Source: Lacunisphaera limnophila
Lineage (GTDB): Bacteria; Verrucomicrobiota; Verrucomicrobiia; Opitutales; Opitutaceae
Length of the DNA: 64,000 nt
Assembly: GCF_001746835.1 (NCBI RefSeq)
Contig: NZ_CP016094.1
Span: 3,921,501 to 3,985,500 of the forward strand
Reading direction: 5' to 3'
Shown here: piece by piece, positions 1-64,000 of the stretch
Layout: the number at the start of each line of letters is the position of its first letter
Position numbering within the stretch: the first letter of the stretch is position 1
Program-made: the position numbers and the translations under genes
The notes under the pieces: model-generated
What the model saw: the letters and a program-made list of their open reading frames with translations, nothing else
Told to the model about the DNA's origin: nothing
Database searches by the model: none

Positions 1-1499
1 GTCTCCTCCGGATCGGCCGGGCGGATGACGTCCAGGTTGGGAATCACGCGCAGGCCGGTGACGGTCTCGACCGGCTGGTGCGTGGGGCCGTCCTCCCCCA
101 CCCCGATGGAATCGTGGGTATAAATATAGAGGACGGGCAGCTTCGAGAGCGCGGCGATGCGCATCGAGGGACGCGAGTAGTCGGCGAACACCAGGAAGGT
201 CGCGCACGAGGTGCGGAAGATGCCGTCGTAGGCCACGCCGTTGTTGATGGCGGCCATGCCGTGCTCGCGGATGCCGTAGCGGAGGTTGCGGCCGGACCGG
301 TTGGTTTTCTCAAAATCCTTGTCGGCGGCGATGTAGTTGAGCGTCGAGCCGTGCAGGTCGGCGGAACCGGAGATGAGCAGCGGCAGCGCGGCGGCCACGG
401 GCTGCAGGACGTCCTTGCCGGCCGCGCGGGTGGCGAGCTTGGCGTCGGCGGCAAAGGCCGGGATCTTCGCGAGCAAGTCGGTGGCGCTGAGGCGGTCGTT
501 GCGCGAGTCGAGAAGCGCGGCCTTGTCGGGGTTGGCGGTGCGCCAGGCCTCGTAGGTCTTGCGCCACTTCGCGTAGGCGCGCTTGAGGCGCTTCTTGTGG
601 CCGGCGAAATACTCGCGGACCTCGGGGCTAACGTAGAAGTGCTCCGCGGGCAGGCCGAGGCCGGCGCGAGCGGCGTCGGCGAACTTCGCCCCACCCTCGC
701 CGTGGCCCTTCGAGGTGCCCTGCACCTCGGGAATGCCCTTGCCGATGATCGTCTTGGCAATGATCAGCTGCGGCTTGCCGGTCTTGGCCTTCTTGGCCTT
801 GGCCACGGCCTTGGCGATGGCGGCGAGATCGTGGCCGTCGGCCAGCGTTTGCACGTCCCAGCCGATGGACTTGAAGCGCGCGGCGGTGTTTTCGCCCTGG
901 GTCTTGTCCGCCATGGCGTCGAGGGTGACGTCATTCGAGTCGTAGATGAGGATGAGGTTGTCGAGGCCCTGGTGGCCGGCGAAGGCGACGGCCTCCATCG
1001 CGACGCCTTCCTGCATGCAACCGTCGCCGGCGAGGACGATGACGTGGTGGTCGAAGAGGACGTGCTCGGCGGTGTTGAAGCGCGCCTCGGCCATCTTGCC
1101 GGAGAGCGCCAGGCCCACGCCGTTGCCGATCCCCTGACCGAGCGGGCCGGTGGTGCACTCGACGCCGGGGGTCTCATGGAATTCCGGATGGCCGGGCGTT
1201 TTGCTGTGCAGGACGCGGAAGTTTTTCACCTCCTCCAGCGACAGGTCGTAGCCGCTGAGGTGGAGCCAGCTGTAGAGGAACATGGAGCCGTGGCCGGCGG
1301 AGAGGACGAAGCGGTCGCGGTTCAGCCAGCGGGGCTCGTCGGGGTTGTGGACCAGCGCGTGGCCATAGAGGACGGCGCCGATCTCGGCGGCGCCGAGGGG
1401 CAGACCCAGGTGGCCGGAGGAGCATTTGTGCACGGCATCGATGGCGAGGCCGCGGGCTTGGGCGGAGGCTTGGGCGAGAATCTCAGGATGGAGTTTCAT
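1..1499 (-). CDS. tkt: Transketolase, C-terminal part missing (runs off window)
   Basis: Thiamine-diphosphate enzyme moving two-carbon units between sugar phosphates in the non-oxidative pentose phosphate pathway (cytoplasm). The frame reads from ATG at 1499 ([20 protein letters not shown]) and stays open to base 1, about 499 codons, so roughly the last 160 residues of a normal 650-670 aa protein lie outside. Visible motifs are the cofactor-binding GDGCMQEG followed by the usual Asn stretch (LIYDSNDVT), the early [13 protein letters not shown] segment, and the second-domain [13 protein letters not shown] and GEDGPTHQP motifs. No strong Shine-Dalgarno precedes the ATG. The 3' end of the rpsP-trmD-rplS operon and its terminator lie upstream, so tkt probably has its own promoter in 1500-1577. 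Confidence 0.95.
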
Positions 1500-1577
1500 T
1501 GAGGAAAGGGGTCGGTTGGCGGGGGACGGGGAGTGAACCAGCGGCCGGAAGCCGCTGCAAAGCTCATTTTTAGGCAT

Positions 1578-1603
1578 AAAAAAAGCGAGCCCGCGGGCTC
1601 GCT
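1578..1603 (-). terminator. Rho-independent terminator of the rplS operon
   Basis: A perfect 20-bp palindrome (AGCGAGCCCG/CGGGCTCGCT, 1584-1603) lies 26 bp after the rplS stop. On the minus strand it is followed by an unbroken run of T (complement of the A run from 1578). This is a textbook intrinsic terminator and separates the ribosomal-protein operon from tkt. Confidence 0.9.
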
Positions 1604-1629
1604 CTTGTTCACTCTATAGACGCCGGGCG

Positions 1630-1995
1630 TCAGGCCTTGGCCTCGTCGTAGCGCTTTTCCTTCACGGCCATGGCGGCCTTGCCGGTGCGGTCGCGGAGAT
1701 AATAGAGGCGGGCCCGGCCGTTCTCGGCGTTCTTCTCCACCTCGATCTTCTCGACGTTGGGGGAGTTGACGGGAAACACCTTCTCCACGCCCTCGCCGTA
1801 GCTGATGCGGCGCACGGTGAAAGTCTCGTGGATGCCGCTGCCCTTGTGGGCGATGACGACACCGGCGAAAATCTGGGTCCGCTCCTTGTCACCCTCGCGC
1901 ACCTTGGTGTGCACACGGACGCCGTCGCCGACCTTGAAGGGGGCAGTGGCAGTTTTCACCTGAGCGGCGGTGATGTCTTTGATGATCTGGTTCAT
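1630..1995 (-). CDS. rplS: 50S ribosomal protein L19
   Basis: Ribosomal protein at the 30S/50S interface. The 121-aa product starts MNQIIKDITAAQ and carries the typical VGDGVRVHTKVREGDKERTQ and VRRISYGEGVEKVFPVNSP segments, with a KAMxxRxRxGKAA-like end (YYLRDRTGKAAMAVKEKR). Length fits the family (about 115-120). The ATG at 1995 overlaps the trmD stop by four bases (ATGA), which decides the start and suggests translational coupling. A longer in-frame reading upstream would only reuse trmD sequence. Confidence 0.97.
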   Translation of the reverse strand: MNQIIKDITAAQVKTATAPFKVGDGVRVHTKVREGDKERTQIFAGVVIAHKGSGIHETFTVRRISYGEGVEKVFPVNSPNVEKIEVEKNAENGRARLYYLRDRTGKAAMAVKEKRYDEAKA

Positions 1996-2669
1996 GGCTG
2001 TTTTTTTAGTAAATCGGGACGAAACTTGGCGGTCTTTTCCAACTGCTGCGCGTGCCGCCACTTCTCGATTTCGCCGTGGTTGCCCTGGAGGAGCACTTCC
2101 GGAACGGACAGGCCGCGGTAAACGGCGGGACGCGTGTAATTGGGAAAGTCGAGCAAGTTGCGGGTGAAACTTTCGCTGGTCAACGACTTTTCTTCACCGA
2201 GCACACCGGGAATGAAACGGGCCAGCGCATCGATCACCACGGCGGCCGCCAGCGTGCCGTTGGTGAGCACATAATCACCGATGCTGATCTCCTCGTCGAT
2301 GACCGTGTCCCGGATGCGCTGGTCGATCCCCTCGTAGTGGCCGCTCAGCAGGATAAGATGTTGTTGCTTCGAGAGCTCCTCGGCCTTGGCGGTCGTAAAA
2401 GGCACGCCGTCCGGGGTCAGGTAGATGCGCCGGCAGCCCGGGGACTGCAGTGCCTCGATCGCCGCACAGATCGGCTCGCATTTCATGACCATGCCCGCCC
2501 CACCCCCGAACGGACGGTCGTCGGTCGTCCGGTGCTTGTCCGTCGCCCAGTCGCGCGTGTTGTGGACGTTGATCTCGAGGAGCTTCGCCTCGCGGGCGCG
2601 TCCCAGCATGCTCTCGGATAAAAACCCCTCGAGCATGCCCGGGAAAAGGGTCAGGACGTCGACGCGCAT
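1992..2669 (-). CDS. trmD: tRNA (guanine37-N1)-methyltransferase
   Basis: SPOUT-family enzyme methylating G37 of tRNAs, using S-adenosylmethionine, which prevents frameshifting. I start it at ATG 2669 (MRVDVLTLFPGM). A TTG five codons upstream would fall in the U tract of the terminator-like hairpin at 2686-2712. Visible motifs are the N-terminal LTLFPGMLEGF, DDRPFGGGAGMVMKCEP, the cofactor knot region LLSGHYEGIDQRI, EISIGDYVLTNGTLAA, and the C-terminal YTRPAVYRGLSVPEVL. The length of 225 aa is slightly short for the family. It is coupled to rplS by a 4-bp overlap. The rimM gene usually found between rpsP and trmD is absent here. Confidence 0.97.
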   Translation of the reverse strand: MRVDVLTLFPGMLEGFLSESMLGRAREAKLLEINVHNTRDWATDKHRTTDDRPFGGGAGMVMKCEPICAAIEALQSPGCRRIYLTPDGVPFTTAKAEELSKQQHLILLSGHYEGIDQRIRDTVIDEEISIGDYVLTNGTLAAAVVIDALARFIPGVLGEEKSLTSESFTRNLLDFPNYTRPAVYRGLSVPEVLLQGNHGEIEKWRHAQQLEKTAKFRPDLLKKQP

Positions 2670-2685
2670 GGCGGGATGATCCAAT

Positions 2686-2712
2686 AAAAAAGGTCCGGCG
2701 CGAGCCGAACCT
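2686..2712 (-). terminator. Terminator/attenuator-like hairpin between rpsP and trmD
   Basis: On the minus strand the arms AGGTTCGGC and GCCGGACCT (2712-2704 and 2699-2691) form a 9-bp stem with one G-U pair and a 4-nt loop, followed directly by six T. It lies between the rpsP stop (2740) and the trmD start (2669), so read-through would set the rpsP:trmD ratio. It has the form of an intrinsic terminator; partial termination is an inference. Confidence 0.75.
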
Positions 2713-2739
2713 CGGGGGATTCACCGGTGGCGGCGAAAC

Positions 2740-3009
2740 TCAGGCGGTCGCGGGGGCGGCGGCGGCAGCGGCCCGCTTGGCGCGCTTGATCATCGAGTGC
2801 ATGGTCGCGGTCGGCTTGGCTCCCTTGGAGATCCAGTAGTCGACGCGGTCGAGCTTGATGGTCATCTGCTTGCCCTTGGCGTTGGGATTGTAGGCGCCGA
2901 TCTGCTCGACGGCATCGCCATCACGGCGGGAGCGTTCCTCGGCGACGACGACGCGGTAGTGCGGTTCGTTCTTGGTGCCGACGCGGGAAAGACGGATTTT
3001 AAGGGCCAT
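2740..3009 (-). CDS. rpsP: 30S ribosomal protein S16
   Basis: Small-subunit assembly protein of 89 aa, starting MALKIRLSRVGTKNEPHYRV, with the family signature GxYNP (IGAYNPNAKG) and the KLDRVDYWISKGAKPT segment. The C-terminus is an Ala/Lys-rich tail. It is the first gene of the rpsP-trmD-rplS unit and is divergent from ychF across 128 bp that should hold both promoters. A terminator-like hairpin follows it. Confidence 0.97.
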   Translation of the reverse strand: MALKIRLSRVGTKNEPHYRVVVAEERSRRDGDAVEQIGAYNPNAKGKQMTIKLDRVDYWISKGAKPTATMHSMIKRAKRAAAAAAPATA

Positions 3010-3137
3010 TTGATGTATCAGTTAACGTACGGGAGACGGGATTTGGTTTGGAAAAGGGTCAGAATGGACGGAACAACTTTGCCCTTGTCAAGCCCCCAGT
3101 GCCCCCGCTGAGTTCGACCCTTAACGCCTCCTATTTT

Positions 3138-4241
3138 ATGCTTAAAGCCGGTATCGTCGGTCTCCCCAACGTGGGCAAGTCCACCCTTTTCAACGCCCTC
3201 ACCCGCTCCCGCAAGGCCGAGGCCGCCAATTATCCGTTCTGCACGATCGACCCCAATGTCGGCGTGGTGATCGTCCCCGACGAGCGCGCCTACGTGCTCA
3301 AGGAGATCGCCAAGACGAATGTGGTCGTCCCCGCCGCCATCGAGTTCGTGGACATCGCCGGCCTCGTCGCCGGCGCCAGCAAGGGCGAGGGCCTGGGCAA
3401 CCAGTTCCTGGCCAACATCCGCGAGGTCGACGCCATCGTGCAGGTGGTGCGCTGCTTTGAGGATTCCGACGTGGTCCACACCATGGGTGGCGTCGACCCG
3501 GTGCGTGACATCGAGGTGATCACCACCGAGCTCGTGCTGGCCGACCTCGATGCTGTGGCCAAGCGCATGACCAAGACGCAAAAGGCGGCGAAGGCCGGTG
3601 ACAAGGACGCCGCCGCCGAGCTCGCCCTGCTGCTGAAGCTCGAGCCGCACCTCAACGCCGGCAAGACCGCCAATACCCTTCCTGCCACCCCCGAGGAGGT
3701 CGCGCAGATGAAGCTCATCCAGCTCCTGACGGCCAAACCTGTGCTCTTCGCCTGCAATGTCGCCGAGAGTGATCTCGCCACCGCCGAGCAAAATCCGTTC
3801 GTCCAGAAGGTCGCCGAGTACGTGCGCACCCATCACGACGCCGCCTACGTGCCGATCAGCGCCAAGATCGAGGCCGAGCTCATCGACCTCCCGCCCGAGG
3901 AAGCCAGGGCTTTCCTCAAGGACCTCGGCGTCGACGACTCCGGCGTGTCCTCCCTCATCAAGGGCACCTACGGCCTCCTCGGCCTTCAGACCTACTTCAC
4001 CGCCGGCGAAAAGGAAGTTCGCTGCTGGACCATCGTGAAGGGCTGGAAAGCCCCCCAGGCCGCCGGCGTCATCCACACCGATTTCGAGAAGGGCTTCATC
4101 AAGGCTGAAATTGTCAGCTACGAGGATCTTACGCGCCTGGGCAGCGTCGCGGCCGCCCGTGAGGCCGGCAAATACCGCCTCGAGGGCAAGGAATACGTCT
4201 TCAAGGATGGCGACGTGGCCCTCTTCCGATTTAACAACTAA
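3138..4241 (+). CDS. ychF: Redox-regulated ATPase YchF (Obg family)
   Basis: Ribosome-associated P-loop NTPase of the Obg/YchF subfamily, which prefers ATP. I chose ATG 3138 (MLKAGIVGLPNVGKST) because the nucleotide-binding loop must sit at residues 8-16; the frame extends 30 codons upstream into non-conserved sequence. Also visible are the YPFCTIDPNVGVV switch region, FVDIAGLVAGASKGEGLGN (G3), and the C-terminal TGS-like domain ending FKDGDVALFRFNN. The length of 367 aa matches E. coli YchF (363). It is a single gene, divergent from rpsP. Confidence 0.96.
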   Translation: MLKAGIVGLPNVGKSTLFNALTRSRKAEAANYPFCTIDPNVGVVIVPDERAYVLKEIAKTNVVVPAAIEFVDIAGLVAGASKGEGLGNQFLANIREVDAIVQVVRCFEDSDVVHTMGGVDPVRDIEVITTELVLADLDAVAKRMTKTQKAAKAGDKDAAAELALLLKLEPHLNAGKTANTLPATPEEVAQMKLIQLLTAKPVLFACNVAESDLATAEQNPFVQKVAEYVRTHHDAAYVPISAKIEAELIDLPPEEARAFLKDLGVDDSGVSSLIKGTYGLLGLQTYFTAGEKEVRCWTIVKGWKAPQAAGVIHTDFEKGFIKAEIVSYEDLTRLGSVAAAREAGKYRLEGKEYVFKDGDVALFRFNN

Positions 4242-4278
4242 TCGAGCTGGTCAGGCTTATACCGTGGATTACCCCGGT

Positions 4279-4306
4279 TAAACATAGGTACAATTACCTA
4301 TGTTTA
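4279..4306. repeat. 12-bp AT-rich inverted repeat
   Basis: TAAACATAGGTA and TACCTATGTTTA flank a 4-nt CAAT spacer: a perfect inverted repeat 37 bp after the ychF stop and 57 bp before the PEP-CTERM start. There is no T run after it, so it is a poor intrinsic terminator. It stands out by base composition from the surrounding GC-rich DNA and could be an operator for the downstream surface-protein gene. Confidence 0.6.
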
Positions 4307-4363
4307 CATTTGAGATTTAGCGGCCTGTGCCGATAATGGCCATAGCAGTCCCTGATTGCTGCT

Positions 4364-6361
4364 ATGATCCGCTGTCTTTGTGCATTAAAGCAACGCCCCC
4401 TTTCAACCTGCTGGTTGCAAGGGTTGCTCCTGCTTTTAATTTTAAGCTCCTCTTTATCAGCGCAAAGCACGCTTTACTGGGACCTCAACGGCACGACCTC
4501 CGGTGCTGGCAGCACACCCACCGGGACCTGGTCATCGGCCACAAGCAATTGGAACAGCAGCTTCTGGGGCACATCTAGCACGGTCAAGTGGACCAGCGGA
4601 TCCAACGCGGTCTTCAGCGCGGGCTTCGATGCGACCAATGCCTACACCGTCACGGTTTCGGGCACGCAAAACCTCTCCAGCCTGACTGTTTCCATGGGAC
4701 AACCGACGTTCACCGGCGGGACCCTGAACTTCAACGACACGTCACCCGACATTTGGACGATCTCCGGGAGCACGGCGACCATCAACAGCGCTATCACGGG
4801 GACCAATGGCCTCACCAAAAGCGGAGCTGGCACGCTCTATCTCGGTGGCTCCGCGAAGACCTACACCGGGACCACGACGGTCAGTGCCGGCACCGTTCAG
4901 CTCAATGCCAGCAACATTCTCGCTGACACCACGGCCCTGTCCGTGGAAACCGATGGCACCTTCTCCCTCGACTGGGGCGTCAGCGAGACCATCGGCTCCC
5001 TGTCCGGCAGCGGCACTGTGAATTTCCGGACCGGCACGTTCACCACCGGAAACTCGGCCAACACCACCTTCTCCGGCACGCTGGAGGACAGCTACGGCAC
5101 GTTCGTCAAACAGGGGACCGGCACGCTCACGCTCTCCGGAGCGAATACCTACAGCGGGGTCACCACCATCAACGCGGGTGCCATCGTGGCGGCCAGCAAT
5201 ACCGCCCTCGGTTCCTCCACCTACGGCAATAGCATCGCGAGCGGCGCCGCCCTCCACCTGCAGGGAGGCATTGCGGTGACCGAGGGCCAGTTTTCCGTGG
5301 CCGGCACCGGGGTGGGCGGCACGGGCGCCATCCGCAATCTCAGCGGGAACAACTCGCTCGATGCCGCGTTGGATCTCACCAGCAACACCACAATCTCCGC
5401 CGACGCCGGCACCCTCACCGCCTCCGGCCAGGTCAATCTCGGCGCCAACACCCTCACCGTGTCCGGTGCCGGCAACACCACGCTCAGCGGCAGCATCACG
5501 AACAGCGGCGCCCTCACCAAGACCGGCACCGGCACCCTCGCGCTCACCGGTTCCTCCGCCAACTCCTTCGGCGGCGCCCTCAACCTGAACAGCGGCACCG
5601 TCGCTCTGGGCAAGACCGCCGGCACCGTGGCCCTCGCCGGCAGCGCGATCAACATTGGCGACGGCGCGGGCGCCGCCTCCTCCGCCGTGCTCCGCCTCGA
5701 CGCCAGCAACCAGATCGCCGACTACGCCGGCCTGATCACCGTCAACACCGACGGCGTCCTGCAGGTGAACAACTTCACCGAAAGCATCAACACCATCGGC
5801 GGCACCGGCCTCATCGACCTCTCGACCAGCGGCTACCTCACCGTCGGCATCAACTCCGGCTCCTCGACCTTCGGCGGTTCGATCGCCGGCACCGGCACCC
5901 TCGAAAAAGCCGGCGCGGGCACCCTGACTTTCACCAGCGACATCGCGATCGCGGGCACCCTGACCCTCAGCGGCGGCACCCTCGCCCTGAGCAACGCCGA
6001 TCTCTCCGCCGGCACGCTGCTCGTCACGGGCAACTCCATCATCGACTTCGGCGGGACCTCCTCCCTCGACATCACCAACCTGACGATCAGCGCCGGCGTC
6101 ACGCTGACCATCCAAAATTGGGCCACGGCCACCGATTATTTCTTCACCCAATTCTGGACCGGCGCGACCTTCAACACCGCGGGCTCCAGCCCCATGAACC
6201 AGGTCGTTTTCAGCGGTTTCTCGGGCAACAACACCTCTTGGCATGCTTACGATAACCAGATCACTCCGGTCCCCGAGCCCGCCACCTATGGCGCCGGCCT
6301 GCTGGCGTGCCTGGTCGCCACCACCCTGATTCGCCGCCGCCTGGCCTTACGCCGTCGTTAA
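4364..6361 (+). CDS. PEP-CTERM protein with autotransporter-associated beta-strand repeats
   Basis: Predicted exported surface or matrix protein of 665 aa. An N-terminal hydrophobic signal (LLLLLILSSSLSAQS, about residues 20-34) is followed by Gly/Thr/Ser-rich beta-strand repeats of the form GTGTLTLSGANTYSG-TTINAG, a parallel beta-helix pattern. The C-terminus has the exosortase sorting signal: VPEPATYGAGL, a hydrophobic stretch, then Arg-rich RRRLALRRR. Known from the family: PEP-CTERM proteins are processed by an exosortase at the cell envelope. No exosortase gene is in the window. The next gene is a paralogue with the same ending (FFTQFWTGAT...SPMNQ...F). Ligand or role is unknown. The ATG at 4364 gives a complete signal peptide; no clear RBS. 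Confidence 0.85.
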   Translation: MIRCLCALKQRPLSTCWLQGLLLLLILSSSLSAQSTLYWDLNGTTSGAGSTPTGTWSSATSNWNSSFWGTSSTVKWTSGSNAVFSAGFDATNAYTVTVSGTQNLSSLTVSMGQPTFTGGTLNFNDTSPDIWTISGSTATINSAITGTNGLTKSGAGTLYLGGSAKTYTGTTTVSAGTVQLNASNILADTTALSVETDGTFSLDWGVSETIGSLSGSGTVNFRTGTFTTGNSANTTFSGTLEDSYGTFVKQGTGTLTLSGANTYSGVTTINAGAIVAASNTALGSSTYGNSIASGAALHLQGGIAVTEGQFSVAGTGVGGTGAIRNLSGNNSLDAALDLTSNTTISADAGTLTASGQVNLGANTLTVSGAGNTTLSGSITNSGALTKTGTGTLALTGSSANSFGGALNLNSGTVALGKTAGTVALAGSAINIGDGAGAASSAVLRLDASNQIADYAGLITVNTDGVLQVNNFTESINTIGGTGLIDLSTSGYLTVGINSGSSTFGGSIAGTGTLEKAGAGTLTFTSDIAIAGTLTLSGGTLALSNADLSAGTLLVTGNSIIDFGGTSSLDITNLTISAGVTLTIQNWATATDYFFTQFWTGATFNTAGSSPMNQVVFSGFSGNNTSWHAYDNQITPVPEPATYGAGLLACLVATTLIRRRLALRRR

Positions 6362-6405
6362 ACCCCGGTTTCGCCCTCTCAAAACGATCCTTGTCGGCAC
6401 CCCAT

Positions 6406-6436
6406 ACCGGAGGTATAGTATAGACGTCCCTCCGGT
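6406..6436. repeat. Inverted repeat just before the second PEP-CTERM gene
   Basis: ACCGGAGG (6406-6413) and CCTCCGGT (6429-6436) form an 8-bp inverted repeat with a 15-nt AT-rich spacer that ends three bases before the ATG at 6439. In RNA it would form a hairpin that pairs the only GGAGG sequence near the start, so it may affect translation. This is an inference from sequence only. Confidence 0.45.
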
Positions 6437-6438
6437 TA

Positions 6439-9400
6439 ATGCTCGTCGCTTCCCAACTGCTTGGTCGTACGTTTACTGCGCCCAATCGAGGACGCAGACT
6501 CTCCTTCGTGGCAGCGCTGCTTGGCTCGTTGCTCTGCGGCACCAGGTTGCTCGCCCAAATCTGGACCGGGGCCACCGACGCAACCTGGTCGACGGCAGGC
6601 AATTGGACCGGCGGGGTTCCCGGCGCCGCCGCCACCGCCACCTTCAACAGCACCACGCCCAACGACCCGAACCTCACCGGCGCGGCCGCGGTCGGCCAAG
6701 TGCTCTTCGCCAGCGGGGCGGACGCCGAGATTTTTACCGGTCTGGCCCTCACCCTTAACGGGGTCAGCACCATCGGCCTCGATAACCAGTCCGGTCTCAC
6801 CCAGACATTCAACAATACGCTGATCGTCGCGACCGCCCAGACTTGGAACGCCACCAGCGGCAATCTGGCTTTCAGCGCCGTCACCCTGAACAATAATCTG
6901 ACCCTGGCTGGGGCCGGTGATTTCACCTTTAACGGTTCCTTGCTGCTCAACGGGGGCAGTCGCACCCTGACCAACGACGCCACCGGCACGGTGCTCCTGG
7001 CCGGCGGCATCACTGGCAACACCCGCACCCTGACCGTGGCCGGTTCGGGCGATACCGCGATCACCGGCGCGATCACCACCACCACCGGCGGCCTGAACAA
7101 GACCGGCACCGGCACCCTCACCCTCTCCGGGGCCAACACCAACACCGGTGCCACCACCGTCGGCACCGCCGCCGGCACGTCCGGCGGCACCCTTCGCCTC
7201 GGAGCCGCCAACATCCTGGCCAACGCCACCACCACCGTCTTTGCCGGCACCCTCGACCTGAACAACCACGACGAGACCATCGGCGCCCTCACCCTCGGCG
7301 GTGGCGCCGCCGGCACCACCGCCACCGTCACCACCGGCTCCGGCACCCTCACCCTCGGGGGCAACGTCACCTACACCAACACCAACAATCCCGACGGCGC
7401 CACGATCGCCGGCAACCTCGCCCTCGGCGGCGCCAACCGCACCTTCACCGTCGGCAACAGCACCGCCGTCACGGACGACCTCCTCATTTCCGCCGTCATC
7501 TCCGGCACCAACGCCCTGAACAAGGCCGGCACCGGCACCCTCGTCCTCACCGGCGCGAACACCTACACCGGTGCCACCAACGTCAACGCCGGCGTGCTCA
7601 ACATCCGTCACGCCGACGCCCTCGGCACGACCGCCGCCGGCACCACCGTCACCACCGGCGAGGAACTCCAGCTCCAGGGCGGCATCGCCGTCGGCGCCGA
7701 GGCCCTCAACCTCACCGGCTCCGGCGTGAGCAACACCGGCGCTCTCCGCAACATCTCCGGCACCAACTCCTACGCCGGCGCTCTCACCCTCGCCGGCGCC
7801 ACCCGCATCACCGCTGATGCCGGCGCGCTCACCCTTTCCGGCGGCATAACGGCGGCCAACCAGGCCCTCACCCTGGCCGGAGCCGGGGACCTGACTCTGA
7901 GCGGCGCCATGAACCTGGGTAGCGCCACCCTTACCAAACTCGACGCCGGTGCCCTCACCCTCTCCGGCACCAATTCGTCCACCGGTGCCACCACCATCGG
8001 TACCGCGGGCGGCACGGCCACCGGGACCGTCCAGCTCGGCGCGGCCAACGCCCTCGCCAGCGGCACGCTCACCCTCTACGCCGGCACCGTCGATCTGAAC
8101 AACTTCAACGACACCATCGGCGCCCTCACCCTCGGCGGCGGTGCTGCCGGCACCACCGCCACCGTGACCACGGGCTCCGGCACCCTCACTCTCGGCGGCA
8201 ACGTCACCTATACCAATACCAACAACCCCAACGGCGCCTCGATCTCCGGCAACCTCGCCCTCGGCGGGGCGAACCGGACCTTCCTCATCGGCAACAGCAC
8301 CGCCGTGGCCGACGACCTCGCCATCGCCGCCGTCATCTCCGGCGCCAACGCCATCACCAAGACCGGCACCGGCACCCTCGTGTTCACGGGCGCCAACACC
8401 TACACCGGCGCCACCAACATCAACGCCGGCGTGCTCAACATCCGCCACAGCGACGCCCTAGGCACGACCGCCGCCGGCACCACCGTCACCACCGGCGAGG
8501 AACTCCAACTCCAGGGCGGCATCGCCGTCGGCGCCGAAGCCCTCAACCTCACGGGCACCGGCGTGAGCAACACCGGCGCCCTCCGCAACATCTCCGGCAC
8601 CAACTCCTACGCCGGCGCTCTCACCCTCGCCGGCGCCACCCGCATCACCGCTGATGCCGGCGCGCTCACCCTTTCCGGCGGCATCACGGCGGCCAACCAG
8701 GCCCTCACGGTGGCCGGCGCCGGCGACCTGACCCTGAGCGGTGCCATGAATCTGGGCAGCGCCACCCTCACCAAACTCGACGCCGGCACCCTCGCCCTGG
8801 CCGGCACCAACTCCTCCAGCGGTGCCACCACCATCGGCACCGCAGGCGGCGCCACCACCGGGACCGTCCAACTCGGCGCGGCCAACGGTCTCGCCAGCGG
8901 CACCCTCACCCTCTACGCCGGCACCGTCGACCTGAACAACTTCAACGACACCATCGGCGCCCTTGCCCTCGGCGGCGGCGCCACGGGCACGACCGCCACC
9001 GTGGCCACCGGCTCCGGCACCCTCACTCTCGGCGGCAACGTGAGCTACTCCGCCACCAACAACGCCAACGGCGCCACGATCTCCGGCCAGCTCGATCTGG
9101 GCGGCGCGAACCGCACCTTCAACATTGGCAACAGCACCGCCGTCGTCGACGACCTCGTCATCTCCGCCGACATCTCCGGCGCCAACGCGATCAGCAAGAT
9201 CACCAGCGGGGGCACCCTCGTGCTCTCGGGCGCCAACACCTACTCCGGCGCCACCACCGTCAGCAACGGCGTGCTCAACCTGCGCTCCGGCACCGCCCTC
9301 GGGGCGACCACCGCCGGCACCACCGTCAGCTCCGGCGCGGCCCTCGAGTTGCAGGGCGGCATCAACGTCGGCGCCGAGGCCCTGTCGGTCGCCGGCACCG

Positions 9401-10349
9401 GGGTCGGCGGCACCGGCGCCCTGCGCAATATTTCCGGCAGCAACACCTACGGCGGCGTCGTGACCCTGACCAACACCACGCAGATCGCCGCCGACGCCGG
9501 GGACCTCACCCTCTCGGGGGCATCACCGGCGCCAACCGCACGCTCACGCTCACCGGCGCCGGCGATTTTTCCATCAACGGCATCACCACGGGCACCGGCT
9601 CCCTCAATCACAATGGCAGCGGCACCACCACCCTGACCGGCGCCAGCACCTACACCGGGGCCACCACCCTCAACGCCGGCACGCTGCGGCTCGGGGCCGA
9701 CAACCTCTTGTCGAACTCCACCGCCGTCACCGTCGCCAGCGGGGCCACGCTCGCCGTCAATGGCTTCACCGACACCATCGCCACACTCGCCGGCGCCGGC
9801 ACGGTCGACTTCGGCTCCGGTGGCACCCTCATCGCCGCCGGCGCGGGCTCCACCACCTTCTCCGGCGACCTCGCCGGCAGCGGCACGTTCACCAAGCAGG
9901 GCGCGGGGATCCTCACGCTGACCAACGACCTCACCTTCGCCGGCACCTTCAACCTCGCCGGCGGCACCCTGCAACTCAGCACCATGAACCTGGTGCTCGA
10001 CACGCTGAACATCACCGGCAACAGCATCATCGATTTCGCGGGCGTCTCCACCTTGGCCCTGACAAACTTCAGCATCAGCGGCGGCGTCACCCTCACCGTC
10101 CAGAACTGGGCCAATGCCTCGGACTATTTCTTCACGCAGTTCTGGACCGGCGCGACCCTGGATGCCACCGGCGCCGCGCCCATGAACCAGATCACCTTCA
10201 CCGGCTTTCCCGCCGCCGACACCAAGTGGCAGTCGTATGACCGCCAGGTCACGCCGGTGCCCGAGCCGTCCACCTATGGCGCGCTGCTGCTCGCGACCGC
10301 CGGCGGCCTGCTCGCCTGGCGCCGCCGGATCAGGCGCCGGGCCGCCTGA
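6439..10349 (+). pseudogene. Second PEP-CTERM beta-repeat protein, interrupted by a -1 frameshift
   Basis: A large surface protein like its upstream neighbour: signal sequence (FVAALLGSLLCGTRLLAQ, about residues 24-41), long Gly/Thr/Ala beta-strand repeats, and a PEP-CTERM tail (VPEPSTYGALLLATAGGLLAW, then RRRIRRRAA). The frame from 6439 breaks at a run of five G (9516-9520) and then reads an unrelated Pro-rich tail to a stop at 9636. The correct repeat sequence (GITGANRTLTLTGAG) continues in another frame to 10349. Adding one G restores a 1303-aa protein. As read, the product would lose its sorting signal. It could be a recent mutation, phase variation or a base-calling error in a homopolymer. 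The 3' end overlaps the convergent pxpA by 20 bp. Confidence 0.8.
7111..9500 (+). repeat. Three direct copies of an 837-bp (279-aa) unit inside the PEP-CTERM gene
   Basis: The segment GALTLGGG.AGTTATV recurs at 7282, 8119 and 8956, exactly 837 bp apart, together with shared downstream blocks such as TNTNNP-GA-I-GNLALGGANRTF, GVLNIRH-DALGTTAAG and ALRNISGTNSYAGALTLAG. Copies 1 and 2 are nearly identical at DNA level over long stretches. Copy 3 has diverged and ends near the frameshift. This shows recent in-frame tandem duplication; outer limits are approximate. Confidence 0.85.
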
Positions 10350-11079
10350 TCTCGATCCCCGCGGCCCGGAGCGCCGCGCTCAAGCCACGCGCCCATCCCA
10401 CCGGGTCGGCGCCGTCGCCGTGGAGGCAGATGGTCCCGGCCACGAGGGCCACGTCGGTGCCGTCCGTCGCCCGCACCCGCCCGGTGCGGATCAGGCGCAA
10501 AACCTGCGCGACGGCCGCGGCTTCGTCCCGGATCAACGCATCCGGCCGGTCGCGCGGGGTCAGCGTGCCATCCGCCTGATAGGTCCGGTCGGCGAACACC
10601 TCGCTGACCACCACCAACCCCTCGCGCGCCTGCGCCGCCCGCACCAGCTCGCTGCCGGCGAGGGCATACAGCCGGAGATTTTTATCCACCTCCCGCACGG
10701 CCTGCACGACCGCCGCCGCCAGTTCGCGGTCCCGCGATACCTGGTTGTAGAGGGCGCCATGCAATTTCACGTGATGCAGCGCGACGCCGGCCTGGCCGGC
10801 GATCCCCTGCAACTGTTTCACCTGCGCCTGGACCAATGCCGCCGCCTCCTGGGGTGTCACCGGCCATTCGCGGCGTCCAAAGTTTTCCGGGTCCGCAAAC
10901 CCCGGGTGCGCCCCGACGGCGACCCCGTGCCGCTGCGCCAAGGCCACCGTCGCCCACATCGTGGCCACGTCACCCGCGTGCGCGCCGCACGCGATGTTGA
11001 CCGAGGTGAGGAACGGCATCAGGGCCGCGTCGTGCCCCCCACCCTCGCCGAGATCCCCGTTGAGGTCGACCGGGGGCAT
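10330..11079 (-). CDS. pxpA: 5-oxoprolinase subunit A (LamB/YcsF family)
   Basis: Subunit of the prokaryotic ATP-dependent 5-oxoprolinase that converts 5-oxoproline (pyroglutamate) to glutamate. The 249-aa product begins MPPVDLNGDLGEG (family hallmark DLNxDxGEG) and carries SVNIACGAHAGD, AVGAHPGFADPENFGRR, VKLHGALYN, SEVFADRTYQADGTLTPR and ICLHGDG, all typical of YcsF. It is third in a pxpB-pxpC-pxpA operon, 4 bp after pxpC. Its 3' end overlaps the PEP-CTERM gene tail to tail. Confidence 0.93.
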   Translation of the reverse strand: MPPVDLNGDLGEGGGHDAALMPFLTSVNIACGAHAGDVATMWATVALAQRHGVAVGAHPGFADPENFGRREWPVTPQEAAALVQAQVKQLQGIAGQAGVALHHVKLHGALYNQVSRDRELAAAVVQAVREVDKNLRLYALAGSELVRAAQAREGLVVVSEVFADRTYQADGTLTPRDRPDALIRDEAAAVAQVLRLIRTGRVRATDGTDVALVAGTICLHGDGADPVGWARGLSAALRAAGIEIRRPGA

Positions 11080-11083
11080 GGCG

Positions 11084-12073
11084 TCAGCCGGCCAGTCGCG
11101 CCAGGCCCAGCCGCACGCGGGTCAGATCACGCTCGCGCTTCAGCTGGAGATCCAGTGCCACCACGAGCGGAATCCGCGAGAAGGTGACTTTCTCCCCCGG
11201 CCGCAGCTGGGTGAACCGCCCGATGTCCACGGCCGCCACCGCCGCAATCCGCGGGTACCCGCCGACCGACTGCCGGCTCGGCAGCAGCACGATCGGCTGG
11301 CCGGAGGGAGGCACCTGCACGAGGCCGGTGTTCACTGCGGCGGAGATCATTTCGCGCGGCGGCGCCAGCAGCAGCTCCGGCCCATGCAAGCGCACACCCA
11401 TGCGGTCGGCCTCGCGCGTGGCTTCCCACGCCGAGGCGAAGAATGCTTTCTGGGCCTCGGCCGCAAACCAGTCCCACTCCGGACCGCACATCGCCCGCAC
11501 CACGCCGGCCGGCGCGGGCTGGCCCAGTGTCTCGGGGCGCACGGTCCAGACTGTGCCGCGCTGGCCCCGCACTTTCAACGAGGCGAGCACCGCGGCCGAC
11601 CGCTCGCCCGGACCATAACACGGCAGGACATCGCCCGCCGCGAGCGGGCGGCCTTCATGGCCGCCGATCCCGGCGCGCCGGTAGGTGGAGCGGCTGCCCA
11701 TCACCAGCGGCACGTCAATGCCGCCCGCGACGGCGAGCCACGCCCGCAGGCCCGCCCGGGCCACGCCAAAAACCAGCTTCTCCCCCGCCGCCACGCGCAC
11801 CGCGCGATCCCGGGGCAACGGCTCGCCTCCGATCGTGGGCTCGAAATCCCCGCCGTTCCACGCCACGAGGGTCTCGCGCTCGAACTGCAGCTCCGGCCCC
11901 GTCTGCGCGATCTCGATCAACGCGGCGTTCTCGTCGTTGCCCACCACCAGGTTCGCCACGCGCGCGGCAAAGGCATCGAGCGCTCCGCCGACCGCCACGC
12001 CGTACTGCTGGTAACCCGGCCGGCCCAGGTCCTGCACCGTCGTCAACAACCCCGGCTTGAGCACGCGGATCAT
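11084..12073 (-). CDS. pxpC: 5-oxoprolinase subunit C (biotin-dependent carboxyltransferase-like)
   Basis: Large subunit of the PxpBC complex of 5-oxoprolinase (KipA/YbgK family, 329 aa). I start at ATG 12073 (MIRVLKPGLLTTVQDLGRPGYQQYG) because an AGGAGGT Shine-Dalgarno lies six bases upstream (12080-12086) and the start overlaps the pxpB stop as ATGA. Family motifs are TTVQDLGRPG, GALDAFAARVAN and the C-terminal SRQSVGGYPRIAAV. An older name, allophanate hydrolase subunit 2, is less likely because pxpA is in the operon. Confidence 0.92.
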   Translation of the reverse strand: MIRVLKPGLLTTVQDLGRPGYQQYGVAVGGALDAFAARVANLVVGNDENAALIEIAQTGPELQFERETLVAWNGGDFEPTIGGEPLPRDRAVRVAAGEKLVFGVARAGLRAWLAVAGGIDVPLVMGSRSTYRRAGIGGHEGRPLAAGDVLPCYGPGERSAAVLASLKVRGQRGTVWTVRPETLGQPAPAGVVRAMCGPEWDWFAAEAQKAFFASAWEATREADRMGVRLHGPELLLAPPREMISAAVNTGLVQVPPSGQPIVLLPSRQSVGGYPRIAAVAAVDIGRFTQLRPGEKVTFSRIPLVVALDLQLKRERDLTRVRLGLARLAG

Positions 12074-12777
12074 GCGCGGACCTCCTGCCACTGGGCGAAT
12101 TCCGCCGGCGTGATGGGCTTGAAGGTCACTTCATCCCCGGCCTGCAGCAGCACCGGCGGATTCTGCTCCGGCCGAAACAGCCGCAGCGGCGTCCGGCCGA
12201 TGAGATTCCACCCACCAGGCGTGGACTGCGGATAAATTCCGGTCTGTTCCCCGCCGATCGCGACCGAACCGACCGGCACGGACATGCGCGGCTTGGCGTG
12301 ACGCGGGGTCACCAGTTCCTTCGGCAGTCCGCCCAGATAGGGAAAGCCCGGCGCAAAACCGATCAGGTGCACCCGGTAACTCGCCCGGCTGTGCCGTTTC
12401 ACCACCTCGTCCGGAAACAGTTTCGCCTGCGCCGCCACCCGCCCCAGGTCAGGGCCGTATTCTCCGCCGTAACAAACCGGGATCTCAACATGCCGCGGCT
12501 TCACCTTGGCGGACTTGGGCGGATCCTTCAGGCGCTCGCGCACGCGGGCCGAAAGCCAGTTCACAATCTCATTCTCCGGAGCCCCTGCCTCGACCACCCG
12601 TCTTACGTCGTAAAACACCGTCACCGTCGTGTAAGCCGGAGCCACTTCACTCACCCCGGGCAGCGGCTCCGCCGCCAAAGCCCGCCACGCCGTCTGCACC
12701 TGACGGTGGATCGACTCGTTGATCCAGTCGCCAAAGACGAGCATGAGCGCACTGTCGCCCAAGGGTGTGATCTGCAT
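12070..12777 (-). CDS. pxpB: 5-oxoprolinase subunit B (KipI/YbgJ family)
   Basis: Small subunit pairing with PxpC (235 aa). It starts MQITPLGDSALMLVFGD (family: PLGDxALxVxFG). It also has VEIPVCYGGEYGPDL, HLIGFAPGFPYLGGLP and the C-terminal GWNLIGRTPLRLF segments, all diagnostic of the KipI family. It is the first gene of the operon; a 4-bp overlap with pxpC suggests coupled translation. It is divergent from the lipoprotein-resB-resC unit with about 127 bp between starts. Confidence 0.92.
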   Translation of the reverse strand: MQITPLGDSALMLVFGDWINESIHRQVQTAWRALAAEPLPGVSEVAPAYTTVTVFYDVRRVVEAGAPENEIVNWLSARVRERLKDPPKSAKVKPRHVEIPVCYGGEYGPDLGRVAAQAKLFPDEVVKRHSRASYRVHLIGFAPGFPYLGGLPKELVTPRHAKPRMSVPVGSVAIGGEQTGIYPQSTPGGWNLIGRTPLRLFRPEQNPPVLLQAGDEVTFKPITPAEFAQWQEVRA

Positions 12778-12904
12778 GCCTCTGCCTTAAGGGTTGTTGC
12801 GCGTTTCGCAGCCAAAATCTCCATCTAATTCCAACTTGCCGCCCCACTCATACATTTCTGTAAAGATTGCGGTTCATCCGGGATTGTTATGCTGTCGTAC
12901 CAGC

Positions 12905-13570
12905 ATGTCACCACGCCTTACCCCATTCATCCTGCTCCTGACCACGCTCGTGCTGCTCACCGGCTGCAAAGACCGGCAAATCACCGCCTACCGCGCCCCG
13001 AAGGATCCCGCCGCCCCCGTGCCGGTCGCCCCGGCGATGACCCCGGGCAACCAACTCCCGCCCGATCACCCGCCGGTCGGCGGCGCGAGCGGAACGCCCG
13101 CCGCGATGCCGGGTGGTGACATGGCCACCATGGCCAACACGGCCGTGCCCACGGCGGGCGGCAACGACCTGAAGTGGATCGCCCCGGCGGCCTGGACCCC
13201 CAAGAGCGGTTCCTCGATGCGCAAGGGCAGCTACGCGGTCAAAGGCAACGGCGCCGAGGCCGATTTGGCCATCACCGCCTTCCCTGGCGACACCGGCGGG
13301 CTTCACGCCAATATCAATCGCTGGCGCGGCCAGGTTGGCCTGGCCCCGGCCAGCCCCGCCGAACTCGACGCGGCCGTCCAGCACCTCGATGGCCAGGGCC
13401 TCCACTACGACGTGGTCGACCTCGCCGGCCCCTCCGGCACCCGCCTCCTGGGCGCCATCACCTCTTTCAATGGCAACAGCTGGTTCTTCAAGCTGATGGG
13501 CCCCGACGCCCTCGTGGCGGCCGAGAAGCCCGCCTTCCTCCAGTTCCTCCAAACCGTGCAGGCCCCCTGA
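12905..13570 (+). CDS. Lipoprotein of unknown function upstream of resB
   Basis: Predicted 221-aa lipoprotein. From ATG 12905 the signal FILLLTTLVLLTGC gives a lipobox with Cys21. A Pro/Ala/Met-rich linker (about 40-80) is followed by a compact domain: WIAPAAWTPKSGSSMRKGSY, then AITAFPGDTGGLHANINRWR and a C-terminal LMGPDALVAAEKPAFLQFL. The stop is four bases before resB, so it is almost certainly co-transcribed with resBC and may take part in cytochrome c assembly at the membrane or be cargo of the same pathway. I do not recognise a named family. There is no CXXCH, so it does not itself bind c-type heme. The ORF is open further upstream, but only this start gives a signal peptide. Confidence 0.7.
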   Translation: MSPRLTPFILLLTTLVLLTGCKDRQITAYRAPKDPAAPVPVAPAMTPGNQLPPDHPPVGGASGTPAAMPGGDMATMANTAVPTAGGNDLKWIAPAAWTPKSGSSMRKGSYAVKGNGAEADLAITAFPGDTGGLHANINRWRGQVGLAPASPAELDAAVQHLDGQGLHYDVVDLAGPSGTRLLGAITSFNGNSWFFKLMGPDALVAAEKPAFLQFLQTVQAP

Positions 13571-13574
13571 TCCG

Positions 13575-14741
13575 ATGACTCCACTCATTCGCCAGTTCCG
13601 CGATTTCTTCGTCTCCCTCCAGCTCACGGTCGTGCTGCTGATCCTCTCGCTGCTGCTCGTCTTCGTGGCGACCCTCGACCAGGTCAACCTCGGCATCTGG
13701 GCGGTGCAGGAAAAATACTTCCGCAGCTTCTTCGTCCTCTGGCGGCTGCCGGATTCCAACCTCGCGCTCCCCGTCTTCCCGGGCGGCTACTTCATCGGCG
13801 GGCTGCTGCTGATCAATCTCATCGCCGCGCACATCTACCGCTTCAGCCTCACCTGGAAAAAATTCGGCATCCAGCTCACCCACGGCGGCCTCATCGTCCT
13901 GCTCGTCGGCGAATTGATCACCGGCATCCTGCAAAAGGACAGCTCCATGCGCCTCGAGGAAGGCCAGACCAAGGCCTACTCCGAGAGCTTCCGTGACCAC
14001 GAGCTCGCGCTGCTCGACCGCACCGATCCGGCCTTCGACGAGGTCGTCGCCGTCCCCGAGGCCGTCCTCGCCGACCAAGGCAGCATCCAGCACCCGAAGC
14101 TTCCTTTCCAGGTCAACGTAAAGGCCTTCTACGCCAACGCCTCGATGCAGATGGGCGCACCCGCCGCCCGGCCCGGCGATCCCGTCGCCACCCAGGGTAT
14201 CGGCAGCCGCGTGCAGGTTGTGCCGATGCCGCTCACCTACAAACCCGATGAGATCAACACGCCCGCCGCCTTTGTGGAGATCGTCGGGCCCTCCGGCCCG
14301 ATCGGTACCTGGGCCGTCTCGCCGCTCGTCGGCATGCCCCAAACTTTCTCCTTCGAGGGCCGCACCTGGGAAATCGTTCTGCGCCTCAAGCGCCACTACT
14401 ATCCCTTCTCCATCAACCTGCTCCAGGTGACCCACGACAAATACCCAGGCACCGAGATCCCCAAGAACTTCGCCAGCCGCATCCGCCTCAAGGACGATGC
14501 CGGCCATGAGGACCGCGAGGTCGTGATCTTCATGAACAACCCGCTCCGCCACGGCGGCCACACGTTCTACCAGTATCAGATGAACGCCGCCGGCAAGATG
14601 TCGGCTTTCCAGGTCGTCCGCAACCCCGGCTGGCTGATGCCCTACATCGCCTGCATCCTCATGGGCATCGGCCTCACCTGGCAGTTCAGCTACTCCCTTC
14701 TTGGTTTCATCAAAAAGCGCTCCGCCGCCGCCGCCCAATGA
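13575..14741 (+). CDS. resB: Cytochrome c biogenesis protein ResB (Ccs1)
   Basis: Membrane component of system II cytochrome c maturation; with ResC/CcsA it delivers heme to apocytochromes outside the membrane. The 388-aa product has N-terminal helices LTVVLLILSLLLVFVATLDQ and FIGGLLLINLIAAHIYRF, a third near residue 105-120 (GLIVLLVGELITGIL), a long extracytoplasmic region, and a final helix (YIACILMGIGLTWQFSYSLL) before a basic tail. The ResB region with HGGHTFYQYQMN near the last helix is typical. It overlaps resC by ATGA. The cargo is obvious from the context: six cytochrome genes and a heme chemoreceptor lie next door on the other strand. Confidence 0.88.
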   Translation: MTPLIRQFRDFFVSLQLTVVLLILSLLLVFVATLDQVNLGIWAVQEKYFRSFFVLWRLPDSNLALPVFPGGYFIGGLLLINLIAAHIYRFSLTWKKFGIQLTHGGLIVLLVGELITGILQKDSSMRLEEGQTKAYSESFRDHELALLDRTDPAFDEVVAVPEAVLADQGSIQHPKLPFQVNVKAFYANASMQMGAPAARPGDPVATQGIGSRVQVVPMPLTYKPDEINTPAAFVEIVGPSGPIGTWAVSPLVGMPQTFSFEGRTWEIVLRLKRHYYPFSINLLQVTHDKYPGTEIPKNFASRIRLKDDAGHEDREVVIFMNNPLRHGGHTFYQYQMNAAGKMSAFQVVRNPGWLMPYIACILMGIGLTWQFSYSLLGFIKKRSAAAAQ

Positions 14742-16657
14742 AAAAGTTCCTCCCTCTCATCGTCCTGCTCCTCGGCGTCGTTTACCTCGCCTCGACGCTG
14801 CGCCCCGAGAAAAACCCGACCGGGTTTGACCTCGCCGGCTTTGGCCGCGTCCCCGTCCTCGTCAACGGCCGCATCAAGCCGCTCGACACGGTCGCCCGCA
14901 CCTCCCTGCTCACCATGCAGGCCCGCCAGCGCGTCAGCTCGCCGGAAACCGGCACGTTTGTCAGCTCGCCCTCCGAGTGGCTCGCGACGGTCTTCTTCGA
15001 TGCCGCCAAGGCCGACACTTTTCCCATCATCAAGATCGACTCCCCCGAGGTGCTGAGTCTCCTCGGCCTGGAGGAAAAGGACATCCGCATCGAGTACGAC
15101 AGCGTGGCCAAGCGCACGATGGCCGTGCTCGGCTTCCTCCCCTCGACCAAGTCCCGTTTCTCCTACGCCCAGCTGAAGCCCAGGCTGCCCGAGCTCGACC
15201 GCCAGGGCCGCCTGGCCGAACCCGTCGAGTCCCAGCTGCGCACGCCGTTCCAGAAGCAGGTCATCGCCGTCCGCAACCGCGTCATCCTCTACCTTCAGCT
15301 GCGCCTCTCCGTGCAGATGCCCGAATCCACGGACTTCCTCACCGAGCTCGAGCTCTTTGAGAAGGCCTTGCCCGCCGGCATCGCCGCCGTCCTCGCCAAG
15401 CAGCGGGGCGAAGCCCACAGCACCGAGGCCCTCGGCGTCATGAAGGAAATGGCCGACCGTTTCGCCTACATGGAGCAACTGGGCCACCTGCGCCTCGTGC
15501 CGCCCGCCGACGGCGACAACGATCCCAGCCACTGGGAACTTACCGGCACGACCCTCCTCGGGTCCTTCGGCACCGGCAAGATCAACCCCACCGTCATGGA
15601 GTACGCCCGCCTCGGTCAGGCCTGGCGCAAGGGCGACACGGCCACTTTCAACCGCATCGTCGCCTCCCTGCATGACCAACTCGAGCCCCGCTACCCCGAG
15701 GCCATGCGCAAGAGCGACATCGAGTCCCGCTTCAACGCCGCCGGCCCGTTCTACAGCAGCATGACGCTCTACGTCTGGGCCTTCCTGCTCGCGGTCGTCT
15801 CCTGGCTCAAGTGGCCGGAACAGCTCGGCCGCGCCGCGTTCTGGCTCCTCACCCTCGCCTTTGTCTCCACCAGCGCCGGCATTTTCGCCCGCATGTGGCT
15901 GGAGGGCCGTCCGCCGGTCACCAACCTCTACTCCTCTGCCCTCTTCGTCGGCTGGGGTGCCGTCTTCCTCTGTCTCTTCCTCGAGAAATTCTACCGCAAC
16001 GCCATCGGCAGCGTGGCCGGCGGCCTCATCGGCTTCGCCACCCTGCTAATTGCCCATCACCTCTCGCTGAGCGGTGACACCCTCGAGATGATGCGCGCCG
16101 TCCTGGATTCCAACTTCTGGTTGGCGACGCACGTGATCATCATCACCATCGGCTACTCGGCCACCTTCCTCGCGGGCTTCCTCGCCGCGATCTACGTCGC
16201 CCGCGGCCTGCTCACCCGGACGCTGGACAAGACCACGGCCGACGCCCTCACCCGCATGGTCTACGGCATCGTGTGCTTCGCCACCCTCTTCAGCCTCGTC
16301 GGCACCGTGCTCGGCGGCATCTGGGCCGACCAGTCCTGGGGCCGCTTCTGGGGCTGGGACCCGAAGGAGAACGGCGCCCTGCTCATCGTCATCTGGAACG
16401 CCGTCATCCTCCACGCCCGCTGGGGCGGCATCGTGAAGCAGCGCGGCCTGATGGGCCTCGCCCTCTTCGGCAACATTGTCACGAGCTGGAGCTGGTTCGG
16501 CACCAACATGCTGGGCGTCGGCCTCCACAGCTATGGCTTCATGGACGCCGCCTTCTACTGGCTCATCGCCTTTGTCTCCAGCCAGCTGCTGCTGATCGCG
16601 CTGACGTTGATCCCGCTCGAGAAATGGCGGAGCTTCCGGACGCCGGCCACGGCCTGA
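14738..16657 (+). CDS. resC: Cytochrome c biogenesis protein CcsA/ResC with long N-terminal extension
   Basis: Heme handling and export partner of ResB (system II). The C-terminal half is a multi-helix CcsA domain with the WWD-type heme-binding motif (WGRFWGWDPKENGALLIVIW) and conserved His residues on either side (LLIAHHLSLSG, NFWLATHVII, GVGLHSYGF). The first about 340 residues (one helix near residues 4-20, then a soluble extracytoplasmic part) are an extension absent from short CcsA proteins. The length is 639 aa. It starts within the resB stop. Its stop at 16657 abuts the convergent chemoreceptor gene with no spacer and no terminator. Confidence 0.9.
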   Translation: MKKFLPLIVLLLGVVYLASTLRPEKNPTGFDLAGFGRVPVLVNGRIKPLDTVARTSLLTMQARQRVSSPETGTFVSSPSEWLATVFFDAAKADTFPIIKIDSPEVLSLLGLEEKDIRIEYDSVAKRTMAVLGFLPSTKSRFSYAQLKPRLPELDRQGRLAEPVESQLRTPFQKQVIAVRNRVILYLQLRLSVQMPESTDFLTELELFEKALPAGIAAVLAKQRGEAHSTEALGVMKEMADRFAYMEQLGHLRLVPPADGDNDPSHWELTGTTLLGSFGTGKINPTVMEYARLGQAWRKGDTATFNRIVASLHDQLEPRYPEAMRKSDIESRFNAAGPFYSSMTLYVWAFLLAVVSWLKWPEQLGRAAFWLLTLAFVSTSAGIFARMWLEGRPPVTNLYSSALFVGWGAVFLCLFLEKFYRNAIGSVAGGLIGFATLLIAHHLSLSGDTLEMMRAVLDSNFWLATHVIIITIGYSATFLAGFLAAIYVARGLLTRTLDKTTADALTRMVYGIVCFATLFSLVGTVLGGIWADQSWGRFWGWDPKENGALLIVIWNAVILHARWGGIVKQRGLMGLALFGNIVTSWSWFGTNMLGVGLHSYGFMDAAFYWLIAFVSSQLLLIALTLIPLEKWRSFRTPATA

Positions 16658-18196
16658 TTAACCAGCGGCTCCGGTCAAGCTGAGGGACTCGCGCACCGGC
16701 TGGCGGAAAACATCTGGGCCGCCACCGAGTGCTTCCTCTGTGGCGGGGGCGCCCCCATCGATCAGGCTGGCCAGCGCCTGCACGGCGGCATCGAGCTGCT
16801 CGGACTGCCCGGCCAGCTGCTGCGCCGAAGCGGCGTTCTGGTCCGCGCCCGCCGCATTCCGCTGCGTCACCTCATCCATCTCGCGCGCGGCCTGGTTGAT
16901 CTGGCCGACGCCCGCCGCCTGCTCCCGGCTGGCCTGGCTGATGCCGGCCACCAGCTGGCCCAGCCGCTCCGTGGCCTGGGCGTTGCCCACGATTGCAGCA
17001 CGGACCTGGGCGAAATCACGCTGGGTTTCCTGCAGATGCTGGCGCGAGTTTTCCAGCAGCCCCTCGGTGGTCTTCGCCGCCTCGGCGGAGCGCCGGGCGA
17101 GGTTGCGGACCTCCTCGGCCACCACAGCGAATCCGCTGCCGGCCTCGCCGGCGCGCGCGGCCTCGACCGCCGCATTGAGGGCCAGGATGTTGGTTTGGAA
17201 GGCGATCTCGTCGATCGTGCGGATGATCTTCGCGGTCTCGGCGCCGGCCGTGACGGCCTGCGCCAGCGTCCCTTCCATCTGCGCCGACAGGCCGGCGATG
17301 CGCTGGTAATTGGGGGTGACCTCGTCCCGCACCGTGGTCTCGGCCTGGCTGGCCGCCTCGGCGTTCTGCTTGGTCATGCCGGACAGCTCCTCCAGCGAGG
17401 CGCCGGTCTCCTCGATGGCGGCCGCCTGCTGGCTGGCCCCGGCGGCCATCGACTGGCTGGACGTCGCGATGGTGCGCGCCGCCTCCCCGACCGCCCCGGC
17501 CTGCACCCCGAGCCGGGTCGCGATGGCCTGCAACGGCCGCACCACCTGGCGGCGGATGAGATACAGCGTGAGCAGGGCGACGCCCCCCAGCAAAAAGACC
17601 GAGGTCAGCACTGTGCTGCGCAACATGTCCGACTGCAGGCGCTGCGCCGCGCCGGTCCACTGCACACGGCTTTGCTTGAGCGACTCATTGCTGAATTGAT
17701 AGGCGATGATTCCCGCCACCGCCCGCCCGCGGTAGTTCTTATGGCACTCGAAGCACGATTCCGTGACGGCCATGGGACGATAAATGATGAAGGAGTCGTC
17801 CGTCTGCTGCTTCACCACCTCGGGCGATTTCAAGAGGCCCTGCAGCGCCTCGGGCAGGGGCCGTTTCAACGCCTCCGGGCGGGAGCTGTAGAGGACCTTG
17901 CCCTTGGTGCCGTAGACCGAAAGCTCCTGCACCCCCTGCACCTTGCGCTGTTCCTCGACGAGGAAGCGCACCTTGTCCATCTCGCCCTCCGACATGGCGT
18001 CGACAATCGCGCTTTCCGTGGCATGTTCCAGGGTCTCGATCCACTGCCACTGGTCGGCTTCCTCATGGCGCAGGTTGTCGGCCGCGAGCGCCTTGACCAG
18101 GCTGTTGCTGCGCTGCCACTGCACGGCCTGCGAGCCGAGGTAGATGGCCGAGATGCCACCGAGGAGGGAGAGGAGGATTTTGCCGTTGAGGGTCAT
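16658..18196 (-). CDS. Methyl-accepting chemotaxis protein with periplasmic c-type heme motif
   Basis: Transmembrane chemoreceptor of 512 aa. From ATG 18196 ([14 protein letters not shown]): helix 1 at about 5-25, a periplasmic sensor to about 195 (DUF3365/Tll0287-like) with CFECH at residues 148-152, helix 2 ([15 protein letters not shown]), a HAMP-like linker, then a cytoplasmic coiled coil with the kinase-control tip ([20 protein letters not shown], then [17 protein letters not shown]). CXXCH in a periplasmic domain implies covalent heme and hence redox, oxygen or NO sensing (inference). It is the last gene on the minus strand of the cytochrome island, 142 bp after the 11-heme gene, and convergent with resC, whose product would be needed to attach the heme. 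The ORF is open 14 codons further up, but ATG 18196 fits the first helix. Confidence 0.9.
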
Positions 18197-18286
18197 GGTT
18201 GTTCCATCGGCCCGCGTGAGCGGGTCGCTGACAGGCAACCGGACAGCGTGGAATGCTGTTACCTCTCGCAGGGATTAACGGCACAA

Positions 18287-18321
18287 CCGGCCTGGGACTG
18301 AAACCCAGCCGGCCTTTTTTT
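18287..18321 (+). terminator. Intrinsic terminator-like hairpin reading on the plus strand
   Basis: CCGGCCTGGG (18287-18296) pairs with CCCAGCCGG (18304-18312) with one bulged base, followed by CC and seven T (18315-18321). The T run is on the plus strand, although both flanking genes are on the minus strand. It could end transcripts reading through from resC antisense to the chemoreceptor gene. On the minus strand the same hairpin lies in the chemoreceptor leader, without a good T run. Confidence 0.6.
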
Positions 18322-18338
18322 GAACTCCGCGCCGGTCC

Positions 18339-20507
18339 TCAGTGGACCAGACGGGAAACCATGGCGTAGACGATGAGCGCGAGCAGGATCAGGCCGGTGC
18401 CGAAGAAGATGAAGCCCCAGGTCTTGGCGATGTGCTTGCGGCCTTCCCAATCGTCGGACTTCACCCGGAAGACTTCGAGCCGGCCGGCGGCCACCAGGCG
18501 GTCGTACCAGCGCTTCCGCTCATGGAGCATCTCGGTCTTCGAGATGCGGCCGGAGAAGATGACGGTGTCCATCGGGAATTTCTCGATGCGGAAATGGGTG
18601 TTGAAGAAGTGGAACGAGAAGATGAAGCCGGCGGCCAGCAACGCCTCGTCGGAGTGCACCACCAGGGCGATGTTGATCACCCAGCCCGGCAGGAACTGCG
18701 TAAAGAAGCCGGGGAACCACATGATGAGGCCGGAGAAACCGATGATCGCCACGCCCCAGAAAACCGCGAAATAGTCAAAGCGCTCCCAATAGGTCCAGCG
18801 GTCGAACTGCGGCTTCGGGCCCTTGCCGAAGAACCACTTTTGGTGCGCGATGAAGTCGCGCCAGTCCTGCGGTGAGGGAACCATCGAGTCGGGGTGGAAG
18901 ATGATCCCAAAAAGGCGCGCCAGCGTGAACTTGCCCGTGACCGGATCCTTCAGGCCGCCGCGATTCCGCCAGAAGCCGCGCACCAGCGCGCCAAGGTGCA
19001 GGCCGAAGTACGCAAAGGTGACCACCGCCGCATAGTGGTGCAGGGTGCGCGCCACCTCGGCGTTGCCCAGCAGGCGGAACATGAGCTTCGCCCAGTCCGT
19101 GTAGTAGAACTTGAGCGGCATGCCGGTGATCACCAGGGCCAGGAAACTCGTCACCATCATCAGGTGCAGGAAGCGCTCAAAGGGCGTGAAGCGGGTGTAG
19201 TTCTCATCATCCACGTGCGTCTGCACCACGGCCGCGCGGAAGGTCTTCGTGTCGTGCAGGTAGAGGTAGATCGAACGGAAGAGCCAGAACGCCGTGTGCA
19301 GCCCGAAGAAGCTGAACACGCCGATGAGCAGCGAGGTCATGAACCAGAAGACCTTGTTCAGAATCGGGTAGTTCTCCTTGTCCAGCGGGTTGGCGTGCGG
19401 CTGGTACTCGGTGAACTTTGGCCCGACCCCCGGATGGCACTGCTGGCAGGTCGTCAGGATCTGGTCCTTGGACAGTCGCGAGCGCGGGTCGCTGACCGGG
19501 AAGACGTCGTGGTGGCCGTGGCAATCGTAGCACGCGGCGACATCGGAGGCCACGTTCGGCTGGCCGAGGGCCATGGCCTTGCCGTGGTAAGTCTCGCGGT
19601 AGTGCTCCAGCCGATCCTCGTGGCACTTGCCGCAGCTCTGGTCGCTGTTGGCCTTGAAGTGGGCGTTCGCCGGTTTCTCGATGTCGTGCGCGCTGTGACA
19701 GTCCGTGCAGACCGGACCCTGCTTGTCGCCTTTCAGCAACAACTGGCCATGCACGCTCTCCTTGTAGGTGTCCTCGATGCCCAGGTGGCAGGTGCCGCAG
19801 CTCTTGGCGATGTTGGCGTGGTTGGTGTGCGACTCCTTGTCGACACTGCGCTTGATGTCGTGGACGCCATGGCAGTCGTTGCAGGTGGGCGCCACCACCA
19901 GACCCATCTTGACGAGGGCCCGGCCATGGATGCTGTCGAGATAATGGCCCTCCGCCTTTGACTGGCCCATGCGGTAATCCTTGGTGATCTTCGCGTCGTC
20001 GTGGCATTTCGCGCAGGTCTTCGCCAGGTTGAACACGAACACCGGCGAGTCCGCCTGCTTGACCGGCACCATGTCGTGCGTGCCGTGACAGCTGGCGCAG
20101 GTGGCGGCGTCGGACGAGCCCATCTCATGGCTCACCCCGTGGATGCTGTGGTTGAACTGGGTGACCGCATCCGCGTGGCAGCTCGCGCATTGGGCCGGCG
20201 GCAGCTTGGAGGGATGCTCGGGTTCGGTGATCGAGGCGTGGCAATCCACGCAGTTGATTTTGCCATGCACCGATTTGGTGAAAATCTCAGGCCGCACGCC
20301 GACCCACTCCTTGGGCTGGCCCCGCTTGCGCGCCTTGAACTCGGCCTCGTGACAATCCAGGCACTCGCTGTTCGGGATGACCGCCGGAGCGGCCGCCAGC
20401 GCGACGGGCTCAGTCGGCTCGGCGCCCCGGACCGTCCCCCACCCCAAGGCCCAGACGCCGACCAGCGCCAGCATGATCCGGACCCACGATGAGGAGACCT
20501 TGTCCAT
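18339..20507 (-). CDS. 11-heme c-type cytochrome fused to membrane cytochrome b domain (CbcL-like)
   Basis: Predicted inner-membrane quinol/quinone oxidoreductase exchanging electrons with periplasmic cytochromes. The 722-aa protein has a signal sequence (about 9-29), a periplasmic half with eleven CXXCH motifs (CLDCH, CVDCH, CASCH, CASCH, CAKCH, CNDCH, CGTCH, CTDCH, CGKCH, CYDCH, CQQCH), then a C-terminal membrane half with helices carrying candidate heme b His ligands (FLHLMMVTSFLALVITG, LHHYAAVVTFAYFGLHLG, FIFSFHFFNTHF). The architecture matches Geobacter CbcL (recalled as nine c hemes plus a di-heme b domain) but with two more hemes. It is paralogous to the gene upstream, sharing NSECLDCHEAEFKAR. 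The ATG at 20507 is followed by a normal signal peptide. Confidence 0.88.
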   Translation of the reverse strand: MDKVSSSWVRIMLALVGVWALGWGTVRGAEPTEPVALAAAPAVIPNSECLDCHEAEFKARKRGQPKEWVGVRPEIFTKSVHGKINCVDCHASITEPEHPSKLPPAQCASCHADAVTQFNHSIHGVSHEMGSSDAATCASCHGTHDMVPVKQADSPVFVFNLAKTCAKCHDDAKITKDYRMGQSKAEGHYLDSIHGRALVKMGLVVAPTCNDCHGVHDIKRSVDKESHTNHANIAKSCGTCHLGIEDTYKESVHGQLLLKGDKQGPVCTDCHSAHDIEKPANAHFKANSDQSCGKCHEDRLEHYRETYHGKAMALGQPNVASDVAACYDCHGHHDVFPVSDPRSRLSKDQILTTCQQCHPGVGPKFTEYQPHANPLDKENYPILNKVFWFMTSLLIGVFSFFGLHTAFWLFRSIYLYLHDTKTFRAAVVQTHVDDENYTRFTPFERFLHLMMVTSFLALVITGMPLKFYYTDWAKLMFRLLGNAEVARTLHHYAAVVTFAYFGLHLGALVRGFWRNRGGLKDPVTGKFTLARLFGIIFHPDSMVPSPQDWRDFIAHQKWFFGKGPKPQFDRWTYWERFDYFAVFWGVAIIGFSGLIMWFPGFFTQFLPGWVINIALVVHSDEALLAAGFIFSFHFFNTHFRIEKFPMDTVIFSGRISKTEMLHERKRWYDRLVAAGRLEVFRVKSDDWEGRKHIAKTWGFIFFGTGLILLALIVYAMVSRLVH

Positions 20508-20597
20508 GTTGGCCAGTATGCCTCAACCGGAGCGTGGCGACTCCGCAGTCCTTGCGTGCCCGTGGGCGTATCTTGCAGGAATTGCGCAGTGCCGCGC

Positions 20598-22796
20598 TCA
20601 AGCCGGGTCCGACCCGCCCGGCGGTGGGCCCGGCGGCGGGGTCTGCTCCGCCGCTTTCATCGCCTCCAACTGCAGCGGATGCTCCTCCCGCATCTCGGCC
20701 TCCGACATCTGCCCGGTGAGCCAGGCTAGGTTCATCGGATACACATCCGGGTTGAAGATCACGAAATAGAAATGCCAGCAGATGATCGCCAGCGTCGCCA
20801 GGATGGCCTCGTAGTAGTGCACCGTGCGCGCGACGTCGAAACCGAGCTTGGCGAAGAGATTCATCGAGGTGTTGTCGAACCAGAGGACGGCGCCGGTGAT
20901 GCCCATCAGCAGCGTGCCCCAGACCATGGCCCAGTATTCGACCTTCTCGATGTAGCTGAACCGCCCGAAAGCAGGTTTCGTCGGCGCCAGGCCGAGGTTG
21001 TACCGCAACACCCGCCAGGGATCGGTCACATCGCGCCACCGCGGCAACAGATCGAGGAAGAGCTGCCGGCCCGGCCGGGTCCCGGCGAGGTACCAGACAT
21101 GCCAGGCGCCGCCGGCCAACATGATGACGCCGGCCACCCGGTGGATCAGGCCGCGCCACTCAAAGGCCCGCGCGCTGAGGCTGCGCAGCCCCACCACCCA
21201 CCACGCCTCGGGGAAACGCAGCATGAAGCCCGTGACCACCAACACGACAAAGCTGATCACCAGCACCAGATGCTGCAGTCGCTCATGCCCGGTCATGCGG
21301 ACGTAGAGCCGGTGGGCGACGTGGGGCTCCACCAGCTCGCCCTTCTGGATGGCGAGCTTCCGCCGGATCTTCTTCAGGAAATCCAGCCCGTTGTGCACGA
21401 GCATGCCGCCCACCGTCCCGGCGATCAAAATCAGATAGAACGTGGCGATCCAGTACAACACGGGGGAACCGTCGCGGTGCTCGTCGCTGGAGTGGACCGC
21501 GCCGATCGTGAACCGGTCGCCGGCGCCGGGATGACACTCGCCGCAGGTCTGCACCAGGTTCGCCTTGTGCACGCTCGAGGTCGGGTCTTCCTGTGACTTG
21601 ATGATGTGGCTGCCGTGGCAGCTGGCGCAGTTGACGACACTCACCGCGCCCCCGCGCACGGCGAGGCCGTGGTAACTGTCGGTGAAGGTTTTGAAGGTGT
21701 CGCTCGAAAGCCCGTAACGGCGGGTAAGCCGGACCGAGTCATGGCATTCGGCGCAAACCTGCTGAGCCAGGTTCGCCGAGTGGACCCGGGAGGCCGGATC
21801 CTTGTGCGGCTTGATGTCATGCTCGCCGTGACAGCTGGTGCACCCGGCGGAGTCCAGGTTGCCCTGGCCGAGGGCGATGGCATGCACGCTCTGGCGGTAG
21901 TCGTCCGCCTGCTTTTCATGACAGCGCGCACAGGTTTCCGTGAGGTGCAGCCGATTGATGGACGCCGAGCCCACCGCGGCCTTGTTCATGGCATGCGCGC
22001 CGTGACAGTCCACGCAGCTGGCGGCGTCCGCCTTGCCGGCCTGCAGCGCGGCCCCGTGCACGGAAAGATCAAAACCGGCCACGAACTTCGCGCCAGCCGT
22101 CGGCTGCTCCCCCGCCCCGGGATGGCCCACGTGGCAGGATTCGCAGAGGACAGCCTGGGCCAGCTTCAGCTCCACCGTCGGGCTCTTCAGCGCCTGCGCG
22201 CTGATCGGGTCGCGGTGGCAGGACAGGCAGTTGGGGGGGCGACGGTCGGAGCCGGGTACATTCAGGGCGTGCGCCGAGGCGAGGAATCCCTGTTGCGCTT
22301 CCTGGTGACAGCGCCCGCAGGCCTCCGCCTGGACGCGGGCCGCAAACGGAAAGTCCGGGTGCTTCCCCGCCAGCATCTCATGCGGGTCGTGACAGGACGC
22401 GCAGCTCGTGTCCTCGCCCTCCGGCCGCGGGTTCAACGCCATCCGGGGATGGAAGGCATGCTTGGCCGCGGTGTCCTCGTGGCACGACAGGCAGTCCACC
22501 TTCGGCAGTTTGGACGGATGTTCCGGCTCGGTGATGCTCGTGTGACATTCCACGCAGGCCAGCCCCCAGTGGGCGGACTGTTCGTAGGCGGCGGGTTTGA
22601 TCCCGATCCATTCCTTGGGCTGACCCTTCTTGCGCGCCTTGAATTCCGCCTCATGGCAGTCGAGGCACTCGCTGTTGGGCACCACCGGCGGCGGCTTGCC
22701 GCCAACGATGGCTTCCTCCCCGCGGACCCAGACGGCCGCGCTGAGCCCGACCCAAACAACGCCGGCAAAAAGCCGGAGCAGAGCTGAAGTGTTCAT
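20598..22796 (-). CDS. 13-heme c-type cytochrome fused to membrane cytochrome b domain (CbcL-like)
   Basis: Second fusion of the same architecture (732 aa): signal peptide (LLRLFAGVVWVGLSAAVWVRG), thirteen CXXCH motifs between about residues 40 and 420, then a cytochrome b561/HydC-like membrane part with His-bearing helices (HERLQHLVLVISFVVLVVTG, LIHRVAGVIMLAGGAWHVW, TVHYYEAILATLAIICWHFY). It probably shuttles electrons between the quinone pool and the periplasm. I start at ATG 22796, preceded by AAGGGA. The frame is open 52 codons further upstream, but only this start gives a signal sequence at the N-terminus. The C-terminus is Pro-rich (TPPPGPPPGG). It probably arose with the downstream 11-heme gene by duplication followed by gain or loss of heme modules. 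Confidence 0.87.
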   Translation of the reverse strand: MNTSALLRLFAGVVWVGLSAAVWVRGEEAIVGGKPPPVVPNSECLDCHEAEFKARKKGQPKEWIGIKPAAYEQSAHWGLACVECHTSITEPEHPSKLPKVDCLSCHEDTAAKHAFHPRMALNPRPEGEDTSCASCHDPHEMLAGKHPDFPFAARVQAEACGRCHQEAQQGFLASAHALNVPGSDRRPPNCLSCHRDPISAQALKSPTVELKLAQAVLCESCHVGHPGAGEQPTAGAKFVAGFDLSVHGAALQAGKADAASCVDCHGAHAMNKAAVGSASINRLHLTETCARCHEKQADDYRQSVHAIALGQGNLDSAGCTSCHGEHDIKPHKDPASRVHSANLAQQVCAECHDSVRLTRRYGLSSDTFKTFTDSYHGLAVRGGAVSVVNCASCHGSHIIKSQEDPTSSVHKANLVQTCGECHPGAGDRFTIGAVHSSDEHRDGSPVLYWIATFYLILIAGTVGGMLVHNGLDFLKKIRRKLAIQKGELVEPHVAHRLYVRMTGHERLQHLVLVISFVVLVVTGFMLRFPEAWWVVGLRSLSARAFEWRGLIHRVAGVIMLAGGAWHVWYLAGTRPGRQLFLDLLPRWRDVTDPWRVLRYNLGLAPTKPAFGRFSYIEKVEYWAMVWGTLLMGITGAVLWFDNTSMNLFAKLGFDVARTVHYYEAILATLAIICWHFYFVIFNPDVYPMNLAWLTGQMSEAEMREEHPLQLEAMKAAEQTPPPGPPPGGSDPA

Positions 22797-23081
22797 CGTC
22801 CCTTGCGGAACGACAAAGTGCCACATCCCGCGACCGCCGGCTGCGCAGGAGTTGGCAGGCGCGGAGCGTATCTTGTGAGTGGCACCCCGCCGCGGCCGCC
22901 CGGTAGCGGAAAGCGTAAGCATTTCGTCTCGCGCGCAAACGAAACGCCCCACGTGCCACGAGCGAATGCTACGCTAGCTTGGTCTCTTGCCGTGAACGCA
23001 CGGGATCAGGCCTGGCAAAGGCTGAAGGGCGGGCTTCCACCCTTCAGCGAGATTAAACGGATCCCCTGCCCGACCGGCCGG
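22797..23081. other. 285-bp gap between two cytochrome genes
   Basis: No gene is seen. The gap holds a 9-bp hairpin (GCTGAAGGG/CCCTTCAGC, 23022-23049), 33 bp after the ImcH-like stop, without a good T run. It also holds the decamer CAAGATACGC (minus strand, 22866-22875), about 70 bp before the 13-heme gene. The same decamer lies about 60 bp before the 11-heme gene. The 13-heme gene therefore probably has its own promoter here. Confidence 0.4.
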
Positions 23082-24581
23082 CTACTTGCCCTGGATGCCG
23101 CCGTTGTGACAGTCGGCGCAGGTCAGTTCCTCGTCGTACTCACCGTTGGGGTGCACGAACTCAAGGCCGGTGGGACTGATGGAGGCGAGCTCCTCGCCCT
23201 TGCCCTGCGCGATGATGGTATGGCACGAGGTGCAGTCACTGGCGCGCACGGTCTCGCCCTTTTCCGTCTTGTGCTTGTCATCATGGCAGCGGAAGCAGCC
23301 GACCCAGTCCTTGTGCCCGATGTTATTCGGGTAGACGCGCCAGTCGGCCTTGCGCTCGGGGAAGATGGTCGTGGCGTAGATCTCCTGCACCGCGGCGATG
23401 GTGCCGGGCAGGTCCGCGTGGTCCTTGTATTTCGCCTGGAGGAATTCGGCGATCTTGGCGGGGGCCTCGGCGGAGGTGGTGATCTCCTCCTGCATCATGG
23501 CCTGGACCGCGCTGCGCTTGATGTTGGGCAGCTTGGTGCTGACCTTGCCGAGGGCCATGGCGTGCTCCACGGTCTCGTTGGCCGTGGGGAAGACGTGGGC
23601 CGGACGGTTGTGGCAGTCCATGCAGTCCATGGCGCGCACCAGGTCGGCGGGCGGCTCGCCCTTGAATTCCTCGTTGCGGAAGATCTTCACCGTGCCGGCC
23701 TTCTTGTCGGTCACGCGCATCCAGACGATGTCCTGGCGCTTGGTGTCCACGGCGTAATACTCGACCACGTTGTCGGGGCTCACATGCCAGTGAATGCCCC
23801 CGATCGGGCTCCCGGGCCGGCCGGCATTCACGTGCATGAGCATGCGGATGGTGTGGGTGTCATTTTTCCGGTTGGAGAGGTAATGGTCATAGACCAGCTC
23901 GACGTTGCCGTGGAACTTCTCCGGCCAGTGGCACTGCTCGCAGGTTTCGCGGGCCGGGCGGAGGTTGTGCACGGGTGTCGGGATCGGGCGCTGGTAGTTG
24001 TCGAGGGTGTAACCGATGAGCTGGCGGGTGCCGTTGAGCTTGGCCTGAATGAAGGCCGTCGCCCCCGAGCCGACATGGCACTGCACGCAATCCACCCGTG
24101 CATGGGCGCCGCGCTGGTACGTCTGGAATTCGGGATTCATCGCCGTGTGGCAGACCTGGCCGCAGAACTGGTTGGACTCGGCGTAATGGTAGGACTGGTA
24201 GCTGCCGAAGGCGCTGAGCAGCAGGAAAACCACCCCGCCGGCGCCAAACAGGACGAGCAGGCGGCGCTGCGCGGCGTTGCTGAAATCCAGCCGCCACTTG
24301 TCGGGCTTGGTCGCCGCATGCTTCGCCGCCCAACGGCGCTGAGCCCAGGCCCCAAAGAAAGTCAGGGCGATGCCGGCAATCAAAAAGCCGGGCGCGACGA
24401 TGTAGCTGAAAATGCCGAGGTAGGGATTCTGGTTGGACCCGGTGAGGTCCATCCAGGTCAGCAGGGCAAAGGAGAACAGGGACCCGAGCGAGAGCACCGC
24501 GCCGATCGCGCTGATCCAATTGTTGAAATCCGAACGGGGTTTGGATGCGGCGGCGGGCGGCGGGACGGGAGCGTCACTCAT
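23082..24581 (-). CDS. Seven-heme NapC/NirT-type inner-membrane cytochrome (ImcH-like)
   Basis: Predicted membrane-anchored quinol-oxidising cytochrome of 499 aa. Three N-terminal helices (about 20-46, 56-79, 103-130) precede a periplasmic domain with one CX3CH motif (CGQVCH, directly after helix 3) and six CXXCH motifs (CVQCH, CEQCH, CMDCH, CFRCH, CTSCH, CADCH). Three helices plus seven hemes on a NapC/NirT core is the layout I recall for Geobacter ImcH, which serves high-potential extracellular acceptors. Ordinary NrfH/NapC proteins have one helix and four hemes. It lies between the small cytochrome and the CbcL-like genes, so the cluster holds both kinds of quinone entry point. The ATG at 24581 gives a 19-residue cytoplasmic lead. 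Confidence 0.88.
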   Translation of the reverse strand: MSDAPVPPPAAASKPRSDFNNWISAIGAVLSLGSLFSFALLTWMDLTGSNQNPYLGIFSYIVAPGFLIAGIALTFFGAWAQRRWAAKHAATKPDKWRLDFSNAAQRRLLVLFGAGGVVFLLLSAFGSYQSYHYAESNQFCGQVCHTAMNPEFQTYQRGAHARVDCVQCHVGSGATAFIQAKLNGTRQLIGYTLDNYQRPIPTPVHNLRPARETCEQCHWPEKFHGNVELVYDHYLSNRKNDTHTIRMLMHVNAGRPGSPIGGIHWHVSPDNVVEYYAVDTKRQDIVWMRVTDKKAGTVKIFRNEEFKGEPPADLVRAMDCMDCHNRPAHVFPTANETVEHAMALGKVSTKLPNIKRSAVQAMMQEEITTSAEAPAKIAEFLQAKYKDHADLPGTIAAVQEIYATTIFPERKADWRVYPNNIGHKDWVGCFRCHDDKHKTEKGETVRASDCTSCHTIIAQGKGEELASISPTGLEFVHPNGEYDEELTCADCHNGGIQGK

Positions 24582-24608
24582 GGCGTGGATCGTTGGGTGA
24601 TAAAAGAA

Positions 24609-24646
24609 TTTTCCCGGCGTGAACGGCTGGGCTCACGTCGGGAAAA
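24609..24646 (-). terminator. Strong hairpin between small cytochrome and ImcH-like gene
   Basis: TTTTCCCGGCGTGA (24609-24622) and TCACGTCGGGAAAA (24633-24646) form a 14-bp inverted repeat with one G-U pair. On the minus strand it is followed by TTCTTTTATC. It has the shape of an intrinsic terminator or RNA-processing hairpin dividing the conduit genes (octaheme, porin, small cytochrome) from the inner-membrane oxidoreductase genes, so expression may step down here. Confidence 0.6.
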
Positions 24647-24663
24647 GAGGAATCGGCAAAGGC

Positions 24664-25005
24664 TCAGGCCTTCAGCTTGCGGATGAAGTCGACCAGGTCC
24701 TTGGCCTCCGTGTCAGGCTTCTCGAGTTCGTCCTTGAACGCCTTCATGCGCTCCTTGCCGTTCTCGGTGACACCCTCGAGGATGGCCTTGAGCATCTCCT
24801 CATCCTTGAGTTCGGCCTGGACCGCAGCGTCGGAATAGTCGCGGATCTTGAGTTTCTTGCCCTGCTTGGTCTGGGCCTTGCCATCCTCACCGTGACAGGA
24901 GGCGCAGAGGTTTTCCCAGTTTTCCGCGGCGGTGGCGGCGCGGCCGGCAACACAAACGGAGGCCAGCGTGAGGCCGAGCAGAGCGAGTTTCGTGGTGGTT
25001 TTCAT
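24664..25005 (-). CDS. Small periplasmic monoheme cytochrome c
   Basis: Class I c-type cytochrome of 113 aa with a signal peptide (KLALLGLTLASVCVAGRAATA), one CASCH heme motif at about residues 35-39 (LCASCHGEDGKAQ), and a likely Met ligand in ERMKAF. The start is ATG 25005 (MKTTTKLALLG); the frame extends 40 codons upstream into the porin gene tail and is not used. It lies 28 bp after the porin stop. A small soluble carrier between inner-membrane oxidoreductases and the outer-membrane conduit is the expected role (inference from position). Confidence 0.88.
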   Translation of the reverse strand: MKTTTKLALLGLTLASVCVAGRAATAAENWENLCASCHGEDGKAQTKQGKKLKIRDYSDAAVQAELKDEEMLKAILEGVTENGKERMKAFKDELEKPDTEAKDLVDFIRKLKA

Positions 25006-25033
25006 CGGAGTGAATCGGAGGGGGTGGAGCAGA

Positions 25034-27139
25034 TCAGAACCGGTATTGCAGCTTGCCGTAGAGCATGTGCGCCTCGTAGTCGGCATAACCGCCATTCGGC
25101 ACGTCATCGTTCTTGGCGTAGGCATACTTTAGCGTCACCGAGGTGCGGCGGTCAAGCCTGCGGGTCCAGGTGACGGAGGCCAGCTGCGTCTTCGCATCGG
25201 AACCATAGGCGACCGTGCGATTCGAGTTGTCCACAAAGCTGTCCTTGGACTCGGTGACCGCGTAGTCGAAGTAGACATCGCTCTGCTCGTCGAGCACGTA
25301 GCCGCCACCCAGGCTGAGGTAGATGTAGTTGGCGTCGGAGTTCTTCACCAGGCCGCCGGCGGCGCCCGTGAGCGGGGCGGCGGGGGTGCGCAGCGTGTCC
25401 CAAACCATGTTGGCTGCACCCTGCACGTACCAGCGCGGACGCGGGGTCCAGCTGATGGTCTCGGAGATGATGTGCGTGGTCATGCTGCCGCTCTCGTTGA
25501 AGGCCAGGCCGATGTCCTGCGAGGTGATCGAGCTATCCTGATAATCGTAGCGGGTGACCGAGCGCAGCTGGGCACCGAGCTTCGTGCTGAGGCGGACGTT
25601 GAAGTCGTTCGTCTCGAAGTCCTGGTTCGCCAGGTAGGCGGGATAACGGTCGGCCGAGCTGACGGTATTGTCGCGGGTGTTCCGGTAATCGTTGGTGCGA
25701 ACCTTGTAGTAGTACTGGGCCGCCACCGTGGTGCCGGGCATGACATACCAGGTCGCCGTGGCGGCGTACTTCTCGCTCATGCGCTCAAAGCGGGTGTCGC
25801 GGTCGATCGAGACGATGGCATGAGTCGTGCCGGGCTCGAGGATGCGTTCTTCCGTGAGATCACCTTCGGAATCGGTCCAGTCGGCCTTGAAGTTCAGGGA
25901 GACCTTTTTGATGCCGGTGTAGCGGGTCTCGATGCTGGCCGCGACGACTTCCCAGTCCTTCTCGCTGTCGGCGCCGACGAGCTCGACCGCGGGCGGGCGG
26001 GTCGTGCCGCCGCCGAAGTTGGTCTCCTCGAACTCAACCTCGTTGGTCCAGTCGATGGTCTCGAAGCGGACGGAAGGGACGATGACCAGGGTCTCGCGCG
26101 GCTGGTAGCGGGCGCTGAGTGTGCCAATGGTCTGCTTCATCTCGGACTTGCCGTGCAGGGCGAAGAAACCCTCGTCGCGCTGCTGGCGGTTGACGAAGGC
26201 ACCGTCATACACCGGGTCGTAGTCGGCACCGTAGATGCGACTGCCGCTCAGAGTGGTATCGATGGTCGTGGTCGCGACGGCCGTGGTGACCATCAGCTTG
26301 TCGTGAATCTTGTTCTCGTAGGAGCCGCGCACCTGGAAGAGGTCGTAATCCTGACCTTCCTTCGCGGTAATCTTGCGGTCCAGCCCCGCTTCGCCGGCGC
26401 GCCGGTTGATGTTGCGGGAGTTGGTGTAGTCACCTTGGTCGACGCGAACACCCAAGGCCCAAGCGCTGTTGTCCTTGGCCTGGCTGACGTCAGCCGAGAG
26501 CTGGTGGCGCTTCTCGTCGATGCCGAGGAAGGTGGGCAGGAGACCGCGGGTGTTCGCCGCGTTGACGGCCAAGCCGGTGTCACCCCAGGAGGTGGAACTC
26601 TTCGTGCCCTTGCGGGTGAAGAGGTCGTACCGGACGTTGAAATGCGGCTTGTCCTCGGGGAGGAAGCCGGCCTCGAACCAGAGGTTGCCCCGGTCGATGG
26701 CGAGGTCCTCGTCATAGAGCGAGCGGGTGAACATCCGGGACGGCAGGTAACCGCCGCGGCCGTCATACCAGACCCGGAATTCCTTGTAGCCGAGCTTCAC
26801 GAATCCGACGTCGTCCTTGGTCACGGTGAGGTCGAAGAGGTAGTCGTTGTTGCCCGCCAGCGCCCGGCCCTTGAGGACCAGGGTCGTGGTGTCGTTGAGC
26901 GACTTCGTGAGGTAGAGATCCTCGACGCCACCAAACCCGTTCTTGTCGAGCAGGTTGTGTTTTTGAAAGGCCGGGCTGTGGCCGTCGGTGTCGACGTAGC
27001 CGTAGGCGAAATCAATGTTGTTCTCGAGCGGGGCTTCTTTCGGTTCGGCAGCCGGCAGTGCGCCGGCGGCGAGAAAGAGGCCCGCGCACACCAACACGAC
27101 AGGCCGGCTAAGGGAGGGGATGGAAGAGTTGAGGTTCAT
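25034..27139 (-). CDS. Outer-membrane beta-barrel porin of porin-cytochrome conduit (MtrB/PioB family)
   Basis: Large outer-membrane barrel of 701 aa with a signal peptide (VVLVCAGLFLAAGALPAAEP) and alternating amphipathic beta strands throughout. Examples are TTLVLKGRALAGNNDYLFDL, KPHFNVRYDLFTRKG and SVTLKYAYAKNDDVPNGGY. It ends in Phe (YGKLQYRF), the usual barrel-assembly signal. In MtrAB/PioAB/OmaB-OmbB systems this barrel holds a multiheme cytochrome and lets electrons cross the outer membrane. The immediately upstream gene, 21 bp away, encodes that cytochrome. Assignment is by length, strand pattern and context; MtrB/PioB sequences diverge widely. Confidence 0.87.
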   Translation of the reverse strand: MNLNSSIPSLSRPVVLVCAGLFLAAGALPAAEPKEAPLENNIDFAYGYVDTDGHSPAFQKHNLLDKNGFGGVEDLYLTKSLNDTTTLVLKGRALAGNNDYLFDLTVTKDDVGFVKLGYKEFRVWYDGRGGYLPSRMFTRSLYDEDLAIDRGNLWFEAGFLPEDKPHFNVRYDLFTRKGTKSSTSWGDTGLAVNAANTRGLLPTFLGIDEKRHQLSADVSQAKDNSAWALGVRVDQGDYTNSRNINRRAGEAGLDRKITAKEGQDYDLFQVRGSYENKIHDKLMVTTAVATTTIDTTLSGSRIYGADYDPVYDGAFVNRQQRDEGFFALHGKSEMKQTIGTLSARYQPRETLVIVPSVRFETIDWTNEVEFEETNFGGGTTRPPAVELVGADSEKDWEVVAASIETRYTGIKKVSLNFKADWTDSEGDLTEERILEPGTTHAIVSIDRDTRFERMSEKYAATATWYVMPGTTVAAQYYYKVRTNDYRNTRDNTVSSADRYPAYLANQDFETNDFNVRLSTKLGAQLRSVTRYDYQDSSITSQDIGLAFNESGSMTTHIISETISWTPRPRWYVQGAANMVWDTLRTPAAPLTGAAGGLVKNSDANYIYLSLGGGYVLDEQSDVYFDYAVTESKDSFVDNSNRTVAYGSDAKTQLASVTWTRRLDRRTSVTLKYAYAKNDDVPNGGYADYEAHMLYGKLQYRF

Positions 27140-27160
27140 CGCGGTATCCTGGGTTGGCGG

Positions 27161-27940
27161 TTAGAAGCGGAGGGAGGAACTGACATGCGAGCCGTGGATG
27201 GCCTCGTGGCAGCCGGCGGACCAGCAGGTGCCGCGGGAGAGGAAGGAGGCGTGGTCGCGGCCGCCGATCAGGATGACGCCGGGGGCGGTCTGCTGCTGGA
27301 AGTGACATTGCAGACAGAGGTTGGCGTTGCGCGCCTTCAGCATCTTGTCGTTGAGCGAGCCGTGGGGGCTGTGGCAGGTGATGCAGCCTTCGCGGGAGGC
27401 CTCGTGCTCGAACACGTAGGGGCCGCCTTGCTGCACGTGGCACTTCACGCAGGACTCGTTGAGCGCGGTGAAGTTGGTGCCGCCCTCGGAGATGGCGTCG
27501 CCGGTGTGCGGGCTGTGGCAGTCACTGCAGTTCATCTTGCCCTCGAGCACCGGGTGCGCGTTCGGCAGGGCGAACTCGCCGCGCTTGTCCAAGTGGCACT
27601 GGAAGCAGGTCTCGGGGGAATTCTTCGGGTTGACGATGTTGTCGCGCCCGCCGCCGGCCTTGGCGTGCAGGGAGCCGGCGCCGTGGCAGGACTCGCAACC
27701 GATGGCCTCGCCCTTCACGTCCTCGGCGAACAGCTTGGCGTGGGTCGCATCATGGAACTTGGAGGTCACGTCCTCGTGACACTGGGAGCATTTGCTGTCG
27801 CCGACGTAGGTGGCGCCCGCGATCGTGGGCGGCGCGACGACGGTGCGTTGCACGACAACACAGCCAACGAGGAACATTCCCCAGAGGGCGGTGCCGCCAA
27901 AAATCATCGTGGTTTTGGACCAGCTTGGTTTGTAGCTCAT
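27161..27940 (-). CDS. Octaheme periplasmic lipoprotein cytochrome (MtrA/PioA/OmaB/DmsE-like)
   Basis: Cytochrome half of the porin-cytochrome conduit, 259 aa. The N-terminal signal ends in a lipobox (GMFLVGC, Cys27), so it is probably lipid-anchored. Seven CXXCH motifs (CSQCH, CESCH, CFQCH, CSDCH, CVKCH, CITCH, CLQCH) are followed by a C-terminal CWSAGCH, a CX4CH spacing that may bind an eighth heme. Repeats such as CVKCHVQQGGPYVFEHE and CITCHSPHGSLNDKML fit the DmsE/MtrA family. MtrA and PioA have ten hemes; Geobacter OmaB has eight. It is the first gene of the minus-strand cluster, with 225 bp upstream before the next gene, where the main promoter should lie. Confidence 0.9.
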   Translation of the reverse strand: MSYKPSWSKTTMIFGGTALWGMFLVGCVVVQRTVVAPPTIAGATYVGDSKCSQCHEDVTSKFHDATHAKLFAEDVKGEAIGCESCHGAGSLHAKAGGGRDNIVNPKNSPETCFQCHLDKRGEFALPNAHPVLEGKMNCSDCHSPHTGDAISEGGTNFTALNESCVKCHVQQGGPYVFEHEASREGCITCHSPHGSLNDKMLKARNANLCLQCHFQQQTAPGVILIGGRDHASFLSRGTCWSAGCHEAIHGSHVSSSLRF

Positions 27941-28165
27941 GGTGAATTCTTGTCTAAGGTTGGGGGTATTTGGTGCAGTAAGCCTGATTGCTTGTGCGAC
28001 ATCATGTCAGAACATCGTCTAAAGGGCTGCGCATCTGTTGCGACCACGTGCGCAAGCCTTGTCAAAATATGCGCCACAAGGAACCCCATTCATCTGGGGT
28101 TTGTACCTCCATCCGGGTGGGCGATGCGAGCGGGTCACGATCGCCGGCCGTCAGGCGAAACCAGC

Positions 28166-29086
28166 CTATTGCTTCATCTCCGGGGGCGGCGCCTGGAGCG
28201 TCGCGTGGCCCGGGGCCACGGCCGTCAGATTGGGCGTCAGATCCGCCTCAATCCGGCCCGCCGCCCACTGCAGCATGCCGACCACCATCGCCTGAAAATA
28301 AGCACTGTCCCAGACGTCGTCCCGGTGACCCATCGCGTTGTAGGCGACGCGCCCCTGCCCGTGCGGCCGGGCCCATGCCAGCGGGTACGGCGGGCGCGCA
28401 TAATCGGTGCCTTCCATCCCGGCCGTCTGCATCACCAGCAGCACGTGGAGATCGGGCGCGAAATCCTTCAGCGTGTACCACTCCTCGTTGACGTTCAGCT
28501 CGGCCCCGGCCTCGCCGAAGCCGGGGAATTTCGGGTCGGTCACGGTCGCCTTCGCGACCTGCTGCGGACCGTGGCGGATGAACTCGCCGCCGAGCATCCG
28601 TGCGTAGGGATCCCCGCCCTCGCCATAGCTGCGGTAACGCGGAAGACGCCGCTGGTTGTTGCCGCCACCACGCTCGTGCGTGTGGAAGGTGTCGCTGCAA
28701 GCGTGCAGACCCACGAACCCGCCGCCCGCCGCCACATAGTCGAACAACGCGTGCAGGCCCGGATTCGTGATCCCCGGATGGCCGTCAGTCCCGGTGCTGG
28801 TCAGGTCGCCGCTCGTGTAGAACATCAGCGCATCAAACTGCGCCAGGTAGTCCTTGCTGAAGAGCGAGCCGTCCTTGCTGAAGGTGAATTCGATGCCGTG
28901 TTTCGCCCCGAGCGCCGTCAGCACGTTCTCCGAATAACTCGGCTTGCCCTCCGTCCACTTGACCACGCTGTGTTCGAAGCCGGAGGACTTCGTGAAATAC
29001 AGCACGCGCAGGGGCGCGGCGACGGCGGACAGGGCGGCCAGCCCAAAGGCCAGACCGATGAACAGACGGGGGGTACGGGGTTGCAT
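28166..29086 (-). CDS. ThuA-like domain protein, exported
   Basis: Type 1 glutamine amidotransferase-like (trehalose-utilization ThuA) fold protein of 306 aa. The start at ATG 29086 gives a signal peptide (RLFIGLAFGLAALSAVAAPL). Family features are the LRVLYFTKSSGFEHSVV opening, FDALMFYTSGDLT, GGGFVGLHACSDTF (equivalent of the nucleophile-elbow region), RHGPQQVAKATV and the C-terminal GRVAYNAMGHRDDVWDS. ThuA-like proteins are abundant in Verrucomicrobia and Planctomycetes and linked to sugar metabolism; the exact substrate is unknown. It is probably not part of the cytochrome unit because 225 bp separate them and its product has no heme motif. Confidence 0.82.
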   Translation of the reverse strand: MQPRTPRLFIGLAFGLAALSAVAAPLRVLYFTKSSGFEHSVVKWTEGKPSYSENVLTALGAKHGIEFTFSKDGSLFSKDYLAQFDALMFYTSGDLTSTGTDGHPGITNPGLHALFDYVAAGGGFVGLHACSDTFHTHERGGGNNQRRLPRYRSYGEGGDPYARMLGGEFIRHGPQQVAKATVTDPKFPGFGEAGAELNVNEEWYTLKDFAPDLHVLLVMQTAGMEGTDYARPPYPLAWARPHGQGRVAYNAMGHRDDVWDSAYFQAMVVGMLQWAAGRIEADLTPNLTAVAPGHATLQAPPPEMKQ

Positions 29087-29194
29087 CGGCGGCGATTGAA
29101 CCACCCCACCCCGCCGGTGCAACCGGCAATCCAAGGCCGCCGACTCCGTTCCCTCCTATTGCGGCGGGCATAGACCGCCGCGACAGGGAAAACA

Positions 29195-30109
29195 TCACAC
29201 GTCACACACGCGCACGCCGTGCTGTAACGCCGCGAGGGCCGCGGCCGTTTCCCGGGCGCGAGGAATGAACTCCTGGCCGACATAACCCTGATAACCCGTC
29301 TCCACGATCGCCCGCATGATCGCCGGATAGAACAGCTCCTGGTTCTCATCGAGCTCGTTGCGGCCGGGGACGCCGGCCGTGTGATAATGCCCAATGTACT
29401 GATGGTGCCGGCGGATCGTGGCGATCACATCGCCCTCCATGATCTGCATGTGGTAGATGTCGTAGAGCAGCTTCAGGCGCTCCGAGCCGGCCCGCCGGCA
29501 AAGTTCGACGCCCCACTCCGTCCGGTCGCACATGTAGTCGGCGTGGTTCACGCGGCTGTTGAGTAGCTCCATGACGACATTCACGCCCAGCTTCTCGGCG
29601 AGAGGCAGGATCCGCTTCAGACCGATCACACAATTCTCCAGCCCCTGGGCGTCGGACATGCCGGCGCGGTTGCCGGAAAAACAGATCACGCTCGGATACC
29701 CGGCCTCGGCCGCCGCCTGCAGCTGCGCCTCGTAGGCCGGCACCAGCGCATCGTGGTACTCCAGGCGGTTCCACGCGTGCGAGATCCCGCCGACCGACAG
29801 GTTACCGACCTTGGCGGTCGGGTTGGTCACCATGGCGCAGATCAGCCCGTGTTTCTTGAGCGTGGGAAAATCCTTCGGGCCGAGCAGCTCCACCGACTTC
29901 AGCCCCATGCCCGCGGCCGCGGCGCACAGCTCGTCGAGGGGCATGCCGCGAAAACACCACTGGCAGACCGACTGCTTGATCCGGCCCTTGGGCGCGGTAG
30001 ACGGAACGGCGGCAACTTCGGATGCCTGCAGCAGGCCGAGGCCGCTGGCGAGGACGGTGCCGGCGCCCAGCTGTTTCAACGCGGTGCGACGGGAGACGGG
30101 GTAGGTCAT
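29195..30109 (-). CDS. Tat-exported TIM-barrel isomerase (hydroxypyruvate isomerase-like)
   Basis: Xylose isomerase-like TIM barrel of 304 aa with a twin-arginine signal (VSRRTALKQLGAGTVLASGL). The barrel shows the acidic metal ligands of the Hyi family: VVMELLNSR (Glu), LLYDIYHMQIMEGD (Asp/His), and GQEFIPR near the end (Glu). KQSVCQWCFRGMPLDEL and GLKSVELLGPKDFPTLKKHG open the barrel. It probably isomerises a small hydroxy-keto acid or sugar. The Tat signal places it outside the cytoplasm, which is common for this group in Verrucomicrobia and Planctomycetes but unlike E. coli Hyi. The ThuA-like gene follows on the same strand after 108 bp. Confidence 0.85.
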   Translation of the reverse strand: MTYPVSRRTALKQLGAGTVLASGLGLLQASEVAAVPSTAPKGRIKQSVCQWCFRGMPLDELCAAAAGMGLKSVELLGPKDFPTLKKHGLICAMVTNPTAKVGNLSVGGISHAWNRLEYHDALVPAYEAQLQAAAEAGYPSVICFSGNRAGMSDAQGLENCVIGLKRILPLAEKLGVNVVMELLNSRVNHADYMCDRTEWGVELCRRAGSERLKLLYDIYHMQIMEGDVIATIRRHHQYIGHYHTAGVPGRNELDENQELFYPAIMRAIVETGYQGYVGQEFIPRARETAAALAALQHGVRVCDV

Positions 30110-30174
30110 CCCACCAACCTAGGACGATCCGCCCGTCCAACGCAACCGCGCGTTGGCCGGACCGCTTCGGACCG

Positions 30175-31356
30175 TCAGCCCCGGCACAGCGCCGCGAGCC
30201 GCCCCACGCCTTCCCGAATGCGCTCCGGGGTGGCGTTGGAATAGTTCAGCCGCAGGAAATTCCGGCCGCCCTCCGCGGGGAAAAAGTCCCGCCCGGGGAC
30301 AAAGGCCACCTTGTTCCGGATCGCCCGCTGCAGCAGCTCCAGGGCGTCGAGCTGGTCCGGCCCGGTGATCCAGAGGAACATCCCGCCCTCGGGCTTCGTC
30401 CAGCTGAAGCCCGGCGGCATCGCGCTCCGCAGGGCGCCGTCGAGCACCTCGTAACGCTCGCCGTAGGCCCGGCGGATCTTCTCCAAATGCGCCGCCTGGT
30501 CGTGCCGCGTCAGGTAGGTGTAGGCCACGAGCTGGTCGAAGCTCGAGGTGTGCAGGTCGGAGGCCTGCTTGAGGATGAGCATCCGGCTGAAGACCTCCGG
30601 CGGCGCCACCACCCAGCCCAGCCGCAGGCCGGGGGCGATCGTCTTGGAAAACGTGCTCGCATACATCACCCGCCCGGCCTCGTCCCAATGTTTCACCGGG
30701 GGAATCTCGGTGCCCCGGTAGCGCAACTTGCCGTACGGGTCGTCCTCCATCACCATGAGGTTGTGCTCGGCCGCGATCCGCGCGAGCGCCTGGCGGCGGG
30801 CCGCCGAGAGCGTGATGCCCGTGGGATTCTGGAAATTCGGGATCGTGTAGAGGAACTTCGGCCGGTGCTGGCGGATCAGTTCGGGCAGCGCCTCCGGGAT
30901 CAGGCCGTGCTCATCCGTCGGCACCGGCACAAACTTCGCCTCGAAGGTCTGGAACGCCTGGATCGCCGCGAGGTAGGTGGGGTTCTCCGTCAACACCACG
31001 TCGCCCGGGTTCAGGAACAGCTTGCCCGCCAGGTCGAGCACCTGCTGCGAGCCGTTGGTCACGAGCACGTCATCCGCGGCGGCCTTGATCCCGCGTCGCG
31101 CCATCTCCTCGGCGATCCACCCACGCAGCAACGGGTACCCCTCGCTCTGGCCGTATTGGAGGGCCCGGCTGCCATGCTCCGCCAGCACCTCGTCGGCCGC
31201 GGCGCGCACCTCCGCCACCGGGAACAGTTCCGGCGCGGGCAGGCCGCCGGCAAAGGAGATCACGTCGGGCTGCGCCGTGACCTTGAGGATTTCGCGGATC
31301 GTCGAGGGGCGCATCTGGTCCATGCGACGGGCGAAGAGCGGGAGAGGATCGGACAT
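30175..31356 (-). CDS. PLP-dependent aminotransferase, class I (LysN/2-aminoadipate type)
   Basis: Fold-type I aminotransferase of 393 aa. It starts MSDPLPLFARRMDQMRPS. Motifs are ISFAGGLPAPELFP and ALQYGQSEGYPLLRGWIAEE near the N-terminus, the substrate/PLP segment LYTIPNFQNPTGITLS, and the Schiff-base Lys in YASTFSKTIAPGLRLGW. These match the group containing LysN/2-aminoadipate and broad-specificity aromatic or branched-chain aminotransferases, which is MocR-related but has no HTH domain here. The exact amino acid cannot be read. It is a single gene; recN lies downstream on the same strand after 176 bp. Confidence 0.86.
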   Translation of the reverse strand: MSDPLPLFARRMDQMRPSTIREILKVTAQPDVISFAGGLPAPELFPVAEVRAAADEVLAEHGSRALQYGQSEGYPLLRGWIAEEMARRGIKAAADDVLVTNGSQQVLDLAGKLFLNPGDVVLTENPTYLAAIQAFQTFEAKFVPVPTDEHGLIPEALPELIRQHRPKFLYTIPNFQNPTGITLSAARRQALARIAAEHNLMVMEDDPYGKLRYRGTEIPPVKHWDEAGRVMYASTFSKTIAPGLRLGWVVAPPEVFSRMLILKQASDLHTSSFDQLVAYTYLTRHDQAAHLEKIRRAYGERYEVLDGALRSAMPPGFSWTKPEGGMFLWITGPDQLDALELLQRAIRNKVAFVPGRDFFPAEGGRNFLRLNYSNATPERIREGVGRLAALCRG

Positions 31357-31477
31357 GGCCCTAACGCATCATATTCCCCCGCGGCGCGCCAGCCCCGTAT
31401 CACCACAGCCGCGGCAAAAATTAAGTCATAGCTGCCCGGGATCGGTGCAGCTCCTTGGCCAGGTGGGCGGCCAGCTC

Positions 31478-31517
31478 GCTGGCGCCACGCGGGCGGCATC
31501 CGGTTCGTGGCGCCAGC
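31478..31517. repeat. 12-bp inverted repeat downstream of recN
   Basis: GCTGGCGCCACG (31478-31489) and CGTGGCGCCAGC (31506-31517) form a perfect inverted repeat with a 16-nt loop, 16 bp after the recN stop and within the recN-aminotransferase gap. No T run follows, so it is a weak candidate terminator; it may be a REP-type palindrome. Nothing else was seen in this gap. Confidence 0.5.
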
Positions 31518-31532
31518 AGGCTCGCCACCCCC

Positions 31533-33200
31533 TCACCCCCGCAACTTCAGGAGTTCCTCCGCGTGGGCCTGCGCACTCTTGGCGCTGCGGTCACCCAGCA
31601 TGCGGGCAAGCTCCCCCACCCGCTCCTTGCGGCTGCCATGGATCGACTCGATGCTGACCGCGGCGCGGTCGCCGCTCTGGTCCTTCGTCACGAGAAAATG
31701 ATTCGCCGCCTGCGCCGCCACCTGCGGCAGATGGGTCACGCACAGCACCTGGTGGCGCTCCGCGATATCGGCCATCTTCTCCCCCACGATGCGGCCGATT
31801 TCACCGCCCACGTTGGCATCGACCTCGTCAAAGACCAGCAGCGGCACGTCGTCGATCTCGGCCAGCACGGCCTTGAGCCCGAGCATCACGCGGGCCAGCT
31901 CGCCACTCGACGCGATGCGGTGGAGCGGCAGCGGCGCCTCGCCGACATTGGGGGAAAACAGGAACTCCACGCCCCCGTCGCCGTGCGGGCCGGGCGCAGG
32001 CAGCGGGATGAGCTGCACCCGGAAATCCGCCTTCTTGAAGCCGAGCTGCACGATCACGCGTGCCGCCACCTTCGCGAGCTGCTGCGCCGCCTTCTCGCGC
32101 GTGGCACGGAGCTCGGCCGCCGCCTGCCGCACGGCCTTTTCCGCCGCCGCGATCTCCCGGTCCAGCCGCGCCAGCGAGCCCTCGACGTCACCCTGCAGCT
32201 CCAGCCGGCGGCGCATCTCGTAGCCCGCGGCGACCACCGTCTCGACTTTCGCCCCGTGCTTCCGCTTCAGCTCGAGCCAGGCATTCATCTTCGTCTGCAG
32301 CGCCTCGGCCTGCTCCGGGTCGAAATTCAGCGAGGTGGCCAGCGAGGAAAACTCCGCGTCCAGGTCACCCAGCTCGAGGGAGGCCGACTGCAGGCGGTCG
32401 GCCAGCGGCTTGCTGGAGGCATCAAAGGCCTCAAGCTGCCGCGCGTCCCGCAGCAGTGCCGACAACTGCCCCAGCAATCCTTCCTCGCCGCTCAGGCCAT
32501 GGCTGAGCCGGGCGGCCAGCTGCACGATCTCCTGCGCGCTTTGCTGGCGCTGGAAATCCCGTTCCAAGGCCCCGATCGCCTCCTCGGTCAGCTCCAGGGC
32601 GTCAATCTTCGCCAGCTGCAGCTTCAAAAACTCGATCTGGTCGGGTGAGAGCTTGTCGGCACCGGCCAGCCGCTCGCGTTCCGCGATGAGGTCGCGCCAG
32701 AGGCCGTACCGTGCCTGGTACTGCTCCAGGACCCCGCTGTTGCGGGCAAACAGATCCAGCAGTTCGCGCTGGCCGTTTTCCTTCAGCAGGCGGCGCGGTT
32801 CGCCGGGACCGTGGAAATCGATCCACTGCGCGCCCAGCTCCTGCAGGGCGCTGAGGGTGGCGAGCCCGCCGTTGACGGAGAGCTTCGGCGCCTTCTCGCG
32901 CGGGAGGCTGCGTTTGATGATCAGCACGCCATCGTCACAGGCCGGCAAGCTCAGGTTGGCCAGCACCATGTCCAGCCGCCGGGTGTCGGCGAAAAACAAC
33001 GCGGCCTCCACCTCACAGGCGTCCGCCCCCTGGCGGATGATCGTCTTGTCGGCCCGGGCCCCGGCCAGCAGCGAGAGCGCCCCCAGGAGGATGCTCTTGC
33101 CCGCCCCCGTCTCCCCCGTCACCGCCGTGAACCCCGCCTCAAAATCCAGTTCGACCTCATGCAGGAGGGCGAGATTGCGGATGCGGAGCGATTGGAGCAT
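31533..33200 (-). CDS. recN: DNA repair protein RecN
   Basis: SMC-like ATPase acting in double-strand-break repair (555 aa). The N-terminal MLQSLRIRNLALLHEVELDF leads to a Walker A GETGAGKSILLGAL at about residues 31-44. A long coiled-coil centre (about 150-370) follows, then the C-terminal lobe with the ABC signature region (ASSGELARVMLGLKAVLA), Walker B LLVFDEVDANVGG and VLCVTHLPQVAAQA. Length and domain order are normal. The ATG at 33200 lies 141 bp from the divergent tRNA-Val. Confidence 0.96.
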   Translation of the reverse strand: MLQSLRIRNLALLHEVELDFEAGFTAVTGETGAGKSILLGALSLLAGARADKTIIRQGADACEVEAALFFADTRRLDMVLANLSLPACDDGVLIIKRSLPREKAPKLSVNGGLATLSALQELGAQWIDFHGPGEPRRLLKENGQRELLDLFARNSGVLEQYQARYGLWRDLIAERERLAGADKLSPDQIEFLKLQLAKIDALELTEEAIGALERDFQRQQSAQEIVQLAARLSHGLSGEEGLLGQLSALLRDARQLEAFDASSKPLADRLQSASLELGDLDAEFSSLATSLNFDPEQAEALQTKMNAWLELKRKHGAKVETVVAAGYEMRRRLELQGDVEGSLARLDREIAAAEKAVRQAAAELRATREKAAQQLAKVAARVIVQLGFKKADFRVQLIPLPAPGPHGDGGVEFLFSPNVGEAPLPLHRIASSGELARVMLGLKAVLAEIDDVPLLVFDEVDANVGGEIGRIVGEKMADIAERHQVLCVTHLPQVAAQAANHFLVTKDQSGDRAAVSIESIHGSRKERVGELARMLGDRSAKSAQAHAEELLKLRG

Positions 33201-33341
33201 TTTCTAATCACGAATGGACACGAATTAACACAAATTCAAGCACCGCAGCGCCCCCCGGGCAACCCTCCTGACATATTCTGCCGTGCCCCCAGATTTATCC
33301 TTGCACCACCCCCGTCGAACCATTCACTCCTGCCTCTTTGC

Positions 33342-33418
33342 GGACCTTTAGCTCAGTTGGTTAGAGCGTTTCGTTGACATCGAAAAGGTCACTGGTTCGA
33401 GTCCAGTAAGGTCCACCA
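33342..33418 (+). tRNA. tRNA-Val (anticodon GAC)
   Basis: 77-nt cloverleaf: acceptor GGACCTT/AAGGTCC, D stem GCTC/GAGC, anticodon stem TTTCG/CGAAA around loop TTGACAT (anticodon GAC), T stem ACTGG/CCAGT around TTCGAGT, discriminator A and encoded CCA (33416-33418). Decodes GUC. Confidence 0.97.
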
Positions 33419-33747
33419 TCCTTCGCCTTCGTGTACCGAAGGGGAGCATGATTCCGCAGGTTTTCCGTTAGAAGACATTGGGTATCATCGTCAGGCCGGG
33501 CTACGGATGGCAGGCCAGTCTTCGCCCTTTGGGCTACGACTCGGCAAGCCGCAAAAAGGTACTCCTGGTTTTCATCCAGCAACCGATTGTTACGGCGAAG
33601 ACTGCCGCGCCGAAGCGCAGCGAAGGCGGTCCCGCTCGATCCCCAGCCAGCCCCCGGTGTCCACCGGACGCCCAGCCCCCGCACCCGCCTGTTTCGAGGC
33701 TGGATAAAGCTTTCCCCGCGGGGCCCTCTTTCCCTACGCTGCACCTG
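33419..33747. other. 329-bp gene-free region after tRNA-Val with inverted repeat
   Basis: No convincing gene. It holds a perfect 11-bp inverted repeat, CAGTCTTCGCC (33516-33526) and GGCGAAGACTG (33594-33604), and palindromic GC-rich stretches (CGCCGAAGCGCAGCGAAGGCGG around 33610). The short ORFs through it look like chance. Its position directly at a tRNA 3' end suggests the residue of an integrated element or a REP-type repeat, but no integrase or second tRNA-end copy is visible. Confidence 0.45.
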
Positions 33748-35616
33748 ATGGAACCCAGCGTCCCCACGACCGCTCCCGACAGCGCCCAGCGCGTCGAAGC
33801 CGAATTGGTCCGCCAGGGTTACGCGGATCTGCCCGCCGGACTCGGGGCCACCGTGCTTGCCACGGGCGGCCTCGCCTGGGTCGCAGCCAAGCCCGACACC
33901 GGGAACCTCGTCTGGGTCTGGTTGGGCCTGATGACCCTCCTGAGCGCCAGCCGCGGCCTCTCCGTCTACCTCTACCGCCGCACCGCCCACGGTCCGGGGC
34001 GCCACCGGCCGTGGAACCGCCTCTTCATCCTGGGCTCGGCCCTGGCTGGCCTCGGCTGGGGCTTCGCCGCCTGGGTCTTCTACCCGATCCTCTCCGTCGA
34101 GGAACTGCCGCTGCTGATCCTCATCGTGGCCGGCATCACCGCCGGTGCCACCCGCTCCCTCGGGCCGAACCTCCCCGCCTGCTGGGCCTTCCAACTCCTG
34201 AGCATGGCCCCGCTTATCGCCCGCATGCTCCAGGGCGGCGGCACCGCCCATTCCATCATGGGCGTGCTGGCCGTGCTCTACACGGCCTTCCTCATCGCCA
34301 TGGGCCGGAGCTACCACCGCAGCCTCAGCAACTCCCAGCGCCTCGGCTTCGAGTTCGCCGATCTCGCCGCCGAGCTGCGCGAGGAGAAAATCCAGATCGA
34401 CGCCCTCAACCGCGACCTGATCGAGGAGGTCGCCTCCCGCCGCCAGGTCGAAGCCGAGCTGCGCGCCGCCAAGGAGCGCGCCGAGGCCGCCAACCAGGCC
34501 AAGGGCGAGTTCCTCGCCACCATGAGCCACGAGATCCGCACGCCGATGAACGGCATCCTCGGCATGCTCGACCTGCTCAACACCCCCGCCCTCACCCCCG
34601 CCCAACGCGAACAGGTCGACACCGCCGCCGCTTCCGCCGACTCCCTCCTTCGCTTGCTCAACGACATCCTCGACTTCTCCAAGATCGAGAGCGGCCGGCT
34701 CGACTTCGAATCCATCCCGTTCCGGCCCGCCGCCGTCGCCGAGGACACCCTCGACCTCCTCCGGCCCCGCGCCGCCGCCAAATCCCTCGAACTCGACTTC
34801 GCCGCCGAGCCCGCCGCCCGCCTGCGCGTCCTCGGCGACCCCATGCGTTTCCGCCAGGTGCTGCTCAATCTCGTCGGCAACGCCGTGAAATTCTCCGAAC
34901 ACGGTCAGGTCGGCCTCCAACTCCTCGGCGCCGAGGCCGAGCCCGGCCGCGTGCGCCTGACCGTCCGCGTGCGCGACCACGGCATCGGCATGAGTGAGGA
35001 AACCCGCGCGCGCCTCTTCGAGCCGTTCCGTCAGGCCGACAGTTCCATGAGCCGCCGCTACGGTGGCTCCGGCCTCGGCCTCGCCATCTCGCAGAAACTG
35101 GTCGAGGGCATGGGCGGCCAGATCACCGCCCGCAGCGAACTTGGGCAGGGCTCCCTTTTTGAATTCACCCTGACGCTGCCCACCGCGAAGGAACGCAACA
35201 CCCCGCTCCCCTTCGCCGTCAACTCCACCCTCCCGAAGCAATTCGACGCCCGTATCCTCGTGGTGGAGGACGACGTCGTGAACCAGCGCGTCATCACCCT
35301 GATGCTCCAGCGCCTCGGCCTGCACTGCCAAGTGGTGCCCGACGGCCCGTCCGCCCTCAACGCGCTCGAGGCCGGCGCCTGGGATCTCGTCTTCATGGAC
35401 TGCCAGCTGCCCGGCATCGACGGTCTCGAGACCACGCGCCGCGCCCGCCTCATGCTCGGCGGCCGCGAACTGCCCATCGTCGCCCTCACCGCCAACGCCC
35501 GCGCCGAGGACCGCACCGCCTGCCTCGCCTCGGGCATGGATGACTTCCTCGCCAAGCCCGTCCGCTCCGACGCCCTCCAGACCTGCCTCGCCCGCTGGCT
35601 CCACCCGGCGTCCTGA
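33748..35616 (+). CDS. Hybrid histidine kinase with C-terminal receiver domain
   Basis: Membrane sensor kinase of 622 aa. Start ATG 33748 (MEPSVPTTAPDSAQRVEAEL); the frame is open 90 codons upstream through the repeat region and that part is not protein-like. Several helices (about 30-190) form a membrane sensor without an obvious extracellular loop. A coiled coil follows, then HisKA (MSHEIRTPMNGILGML, His261), HATPase boxes (LLNLVGNAVKFS, RDHGIGMSEETRARLFEPF, GGSGLGLAIS), and a receiver with phospho-acceptor Asp551 (LVFMDCQLPGIDG) and Lys in FLAKPVRSDAL. The signal is unknown. The lone receiver at 40937-41362 is a possible partner. Confidence 0.92.
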   Translation: MEPSVPTTAPDSAQRVEAELVRQGYADLPAGLGATVLATGGLAWVAAKPDTGNLVWVWLGLMTLLSASRGLSVYLYRRTAHGPGRHRPWNRLFILGSALAGLGWGFAAWVFYPILSVEELPLLILIVAGITAGATRSLGPNLPACWAFQLLSMAPLIARMLQGGGTAHSIMGVLAVLYTAFLIAMGRSYHRSLSNSQRLGFEFADLAAELREEKIQIDALNRDLIEEVASRRQVEAELRAAKERAEAANQAKGEFLATMSHEIRTPMNGILGMLDLLNTPALTPAQREQVDTAAASADSLLRLLNDILDFSKIESGRLDFESIPFRPAAVAEDTLDLLRPRAAAKSLELDFAAEPAARLRVLGDPMRFRQVLLNLVGNAVKFSEHGQVGLQLLGAEAEPGRVRLTVRVRDHGIGMSEETRARLFEPFRQADSSMSRRYGGSGLGLAISQKLVEGMGGQITARSELGQGSLFEFTLTLPTAKERNTPLPFAVNSTLPKQFDARILVVEDDVVNQRVITLMLQRLGLHCQVVPDGPSALNALEAGAWDLVFMDCQLPGIDGLETTRRARLMLGGRELPIVALTANARAEDRTACLASGMDDFLAKPVRSDALQTCLARWLHPAS

Positions 35617-35619
35617 GCC

Positions 35620-36297
35620 ATGTGCACCCGCTACACGCTGGCGGCTTCCCGCGCCGCGCTGGCCGCCCTGCACGCCGTCCTCGCCGACGCCCTCGCCGAG
35701 GACTGGACCCCGCGCTACAACGTGGCCCTGACGCAGCGTATGCCCGTCCTCACGCGCCGCGACGGCCGCGCCACCCTCGACCTGCTCGCGTTCGGCCTGC
35801 TCCCGCCGCCCCACCCCGACCGCCCCAAGCCCGCCCCCCTCGCCAACGCCCGGGCCGAAACCGTGCTCGAGAAACCCACCTTCCGCGGCGCCGTTCGCCA
35901 CCGCCGCTGCCTGGTCCCAGCCGACGGTTTCTACGAATTCGAGAAACAGGGCCGCACCCGCCTGCCCCATTACTTCACGTTGGCGGACCGCCGCCCCTTT
36001 TTCTTCGCCGGCCTCTGGGAACCCGCGACCGACCTCGCGCCCGCCAGCTTCTGCATCGTCACCACCACGCCGAACCCGCTGGTCGCCCCCGTCCACGATC
36101 GCATGCCCGTCATGCTCGGCCCCAACAGCGGTCCGGCCTGGCTCGGCGACGAGCCCCTCGACCCCGCCCGCCTCGCCCAACTCTGCCGCCCCCTCAATCC
36201 CGATCTCATGGCCACCCACCGCGTGGACTCGGCGGTAAACCACGTTCGCCACGAATCCCCCGACTGCATCGCCCCCGTCGCCGGATTGTCGGGTTAA
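35620..36297 (+). CDS. yedK: SRAP-family abasic-site DNA-protein crosslinker (YedK/HMCES)
   Basis: SOS-response-associated peptidase family protein of 225 aa that caps abasic sites in single-stranded DNA through its N-terminal cysteine. ATG 35620 is followed at once by Cys2 (MCTRYTLA), as required after Met removal, which decides the start. Other family motifs are PRYNVALTQRMPVL, NARAETVLEKPTFR, RRCLVPADGFYEFEKQG, and HDRMPVML containing the catalytic His. It lies three bases after the kinase stop. Confidence 0.92.
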   Translation: MCTRYTLAASRAALAALHAVLADALAEDWTPRYNVALTQRMPVLTRRDGRATLDLLAFGLLPPPHPDRPKPAPLANARAETVLEKPTFRGAVRHRRCLVPADGFYEFEKQGRTRLPHYFTLADRRPFFFAGLWEPATDLAPASFCIVTTTPNPLVAPVHDRMPVMLGPNSGPAWLGDEPLDPARLAQLCRPLNPDLMATHRVDSAVNHVRHESPDCIAPVAGLSG

Positions 36298-36427
36298 TGC
36301 GGGAGGCTCCCAGCCCCTTCGGATTTCAGTTTTAAGACCTCACGTTTCAGGTCTCTCCTCCAGCCCGCGTCCGCCATCCCCCTTTGCGCTTTACGAGCCC
36401 AACCCCACTCCCCACAACCTTGGGCTC

Positions 36428-36991
36428 GTGGCCACACCCCCGCAGCACGACGCCCAGAGCATCCACCAAGCGATTGACCGCGTTGCCTCCGCCATTGCCA
36501 CCCGCCACGCCGGCACCGAGCGTCTCCTGATCCTCGGCATCGCGAACGGCGGCATCGAGTTCGCCCGCCGCCTCGCCGCCCGCCTCAAGCAGGCCGGCCT
36601 GAAGCCGGGCACCGGCACCCTCGACACCTCCTTCCACCGGGACGACATCGGCGCCAACCCGATTCCGAAGGAACACGCCCCGACCCTCATCCCCCACGAC
36701 GTCAACGGCGCCACCGTCATCCTCGCCGACGACGTGCTTCACTCCGGCCGGACCCTGAAGGCCGCCCTGGACGAACTTTTCGACCACGGCCGCCCCACCG
36801 CCGTCGAGCTCGCCATCCTCGTGGACCGCGGCGGCCGCCTCCTCCCTTTCGCCGCCACCTACTGCGGCCTCACCCTCGCCGCCGGCCCCACTGAGAAAGT
36901 CCGCGTCCGCCTCGACCCCGCCGACCCGAAAAAAGACACCCTCGTCACCGAGCCCGCGAAAAAAGCGAAGCCCGCGCCGGCCCGCCCCTGA
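36428..36991 (+). CDS. pyrR: PyrR-type phosphoribosyltransferase (pyr regulator/uracil PRTase)
   Basis: Type I phosphoribosyltransferase of 187 aa at the head of a pyrR-pyrB-pyrC cluster. The PRPP-binding loop is VILADDVLHSGRTLKAAL (about 98-115). LLILGIANGGIEFARRLAARL and LDTSFHRDDI also match PyrR, which uses the LGIxxxG and xxRDD patterns. PyrR proteins regulate pyr mRNA in many bacteria and often have weak uracil phosphoribosyltransferase activity. I see no clear PyrR-binding attenuator in the 130 bp upstream. The start is GTG 36428; a Lys/Ala/Pro-rich tail ends the protein. Confidence 0.85.
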   Translation: MATPPQHDAQSIHQAIDRVASAIATRHAGTERLLILGIANGGIEFARRLAARLKQAGLKPGTGTLDTSFHRDDIGANPIPKEHAPTLIPHDVNGATVILADDVLHSGRTLKAALDELFDHGRPTAVELAILVDRGGRLLPFAATYCGLTLAAGPTEKVRVRLDPADPKKDTLVTEPAKKAKPAPARP

Positions 36992-37030
36992 CTTAAACTT
37001 AAACGTCCTCCTTAAACTCTCCCTTTCCCC

Positions 37031-37978
<948 letters not shown>

Positions 37979-38000
37979 TTTCCATCCCAAGCCAATTTCC

Positions 38001-38036
38001 CCGCGGATCACACGGATGAACACGGATAAAAACACC
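38001..38036. repeat. AT-rich direct-repeat motif in pyrB-pyrC gap
   Basis: CCGCGGATCACACGGATGAACACGGATAAAAACACC-like sequence, with CACGGAT repeated at 38011 and 38021, between pyrB and pyrC. It resembles short intergenic motifs seen elsewhere in this window (33204-33238). Function unknown. Confidence 0.35.
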
Positions 38037-38084
38037 GCCAGCATCCCTCCGCGACCATCCGCGTAACCCGCGGTAAATTTCCTC

Positions 38085-39374
38085 ATGCCTTCCCTGATCA
38101 TCAAAAACGGCCGCGTCATCGACCCGGCGTCCAAGCGCGACGCCAAGGGCGACGTCTTCATCGCCGACGGCAAATTCGTCAAGACCCTGACCCCCGCGCA
38201 GAAGAAGCAGGCCAAGGTCATCGACGCCAAGGGCCTCGTCGTGTGCCCGGGCCTCGTCGACATCCACGTCCACTTCCGCGAGCCCGGCCAGACCCACAAG
38301 GAGACCATCCTCACCGGCTCGCAGGCCGCCGCCGCCGGCGGGTTCACCACCGTGGTGTGCATGCCCAACACCTCCCCCGTCGTCGACAACGCCGGCACCG
38401 TCGCCCTCATCAAGTCCGTCGCCGCCGCCGCCCCCGTCCACGTCTACCCCACCGGCTGCATCACCGTCGGCATGAAGGGCCAGGCCCTCGCCCCCCACGG
38501 CTCCCTCCAGAAGGCCGGCGTCGTCGCCCTCACCGACGACGGCCTCTGCGTCCAGTCCAACGAGCTCATGCACCGCGCGGTCGAGTACGCCAAGATGTTC
38601 GGCCTCTCCATCCTCGACCACTGCCAGGACGAGTCCATGACCGAGAAGGCCGTGATGAACGAGGGCGTCGTCTCCACCCGCCTCGGCCTCAAGGGCTGGC
38701 CCCACGCCGCCGAGGACATCATCGTCGCCCGCAACATCATCCTCTCCCGCTACACCGGCGCGCACATCCACATGCAGCACATCAGCTCGGCGCACTCCGT
38801 CGAGCTCATGCGCCAGGCGAAGAAGGACGGCATCAACGTCACCGCCGAGGCCACGCCGCACCACATCGCCTTCACCGAGGACGCGCTCGCCACCTACGAC
38901 ACGCATTTCAAGATGAACCCGCCGCTCCGCACCGAGACCGACCGCCTCGCCATCATCGGCGGCCTGCGCGACGGCACGCTGGACTGCATCGGCACCGACC
39001 ACGCCCCCCACGCCCCCGAGGAGAAGGACAAGGAATTCGACTACGCGCCCAACGGCATCATCGGCCTCGAGACCGCCCTGCCCGTGTGCCTCGATATCCT
39101 CGTCAAGAAATCCAAATTTCAGCTCAGCCACGTCATCGACCTGATGACCCGCAAGGCCGCCGACATCCTGAAGCTCCCCGCCGGCACCCTCACCCCCGGT
39201 GCCTGCGCCGACGTGTGCATCTTCGACCCGGGCGAGGCCTGGCTCTACAACACCTACGGCGCCTTCTCGAAGTCCATCAACTCCCCCTGGGACAAGCAGA
39301 CCCTCACCGGTCGCGTGAAAACCACCATAGTCTCCGGCCAGGTCGTCTACCAAAACGGCAAGATGCTGGTGTGA
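38085..39374 (+). CDS. pyrC: Dihydroorotase
   Basis: Zinc amidohydrolase closing carbamoyl aspartate to dihydroorotate (429 aa, type I/III length). The N-terminal LIIKNGRVIDPASKRDAKGD is followed by the metal-binding DIHVHFREPGQTHKET, VCMPNTSPVVD, HCQDESMTEKAVMNEG, HMQHISSAHSVELM, TAEATPHHIAFTEDA, KMNPPLRTETDR and GTDHAPHAPEEKDKEFDYAPNG (catalytic Asp). All family motifs are intact, so it is an active enzyme rather than a PyrX-type dead homologue. ATG 38085. Confidence 0.96.
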   Translation: MPSLIIKNGRVIDPASKRDAKGDVFIADGKFVKTLTPAQKKQAKVIDAKGLVVCPGLVDIHVHFREPGQTHKETILTGSQAAAAGGFTTVVCMPNTSPVVDNAGTVALIKSVAAAAPVHVYPTGCITVGMKGQALAPHGSLQKAGVVALTDDGLCVQSNELMHRAVEYAKMFGLSILDHCQDESMTEKAVMNEGVVSTRLGLKGWPHAAEDIIVARNIILSRYTGAHIHMQHISSAHSVELMRQAKKDGINVTAEATPHHIAFTEDALATYDTHFKMNPPLRTETDRLAIIGGLRDGTLDCIGTDHAPHAPEEKDKEFDYAPNGIIGLETALPVCLDILVKKSKFQLSHVIDLMTRKAADILKLPAGTLTPGACADVCIFDPGEAWLYNTYGAFSKSINSPWDKQTLTGRVKTTIVSGQVVYQNGKMLV

Positions 39375-39555
39375 GCCTGGAGCCGCCGCCACGGGTAAAC
39401 CGGGGGCCGCGGCCCAAGCTACTGGTGCAAAGTGGCGCCCGCGCCGTCTTCGCGTTGCGTGATTTCCCCGTTTAGCGCCCTCATCCTTGGTGTCGCTCCA
39501 CTCCACGCTCGCCCGCTCGTTTCTGATCCGTCACGATTCACCAAACGCGATTACC

Positions 39556-39972
39556 ATGTTTGTCAGTCCATACGAAAAAGTGGGAGGGCTGGTGTGGTTT
39601 CCTCGCATGCTCCGGAAGATCCGGTTGCGCGCCGAGGGCCGGCTGCCCGAGGAATACCACGCCTACATGGGCCTCGGCTTCGATCGCCGGTGTTTGCGGT
39701 TCCTGCGGATCGAGCATGAGGCGCTGGTCGCCCGCGTCCTGGCGGGCGGTTCCGATGATGAGATCCTCGAATGGGCTTGCACCCACGGCCATCGCCCAAG
39801 CGAGACCGAGATCCTCGTGTGGAACGAGTATATGATCAAACGGGGCTGGCGGGATACCGATGCCCCCGCCAGCGAGTTCCCCGAATACAAGGAGCAGTAC
39901 GGCCTGGGACATCGCAGCGATATCCTGACGTTCTTCGATTTCTATGAGGTGGATGAAGGCAGAAGGCCCTGA
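39556..39972 (+). CDS. DUF5069 domain protein
   Basis: 138-aa soluble protein that I recognise as DUF5069: SPYEKVGGLVWFPRMLRKIR, EEYHAYMGLGFDRRCLRFLR, DEILEWACTHGHRPSETEIL and VWNEYMIKRGWRD. The family is widespread in Verrucomicrobia and Planctomycetes; no function is known to me. The start is ATG 39556; the frame is open 23 codons further up without similarity. It lies between pyrC and a PH-domain gene. Confidence 0.82.
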   Translation: MFVSPYEKVGGLVWFPRMLRKIRLRAEGRLPEEYHAYMGLGFDRRCLRFLRIEHEALVARVLAGGSDDEILEWACTHGHRPSETEILVWNEYMIKRGWRDTDAPASEFPEYKEQYGLGHRSDILTFFDFYEVDEGRRP

Positions 39973-40047
39973 ACCGCACCGGGCCCAGGCGCCCCATCCC
40001 CTCGCCCCGGCCCACTCGCGGGGACGGGACGTGGGGTCCCGCCCATC

Positions 40048-40485
40048 ATGCGCCCGATGAAAACCGTGTACCCCACGCGGGTAGATACCTGGCTCGCCTG
40101 CCTCCTCATCGGCGCACCGCTGTTCGCCGTCACCCTGGGGCTCTTTACCCTCACCTACTCGATCGGCGCCGGCGTCGTGGTGATAGCAACCGGCCTGCTC
40201 GTCGGCGGAATGATCGCCGCCCTGACCCTCCCGTGCCGCTACACGCTGTCTAACGAATCATTGAAAATTCAATCCGGCCTGATCGAAGAGGAAGTGCCGC
40301 TGCGCGCTATCCGCGGCGTCGAAAAAACCATCTCCCTGTTCGGCGCCCCGGGCCTGTCCCTCCGCCGAGTGAAGGTCACCTTGCAGGAAGGTTCGCGCGT
40401 GATTTCCCCAGAAAATCGAGACGCCTTCATCGCTGACCTCGAAGCCAGACTTCATCCCAAAAACCACCGCGATCCCTCGGTTTAG
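40048..40485 (+). CDS. Small membrane protein with bacterial PH-like domain
   Basis: 145-aa protein with two N-terminal helices (WLACLLIGAPLFAVTLGLFT and GAGVVVIATGLLVGGMIAAL) followed by a PH-like beta domain (YTLSNESLKIQSGLIEEEVPLRAIRGVEKT) and RRVKVTLQEG, then ...NRDAFIADLEARL. This is the usual form of bacterial PH (DUF304/YdbT-like) membrane proteins. The role is unknown. A second ATG nine bases downstream is an alternative start. Confidence 0.75.
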   Translation: MRPMKTVYPTRVDTWLACLLIGAPLFAVTLGLFTLTYSIGAGVVVIATGLLVGGMIAALTLPCRYTLSNESLKIQSGLIEEEVPLRAIRGVEKTISLFGAPGLSLRRVKVTLQEGSRVISPENRDAFIADLEARLHPKNHRDPSV

Positions 40486-40523
40486 CTTTTGCGCTTTTTG
40501 CGTTTTTAGCGGCCAATCCCCCC

Positions 40524-40918
40524 ATGCCCGCAGCCCGCCTCACCGCCTCACCGCCTCCGCGCCCGTCCTGCTCGTCCGCGATGTCGTCGCCGCGGCCCAC
40601 CACTACCGCGACGCCCTCGGCTTCGCCTACGACCGCTTCTGGGGCGAGCCGCCGAATTTCGTCATCCTCCGCCGCGACGGCCTCCAGCTGATGCTGAGCC
40701 AGGCCCCGGCCAACGCGATCCTCACGCCGCACTGGAAAGTCAATCATGGCATGTGGAACGCTTATTTTTGGGTGAACGATGTCGACGCCCTTCACGCCGA
40801 GTTCACCCAGCGCGGCGCCAGGATCGACTACGGCCTCGGCAACAAGCCCTACGGCATCCGTGAATTCGGCGTCCAGGACCTCGACGGTCACGACCTCGCC
40901 TTCGGCCAGCCGGCCTGA
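40524..40918 (+). pseudogene. VOC/glyoxalase-like protein disrupted by an 8-bp tandem duplication
   Basis: A glyoxalase/bleomycin-resistance-type domain (VLLVRDVVAAAHHYRDALGF, then FVILRRDGLQLMLSQ, AYFWVNDVDALHAEFTQRGA, EFGVQDLDGHDLAFGQ) is clear but has no start in frame. The natural ATG at 40524 (MPAARLTA) is in another frame. CTCACCGC occurs twice in tandem (40539-40546, 40547-40554). Removing one copy joins MPAARLTASAPVLLVRD in one frame and gives a 128-aa protein. The gene is therefore inactivated or switched by slipped-strand duplication, unless the extra copy is a sequencing error. Only the last 75 residues could be made from an internal ATG (40691). Confidence 0.8.
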
Positions 40919-40936
40919 TTACGCCGCGGCGAAACC

Positions 40937-41362
40937 TTATTTCGGCGCCACGCTCTGGTCGTGCAGCTTGGCCGCCTCGACCACCGTCTTCACCAGCTCC
41001 GGCAGGGACACCGGCTTCAGCAGATAACGGTACAGCGCCGCCTCATTCACGCTGCGCAGCAGCATCTCGGGCTTCATGTAGCCGGTGACGAGCACCCGCT
41101 GCATATCCGGATATTCCTCCCGCGCATCCACCAGGAAACTCAGGCCATTGCCGCCCGGCATCAGGTGGTCCGAGACCACGACCTTGAAGGCCCGCTTGTG
41201 CAGCAAAAAGCCGGCTTCCTTGGCACTGGTCGCCGCCGCCACGTCGAAAAACGGGGACAACGCCTCCGCATACAGGTCGAGCAAGGGCTTCTCGTCATCC
41301 ACCAGGAGGACAGCCCCGCGCGAAGATTTGGGGGCTTCCGGGGTCGGGTTCTCCATGGTCAT
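40937..41362 (-). CDS. Single-domain response regulator
   Basis: Receiver-only protein of 141 aa: GAVLLVDDEKPLLDLY (acidic pair), phospho-acceptor Asp65 in VVVSDHLMPGGNG, RVLVTGYMKPE (Thr), and YLLKPVSLPELVKTV (Lys). No output domain is present, so it acts by protein contact or phosphotransfer. The hybrid kinase at 33748-35616 is a candidate partner, but this is not shown. Start ATG 41362 or 41356; no clear RBS. Confidence 0.85.
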   Translation of the reverse strand: MTMENPTPEAPKSSRGAVLLVDDEKPLLDLYAEALSPFFDVAAATSAKEAGFLLHKRAFKVVVSDHLMPGGNGLSFLVDAREEYPDMQRVLVTGYMKPEMLLRSVNEAALYRYLLKPVSLPELVKTVVEAAKLHDQSVAPK

Positions 41363-41485
41363 GCCCCGGCATGCTGGAAGTGCTTTACCGCATGGCAAAC
41401 CCAAATGCGGCTATTCGCCCCTATCCACCTGCGGGGCCGATGATTGCTTGCCACTGGCCCGGCGAAATTTATTCGTAAGGGAGGA

Positions 41486-42514
41486 ATGGACAACGTTGAC
41501 CTGCATGCCGCTGCCCGCCGGGGCAGTTTCGCCGAGTTTCCGCCGGACTATCTCTCCGCGGCCAGCCTCACGGCGCGCAACGCCTCCGGCAACACCCCCC
41601 TGCATATCGCGGCCAAATACGGCCACCTCGGCCAGCTCCCGGCCGCCGTCCTCACCCCCGCCCTGCTGCTCGTCAAGAACGACGCCGGCTACACCCCCCT
41701 TCACCTCGCCGCCCGCGAGGGCACCCTCACCGAGTTTCCCGCGGCCCTGCTCACCCGCGACTATCTGCTCACCCGCTCCAACAGCGGCCTGACCCCTCTC
41801 CACCAGGCCGCCGCCGCCGGCCACCTCGACCAGCTGCCCACGGGCCTGCTCACCCTCGATCTCGTGCTCACCAAGACCGATTCCGGCAACAGCCTCCTCC
41901 ACGAGGCGGCCGAAAACGGCGCCCTCGATCGCTTCCCCGCTCAATTTCTCACGCACGCCACCCTCGTCTCCCCCAACATCAGCGGCGAGACCGTCCTCCA
42001 CACCGCCGCCCTCAACGGCCATCTCGACCAGATCCCGCCCCACTTCCTCACCGCCGAGACCCTCCTGCAGAAGACCGCCAACCACGACACCTGCCTCCAC
42101 GCCGCCGCCATCGCCGGCCACCTCGACCAGATCCCCCCTGAGGTCCTCACCCACGACCACCTCGTCCTCGCCAGCAAGTCCGGCCACACCCCGATCCATG
42201 CTGCCGCCGAGTCCGGCTTCCTCGGCCAGATCCCCCGCGAGCGCCTGACCCTCGACCTGCTCATCTCCCGCAACGACTTTGGCGACACCCCCCTCCACGC
42301 CGCCGCCGTCGAGGGCCACCTGAAGGATGTCCCCCGCGAATTCCTGAACCGCGCCACGCTCATGATCCGCAACTACACCGGCGGAACCCCCATCGGCGCC
42401 GCCATCCACAACGGCCACGCCGACCAGTTGCCCGAGGAGTTCCGCCCCAAGCCGCCCACCCCCTTTCAGAAGTTTCTGTACCGCACCGGTTTTTCCCGCC
42501 CGCCCTACTCCTGA
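41486..42514 (+). CDS. Ankyrin-repeat protein with ten regular 33-aa units
   Basis: 342-aa protein made almost entirely of ankyrin-like units of exactly 33 residues, each running TPLHxAAxxGHLDQxP followed by a conserved LT and a strand-like LL. TPLH and GHL are the ankyrin core. The second helix carries an unusual conserved DQ(I/L)P..(F/V)LT signature. The start at ATG 41486 follows GGGAGGA closely. There is no signal peptide, so it is probably a cytoplasmic protein-binding scaffold; the partner is unknown. The last unit (TPIGAAIHNGHADQLP) is followed by a basic Pro-rich tail (KPPTPFQKFLYRTGF). The repeats are divergent enough to be old rather than freshly amplified. Confidence 0.82.
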   Translation: MDNVDLHAAARRGSFAEFPPDYLSAASLTARNASGNTPLHIAAKYGHLGQLPAAVLTPALLLVKNDAGYTPLHLAAREGTLTEFPAALLTRDYLLTRSNSGLTPLHQAAAAGHLDQLPTGLLTLDLVLTKTDSGNSLLHEAAENGALDRFPAQFLTHATLVSPNISGETVLHTAALNGHLDQIPPHFLTAETLLQKTANHDTCLHAAAIAGHLDQIPPEVLTHDHLVLASKSGHTPIHAAAESGFLGQIPRERLTLDLLISRNDFGDTPLHAAAVEGHLKDVPREFLNRATLMIRNYTGGTPIGAAIHNGHADQLPEEFRPKPPTPFQKFLYRTGFSRPPYS

Positions 42515-42563
42515 ACCGGCCGGAAACCGGTCCTGTGCATATCTTGGCTGAAACGAGTGATAA

Positions 42564-43904
<1,341 letters not shown>

Positions 43905-43964
43905 GGCGCACCCTTTACGGGACGGTACTACCCCGCCGCCCCGTAAGTACACACACAGCAAGGA

Positions 43965-43996
43965 AAGGCCGGACGCCGCAAGGCGCCCGGCCTTTT
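43965..43996 (+). terminator. Intrinsic terminator after eno
   Basis: AAGGCCGGACGCC (43965-43977) and GGCGCCCGGCCTT (43982-43994) form a 13-bp stem with one mismatch and a GCAA tetraloop, running into TTTT. Confidence 0.85.
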
Positions 43997-44008
43997 CCAT
44001 TTTAGTTT

Positions 44009-44025
44009 TGTAGGGCGGAGTCGCC
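44009..44025 (+). repeat. Half-copy of the TGTAGGGCGGG repeat family
   Basis: TGTAGGGCGGAGTCGCC, matching the left end of the REPIN-like elements at 53731 and 60170, with no matching inverted partner nearby. It lies 13 bp after the eno terminator. Confidence 0.45.
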
Positions 44026-44092
44026 CGGAACCATTTCCTCCCGCCGCCATCTCACCCTTGCCCGGCCCGCGCCAACACCCCAACCTCATTCC

Positions 44093-44581
44093 GTGCCCGC
44101 TCATCCCCGCTTTCTCCTGTCCTGCCTCTGCGCCATCGCCCTTCCCGCCCTGCTGGCCGCAGCCGAGCCCACGCCCGCGCCCCCGGCCGAGCCCAAACCC
44201 GCCGTCGCGCCCGCCGCCGACCAGCCGCTCGTCCTGCCCAAGCTCGAGGTCACGGCCCAGCGAACCAAGCAAATCGACAAGGATCTCAAGCGCCTCGACA
44301 AGATGATCAACCGCGAGCGCAAAAAAGTGAAGGCCACCGACCTCGACAAGGCCCTCAACAACGAGAAGGTCTCGAGCGCCGCCGCCATCTTCGGCGGCAA
44401 CTCCGCCACCCACCTCTCCGCCGTCGCCGCCAGCCGCGTCATGCTCATGGAGCAGGAACGCATGGTCCTCGAGGCCATGAAACGCCCCGCCACCCTCGAG
44501 GAACGCGCCATGATGGACGCCGAGATCGAGCAGCTCCGCCTCACCCGCCGCAACCTCGACGACCCCGCCGCCCAGCGGTGA
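44093..44581 (+). CDS. Small secreted protein of unknown function
   Basis: 162-aa protein with an N-terminal signal (FLLSCLCAIALPALLAAAEP), a Pro/Ala linker, the segment LVLPKLEVTAQR, then a charged, probably helical region (DLKRLDKMINRERKKVKATD and MLMEQERMVLEAMKRPATLE). The LPKLEVTAQR piece resembles the stretch that precedes the plug of TonB-dependent receptors in this lineage, but no barrel follows. I do not know the family. The start GTG 44093 is the only one giving a full signal peptide. It lies between eno and the REP-like element at 44592. Confidence 0.65.
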   Translation: MPAHPRFLLSCLCAIALPALLAAAEPTPAPPAEPKPAVAPAADQPLVLPKLEVTAQRTKQIDKDLKRLDKMINRERKKVKATDLDKALNNEKVSSAAAIFGGNSATHLSAVAASRVMLMEQERMVLEAMKRPATLEERAMMDAEIEQLRLTRRNLDDPAAQR

Positions 44582-44591
44582 AGCGAGTGGT

Positions 44592-44645
44592 CCACGGCGA
44601 GGTCGCCGTGGCTCCAGATTATGGCGTGCGGGCGACCCCGCCCGC
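44592..44645. repeat. Paired hairpin element, REP-like
   Basis: CCACGGCGA/TCGCCGTGG (44592-44611) and GCGGGC/GCCCGC (44628-44645) form two adjacent hairpins in the gap between the secreted-protein gene and rlmI. This is the same layout as the other REP-like elements in the window, but with different hairpin sequence. Confidence 0.5.
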
Positions 44646-44652
44646 GGGGTTA

Positions 44653-45825
44653 TCACTCCACCCGCAGCACATACCCCCGCAAGTACTCGCTCTCCGGCAT
44701 CGTCACGAGCACCGGGTGATCCGCCGGCTGGTGACAGAATTCCAGCACGTGCACGCGCCGCTTGGCGTCCGCCGCCGCCTCGCCGATCACCTCGCGCAGC
44801 TGCGTGTCCTGCATGTGGTGCGAGCAGGTGTACGTCGCCAGCACGCCACCCGGCGTGAGCGACTTCATCGCCCGCAAATTCAGTTCCTTGTACCCACGCA
44901 TCGCGCCGTCGAGGGCGCTCTTCGACTTCGCGAAGGGTGGCGGATCCAGCACGATCAGGTCCCACGCCGCCGGTTCGTCGCGCTTCGCGGTGAACCAGTC
45001 GAACACGTTCGCGCCCTGGAAATCCGCCTGCACGTCGTTGCGCTCGGCGTTCTTCTTCGCCTGCGAGACCGCGTCAAACGCGCTGTCCAAGCCCAGCACC
45101 CGCGTCGCGCCGGCCTTCGCGCAGTGCAGCGCGAACGAGCCCTGGTTGCAGAACGCATCCAGCACCCGCCGCCCGGCCGCGTATTTCGCCACGACCGCAT
45201 GCTGCGCGCGCTGGTCGAGGTAGAACCCCGTCTTCTGCCCGTTCTGCAGGTCGAGCCAGTAGTCGAAGCCGTCGATGGTCACCCACCGCGGCTCCCACGC
45301 CGCGCCCGTCCGCGTGTGCACCTCGCTCGCGAGGCCCTCGAGCTTGCGGATGTTCGCATCGTTCCGGAAAATAATCTCCGTCGCCCCCGTCAGCTCCGCC
45401 AGCAGGTCGCCGATGAGACCGCTGCGCTGCTCCATCGCCAGCGTCTGGATCTGCGCCACCAGCGTGTCGCCGAACTGGTCCACCACCACGCCCGGCAGAT
45501 CATCCGACTCGCTCCACACCAGCCGCTGAAACGCCTGGTGCGGGAGGGGCTTTGCGCCCCGACGTTCCACCGCCCGCGTGATCGCGCCCCGCAAATACGC
45601 CTCATCAAGCTCGACGCGCTCCCGGCTCAGCCGCCGCCACACGATCTGCGACTTGCTGTTGTAGATGCCCGTGCCGATGAAACGGTTCGTCCGGTCACGC
45701 AGTTCCACGACCGCGCCATCCTGCTCGGCGGGCAGCAGGGCCTCGCATTCGTTGGCAAACACCCAGGGGTGGCCGCCGAGGACGCGGGAATTGGCATTGG
45801 GCTTGAGCTTCAGGCTGGCAGACAT
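44653..45825 (-). CDS. rlmI: Class I rRNA large-subunit methyltransferase (RlmI-like)
   Basis: S-adenosylmethionine-dependent RNA cytosine-C5 methyltransferase of 390 aa with an N-terminal PUA domain (SLKLKPNANSRVLGGHPWVF). A middle RNA-binding part is followed by a Rossmann domain (VLDAFCNQGSFALHCAKAGA, LGLDSAFDAVSQAKKNAERN) and the catalytic LIVLDPPPFAKSKSA. The TCSHHMQD segment near the C-terminus is typical of the RlmI/YwbD group. The exact rRNA position is inferred from E. coli RlmI (C1962) and may differ. Single gene, ATG 45825. Confidence 0.88.
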   Translation of the reverse strand: MSASLKLKPNANSRVLGGHPWVFANECEALLPAEQDGAVVELRDRTNRFIGTGIYNSKSQIVWRRLSRERVELDEAYLRGAITRAVERRGAKPLPHQAFQRLVWSESDDLPGVVVDQFGDTLVAQIQTLAMEQRSGLIGDLLAELTGATEIIFRNDANIRKLEGLASEVHTRTGAAWEPRWVTIDGFDYWLDLQNGQKTGFYLDQRAQHAVVAKYAAGRRVLDAFCNQGSFALHCAKAGATRVLGLDSAFDAVSQAKKNAERNDVQADFQGANVFDWFTAKRDEPAAWDLIVLDPPPFAKSKSALDGAMRGYKELNLRAMKSLTPGGVLATYTCSHHMQDTQLREVIGEAAADAKRRVHVLEFCHQPADHPVLVTMPESEYLRGYVLRVE

Positions 45826-45955
45826 GTCCGGACTGTTTCCGGCTTACCGGGCCCTGGGAAGCAAAAACCCCGCCCCAAGGTGGAACCCGGCCTCCGGACG
45901 GGTTTGCCTAGCCCCAGGCAGCCTAACGACGTCCCGCGCCGCAACCTGCCGTCGC

Positions 45956-46159
45956 TCAGTTCAGGTGAAAATAGCACAGCCCGCTCGGTGGGCTCACGCG
46001 CGGCGAAGAGTCCTGCCCCTCGGTAACCCGCACCTGCACCAAACGGTCCGACGACCAATCCGCCGCCTCCACCGGAGGCTGGTGCCGCCACGCCCGCCAC
46101 AGGTCGGCCAGCACGATGCCGGCATCCGCCTTCAGCTTGGCCATCACGGGGTCTTTCAT
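45956..46159 (-). CDS. Small hypothetical protein
   Basis: Possible 67-aa protein (MKDPVMAKLKADAGIVLADL, then WRAWRHQPPVEAADW) starting at ATG 46159 with GAGAGAGG just upstream. No known family or hydrophobic segment. It follows the small membrane ORF at 46204 after 44 bp on the same strand, so the two may form a unit. Coding status rests on RBS and position only. Confidence 0.4.
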   Translation of the reverse strand: MKDPVMAKLKADAGIVLADLWRAWRHQPPVEAADWSSDRLVQVRVTEGQDSSPRVSPPSGLCYFHLN

Positions 46160-46203
46160 ACCTCTCTCCATCGTCTCATTCCACCCTCGGCTTGAGCCGG
46201 ATT

Positions 46204-46290
46204 TCAGCGCGTAATCCGCGCATGATTGACCGAGGCCAGCAAGGCCCCGCTCAGGGCGACAATGAGTAAAATGATCACAGCGGCGGTCAT
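46204..46290 (-). CDS. 28-aa single-helix membrane peptide
   Basis: A tiny ORF (MTAAVIILLIVALSGALLAS, then VNHARITR) preceded by AGGAGG four bases before the ATG, the clearest Shine-Dalgarno in this part of the window. One transmembrane helix followed by a short basic end suggests an inner-membrane peptide. Such peptides are often small subunits of membrane complexes, but no partner gene is adjacent. Not assignable to a family. Confidence 0.45.
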   Translation of the reverse strand: MTAAVIILLIVALSGALLASVNHARITR

Positions 46291-46455
46291 GCCCCCTCCT
46301 ACGGCACACCTGGCCGGCACTTTACCCCAAAAGTGCCCCGCCCGCCCCGACGCCCCCCGGCTCAAATTTGGCTTCCCCTTCCCGCCCCACCCCCGTTTCC
46401 TGTCCAACTCTCCCTCTCCAACCGCCCTCTGTCATCCGTCGTCCGCCCTCCGTCC

Positions 46456-48108
46456 ATGTCCCCCGCCCAGGAAATCGCCCGCCGTCGCACCTTCGCGATC
46501 ATCTCGCACCCCGATGCGGGCAAGACGACGCTGACCGAGAAGTTCCTGCTCTACGGCAACGCCCTCCACCTCGCCGGCTCCGTCACCGCCCGCAAGAACC
46601 AGCGCGCCACCGCCTCCGACTGGATGGAACTCGAGAAACAGCGCGGCATCTCCATTTCCTCCACCGTCCTCCAGTTCGACTTCGCCGGCTGCGCCGTCAA
46701 CCTCCTCGACACCCCCGGCCACAAGGACTTCTCCGAGGACACCTACCGCGTCCTCACCGCCGTGGACGCCGCCCTCATGGTCATTGACGCCGCCAAGGGC
46801 GTCGAGACCCAGACCCGCAAGCTCTTCGAGGTCTGCCGCCGCCGCGGCGTGCCGATCTTCACGTTCATGAACAAGTGCGACCGGCCGACGCGCAACGCGC
46901 TCGACCTGCTCGACGAGTTGGAAAGCGTTCTCGGCCTCCAGTCCTCGCCCGTCATCTGGCCCCTCGGCAACGGCCCCACCTTCAAGGGCGTCATCGACCG
47001 CCGCACCAAGGAGGTCCACCTCTTCGAGCGCGTCCCCGGCGGCAAGTTCCAGGCGCCCGTCAATGTCACCTCGCTGGAGGACCCCGCCGTGCGCGACAAG
47101 CTCGACGACTACACCTACAACGAGGTGAAGGAACAGCTCGAGATGCTCGACGGCGCCGGCCACCCCTTCGACCTCGACGCCGTACGCCGCGGCAAGCAGA
47201 CGCCCGTCTACTTCGGCTCCGCCGTGAACAACTTCGGCATCGAGCTCCTCCTGAACGGCTTTCTCCAGGACTCCGTGCCGCCCGCGCCGCGCACGTCCGT
47301 CAGCGTCTCGGTCCCGGGCATGGCCCAGCCGACTACCGCGCGCGAGGTGCCCGTCGACGACCCGAAATTCTCCGCCTTCGTCTTCAAGATCCAGGCCAAC
47401 ATGGACCCGAAGCACCGCGACCGCATCGCGTTCTGCCGCGTCTGCTCCGGCAAGTTCGAACGCGACATGGTCGTCACCCACCAGCGCACGGGCAAATCGG
47501 TCCGCCTCTCCTCCTCCCACAAGCTCTTCGGCCAGGAACGCGAGACCGTCGACGTGGCCTGGCCGGGTGATGTCATCGGCCTCGTCGGCCACGACGCCTT
47601 CGGCATCGGCGACACCCTCACCACCGACCGCAGCATCGTCTACGACGCGATCCCGCGCTTCCCGTCCGAGGTCTTCACCTACATTTCCAACCCCAACACC
47701 GGCGACGCCAAGAAGTACCGCGCGGGCCTGGAGCAGCTGTTGCAGGAAGGCGTCGTCCAGTCCTTCTCGGCCAAGAATGCCCCCGCCGGCGCCACCCTGC
47801 TCGCCGCCGTCGGTCCGCTGCAATTTGAAGTCGTGCAATGGCGCCTCCAAAGCGAATACGGCGCCGAGTCCCGCCTGACCCCCACGCCCTGGACCGTCCT
47901 ACGCTGGCTGCAGATCCCGGATTCCATGCAGACCCCCAACAAGGGCTTCGACTTCACCCGCCTCATCGTCGCCACGGGCGTCAGCTTCGGCTCCGACAAG
48001 TTCGACCACCCCATCGGCCTCTTCCCCAACGAGTGGACGATGCGCTACTTCACCGAGAAGAACCCCGAGATCAAGCTGCTCGAACTCCCGCCCGAACAGG
48101 CGACGTAA
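46456..48108 (+). CDS. prfC: Peptide chain release factor 3
   Basis: GTPase that recycles RF1/RF2 from the ribosome (550 aa). I start at ATG 46456 (MSPAQEIARRRTFAIISHPD). Motifs are G1 SHPDAGKTTLTEK, switch ASDWMELEKQRGISISSTV, G3 DTPGHKDFSEDTYR, G4 MNKCDRP, and the RF3 C-terminal region (AAVGPLQFEVVQWRLQSEYG). Longer than EF-G-unrelated GTPases and with the RGISI motif, it is RF3 rather than LepA or TypA. Confidence 0.95.
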   Translation: MSPAQEIARRRTFAIISHPDAGKTTLTEKFLLYGNALHLAGSVTARKNQRATASDWMELEKQRGISISSTVLQFDFAGCAVNLLDTPGHKDFSEDTYRVLTAVDAALMVIDAAKGVETQTRKLFEVCRRRGVPIFTFMNKCDRPTRNALDLLDELESVLGLQSSPVIWPLGNGPTFKGVIDRRTKEVHLFERVPGGKFQAPVNVTSLEDPAVRDKLDDYTYNEVKEQLEMLDGAGHPFDLDAVRRGKQTPVYFGSAVNNFGIELLLNGFLQDSVPPAPRTSVSVSVPGMAQPTTAREVPVDDPKFSAFVFKIQANMDPKHRDRIAFCRVCSGKFERDMVVTHQRTGKSVRLSSSHKLFGQERETVDVAWPGDVIGLVGHDAFGIGDTLTTDRSIVYDAIPRFPSEVFTYISNPNTGDAKKYRAGLEQLLQEGVVQSFSAKNAPAGATLLAAVGPLQFEVVQWRLQSEYGAESRLTPTPWTVLRWLQIPDSMQTPNKGFDFTRLIVATGVSFGSDKFDHPIGLFPNEWTMRYFTEKNPEIKLLELPPEQAT

Positions 48109-48121
48109 TCGGTTCGATCTC

Positions 48122-48141
48122 TGTAGAGCCGGGTCGCCCCC
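48122..48141 (+). repeat. Degenerate TGTAGGGCGGG-family half repeat
   Basis: TGTAGAGCCGGGTCGCCCCC directly after prfC resembles the left end of the REPIN-like elements. No inverted partner is seen before ogt. Confidence 0.35.
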
Positions 48142-48187
48142 GCCTTTTGCATCGCCTCCCGCCCCGCTTTCCCCAGCCTGCGGCTTC

Positions 48188-48712
48188 ATGCCCCACACGC
48201 TCTTCCCCACGGCCTTCGGCACCTGTGGCCTTGCGTGGAACGACACCGGCCTGACCGGCTTTCAGTTGCCCGAGGAAACCGAGGCCCTGACCGAGCAGCA
48301 CCTGGGCGCCAAGGCCCGCAGTCAGCGCGCGACCGAGGCGGCTCCCGACTGGGTTCAGAAACTCATCCGGCGCGTCCAGTTACATTTCGAGGGCACGCTG
48401 CAGGATTTCACCGACGCCCGGCTGGACTGGTCCCGTGTGACCGATTTCCAGCAGGCCGTCTACCTGCACGCCCTCGCGATCAGGCCGGGTTACAAGAAAA
48501 GCTACGGCGAAATCGCCAAGCTCATGGCCCTGGGTCACGAGGCCGCCCGTGCCGTGGGCACCGCTCTCGCCACCAATCCCTGGCCGCTGATCGTCCCCTG
48601 CCACCGCGTCGTCTCCGCCAGCGACAAGATGACCGGCTTCTCCGCCCCCGGCGGCGTGCGCACCAAAACGCGCCTCCTCACCCTCGAAGGCGCGGAGTTG
48701 CTGTCGGAATGA
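48188..48712 (+). CDS. ogt: Methylated-DNA--protein-cysteine methyltransferase
   Basis: Suicide repair enzyme removing O6-alkyl groups from guanine. The 174-aa product has the active-site motif PCHRV (Cys138 in LIVPCHRVVSA), the helix-turn-helix region KKSYGEIAKLMALGHEAARAVGTAL and the closing ...TGFSAPGGVRTKTRLLTLEG. The N-terminal part is short and divergent, so the ogt/MGMT label is safer than ada. It lies 28 bp before alkA: together they form an alkylation-repair pair. Confidence 0.92.
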   Translation: MPHTLFPTAFGTCGLAWNDTGLTGFQLPEETEALTEQHLGAKARSQRATEAAPDWVQKLIRRVQLHFEGTLQDFTDARLDWSRVTDFQQAVYLHALAIRPGYKKSYGEIAKLMALGHEAARAVGTALATNPWPLIVPCHRVVSASDKMTGFSAPGGVRTKTRLLTLEGAELLSE

Positions 48713-48740
48713 CCTCCTCCCTGTGGGCCAGCCACCTGGC

Positions 48741-49373
48741 ATGAAACCCGCGCTTCCCTACGACCCCGCCGCCGCCGTCGCCCACCTCCGCGCCGCCGAC
48801 CCTGTCCTGGCCGCGCTCATCCACCGGATCGGCCCCTTCTCGCTGCAACTCACCCCGACCCGCAGCCTGTTCGAGGCCCTGCTCCGCTCCATCGTCTACC
48901 AACAGCTCCACGGCAAGGCCGCCGCCTCCATCCACGGCCGGGTGCTGGCGGAATTGAAAAAAGCCGGCGGCCCGACCCCGGCCGCCGCCGCCGCGACCTC
49001 CGACGAGGCCCTGCGGGCCGCCGGACTCTCCCGCAACAAGCACCTCGCCGTGCGCGATCTCGCGGCGCGCTGCCTCGATGGCACCGTGCCCACGCTGGCC
49101 GCCGCGCGGAAACTGCCCGACGACGAACTCATCACCCGCCTCACCGCCGTGCGCGGCATCGGCCCGTGGACCGTCCACATGCTGCTCCTCTTCCACCTCG
49201 GCCGGCCCGACGTCATGCCGACGGGCGACTTCGCCATCCGGCTCGCCTTCCAACGGCTGTATCGCCGCCGCACCGCGCCCACGCCCGCCGCCATCCTCCG
49301 TCACGCCCGCGCCTGGCAACCCTGCCGCTCCGTCGCCAGCTGGTACCTCTGGCGCTCCCTCGACACCCCCTGA
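48741..49373 (+). CDS. alkA: DNA-3-methyladenine glycosylase II (AlkA-type HhH)
   Basis: Base-excision glycosylase removing alkylated purines (210 aa). It shows FEALLRSIVYQQLHGKAAASI, the helix-hairpin-helix LTAVRGIGPWTVHMLLLF, and the catalytic Asp in MPTGDFAIRLAF. It lacks the N-terminal domain of E. coli AlkA (282 aa), as in compact MAG-type enzymes. Start ATG 48741 (MKPALPYDPAAAV); a GTG six codons upstream is possible. Adjacent to ogt. Confidence 0.92.
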   Translation: MKPALPYDPAAAVAHLRAADPVLAALIHRIGPFSLQLTPTRSLFEALLRSIVYQQLHGKAAASIHGRVLAELKKAGGPTPAAAAATSDEALRAAGLSRNKHLAVRDLAARCLDGTVPTLAAARKLPDDELITRLTAVRGIGPWTVHMLLLFHLGRPDVMPTGDFAIRLAFQRLYRRRTAPTPAAILRHARAWQPCRSVASWYLWRSLDTP

Positions 49374-49389
49374 CCTTCCCTCCACGTCC

Positions 49390-50403
49390 ATGAACCAAAC
49401 CACCGCCCCGTTCCGCGCCGACAGCTACCCCGAGCACACCATCGGCCGGCTGATGGAAAATCCCGTCGCCGTTTTTCCCGGCCACCTGAGCGTCGCCGAG
49501 GCGGTCGAGCGCGTCCGCGAACTCGCCACCAAGCGGCTCTTCACCTACTGCTACATCGTGGACGAGGCGGAAATCCTGCAGGGCGTCGTCACCATGCGCG
49601 ATCTCCTCCTGCACGACCGCGAGGCCCGGCTCGACGCCTTCATGCTCCGCAATCCCTTTGTGCTGCGGCCCGAGTACCCGCTCATGGAGGCCATGCGCCA
49701 GACGGTGAACCGCCACTATCCTTCCTACCCCGTCTGCGACGACCGGGGCATGCTGCTCGGCATCGTGCGCGGCTCGCGCATCTTCGAGGAACAAGCCGTC
49801 GAGATCAGCGCCCAGCCCGGCGCCATGGTCGGTGTCGAGCGCGAGGAACGGGTCAACACCCCCTTCCTCCGCAGCCTCAAGTTCCGCCACCCCTGGCTGC
49901 AGTTCAACCTCCTCACCGCGTTCATCGCCGCGGGTGTCGTCGGGCTTTTTGAGGGCACCATCGACCAGATCGTCGTGCTCGCCGTGTTCCTGCCTGTGCT
50001 GGCCGGCCAGTCCGGCAACACCGGCTGCCAGGCGCTCGCCGTCTCGCTCCGCGGTCTCACCCTCGGGGAGCTGAAACCAGGCCGCGAAAACCAGTTCCTC
50101 GTCAAGGAGGCCGCCCTCGGCCTCGCCAACGGCGCGCTCGTCGGCATCACCGCCGGCCTCGGCATGTTTTTCTACGCCACCTGGCAGCAGACGGCGGTCT
50201 CCCCCTACGTGCTGAGCGCGATTGTGTTCCTCTCCATGGTGGGCAGCTGCTTCCTCAGCGGCGTCTCGGGCGTCATGGTCCCCCTCACCCTCAAGAAATT
50301 CGGCGCCGACCCCGCCACCGCCTCCAGCATCTTCCTCACCACCGCCACCGACGTGGCCAGCATGGGCTTCTTTCTCGGCATCGCCACCCTTTGGCTCATG
50401 TAG
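49390..50403 (+). CDS. mgtE: MgtE-family divalent cation transporter lacking the N domain
   Basis: 337-aa magnesium/cation channel-transporter: a pair of CBS domains (about residues 10-140: MENPVAVFPGHLSVAEAVER, YIVDEAEILQGVVTMRDLLL and so on), then the MgtE membrane domain with five helices and the selectivity segments LAVFLPVLAGQSGNTGCQAL and VPLTLKKFGADPATASSIFL. Standard MgtE (about 450 aa) begins with an extra superhelical Mg-sensing N domain, absent here. Start ATG 49390, 16 bp after alkA. The stop codon is the TAG of a TGTAGGG repeat. Confidence 0.87.
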   Translation: MNQTTAPFRADSYPEHTIGRLMENPVAVFPGHLSVAEAVERVRELATKRLFTYCYIVDEAEILQGVVTMRDLLLHDREARLDAFMLRNPFVLRPEYPLMEAMRQTVNRHYPSYPVCDDRGMLLGIVRGSRIFEEQAVEISAQPGAMVGVEREERVNTPFLRSLKFRHPWLQFNLLTAFIAAGVVGLFEGTIDQIVVLAVFLPVLAGQSGNTGCQALAVSLRGLTLGELKPGRENQFLVKEAALGLANGALVGITAGLGMFFYATWQQTAVSPYVLSAIVFLSMVGSCFLSGVSGVMVPLTLKKFGADPATASSIFLTTATDVASMGFFLGIATLWLM

Positions 50404-50420
50404 GGCCGGTCTCCGACCGG
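50399..50420 (+). repeat. TGTAGGGC-type repeat half overlapping the mgtE stop
   Basis: TGTAGGGCCGGTCTCCGACCGG starts inside the mgtE stop codon and contains the short hairpin CCGGT/ACCGG. It resembles the left ends of the elements at 53731 and 60170. Further GC palindromes follow up to about 50480, but no clean right end. Confidence 0.4.
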
Positions 50421-50530
50421 ACCAGCCAGGGGCGCGGGCTGGCAGGCTCCCTGCGGGCCGCCCGCCCCCCGGCGCGTTCGCTGTTGTGTCATAATCCGCC
50501 GGCCCTAGCGTCGGGACAATCTCCCGCCCC

Positions 50531-51571
50531 ATGCCTCCCAAAATGCGCGCCATCGTCAAACCTGCGCCCGGCCCCGGACTCATCATGACCGAGGTGCCCG
50601 TGCCCCGGCCCGGCCTCAACGATGTCCTGATCAAGATCCGCAAGACCTCCATCTGCGGCACCGACGTCCACATTAACAAGTGGGACGCCTGGGCCGCCCG
50701 CACCATCAAGCCACCCCTCGTCATCGGCCACGAATACGTCGGCACCGTGGCGGACGTCGGCGCCGGCGTGAGCGGTTTCACCCTCGGCCAACTCGTCACC
50801 GGCGAGGGCCACATCGTCTGCGGCCACTGCCGCAACTGCCTCGCCGGCCGCCGCCACCTCTGCCCCAACACCATCGGCGTGGGCGTGAACCGCGACGGTG
50901 CCTTCGCCGATTATGTCTGCGTGCCCGCCTCCAATGTCTGGAAGATCCCCGCCGGCCTCGACCCCGATGTCGTCTCCTGTTTCGACCCGCTCGGCAACGC
51001 CGTCCACACCACCCTGTCGTTCGACATGGTCGGCGAGGACGTCCTCATCACCGGCGCCGGCCCGATCGGCTGCATGGCCATCGCCGTCGCCCAGCACGCC
51101 GGCGCCCGCCACATCGTCATCACCGACATCAACGACGGCCGCCTCGAGCTGGCCAAGAAACTCGGCCCCATCCGCGCCGTCAACGTGGCCCGCGAAAACC
51201 TCTCCGAGGTCTGGCACCAGGAACTTGGCATGACCGAGGGCTTCGACATCGGCCTCGAGATGTCCGGCAGTTCCGCCGCGCTCAACCAGATGATCGACAA
51301 CATGGTCATGGGCGGTCGCATTGCCCTCCTCGGCGTACACCCGGCCGAGGCGATGGTGGACTGGAACAAGATCGTTTTCAAAATGCTCCACCTGAAGGGC
51401 ATTTACGGCCGCGAAATGTTCGAGACCTGGTACAAGATGACCGCCCTCGTGCAGGGTGGCATGGACATCACCCCCGTCATCACCCACCGCCTCCCCGTCG
51501 CCGACTTCCAAGAGGGGTTCGAGCTGATGGGCTCCGGCCGCTCCGGCAAGATCATCCTGAATTGGGAATGA
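50531..51571 (+). CDS. tdh: L-threonine 3-dehydrogenase
   Basis: Zinc-dependent medium-chain dehydrogenase converting threonine to 2-amino-3-ketobutyrate with NAD (346 aa). Visible are the catalytic zinc Cys in [26 protein letters not shown], structural-zinc cysteines in [15 protein letters not shown], the nucleotide fold [17 protein letters not shown], and [15 protein letters not shown], a Tdh hallmark. kbl, encoding the next enzyme, follows after 86 bp. A second start at 50543 (MRAIVK) is equally possible. Confidence 0.95.
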
Positions 51572-51618
51572 AAAAGAACCCACGCAAAGGGTGAACCCTG
51601 GGATATCCGGAATCTCCG

Positions 51619-51650
51619 TCTCTGTGTCCTCTGTGTCTCTGTGGTTAAAT
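51619..51650 (+). repeat. CTCTGTGTC direct-repeat leader before kbl
   Basis: Three overlapping CTCTGTGT(C/G) units followed by GGTTAAAT, ending eight bases before the kbl ATG. I recall this low-complexity motif between genes of many environmental bacteria. Function unknown. Confidence 0.4.
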
Positions 51651-51657
51651 CAATAGC

Positions 51658-52848
51658 ATGAACCCCGCCTTCACCGCCCACCTCAAGCAAACCCTCGCCG
51701 GCATCGACTCCGCCGGCCTGACCAAGCGCGAGCGCATCATCACCACCCAGCAGACGGCGCATATCGCCGTCTCAACCGGCCAGGAGGTCCTGAATCTCTG
51801 CGCTAACAACTACCTCGGCCTCGCGAACCACCCCGACCTGATCGCCGCCGGCCACGCCGCCCTTGACCGCTGGGGCTACGGCCTCGCCTCCGTGCGCTTC
51901 ATCTGCGGCACCCAGCAGATCCACCGCGACCTCGAGACCGCCCTTGCCCGCTTTCTCGGCACCGACGACACCATCCTCTATTCCTCCTGCTTCGACGCCA
52001 ACGGCGGCCTGTTCGAAACCCTGCTCGGCGCCGAGGACGCTGTCATCTCCGACGAACTCAACCACGCCTCGATCATCGACGGCATCCGCCTCGGCAAAGC
52101 CCAACGCTACCGTTACAAGAATACCGACCTCGCCGACCTCGAGGCCAAGCTGAAGGAGGCCGACGCCGCCGGCGCCCGCTTCAAGCTCATCGCCACCGAC
52201 GGCGTGTTTTCCATGGACGGCACCATCGCCCCGCTGCCGGGCATCTGCGACCTCGCGGACAAATACCAGGCCCTCGTCATGGTCGACGACAGCCATGCCG
52301 CCGGCTTCATGGGCGCGACCGGCCGCGGCACGCATGAGCACTGCGGCGTCATGGGGCGCGTGGACGTCTTCACCGGCACGCTCGGCAAGGCCCTCGGCGG
52401 CGCCAGCGGCGGCTACACCAGTGGCCGGAAGGAAATCATCGACCTCCTCCGCCAGCGTTCCCGCCCCTACCTGTTCTCCAACACCATCCCGCCCGTCGTC
52501 GCCGGCGCGACGCTGAAGTGCCTGGAAATACTCACCGCCTCGACCACCCTGCGGGACAAACTCCACGCCAACACCGCCTACTACCGCGCGGGCCTGACCT
52601 CGGCCGGCCTGACCATCAAGCCCGGTACCCACCCCATCGTGCCGATCATGCTCGGCGACGCCGTGCTCGCCCAAAAGGTCTCCGCCCGCCTGCTCGAGAA
52701 AGGCGTCTATGCGGTCGGCTTCTTCTTCCCCGTGGTTGCGCAGGGCCAGGCCCGCATCCGCACGCAGGTCTCCGCCGCCCACAGCCGCGAGGACCTCGCC
52801 TTCGCCATCAACGCCTTCGCCGAAATCAAAGCCGAGTTCAAATTGTGA
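51658..52848 (+). CDS. kbl: Glycine C-acetyltransferase (2-amino-3-ketobutyrate CoA ligase)
   Basis: PLP enzyme splitting 2-amino-3-ketobutyrate with CoA into glycine and acetyl-CoA (396 aa). Motifs are [20 protein letters not shown], the PLP pocket [20 protein letters not shown], and the Schiff-base Lys in [16 protein letters not shown]. With tdh it forms the threonine-to-glycine pathway. The pairing with tdh separates it from the related enzymes BioF and HemA. Confidence 0.95.
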
Positions 52849-52937
52849 TCCCCACTGTCCGACCGGAGCGCGAGCGAGCCGCCCACTCGTCACGTGACAT
52901 CAGCTAGTTTCTTCCCTTCCATCTCCCAAAACCCGCC

Positions 52938-53342
52938 ATGCCCTCCGCCGCCAAACTAAAGCTACTGAAGGCCGCCGCCAAAACCGCCGCCGGCCGGGCC
53001 TACGCGCCTTATTCCAAATTCCGCGTCGGCGCCGCCGTCCTTACGGAATCGGGCAGGATATTTGCCGGCTGCAACGTGGAGAATGCCTCCTACGGCCTCT
53101 GCAACTGCGCCGAGCGCTCCGCGATCTTCAGCGCCGTCTCCGCCGGCGAGCGCAAATTCAAATGCGTGGTCGTCTACACGCCCACCCAAACGGCCACCGC
53201 CCCCTGCGGCGCCTGCCGGCAGGTGATCTTCGAGTTCGGCCCCAAGATCCGCGTGATCTCCTTCTGCGCCGGCCTCGACCGCATCGACACCGCGATCAAG
53301 TCCCTCCTCCCCGCCGCCTTCGGCCCCGCCGACCTGGCTTGA
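52938..53342 (+). CDS. cdd: Cytidine deaminase
   Basis: Zinc enzyme deaminating cytidine and deoxycytidine for pyrimidine salvage (134 aa, tetrameric type). YAPYSKFRVGAAVLTESGRI, GCNVENASYGLCNCAERSAI (zinc Cys and catalytic Glu) and TAPCGACRQVIFEF (two zinc Cys) are complete. ATG 52938. Confidence 0.95.
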   Translation: MPSAAKLKLLKAAAKTAAGRAYAPYSKFRVGAAVLTESGRIFAGCNVENASYGLCNCAERSAIFSAVSAGERKFKCVVVYTPTQTATAPCGACRQVIFEFGPKIRVISFCAGLDRIDTAIKSLLPAAFGPADLA

Positions 53343-53364
53343 GGAGTTCGATCACTCTGGATCC

Positions 53365-53691
53365 ATGGAAACCAAGCATGCCGTGGTCGACGACATGCAG
53401 GTGCATTACTCCTTCACCGGAAACAATGACTGTCTGATTATTGTCACGGCACCAACGGCGACTGGGGCCTTGATGTTTTGCTGGAGACCCGAGGATGGTT
53501 TCAGAGCTGAATCCCTCTGGGAGGACAACCGCTACGGGATTGGCACTAGGAAAGACATTCCACTGAGCGAATTTCCCATTGAAAGCACCCTCGCCAAGTT
53601 CAATCAAATCCGACCCCCGCTCGAATCAGAAGACTTGGAGCGGATTATGGCATTGCTGCATCAAGCAAAAGCAGTCGACGGAGCCCACTGA
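53365..53691 (+). CDS. Hypothetical protein
   Basis: 108-aa protein (METKHAVVDDMQVHYSFTGN) without signal peptide or helices. The middle has GALMFCWRPEDGFRAESLWE; the end is helical (LESEDLERIMALLHQAKAVD). I recognise no family. Base composition is visibly less GC-rich than its neighbours, which may mean recent acquisition. It is 22 bp after cdd and before a REPIN-like element. Confidence 0.6.
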   Translation: METKHAVVDDMQVHYSFTGNNDCLIIVTAPTATGALMFCWRPEDGFRAESLWEDNRYGIGTRKDIPLSEFPIESTLAKFNQIRPPLESEDLERIMALLHQAKAVDGAH

Positions 53692-53730
53692 TACCGCGCC
53701 CCCTTCCTTATTCCTAATTGAATCGGAACG

Positions 53731-53814
53731 CATGTAGGGCGGGATCGCCGAATCCCGCCTTGTTCGAGGATGAAACGCATTCAAGGCAGGGTTCGAAGAC
53801 CCCCGCCCTACATG
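53731..53814. repeat. REPIN-like element (two hairpins with inverted ends)
   Basis: CATGTAGGGCGGG (53731-53743) and CCCGCCCTACATG (53802-53814) are perfect 13-bp inverted ends. The left half forms its own hairpin GGCGGGAT/ATCCCGCC, the right half GGGT/ACCC within GGCAGGG...CCCCGCC. This doublet of inverted REP hairpins is the form of a REPIN, mobilised in other bacteria by RAYT transposases (no RAYT gene in the window). Confidence 0.7.
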
Positions 53815-53815
53815 C

Positions 53816-54613
53816 TCACAGCGAATCCGTGAACTTCCTCAGCTCCTCCGCGTACCGCGGGCCCGTGAAATCCGCGAGGCCGCTGTGCGGTCCGCCGTCC
53901 ACAAACAGGTACGCTTTGCGGCTCGTGGCCGCCTCGTAGAGCTTCCGCCCGTGCCAGAAGGGCACCGTGCCGTCCGCAGTGCCGTGGATCACCATCACCG
54001 GACACCGCAGCTCCGGCATCTTCCGCAGATTCACAAACTTGTCCCCCGGGAACACCGGGATATGCGTCATCACGCGATAGGCGCTCACAAACGCGCCCTG
54101 CAGCACCAGGCCCGCCACCGGCTGCTTTAGGGCCAGCTCCACCGCCGGCCCGCCGCCGAGCGAGTAGCCAAACGGCACGATGCGGTCCGCCGGCAGGCCG
54201 AGCTTGGTCCGCATGTAGTTGTAACCCAGCTGCGTGTCGGCATACAAATTGCCCTCGTCCGGCGTGCCGCCGCTGAGTCCGTACCCGCGATAATCAATCG
54301 CAAACACCGCATAGCCCGCCTGCACAAATGCCGGGATGTAGTCGTTGAGGCTGCCGAGGTCCTCGTAGTTGCCGTGCAGGTAAAGCAGCGTGTGCTTGGC
54401 CGCCGGATTCGGCCAGTGTCGCGCGTACACCGTCACCCCATCAGGCGCTTTCAGCGCGATGATCTCCGGCCCCGGCCCGTATTTCAGCGGCGGCCGCGGG
54501 AACATCATGCTCAGCGACAAATGGTGCGCGCCCACGGCGCACACCACATACAGGCCCGCCAACAGGAGCAGGATGCGACCAACGCTGGAAAGGAGTTCAG
54601 GCATTTTCCGCAT
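53816..54613 (-). CDS. Membrane-anchored alpha/beta hydrolase
   Basis: Serine hydrolase of 265 aa with an N-terminal helix (SVGRILLLLAGLYVVCAVGA). LLYLHGNYEDLGSLNDYIPA carries the oxyanion His-Gly, AIDYRGYGLSGGTP follows, the nucleophile is in PFGYSLGGGPAVELAL, and the acid and base lie in VIHGTADGTVPFWHG and GGPHSGLADF. It resembles the ABHD13/YfhR/YqkD (BAAT-like) group. Substrate unknown. I start at ATG 54613 (MRKMPELLSS). The 3' end touches the REPIN-like element. Confidence 0.82.
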   Translation of the reverse strand: MRKMPELLSSVGRILLLLAGLYVVCAVGAHHLSLSMMFPRPPLKYGPGPEIIALKAPDGVTVYARHWPNPAAKHTLLYLHGNYEDLGSLNDYIPAFVQAGYAVFAIDYRGYGLSGGTPDEGNLYADTQLGYNYMRTKLGLPADRIVPFGYSLGGGPAVELALKQPVAGLVLQGAFVSAYRVMTHIPVFPGDKFVNLRKMPELRCPVMVIHGTADGTVPFWHGRKLYEAATSRKAYLFVDGGPHSGLADFTGPRYAEELRKFTDSL

Positions 54614-54705
54614 GTCAGCCAACCCGGGCGACAATCTCCCTCCCGCGGGACCCGGCAACGCTTCGGCTGAATTCCACGCGGTGCACGTCAGGGATCCGCC
54701 GGCGA

Positions 54706-56016
54706 CTACTTGCCCACGAGCACCACCACCGCGGCCAGCACCCCGGCCCGCGGCACCTCGTGCTCGCTGCGATCGGCCATGGTCCGGATCTTCACCACAC
54801 CCTTGGCCAGTTCGTCACCGCCGTAGATCAGCGCGAATTTCGCCCCCGACTCCGCGGCCGCCTTGAACTGCTTGCCGAAGGCCAGGTCCTTGAAGGGATA
54901 GTCGACCCGCATCCCGGCCGCGCGCAGCCGCTGGATGTCGGCAAAGGCCGCCGTCCGCTCCGCCTCGCCGCCGATCACGACGTACACATCCGGCGCATTC
55001 ACGAAGGCCGGCGCCAGGCCGCGCTGCTCCAGCAACAGCCCCGTCGTCACGTCACCGATGGCAAAACCCACCGCCGGCAGGTCCGGGCCGCCGAGCTTCT
55101 TCACCAGATCATTGTAGCGCCCGCCGCCGGCCAGCGCCCGCAGGTCGCCCTTCCGGTCAAAGGCCTCGAACACGAAACCCGTGTAGTAGGCCAGGCCGCG
55201 CACTACGCCGAGGTCCACGGCGATGAAATCCTGCAAGCCCATCGCGCCCACGCCGCCCAGCACCTTGCGCCAGTCGGCGAGGCGGGCGGTGATCTTCTCG
55301 GACGGGAACGGCGCCAGCGCCGCCTCCAGCTCCGCCAGGCTCTTGATCTTCAGAAATCCCAGGATCCGCTGCTTCTTGCCCTCATCGAGCGCGCCGTGCG
55401 CCTCGCTGTAGCCCTTGAAGGCATCGTCGCCCATCTTCTCAAAACGGTCCACCGCGCCCAAAATGCCCCGCGTCTGGGCCTCATCAAAACCGAGCGCCTC
55501 CAGGAAAAAGAACCACAGGTTCCGGTCACTCAGCCGCACGTAGAAATCATCCTTCGTCAGGCCGAAACCCGCCAGACACTGGATCAGCAGGGCGATCAGC
55601 TCGATCTCCGCCTCCGGGCCCGCCTCGCCGAAGATATCCGCATTAAATTGATTGAAGGCCCTTAAGCGGCCCTTCTGCGCGCGCTCGTAGCGGTAAAACT
55701 CGCCGATGCTGAACCACTTGATCGGCCGCTTCAACGCGTTGGCATTGGCCCCGACCATCCGGCACACCGTCGGGGTCATTTCCGGCCGCAACGACACCTC
55801 GCGACCGCCCTTGTCCGTGAAACTGAACAACTGCCCCTCGATCTCCTCTCCCGACTTGGTCGTATACAGCTCAAGGGGTTCCAACACCGGGGCATCATAT
55901 TCCTGAAACCCAAACGCGGTGGCAGCCGAACGCCAGCCACGGAAGATGTGCTGACGACGGGAAAAATCTTCCGGATAAAAATCCCGGAAGCCTGGGAGCG
56001 ACTGAAAGCCGGCCAT
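54706..56016 (-). CDS. hisS: Histidyl-tRNA synthetase
   Basis: Class II aminoacyl-tRNA synthetase (436 aa). MAGFQSLPGFRDFYPEDFSR opens the protein. Motif 2 is in FSIGEFYRYERAQKGRLRAF. The histidine-specific motifs RGLAYYTGFVFEAFDR and ALAGGGRYNDLV and motif 3 (GFAIGDVTTGLLLEQRG) are intact. A C-terminal anticodon-binding domain follows from about residue 340. 17 bp after the HU-type gene on the same strand, so possibly co-transcribed. Confidence 0.96.
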   Translation of the reverse strand: MAGFQSLPGFRDFYPEDFSRRQHIFRGWRSAATAFGFQEYDAPVLEPLELYTTKSGEEIEGQLFSFTDKGGREVSLRPEMTPTVCRMVGANANALKRPIKWFSIGEFYRYERAQKGRLRAFNQFNADIFGEAGPEAEIELIALLIQCLAGFGLTKDDFYVRLSDRNLWFFFLEALGFDEAQTRGILGAVDRFEKMGDDAFKGYSEAHGALDEGKKQRILGFLKIKSLAELEAALAPFPSEKITARLADWRKVLGGVGAMGLQDFIAVDLGVVRGLAYYTGFVFEAFDRKGDLRALAGGGRYNDLVKKLGGPDLPAVGFAIGDVTTGLLLEQRGLAPAFVNAPDVYVVIGGEAERTAAFADIQRLRAAGMRVDYPFKDLAFGKQFKAAAESGAKFALIYGGDELAKGVVKIRTMADRSEHEVPRAGVLAAVVVLVGK

Positions 56017-56033
56017 GCCTGACGGCGGGGGGC

Positions 56034-56375
56034 TTAGTCAGCCGAGGCGGCCGGCGGCGGATTGGACTTCAGCTTCTCGAGGCTCAGCGCCTTGATCTTC
56101 TGCTTCAGAATCTTACCCGACTTGAACTTCACCACGGCCCGCTCCGGAATGACGACCTCGGTCTCGGGCTTGTTCGGGTTGCGGCCCACCCGGGCTTTGC
56201 GCACCTGAACCTCCAACACACCGAAGTTACGGAGCTCGACGTTGCGGCCGGCGGCCAGCGCATCCATCACGATATCAAGGGTCATCTGGACCGTGTCTTG
56301 AATTTGTTTCTGCGGAAACCCGGTCTTCTCGTAGATTTCCAGGACGATCTCACGTTTGGTCAGGTTGGTGGACAT
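56034..56375 (-). CDS. HU/IHF-family DNA-binding protein
   Basis: Nucleoid-associated DNA-bending protein of 113 aa. From ATG 56375 (MSTNLTKREIVLEIYEKTGF), the family body AAGRNVELRNFGVLEVQVRK and RVGRNPNKPETEVVIPERAV contains the beta-arm tip (RNP). It has a charged, Ala-rich C-terminal extension beyond the usual 90-95 residues. This is closer to IHF/HU-like proteins with a leading STNLTKREIV than to classic HU. hisS follows after 17 bp. Confidence 0.9.
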   Translation of the reverse strand: MSTNLTKREIVLEIYEKTGFPQKQIQDTVQMTLDIVMDALAAGRNVELRNFGVLEVQVRKARVGRNPNKPETEVVIPERAVVKFKSGKILKQKIKALSLEKLKSNPPPAASAD

Positions 56376-56481
56376 GGCTTGGCGGGGGTTAAATTTGATC
56401 CGTGGAGCTTTCTGGCCCAAATAATTCACCACCCAGTGCTTGCGTCAATCGCAAAGCCGCACAAAGGCTAGGACTCCTCCC

Positions 56482-57177
56482 ATGCCCGATCCCAAGGCCG
56501 TCAACACCATGTTTGCCCGTATCGCGGGGCGTTATGACCTCGCCAACCACCTCCTGAGCGGGGGTGTGGACTTCTGGTGGCGGCAAAAACTCGTCCGGGC
56601 CGTCCATGACTCGCACAGCCGGGTGATTTTGGATCTCGCTACGGGTAGCGGAGATGTGGCTTTCGCTTTGGCCGACGGCCTCCCGCCTGGCACCCGCATC
56701 ACCGGGATGGACTTTTGCCAGCCCATGTTGGACCAAGCCGTCCTCAAACAGGCCCACAACCCCCGCTGGGCCCCCCTGGCCTTTAAACCGGGCGACGGCC
56801 TGGCCCTCCCCCTCCCCGACCACGGTTTCGACGCGGTCACCATCTCCTTCGGCCTGCGCAACATGGCCGACCGGCACAAGTCCCTGACCGAGATGCGCCG
56901 GGTCCTGCGGCCCGGCGGCCGGCTCTTCGTCCTCGAATTCTCCCAACCCTACTTCTGGTTCCGCCCGTTCTATTACGCGTACCTGAAATTCATCCTGCCC
57001 ACCGTCGCCGGCCTCGTGACGGGCGACCGCTCGGCCTACGAATACCTGGGCGGGTCGATCGAACAATTCCCCGACCGCGCCGCCATGAGCGCCGAGATCA
57101 GTCGCGCCGGCTTCACCTCGGTCCGCGCCACCCCCCTGACCTTCGGCATCGTGGCCCTCCACGAGGCCACGGCCTGA
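56482..57177 (+). CDS. menG: Demethylmenaquinone methyltransferase (MenG/UbiE)
   Basis: S-adenosylmethionine-dependent C-methyltransferase completing menaquinone (231 aa). From ATG 56482: [20 protein letters not shown] (family: F..IA..YD..N...S.G.D..WR), [18 protein letters not shown] (SAM site), [20 protein letters not shown] and VLEFSQP. The quinone made here is the likely electron donor or acceptor for the cytochrome island, although this gene lies 30 kb away. Divergent from the HU-type gene. Confidence 0.92.
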
Positions 57178-57244
57178 AGGTTGAATTTTCGGGATCCGCG
57201 GGCGTCCGCGTTATCCGGGGCAATGTTCCCGCCGGACCGACGCC

Positions 57245-57562
57245 TCAGTTAAACGACTTCCCGCACCCGCACGTGCTCTGCGCGTTCGGATTGCGGATCT
57301 CAAATCCCTTGCCCTGCAGACCGTCGTCGAAATCGATGCTCGTCCCGCTCAGGTAGGCCAGACTCGTCGGATCCAGCAGCACCTGCACGCCTTCGCTCTC
57401 GATCGTCTGGTCCTCGGCCTTCGGCAGGTCGAATGACATGCCATACTGGAACCCGGAACACCCGCCGCCTTCGACGAAGACCCGCAATTTTTTCTGCGGA
57501 TCGCCCTGGGCGGCATGCATGGTCTGCACCTGGCGGGCGGCACGGGATGTCAGGGTGATCAT
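57245..57562 (-). CDS. erpA: Iron-sulfur cluster insertion protein (ErpA/HesB/IscA)
   Basis: A-type Fe-S carrier of 105 aa. The three cluster-binding cysteines are Cys35 ([13 protein letters not shown]) and Cys98/Cys100 in STCGCGKSF at the C-terminus, the usual pattern. Start ATG 57562 ([15 protein letters not shown]). Divergent from the protein kinase gene with 132 bp between starts. Confidence 0.93.
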
Positions 57563-57694
57563 GCGGCGCAACGTAGGCCCGCCGACCGCCCTGTCAACCT
57601 GCCCTTCCGTCCGCAATGCAAGCCGGAAGCAGGAACCGTGCAATATTCTCGCAGAATTCTTGCCACTGGTCGGAGCCCGCGCTTTCCTGAACGC

Positions 57695-58678
57695 GTGTCA
57701 GCGCTCAAGAACATCTTCACCGAACTCCAGTACGACCTGACCCGCAAGCTCGCCGAAGGCGGTATGGGCGTCGTCTACGAGGCCACCCAAAAGGGTTCGG
57801 GTAATTTCCGCAAGACCGTTGCCATCAAGCTGATCCGCGAGGAATACTCCAGCATCCCCGAGTTCCAGAAGAACTTCATCGGCGAGGCCCGCCTTGTGGC
57901 CGACCTCATCCATACCAACATCGTCCAGACCTACCACCTCGGCCAGATCGGGGGGCAGTATTTCATGACGATGGAATTTGTCCGCGGCGTGAATTTGGAG
58001 CAACTGATCGAGCGCCACGCCGAACTCGGCCGCCAGATCCCCGTGGACATGGCGGTCTTCATCGCCTCCCGCGTCTGCCGCGGTCTCAGCTACGCCCACA
58101 ACAAGCGCGACGCCGACGGCCGCCTCCTCGGCATCGTCCACCGCGACGTCAACCCGAAGAACGTCATGCTCGCCGTCGAGGGCGACGTGAAGCTCACCGA
58201 CTTCGGCATCGCGAAGGCCCTCGACCTGATGTATAACGAGGAAGGCAAGGTCATCCCCGGCAAGGATGAGTACCTCTCCACCGAGGGCGCCAGCTACGCC
58301 GTCACCGACGGCCGTTCCGACCTCTTCTCCCTCGGCATCGTGCTCACGGAGACCCTGCTCGGCCGCAATATTTTCCGCGGCGCCAGCCGCCTCGAGTCGC
58401 GCCGCAACATCCTCACGATGCCGCTGCCGAAGTTCGCCACCCTGCGCAGCGACATCGACCCCAAACTCGAGGCCATCCTCGCCCGGATCCTCCAGCGCGA
58501 CCGCGACAAGCGCTACCAGTCCGCCTACGAGCTCCTCACCGACCTCGAGCTCTACCTTTACAGCGACCGCTATGGTCCCACCAACGAGAAGCTCGCGGTC
58601 TACCTGGCCGAGATCTTCCCCCCTGATAAACCCGGCTCGGCCCCGTCGTTTCCCAGCATCTTTCAGGCCCGGGCATAA
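57695..58678 (+). CDS. Serine/threonine protein kinase upstream of rpoN
   Basis: Hanks-type kinase of 327 aa consisting of little more than the kinase domain: glycine loop [12 protein letters not shown], Lys45 in KTVAIKLI, catalytic loop [14 protein letters not shown], and [10 protein letters not shown]. No transmembrane helix or PASTA repeats, so it is cytoplasmic. I start at GTG 57695 because no ATG precedes the glycine loop. The catalytic loop reads HRDVNPKN with Asn where many kinases have HRDLKP, a common form in Myxococcus-type kinases. The stop is 20 bp before rpoN, suggesting co-transcription. Confidence 0.85.
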
Positions 58679-58698
58679 CGGGACGCCCCCGTGATCGT

Positions 58699-60156
58699 AT
58701 GAGCGGCCCAGGACTCAACCAGAGCTTCCAACAGCGGCAGACCCAGCAGCTCATGCTGGCGCCGCAGATGCGGCAGTCGCTCAAGATCCTCCAGGTCGCC
58801 GCCCTCGACCTCCGCGCCACCATCCAGGAGGAACTCCAGGCCAACCCCACCCTCGAGGAGATGCCGATGGACGACATCAGCCTCGAGAAAAACGCCACCA
58901 GCGGCGACGAGAACACCGGCCGCGAGGACGACCCGCGCGAGGAAATGGACTTCTCCAAGGACCTCAAGATGCTCGAGCGCATCGGCCAGGACTGGCACGA
59001 CCACCTGTCCGATACCGGCGGGGTCCGCCAGACCACCGGCGAGGAGGACGAGCGCCGCCAGCACTTCTTCGATTCCCTTACCACCGACACCTCGCTGCAG
59101 CAGCACCTGATGGAACAGGCCGAGATGGCCGATTGCTCCGTGCCGGCCCACGAGGCGCTCCGCTACCTCATCGGCAGCCTCGATGACCGCGGTTACCTGA
59201 CCGCCACCCTGCCCGACCTCGCCCTGCTCGCCAGCCTGCCCCTCAGCACCGTCCAGGAGGCCGCCAAGCTGCTCAAGACCTTCGATCCGCCCGGCATCGG
59301 CGCCGAGAACCTCGGCGATTGCCTCCTCATCCAGCTCAACCACCAGGGTCGCGGCAAGACCGTCGCCGCCCGCATCGTCCGCGACCACTTCGAGCTCCTC
59401 GTCCGCCGCCGCATCCCCGATCTCTCCCGCAAGATGGGTCTCTCCCCCGAGATCATCCAGGAAGCCATCGGCATCATCGGCGCCCTCGACCCGGCCCCGG
59501 GCCGCCGCTTCGCCGACGACTCCAACCGCGTCGTCGTGCCCGATGTCACGGTCGAGAACGACAACGGCATCTGGATCGTCCTCCTCAACCAGGATTACAT
59601 CCCCCGCCTCCGCCTCAGCAGCACCTACCGCGACCTCATCGCCAAGGGCAAGCTGAGCAAGCAGGAGAGCGACTACCTCCGCGAGAAGCTCCGCTCCGGC
59701 AAATTCATCATCAACGCCATCGAGCAGCGCCAGCGCACCATCGAGCGCATCACCCGCGAGATCATCAAGCACCAGAGCGAGTTCTTCGCCGAGGGCGTCT
59801 CGAAGCTCAAGCCGCTCACGATGACCCAGATCGCCGACATCATCGGCGTTCACGAGACCACCGTCAGCCGCGCCCTCGCCAACAAGTACATCAAGACCCC
59901 GCACGGCGTCTTCGAGATGAAGTTCTTCTTCACCTCCGGCTACCAGTCCGACGCCGGCGCCTCCGTCGCCAACACCAGCGTGAAGGAGATGATCGCCGAC
60001 ATCATCGCCGGCGAGGACCCCGGCGCCCCCCGCAGCGACCAGGAGATCGTCGGCCTGCTCCAGGAAAAGGGCCTCAAGATCGCCCGCCGTACCGTCGCGA
60101 AATACCGCGAGGAACTCGGCCTCCTCCCCAGCAACCTCCGCCGCCGCTACGACTGA
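58699..60156 (+). CDS. rpoN: RNA polymerase sigma-54 factor
   Basis: Alternative sigma factor reading -24/-12 promoters with AAA+ activators (485 aa). Region I is QRQTQQLMLAPQMRQSLKIL. An acidic region II follows, then the core-binding domain (LRYLIGSLDDRGYLTATLPD and so on) and the helix-turn-helix MTQIADIIGVHETTVSRALA. The RpoN box (ARRTVAKYREELGLLPSNLR) is near the C-terminus. Complete. A REPIN-like element follows 13 bp after the stop. Confidence 0.96.
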   Translation: MSGPGLNQSFQQRQTQQLMLAPQMRQSLKILQVAALDLRATIQEELQANPTLEEMPMDDISLEKNATSGDENTGREDDPREEMDFSKDLKMLERIGQDWHDHLSDTGGVRQTTGEEDERRQHFFDSLTTDTSLQQHLMEQAEMADCSVPAHEALRYLIGSLDDRGYLTATLPDLALLASLPLSTVQEAAKLLKTFDPPGIGAENLGDCLLIQLNHQGRGKTVAARIVRDHFELLVRRRIPDLSRKMGLSPEIIQEAIGIIGALDPAPGRRFADDSNRVVVPDVTVENDNGIWIVLLNQDYIPRLRLSSTYRDLIAKGKLSKQESDYLREKLRSGKFIINAIEQRQRTIERITREIIKHQSEFFAEGVSKLKPLTMTQIADIIGVHETTVSRALANKYIKTPHGVFEMKFFFTSGYQSDAGASVANTSVKEMIADIIAGEDPGAPRSDQEIVGLLQEKGLKIARRTVAKYREELGLLPSNLRRRYD

Positions 60157-60169
60157 GGTGGCTATAATA

Positions 60170-60277
60170 TGTAGGGCGGGGGCGCCGACGGAGGCTTGGC
60201 GGAGATGGCGAAGCAACCTCGCCTCGGGCGCGGCATCGCGTCCGGACAAAGGCGGGGTTCGGCGACCCCGCCCTACA
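60170..60277. repeat. REPIN-like element (TGTAGGGCGGGG ends)
   Basis: TGTAGGGCGGGG (60170-60181) and CCCCGCCCTACA (60266-60277) are perfect 12-bp inverted ends of a 108-bp element. The right half forms a hairpin (GGCGGGGTTCGGCGACCCCGCC). Same family as 53731-53814. It fills most of the rpoN-to-substrate-binding-protein gap and, because both genes end here, may serve as a bidirectional stop. Confidence 0.7.
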
Positions 60278-60296
60278 GCTCAAAGCACGCCCTCCC

Positions 60297-61907
60297 TCAG
60301 CGCGCCAGCTCCTCCGCCCGCCGGTACTGGGCCCGGAAATGATCCGCCAGGTCGCTCGCCAGCCGCACCTCGTCCACCTTGTTCTTGGCGTTCAACGCCA
60401 CCTTCACGCGGCTGAACATCTCCGCGTAGTTCACGACCGACAAATCCGTCAGCACCGCCAGCGCCTGCTCGCGTTTCGCCGGGTCGAGGCCCGGCGCGTT
60501 GATCGCCCGCCAGGCGGCGGCCAGCTCGTTGTGCGTGTCGATGGCCATGACCCGGATCACGAACGCCATTTCGCGAAACAGGCCGCCGGTCCAGGCCGCG
60601 TTGTAGACGAGCGGTGACTCACCCGCGTACGGGTTGACGTCCGGATCGGAGCGGTGGGCGGCGAACGCCGGGTTCGTGTAGAAATCCTTGCGGATCGGCA
60701 GCCGGCGCAGGGCGAAATGACCGGGACCGCCCGGGGTGCCGGGTTTGAAATTCCAGAGCTTCTGCCCCTCGATCGACATCACGTATTCCAGAAAAGCCAC
60801 CGCGATCGCCCGGTTGGGCGCGCCACGCATCAGCGCGATCGGATCGGGTGACAGCGTCGTGCCGTCCACCGGCATGTGGAACCCCAGCCGCTGCCGCCCG
60901 CTGCGCTCGGCCGAGCTCTGCTCCTGGTAACGCCCGTAGAAATCGATGCACATGCCGACGGCACAGTTGCCCGCCGCCACGTCGATCGGCGGCTTCTGCG
61001 AGGAATCCGTGAAGTAGCGCGCATTGGCCCCGATGAGCTGCAGCAGCCGCAGTCCCTGCTCCCACCCCTGTGTCACGGCCTGTTTTTCGAGGGACGCCTT
61101 CGGTTGGCCCGTTGCCGCGGCCAGCCGCGCCCACTCCCGGTAGATCTGCTCCTGGATGATCGTCTCGAAGGACTTGGCGATCGAACCGCTCTTGGTCGGG
61201 TCGCACACGGCCACCTCGCCGAAGAGCCGCGGATTCGTCAGGTCCGCCCAGCCCCGGGGCGCAGGGACGCCCAGCCGCTCCAGCGAATCCAGATTGTACA
61301 GCATGCCGTGGCCGCTGAGCACGGGCCCAAGCCAGCGGCCCGCCTTGTCGCGATACGGCTCCCCGGTGTAGCTCGCCGGGATCACGTCGTCGGTGAACCA
61401 CTCCGGCTTCGCCTGCAACAACCCCGAATCCACGATGCGGCCGGCATCGGCCTGCCGGATGAAATCATAGGTGCCGCCGCCGAAAAACACATCGATCCCA
61501 CAGCCGACTTCCGAAGCCATGAATTCCTTTCGCGCCGCGAGCGCCTCGGGGCTGGCGTCCTTGGCCAGCCGGCCGTTCGCAAACGCCGCCTGCACGTCGA
61601 TGCTCCAGGCCTTGCCCAGCTTCCGCGTCCAGTGGTTCTGAAATGACGACACATACTCCGACTCCAGAAAGCGCGCGATCTCGCTCGTGCCGCCGATCAC
61701 CCGCCAGTCGATCGTCACCGTCTGCCCGGTCCTCGCCCGGTACCACTCCTGGAAGCCCTGCGCATACTCCTGCCGGATGGCCTCGTTGTGCGGCGTGATG
61801 ATCACCACCGTGCCGTCGGCCTTGCTCGCCGCCGCCTTTTTCGGCCGCAGCACAAAGGGCAGCGCGACGACGGCCACCAGCGCCAAAATGATCAGCACGC
61901 GGTTCAT
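60297..61907 (-). CDS. ABC transporter substrate-binding protein
   Basis: Extracellular solute-binding protein of 536 aa with an N-terminal anchor (RVLIILALVAVVALPFVL). Type 2 periplasmic binding fold: TVVIITPHNEAIRQEYAQGF, VDVFFGGGTYDFIRQADAGR-like GGGTYDFIR, CDPTKSGSIAKSFETII, NCAVGMCIDFYGRYQEQSS and VSIEGQKLWNF-type end. This resembles iron(III)/polyamine/phosphonate-type binding proteins; the substrate is not certain. It is larger than usual (about 340 aa) because of a C-terminal helical extension. It lies 16 bp after the ABC ATPase, so the two form a unit, but no permease gene is present. Confidence 0.85.
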   Translation of the reverse strand: MNRVLIILALVAVVALPFVLRPKKAAASKADGTVVIITPHNEAIRQEYAQGFQEWYRARTGQTVTIDWRVIGGTSEIARFLESEYVSSFQNHWTRKLGKAWSIDVQAAFANGRLAKDASPEALAARKEFMASEVGCGIDVFFGGGTYDFIRQADAGRIVDSGLLQAKPEWFTDDVIPASYTGEPYRDKAGRWLGPVLSGHGMLYNLDSLERLGVPAPRGWADLTNPRLFGEVAVCDPTKSGSIAKSFETIIQEQIYREWARLAAATGQPKASLEKQAVTQGWEQGLRLLQLIGANARYFTDSSQKPPIDVAAGNCAVGMCIDFYGRYQEQSSAERSGRQRLGFHMPVDGTTLSPDPIALMRGAPNRAIAVAFLEYVMSIEGQKLWNFKPGTPGGPGHFALRRLPIRKDFYTNPAFAAHRSDPDVNPYAGESPLVYNAAWTGGLFREMAFVIRVMAIDTHNELAAAWRAINAPGLDPAKREQALAVLTDLSVVNYAEMFSRVKVALNAKNKVDEVRLASDLADHFRAQYRRAEELAR

Positions 61908-61923
61908 GGCGCGGGGTCAGCCC

Positions 61924-62997
61924 TCACTCCGTCAACACCACCACATCCTCCGGCTCGACCGTGGCGTAGAGTTCCCCGCGGCTGCTGCCGTCCACAAAGC
62001 GCGGGTTGCGCTCGAAGATCTTCAGCTTGGTCCCGTTGGTGGTTACGAAATCATACTGCGCCACCTCGCCGAGGTACACCGAGTCGCCGATGCGGCCCCG
62101 CACGACGTTGCGCGCCTCCGCATTCCGGTGCAGTTCCCAGCACTCCGGGCGGATGGAAACCGTGACCTCGGCCCCCACCGCCGGCGGCTTGGCCGGATCG
62201 CCGAAGATGCCGTCAAATTTGCCCACCTCGGTCTCCACGGTCACAAAGCCCGCCGCGATGCCCAGCACCTTGCCGGGCAGGAAATCCGTCTCCCCGATGA
62301 AATGGGCCACGGTCTTCCGCGTGGGTCGCTTGTAGACGTCGCGCGGCGTGCCCACCTGCAGGATATGGCCGCTCTCCAGGATCGCCATGCGGTCGGCGAT
62401 CGAAAGCGCCTCCTTCTGGTCATGCGTCACGTAGACGGTCGTGAGCTTGAATTCCTTGCACACGCGCCGGATCTCCGTGCGCATCTCGAGCCGCAGCTTC
62501 GCGTCAAGGTTGGACAGCGGCTCGTCGAGCAACAGACAGCGCGGCCGGATGACCAGCGCGCGGGCCAGGGCGATGCGTTGCTGCTGGCCGCCGGAAAGCT
62601 GGTTGGGTTTGCGCTCGGCGTATTTCTCCATGCGCACGGATTCCAGCGCCTCGCCCACGCGCCGCTTGATCTCGTCGGCCGACACCTTGCGCTCCTCCAG
62701 TCCGAAGGCGACGTTCTCCGCGACGCTCATGTGCGGCCACAGCGCATAGCTCTGGAACATCATGCCGGTGTTCCGCTTGTGCGGTGCCAGCCGGGTTACG
62801 TCCTCGTCCCCGAACAGGATCTGACCCTTCTCCGGGATGTAGAACCCGGCCAGGCTGCGCAGGAGCGTTGTCTTGCCGCACCCGCTGGGCCCAAGGAGGA
62901 AAAACAGCTCCCCGGGGTTGATGGTCAGGTCGAGCCCGTGGAGCGCGACCACGCTGCCGAACTGCTTGGTGAGTTGCTTGACCTGGATGGAAATCAT
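61924..62997 (-). CDS. ABC transporter ATP-binding protein (iron/spermidine type)
   Basis: Importer ATPase of 357 aa: Walker A GPSGCGKTT (36-44), Q-loop GMMFQSYALWPHMSVAENV, signature LSGGQQQRIALARAL, Walker B CLLLDEPLSNLD, H-loop YVTHDQKEAL, and a C-terminal TOBE region (VTVSIRPECWEL). The PotA/FbpC-like pattern matches the binding protein that follows. Start ATG 62997 (MISIQVKQLTKQFG); the ORF is open 31 codons upstream without similarity. Divergent from hpt. Confidence 0.9.
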   Translation of the reverse strand: MISIQVKQLTKQFGSVVALHGLDLTINPGELFFLLGPSGCGKTTLLRSLAGFYIPEKGQILFGDEDVTRLAPHKRNTGMMFQSYALWPHMSVAENVAFGLEERKVSADEIKRRVGEALESVRMEKYAERKPNQLSGGQQQRIALARALVIRPRCLLLDEPLSNLDAKLRLEMRTEIRRVCKEFKLTTVYVTHDQKEALSIADRMAILESGHILQVGTPRDVYKRPTRKTVAHFIGETDFLPGKVLGIAAGFVTVETEVGKFDGIFGDPAKPPAVGAEVTVSIRPECWELHRNAEARNVVRGRIGDSVYLGEVAQYDFVTTNGTKLKIFERNPRFVDGSSRGELYATVEPEDVVVLTE

Positions 62998-63180
62998 GAG
63001 GTGCTCGCGCTTCCCGAGGCAACCCACGCCCCCGGCCAAGTCAAAGCGATTAACCCGCCGCCACTTGGATCCCCCCCGGCACCACGGCATCGGCCCCTGA
63101 TCCCTGGTCCTTGAAACTTGTTACATGACCCCCGGCACTTGGCACTTGGCACTTGTTCCCCGGTACTTTGATGTACCTCC

Positions 63181-63750
63181 ATGCCCTCCCTGAAAGGCCC
63201 GCCCGAGCTCAAGCACCTCGATCACGTCCTCGTCACCCCGCTGGCGATCAAGCGCCGCATCGCCGGCCTGGGGGAACAGTTGAATGCGGACTACGCCAAG
63301 AAGGACCTGATGGTGATCGCCATCGTCAACGGCGCCCTGATCTTCACCGCCGACCTCCTCCGCCAGATGCGCAGCCCCCTGCGCCTCGACTGCCTCCGCG
63401 CCTCCAGCTACCACGACGGCACCAAGGCCGTCGGCGAGCCCCGCATCGTGGACTCGATGAAACTCGACGTGCGCGGCCACAACGTGCTCCTCGTCGACGA
63501 CATCCTCGACACCGGCAAGACCCTCGCCGCCGTCGCCGGCATGATCAAGGACAAGGGCGCCCTCTCCGTGAAGACCTGCGTCCTCCTCGACAAGAAAGCC
63601 CGCCGCGCCGTGCCCTTCGAGGCCGACTACGTGGGTTTCGAGATCCCCAACGAGTTCGTCGTCGGCTACGGCCTCGATTTCAACGAGCGCTACCGCAACC
63701 TCCCCTGCATCGGCGTCCTGAAACCCAAGTACTACGCCGGCCTGGTCTGA
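63181..63750 (+). CDS. hpt: Hypoxanthine phosphoribosyltransferase
   Basis: Purine-salvage enzyme of 189 aa. The PRPP motif is VLLVDDILDTGKTLAAV. Also seen are MVIAIVNGALIFTADLLRQM, LRASSYHDGT and the C-terminal FVVGYGLDFNERYRNLPCIG, all diagnostic of HPRT. ATG 63181. A hairpin GCGTCCC/GGGACGC (63762-63778) lies just after the stop without a T run. Confidence 0.95.
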   Translation: MPSLKGPPELKHLDHVLVTPLAIKRRIAGLGEQLNADYAKKDLMVIAIVNGALIFTADLLRQMRSPLRLDCLRASSYHDGTKAVGEPRIVDSMKLDVRGHNVLLVDDILDTGKTLAAVAGMIKDKGALSVKTCVLLDKKARRAVPFEADYVGFEIPNEFVVGYGLDFNERYRNLPCIGVLKPKYYAGLV

Positions 63751-63846
63751 TTGGAGGGCCCGCGTCCCTGCGGGACGCATGGCGGCGGCGGGTTTCGCCC
63801 GTGAGCACCGGCGTGGCCCCTGCTGCACGGTTCGCCTGCGTAAAAG

Positions 63847-63936
63847 TGGCGGAGAGAGAGGGATTCGAACCCTCGATAGAGTTTCCCCTATGCAGCTTTA
63901 GCAAAGCTGTGCCTTCAGCCACTCGGCCATCTCTCC
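63847..63936 (-). tRNA. tRNA-Ser (anticodon GCU)
   Basis: 90-nt cloverleaf on the minus strand: acceptor GGAGAGA/TCTCTCC with discriminator G and encoded CCA, anticodon stem CAGCT/AGCTG around loop TTGCTAA (anticodon GCT), and a long variable arm typical of serine tRNAs. Decodes AGC/AGU. Confidence 0.96.
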
Positions 63937-64000
63937 GAAACTGAACCGGCAGGCAATCGGGCGGGCGCGGCGAGTGCAAGGGCTTTTTCCCAAGGGCAGG

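Follow-up and report, generated by a model that had tools for sequence, protein, structure and literature searches.

The chemoreceptor gene and its surroundings

The window, the whole stretch of 64,000 nucleotides that was analysed, carries on its minus strand a gene for a chemoreceptor (MCP) at 16658..18196. This open reading frame of 512 amino acids starts with ATG, and its product matches the MCP signalling family in Pfam (MCPsignal, PF00015, E 9.3e-34; 117.2 bits against a cut-off of 34.6) with a best stretch encoded at 16865..17308; an alternative TTG start would give 526 amino acids and extend the gene to 18238. Hydropathy predicts a first membrane helix at residues ~7-25 (18122..18178), which is also a helix in the structural model described below, and a second at residues ~191-215 (17552..17626). 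The region between them, residues ~28-190 (17627..18115), was assigned as a periplasmic heme-Cache sensor domain from its fold and profile matches, and no HAMP family was matched after the second helix in Pfam at E 0.01. The predicted heme-binding motif CFECH lies at residues 148-152 (17741..17755) and contains the only two cysteines of the protein (residues 148 and 151), followed immediately by His152; a C..CH pattern arose in 9 of 200,000 shuffles of the protein's own composition. Since the motif is flanked by the hydrophobic stretches ~7-25 and 191-215, it is predicted to lie outside the cytoplasm, and the translated reading frame together with this topology bears out its placement in the periplasmic domain by the initial annotation.

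Upstream of the receptor gene, the minus strand encodes, in this order, a periplasmic multiheme cytochrome with seven CXXCH and one CX4CH (27161..27940), a porin-like protein (25034..27139), a small monoheme cytochrome c whose start is probably further in (24664..25125), a NapC/NrfH-like multiheme cytochrome with six CXXCH and one CX3CH (23082..24581), and two proteins in which multiheme regions of 13 CXXCH (20598..22952, start codon uncertain) and 11 CXXCH (18339..20507) are fused to a cytochrome b561-like membrane domain. The two fusions were recognised by Pfam and the other three cytochromes by Pfam and NCBIfam, with the motifs of the multiheme proteins counted; the porin-like protein, which matched no Pfam or NCBIfam family, was named as the porin of a porin-multiheme complex by cluster homology and gene order. 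The architecture of the two fusions presumably resembles that of Geobacter CbcL. The stop of the last cytochrome gene (18339) and the ATG of the receptor are separated by 142 bases on the same strand, so that the receptor gene does lie directly behind the multiheme genes, as had been noted. A possible hairpin was found in this gap by folding (18262..18335, minus strand), but it was rejected as a terminator, being of ordinary stability (z -1.19; equalled by 21 of 200 shuffles); the terminator scan did not report it.

On the plus strand, genes for a ResB-like (13575..14741, Pfam ResB) and a ResC/CcsA-like cytochrome c maturation protein (14738..16657, Pfam Cytochrom_C_asm) run convergently towards the receptor gene, the end of the latter at 16657 abutting the MCP stop. 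The initial annotation had called on these neighbours for maturation of the receptor's heme. They are present, on the opposite strand, but say little about the receptor because ResB or ResC also adjoins cytochrome genes in several clusters that have no MCP, and we did not count them as evidence for its heme. Further away, the plus strand encodes long repetitive proteins of surface type (4364-10349), which carry autotransporter-like repeats and a C-terminal anchor that we take to be of the PEP-CTERM kind.

The analysis does not support an identity of the cytochrome cluster with PioAB/MtrAB conduits: the porin is without a family match, and the periplasmic cytochrome scores 156.3 bits against the cut-off of 192.2 for TIGR03508 (DmsE/MtrA). 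The cluster is instead of the verrucomicrobial porin-multiheme type, in which a porin gene adjoins that of a periplasmic multiheme cytochrome. He et al. (2017) describe the latter as eight-heme, with Opitutus terrae among the organisms included, and propose for such clusters a role in the extracellular transfer of electrons to humic substances (PMC5615132); the word "chemotaxis" is absent from the main text of that paper. The window cluster differs from these in that two multiheme-cytochrome b genes and the MCP gene follow.

The sensor domain and its family

An AlphaFold2 model built from the single sequence of the window MCP (mean pLDDT 64.6) consists of helices and five strands, with strands 128-131 and 135-142, the CFECH loop and strand 162-169 following each other at moderate confidence; the motif loop (145-161), which precedes the last strand, was modelled below pLDDT 50. 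Searching the PDB with this model by Foldseek returned CitA (8.9e-5), GSU0935 (3b42_B, 9.8e-4) and GSU0582 (3b47, 2.5e-3), with WalK and TlpQ also among the structural matches, and the top 50 matches of a second structure aligner were mostly Cache-/PAS-like sensor domains (Z up to 12.4). Roadblock/MglB chains were also numerous among the Foldseek matches, and the profile search of the PDB placed a roadblock protein first (E 0.0034). We take this likeness as a shared helix-sheet arrangement, since the matching sequence spans only a portion of the domain that leaves out the motif, and since roadblock/MglB proteins are cytoplasmic.

Profile comparison points to the heme-bearing receptors of Geobacter sulfurreducens. 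A profile of nine family members matched 3b47 weakly over profile positions 47-165 (E 0.087 in a one-sided search), and hhalign against GSU0935 and GSU0582 gave E-values of 3.9e-7 (A1) and 2.3e-7 (A2) with a probability of 93. Two Pfam families matched weakly: PF21563 (Mcp40H-20_sensor), which we assume to be linked to GSU0582/GSU0935, covers most of the sensor at E 0.0066 (17.2 bits, below the cut-off of 27), and PF11845 (Tll0287-like/DUF3365) matched best at residues 117-155 (131-169 in the 526-residue numbering) with E 0.00035 (21.5 bits, below the cut-off of 24.1). With respect to the DUF3365/Tll0287 check proposed earlier, the domain shares with sCache_heme/Tll0287-like/DUF3365 proteins the Cache fold and a CXXCH in the loop that leads to the final strand, and falls short in the PF11845 score. 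Elsewhere in the genome, at ~1.413 Mb, a 214-residue frame with CLDCH (L001:1477-2121, minus strand) exceeds the Tll0287-like cut-off and is a second, apparently stand-alone, heme-Cache candidate.

To describe the family, residues 1-299 were searched against 236 genomes of the class, and a profile search was run on 384 class genomes, in which the family occurs in eight, own genome included; a phylum-wide profile search found it in three of 387 genomes, two of them already known. The resulting alignment comprises 13 receptors from nine genomes, the window MCP among them. CXXCH is kept in 12 of the 13, the exception (L055, genome G343) having lost both cysteines and kept the histidine; lack of conservation of the motif among close homologues had been named beforehand as one point on which the heme proposal could fail. 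Gly71, Gly99, His152 and Gly162 are invariant, and residue 73 (codon 17978..17980 in the window MCP) is methionine in 12 of 13. Residue 68 (codon 17993..17995) is methionine in seven, with leucine or isoleucine in the remainder, including all four hydrogenase-linked receptors described in the last section; any switch based on Met68 would therefore not be family-wide. The closest relatives of the window MCP show 38-39% identity to it, and in the tree it groups with L046, L047, L048 and L091 (branch support 99/99). The four congeneric genomes searched (G064, G117, G155 and G492) gave no receptor match at E 1e-6.

The genome encodes ten MCPs, and among the nine that could be compared CXXCH occurs solely in the window MCP. 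Four loci from the contig scan (L042-L045) were left out of the receptor family, and in two of them (L042 and L044) no CXXCH was present in the open frames picked out by a loose MCP tip pattern. From the conservation of the motif, the Cache fold and the profile match to GSU0935/GSU0582, the window MCP very probably carries a covalent c-type heme on the periplasmic side, and the original prediction of such a heme is well supported.

Proposed redox sensing and its alternatives

The window MCP is best read, from its sequence, as a divergent, HAMP-less relative of GSU0935 and GSU0582 (PDB 3b42 and 3b47). Like these it has a single periplasmic Cache/PAS-like domain between two MCP membrane helices, with one CXXCH near the domain end; it differs in its low identity to them (15-16% in profile alignments), its verrucomicrobial origin, its gene surroundings and its lack of a HAMP domain, which the Geobacter receptors are reported to possess (PMC3460858). 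The heme of GSU0935 is reported to be liganded by His144 and Met60, and the hemes of both proteins to be high-spin when oxidised and low-spin when reduced, through a switch from His/water to His/Met, with potentials of -251 mV for GSU0935 and -156 mV for GSU0582 (PMC8396549). Met68 of the window MCP lines up with Met60 of GSU0935, the first methionine of its MM pair by a numbering worked out from the GSU0935 sequence, in three local alignments that are gap-free in this region. Met73 is a second ligand candidate, at a position where GSU0935 has serine. Another MCP with a periplasmic c-type heme, DcrA of Desulfovibrio vulgaris, which we set beside the window MCP by description, reportedly senses either redox potential or oxygen and differs in having an additional cytoplasmic PAS domain (PMC8396549). 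The heme-bearing chemoreceptors of the papers cited here are those of Geobacter and Desulfovibrio, and redox and nitric-oxide readings coexist for domains of this kind.

Since Met68 takes the place of the ligand that switches with redox state in GSU0935, redox sensing is plausible, and we favour, with moderate confidence, a HAMP-less heme-c Cache chemoreceptor that reads the periplasmic redox state by a Met68 ligand switch. In the mechanism proposed, of which we infer the heme loading, the ligand switch, the natural redox signal, the array joined, the sign of the response and any exchange of electrons with the conduit, CFECH would attach the heme and His152 would serve as its proximal ligand. 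With reduced iron, the distal ligand would be Met68, which sits on the N-terminal helix and might be supplied by the partner subunit; oxidation would release it from the heme iron. The change in coordination could then alter the helices that lead into the second membrane helix and so change CheA activity in the main flagellar array, so that the cell would steer by a periplasmic redox poise which the neighbouring cytochromes may help to set. The signalling region can be aligned to those of eight further MCPs of the genome by opening a gap of one residue and has the same tip type (the comparison left out L011, a 1114-residue frame near the second CheA, as its tip pattern was unmatched), and the window MCP can therefore probably join the same array as the genome's other MCPs. 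Two CheA genes and four flagellin matches were found in the genome. Lacunisphaera limnophila IG16b, the likely source strain, is reported to grow aerobically and to show very few motile cells (PMC5303756). These traits tell against the favoured reading, as do the sub-threshold Pfam scores, the leucine or isoleucine at residue 68 in part of the family, the poorly modelled motif loop, the roadblock/MglB chains among the fold matches and the lack of a match in the four congeneric genomes.

The main rival to redox sensing is a nitric oxide (NO) receptor, in which ferrous heme would bind NO with displacement of the distal ligand and the cell would steer from or toward NO; sequence cannot separate the two, and we hold the NO reading to be possible though rather unlikely. 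A preprint of 2026, whose family sets contain GSU0582 and GSU0935, makes the case that heme Cache domains with fused signalling parts are NO sensors, and reports for such a protein from P. azotoformans tight binding of NO without a stable complex with O2 (PMC12889525); NO binding has likewise been reported for both Geobacter proteins (PMC8396549). NO chemistry is possible in this organism because the genome encodes an NrfA-type nitrite reductase (PF02335, E 3.4e-133). The P. azotoformans protein is, however, a single tested case, and with Met68 placed where GSU0935 has Met60, a ligand linked to redox state would be expected. Those relatives that are linked to hydrogenases suggest electron donors instead of NO, and among the nine neighbour proteins scanned no NO enzyme was named, the NapC-like one matching NrfH weakly. 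The original proposal of taxis toward redox conditions is thus plausible through Met68, while the preprint favours NO. A methionine at the switching position, a source that has probably been cultivated and a nearby conduit together allow the redox and NO models to be opposed. Direct oxidation of the heme by O2, making the protein an aerotaxis receptor of the kind once proposed for DcrA, has in its favour that report and the aerobic growth of the likely source strain (PMC5303756); we think it very unlikely, given that the preprint obtained no stable O2 complex with the heme Cache proteins it tested (PMC12889525), and by sequence it would be indistinguishable from general redox sensing. The scarcity of motile cells in that strain (PMC5303756) and the distant relative without both cysteines would suit a copy that has decayed or fallen out of use and has no role that depends on heme. 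An open reading frame with an intact signalling tip, and the retention of the motif and its neighbouring residues at 38-39% identity to the nearest relatives, make this highly improbable.

A further alternative is that the adjacent conduit cytochromes reduce and oxidise the heme directly, so that the receptor would read the electron flux of that chain only. The initial annotation had suggested taxis toward redox conditions or solid acceptors matched to this respiratory chain. Apart from the position of the gene behind the cytochrome cluster on the shared strand, direct reading is favoured by co-occurrence: the periplasmic cytochrome was found in 81 of 384 class genomes, and in six of the eight with the heme receptor against 75 of the 376 others (p=0.0015; 5/7, p=0.005, without the own genome), two 384-genome draws being treated as one set for these counts. 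This excess fades when the comparison is made with MCP-bearing genomes (5/7 vs 18/46, p=0.12; 3/5 vs 18/46, p=0.33, inside the 52-genome set alone), a baseline drawn from a 52-genome set that possibly lies not wholly inside the 384-genome draw and to which two heme-receptor genomes, G730 and G743, do not belong. The survey of co-occurrence suggested earlier thus gave a significant result against all genomes and lost it against those with MCPs, and we did not retain it as evidence of a link. The porin was matched in 16 of 177 genomes of the order, own included, at E 1e-10, and none of the 15 other porin loci gave an MCP match within the stretches fetched, six of which lie on contigs that end early. 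On this sample the position of the MCP is therefore peculiar to its own genome. Of the two cytochrome b fusions, that with 13 CXXCH found a match in one of these 15 clusters (L085) and that with 11 CXXCH in none, and around the two receptors in the same family (genome G231) no multiheme frame was present in ~20 kb each. The possible hairpin may, besides, separate the transcripts. We regard direct reading of the conduit as quite unlikely, and the match of the window MCP to this respiratory chain and its link to the conduit, which is mainly one of position, as weak. Among the literature matches listed, none mentions in its title or in the opening of its abstract a heme receptor next to a porin-cytochrome cluster, which leaves absence unproven.

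Hydrogenase-linked relatives

Four of the 13 receptors (L049, L050, L103 and L105) follow immediately on [NiFe] hydrogenase genes: the gene of the small subunit directly precedes that of the receptor, and the gene of the large subunit lies upstream in every case, although in L049 the contig starts within it and contains just its last part. In the tree these receptors make up one side of a branch whose support, 89/90, lies below the firm mark of the tree tool. In the two of the eight receptor-bearing class genomes that lack the cluster cytochrome (G034 and G184) and in G343, from outside the class, and in no others, the sole family receptors are hydrogenase-linked, a split that was noticed post hoc. 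A search with the small subunit gave 39 matches in 37 of 374 genomes, of which 30 loci were examined. An MCP tip lay within 1.5 kb in three, namely the query's own locus and its two closest relatives (53-56% identity), and in none of the other 27 (<=44% identity), in a survey that would miss an MCP starting beyond a few hundred bases.

These relatives (L103, L050, L049 and L105) possibly form hydrogen-taxis systems. In L103 (7103-18695) the hydrogenase-receptor pair heads a che operon, the order being large subunit, small subunit, heme MCP, CheW, another MCP, CheA, CheR, CheD, a further gene and CheB. An analogue is the regulatory hydrogenase HoxBC of Ralstonia, which passes a signal to a sensor protein, the histidine kinase HoxJ; it differs in being cytoplasmic and in acting on a kinase and on transcription, whereas here hydrogenase genes precede a periplasmic heme receptor. 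No report of a hydrogenase-chemoreceptor pairing was found among the open-literature matches listed, which does not prove its absence. More generally, verrucomicrobial heme-Cache receptors might be wired to adjacent redox enzymes, the [NiFe] hydrogenase in one group and the porin-multiheme conduit here. The heme of each receptor would then be charged by one particular electron source or sink encoded beside it. We consider this general scheme unlikely; if true, chemotaxis would follow how one enzyme is working, as true hydrogen taxis or conduit taxis, and not the bulk redox potential. In the hydrogenase-linked relatives an enzyme and a chemoreceptor are apparently paired; they make a separate case that can be tested directly, and their pairing is a more surprising lead than the conduit link of the window MCP.

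When every frame was checked in all 11 receptor loci, none had at least two CXXCH. Five further receptors (L046, L047, L048, L051 and L094, the last in L104) gave no hydrogenase, conduit or Che match in the stretches fetched around them, one of which is only 11 kb; in L048 a Rieske/ferric-reductase-like gene lies two genes from the receptor. Three receptors are found in chemotaxis clusters, two of them in L052 and one, L091, in L102. The family member that lost both cysteines is the hydrogenase-linked receptor of L105 (8494-10131, minus strand), where MIRFH replaces CXXCH, which offers a natural comparison without covalent heme.
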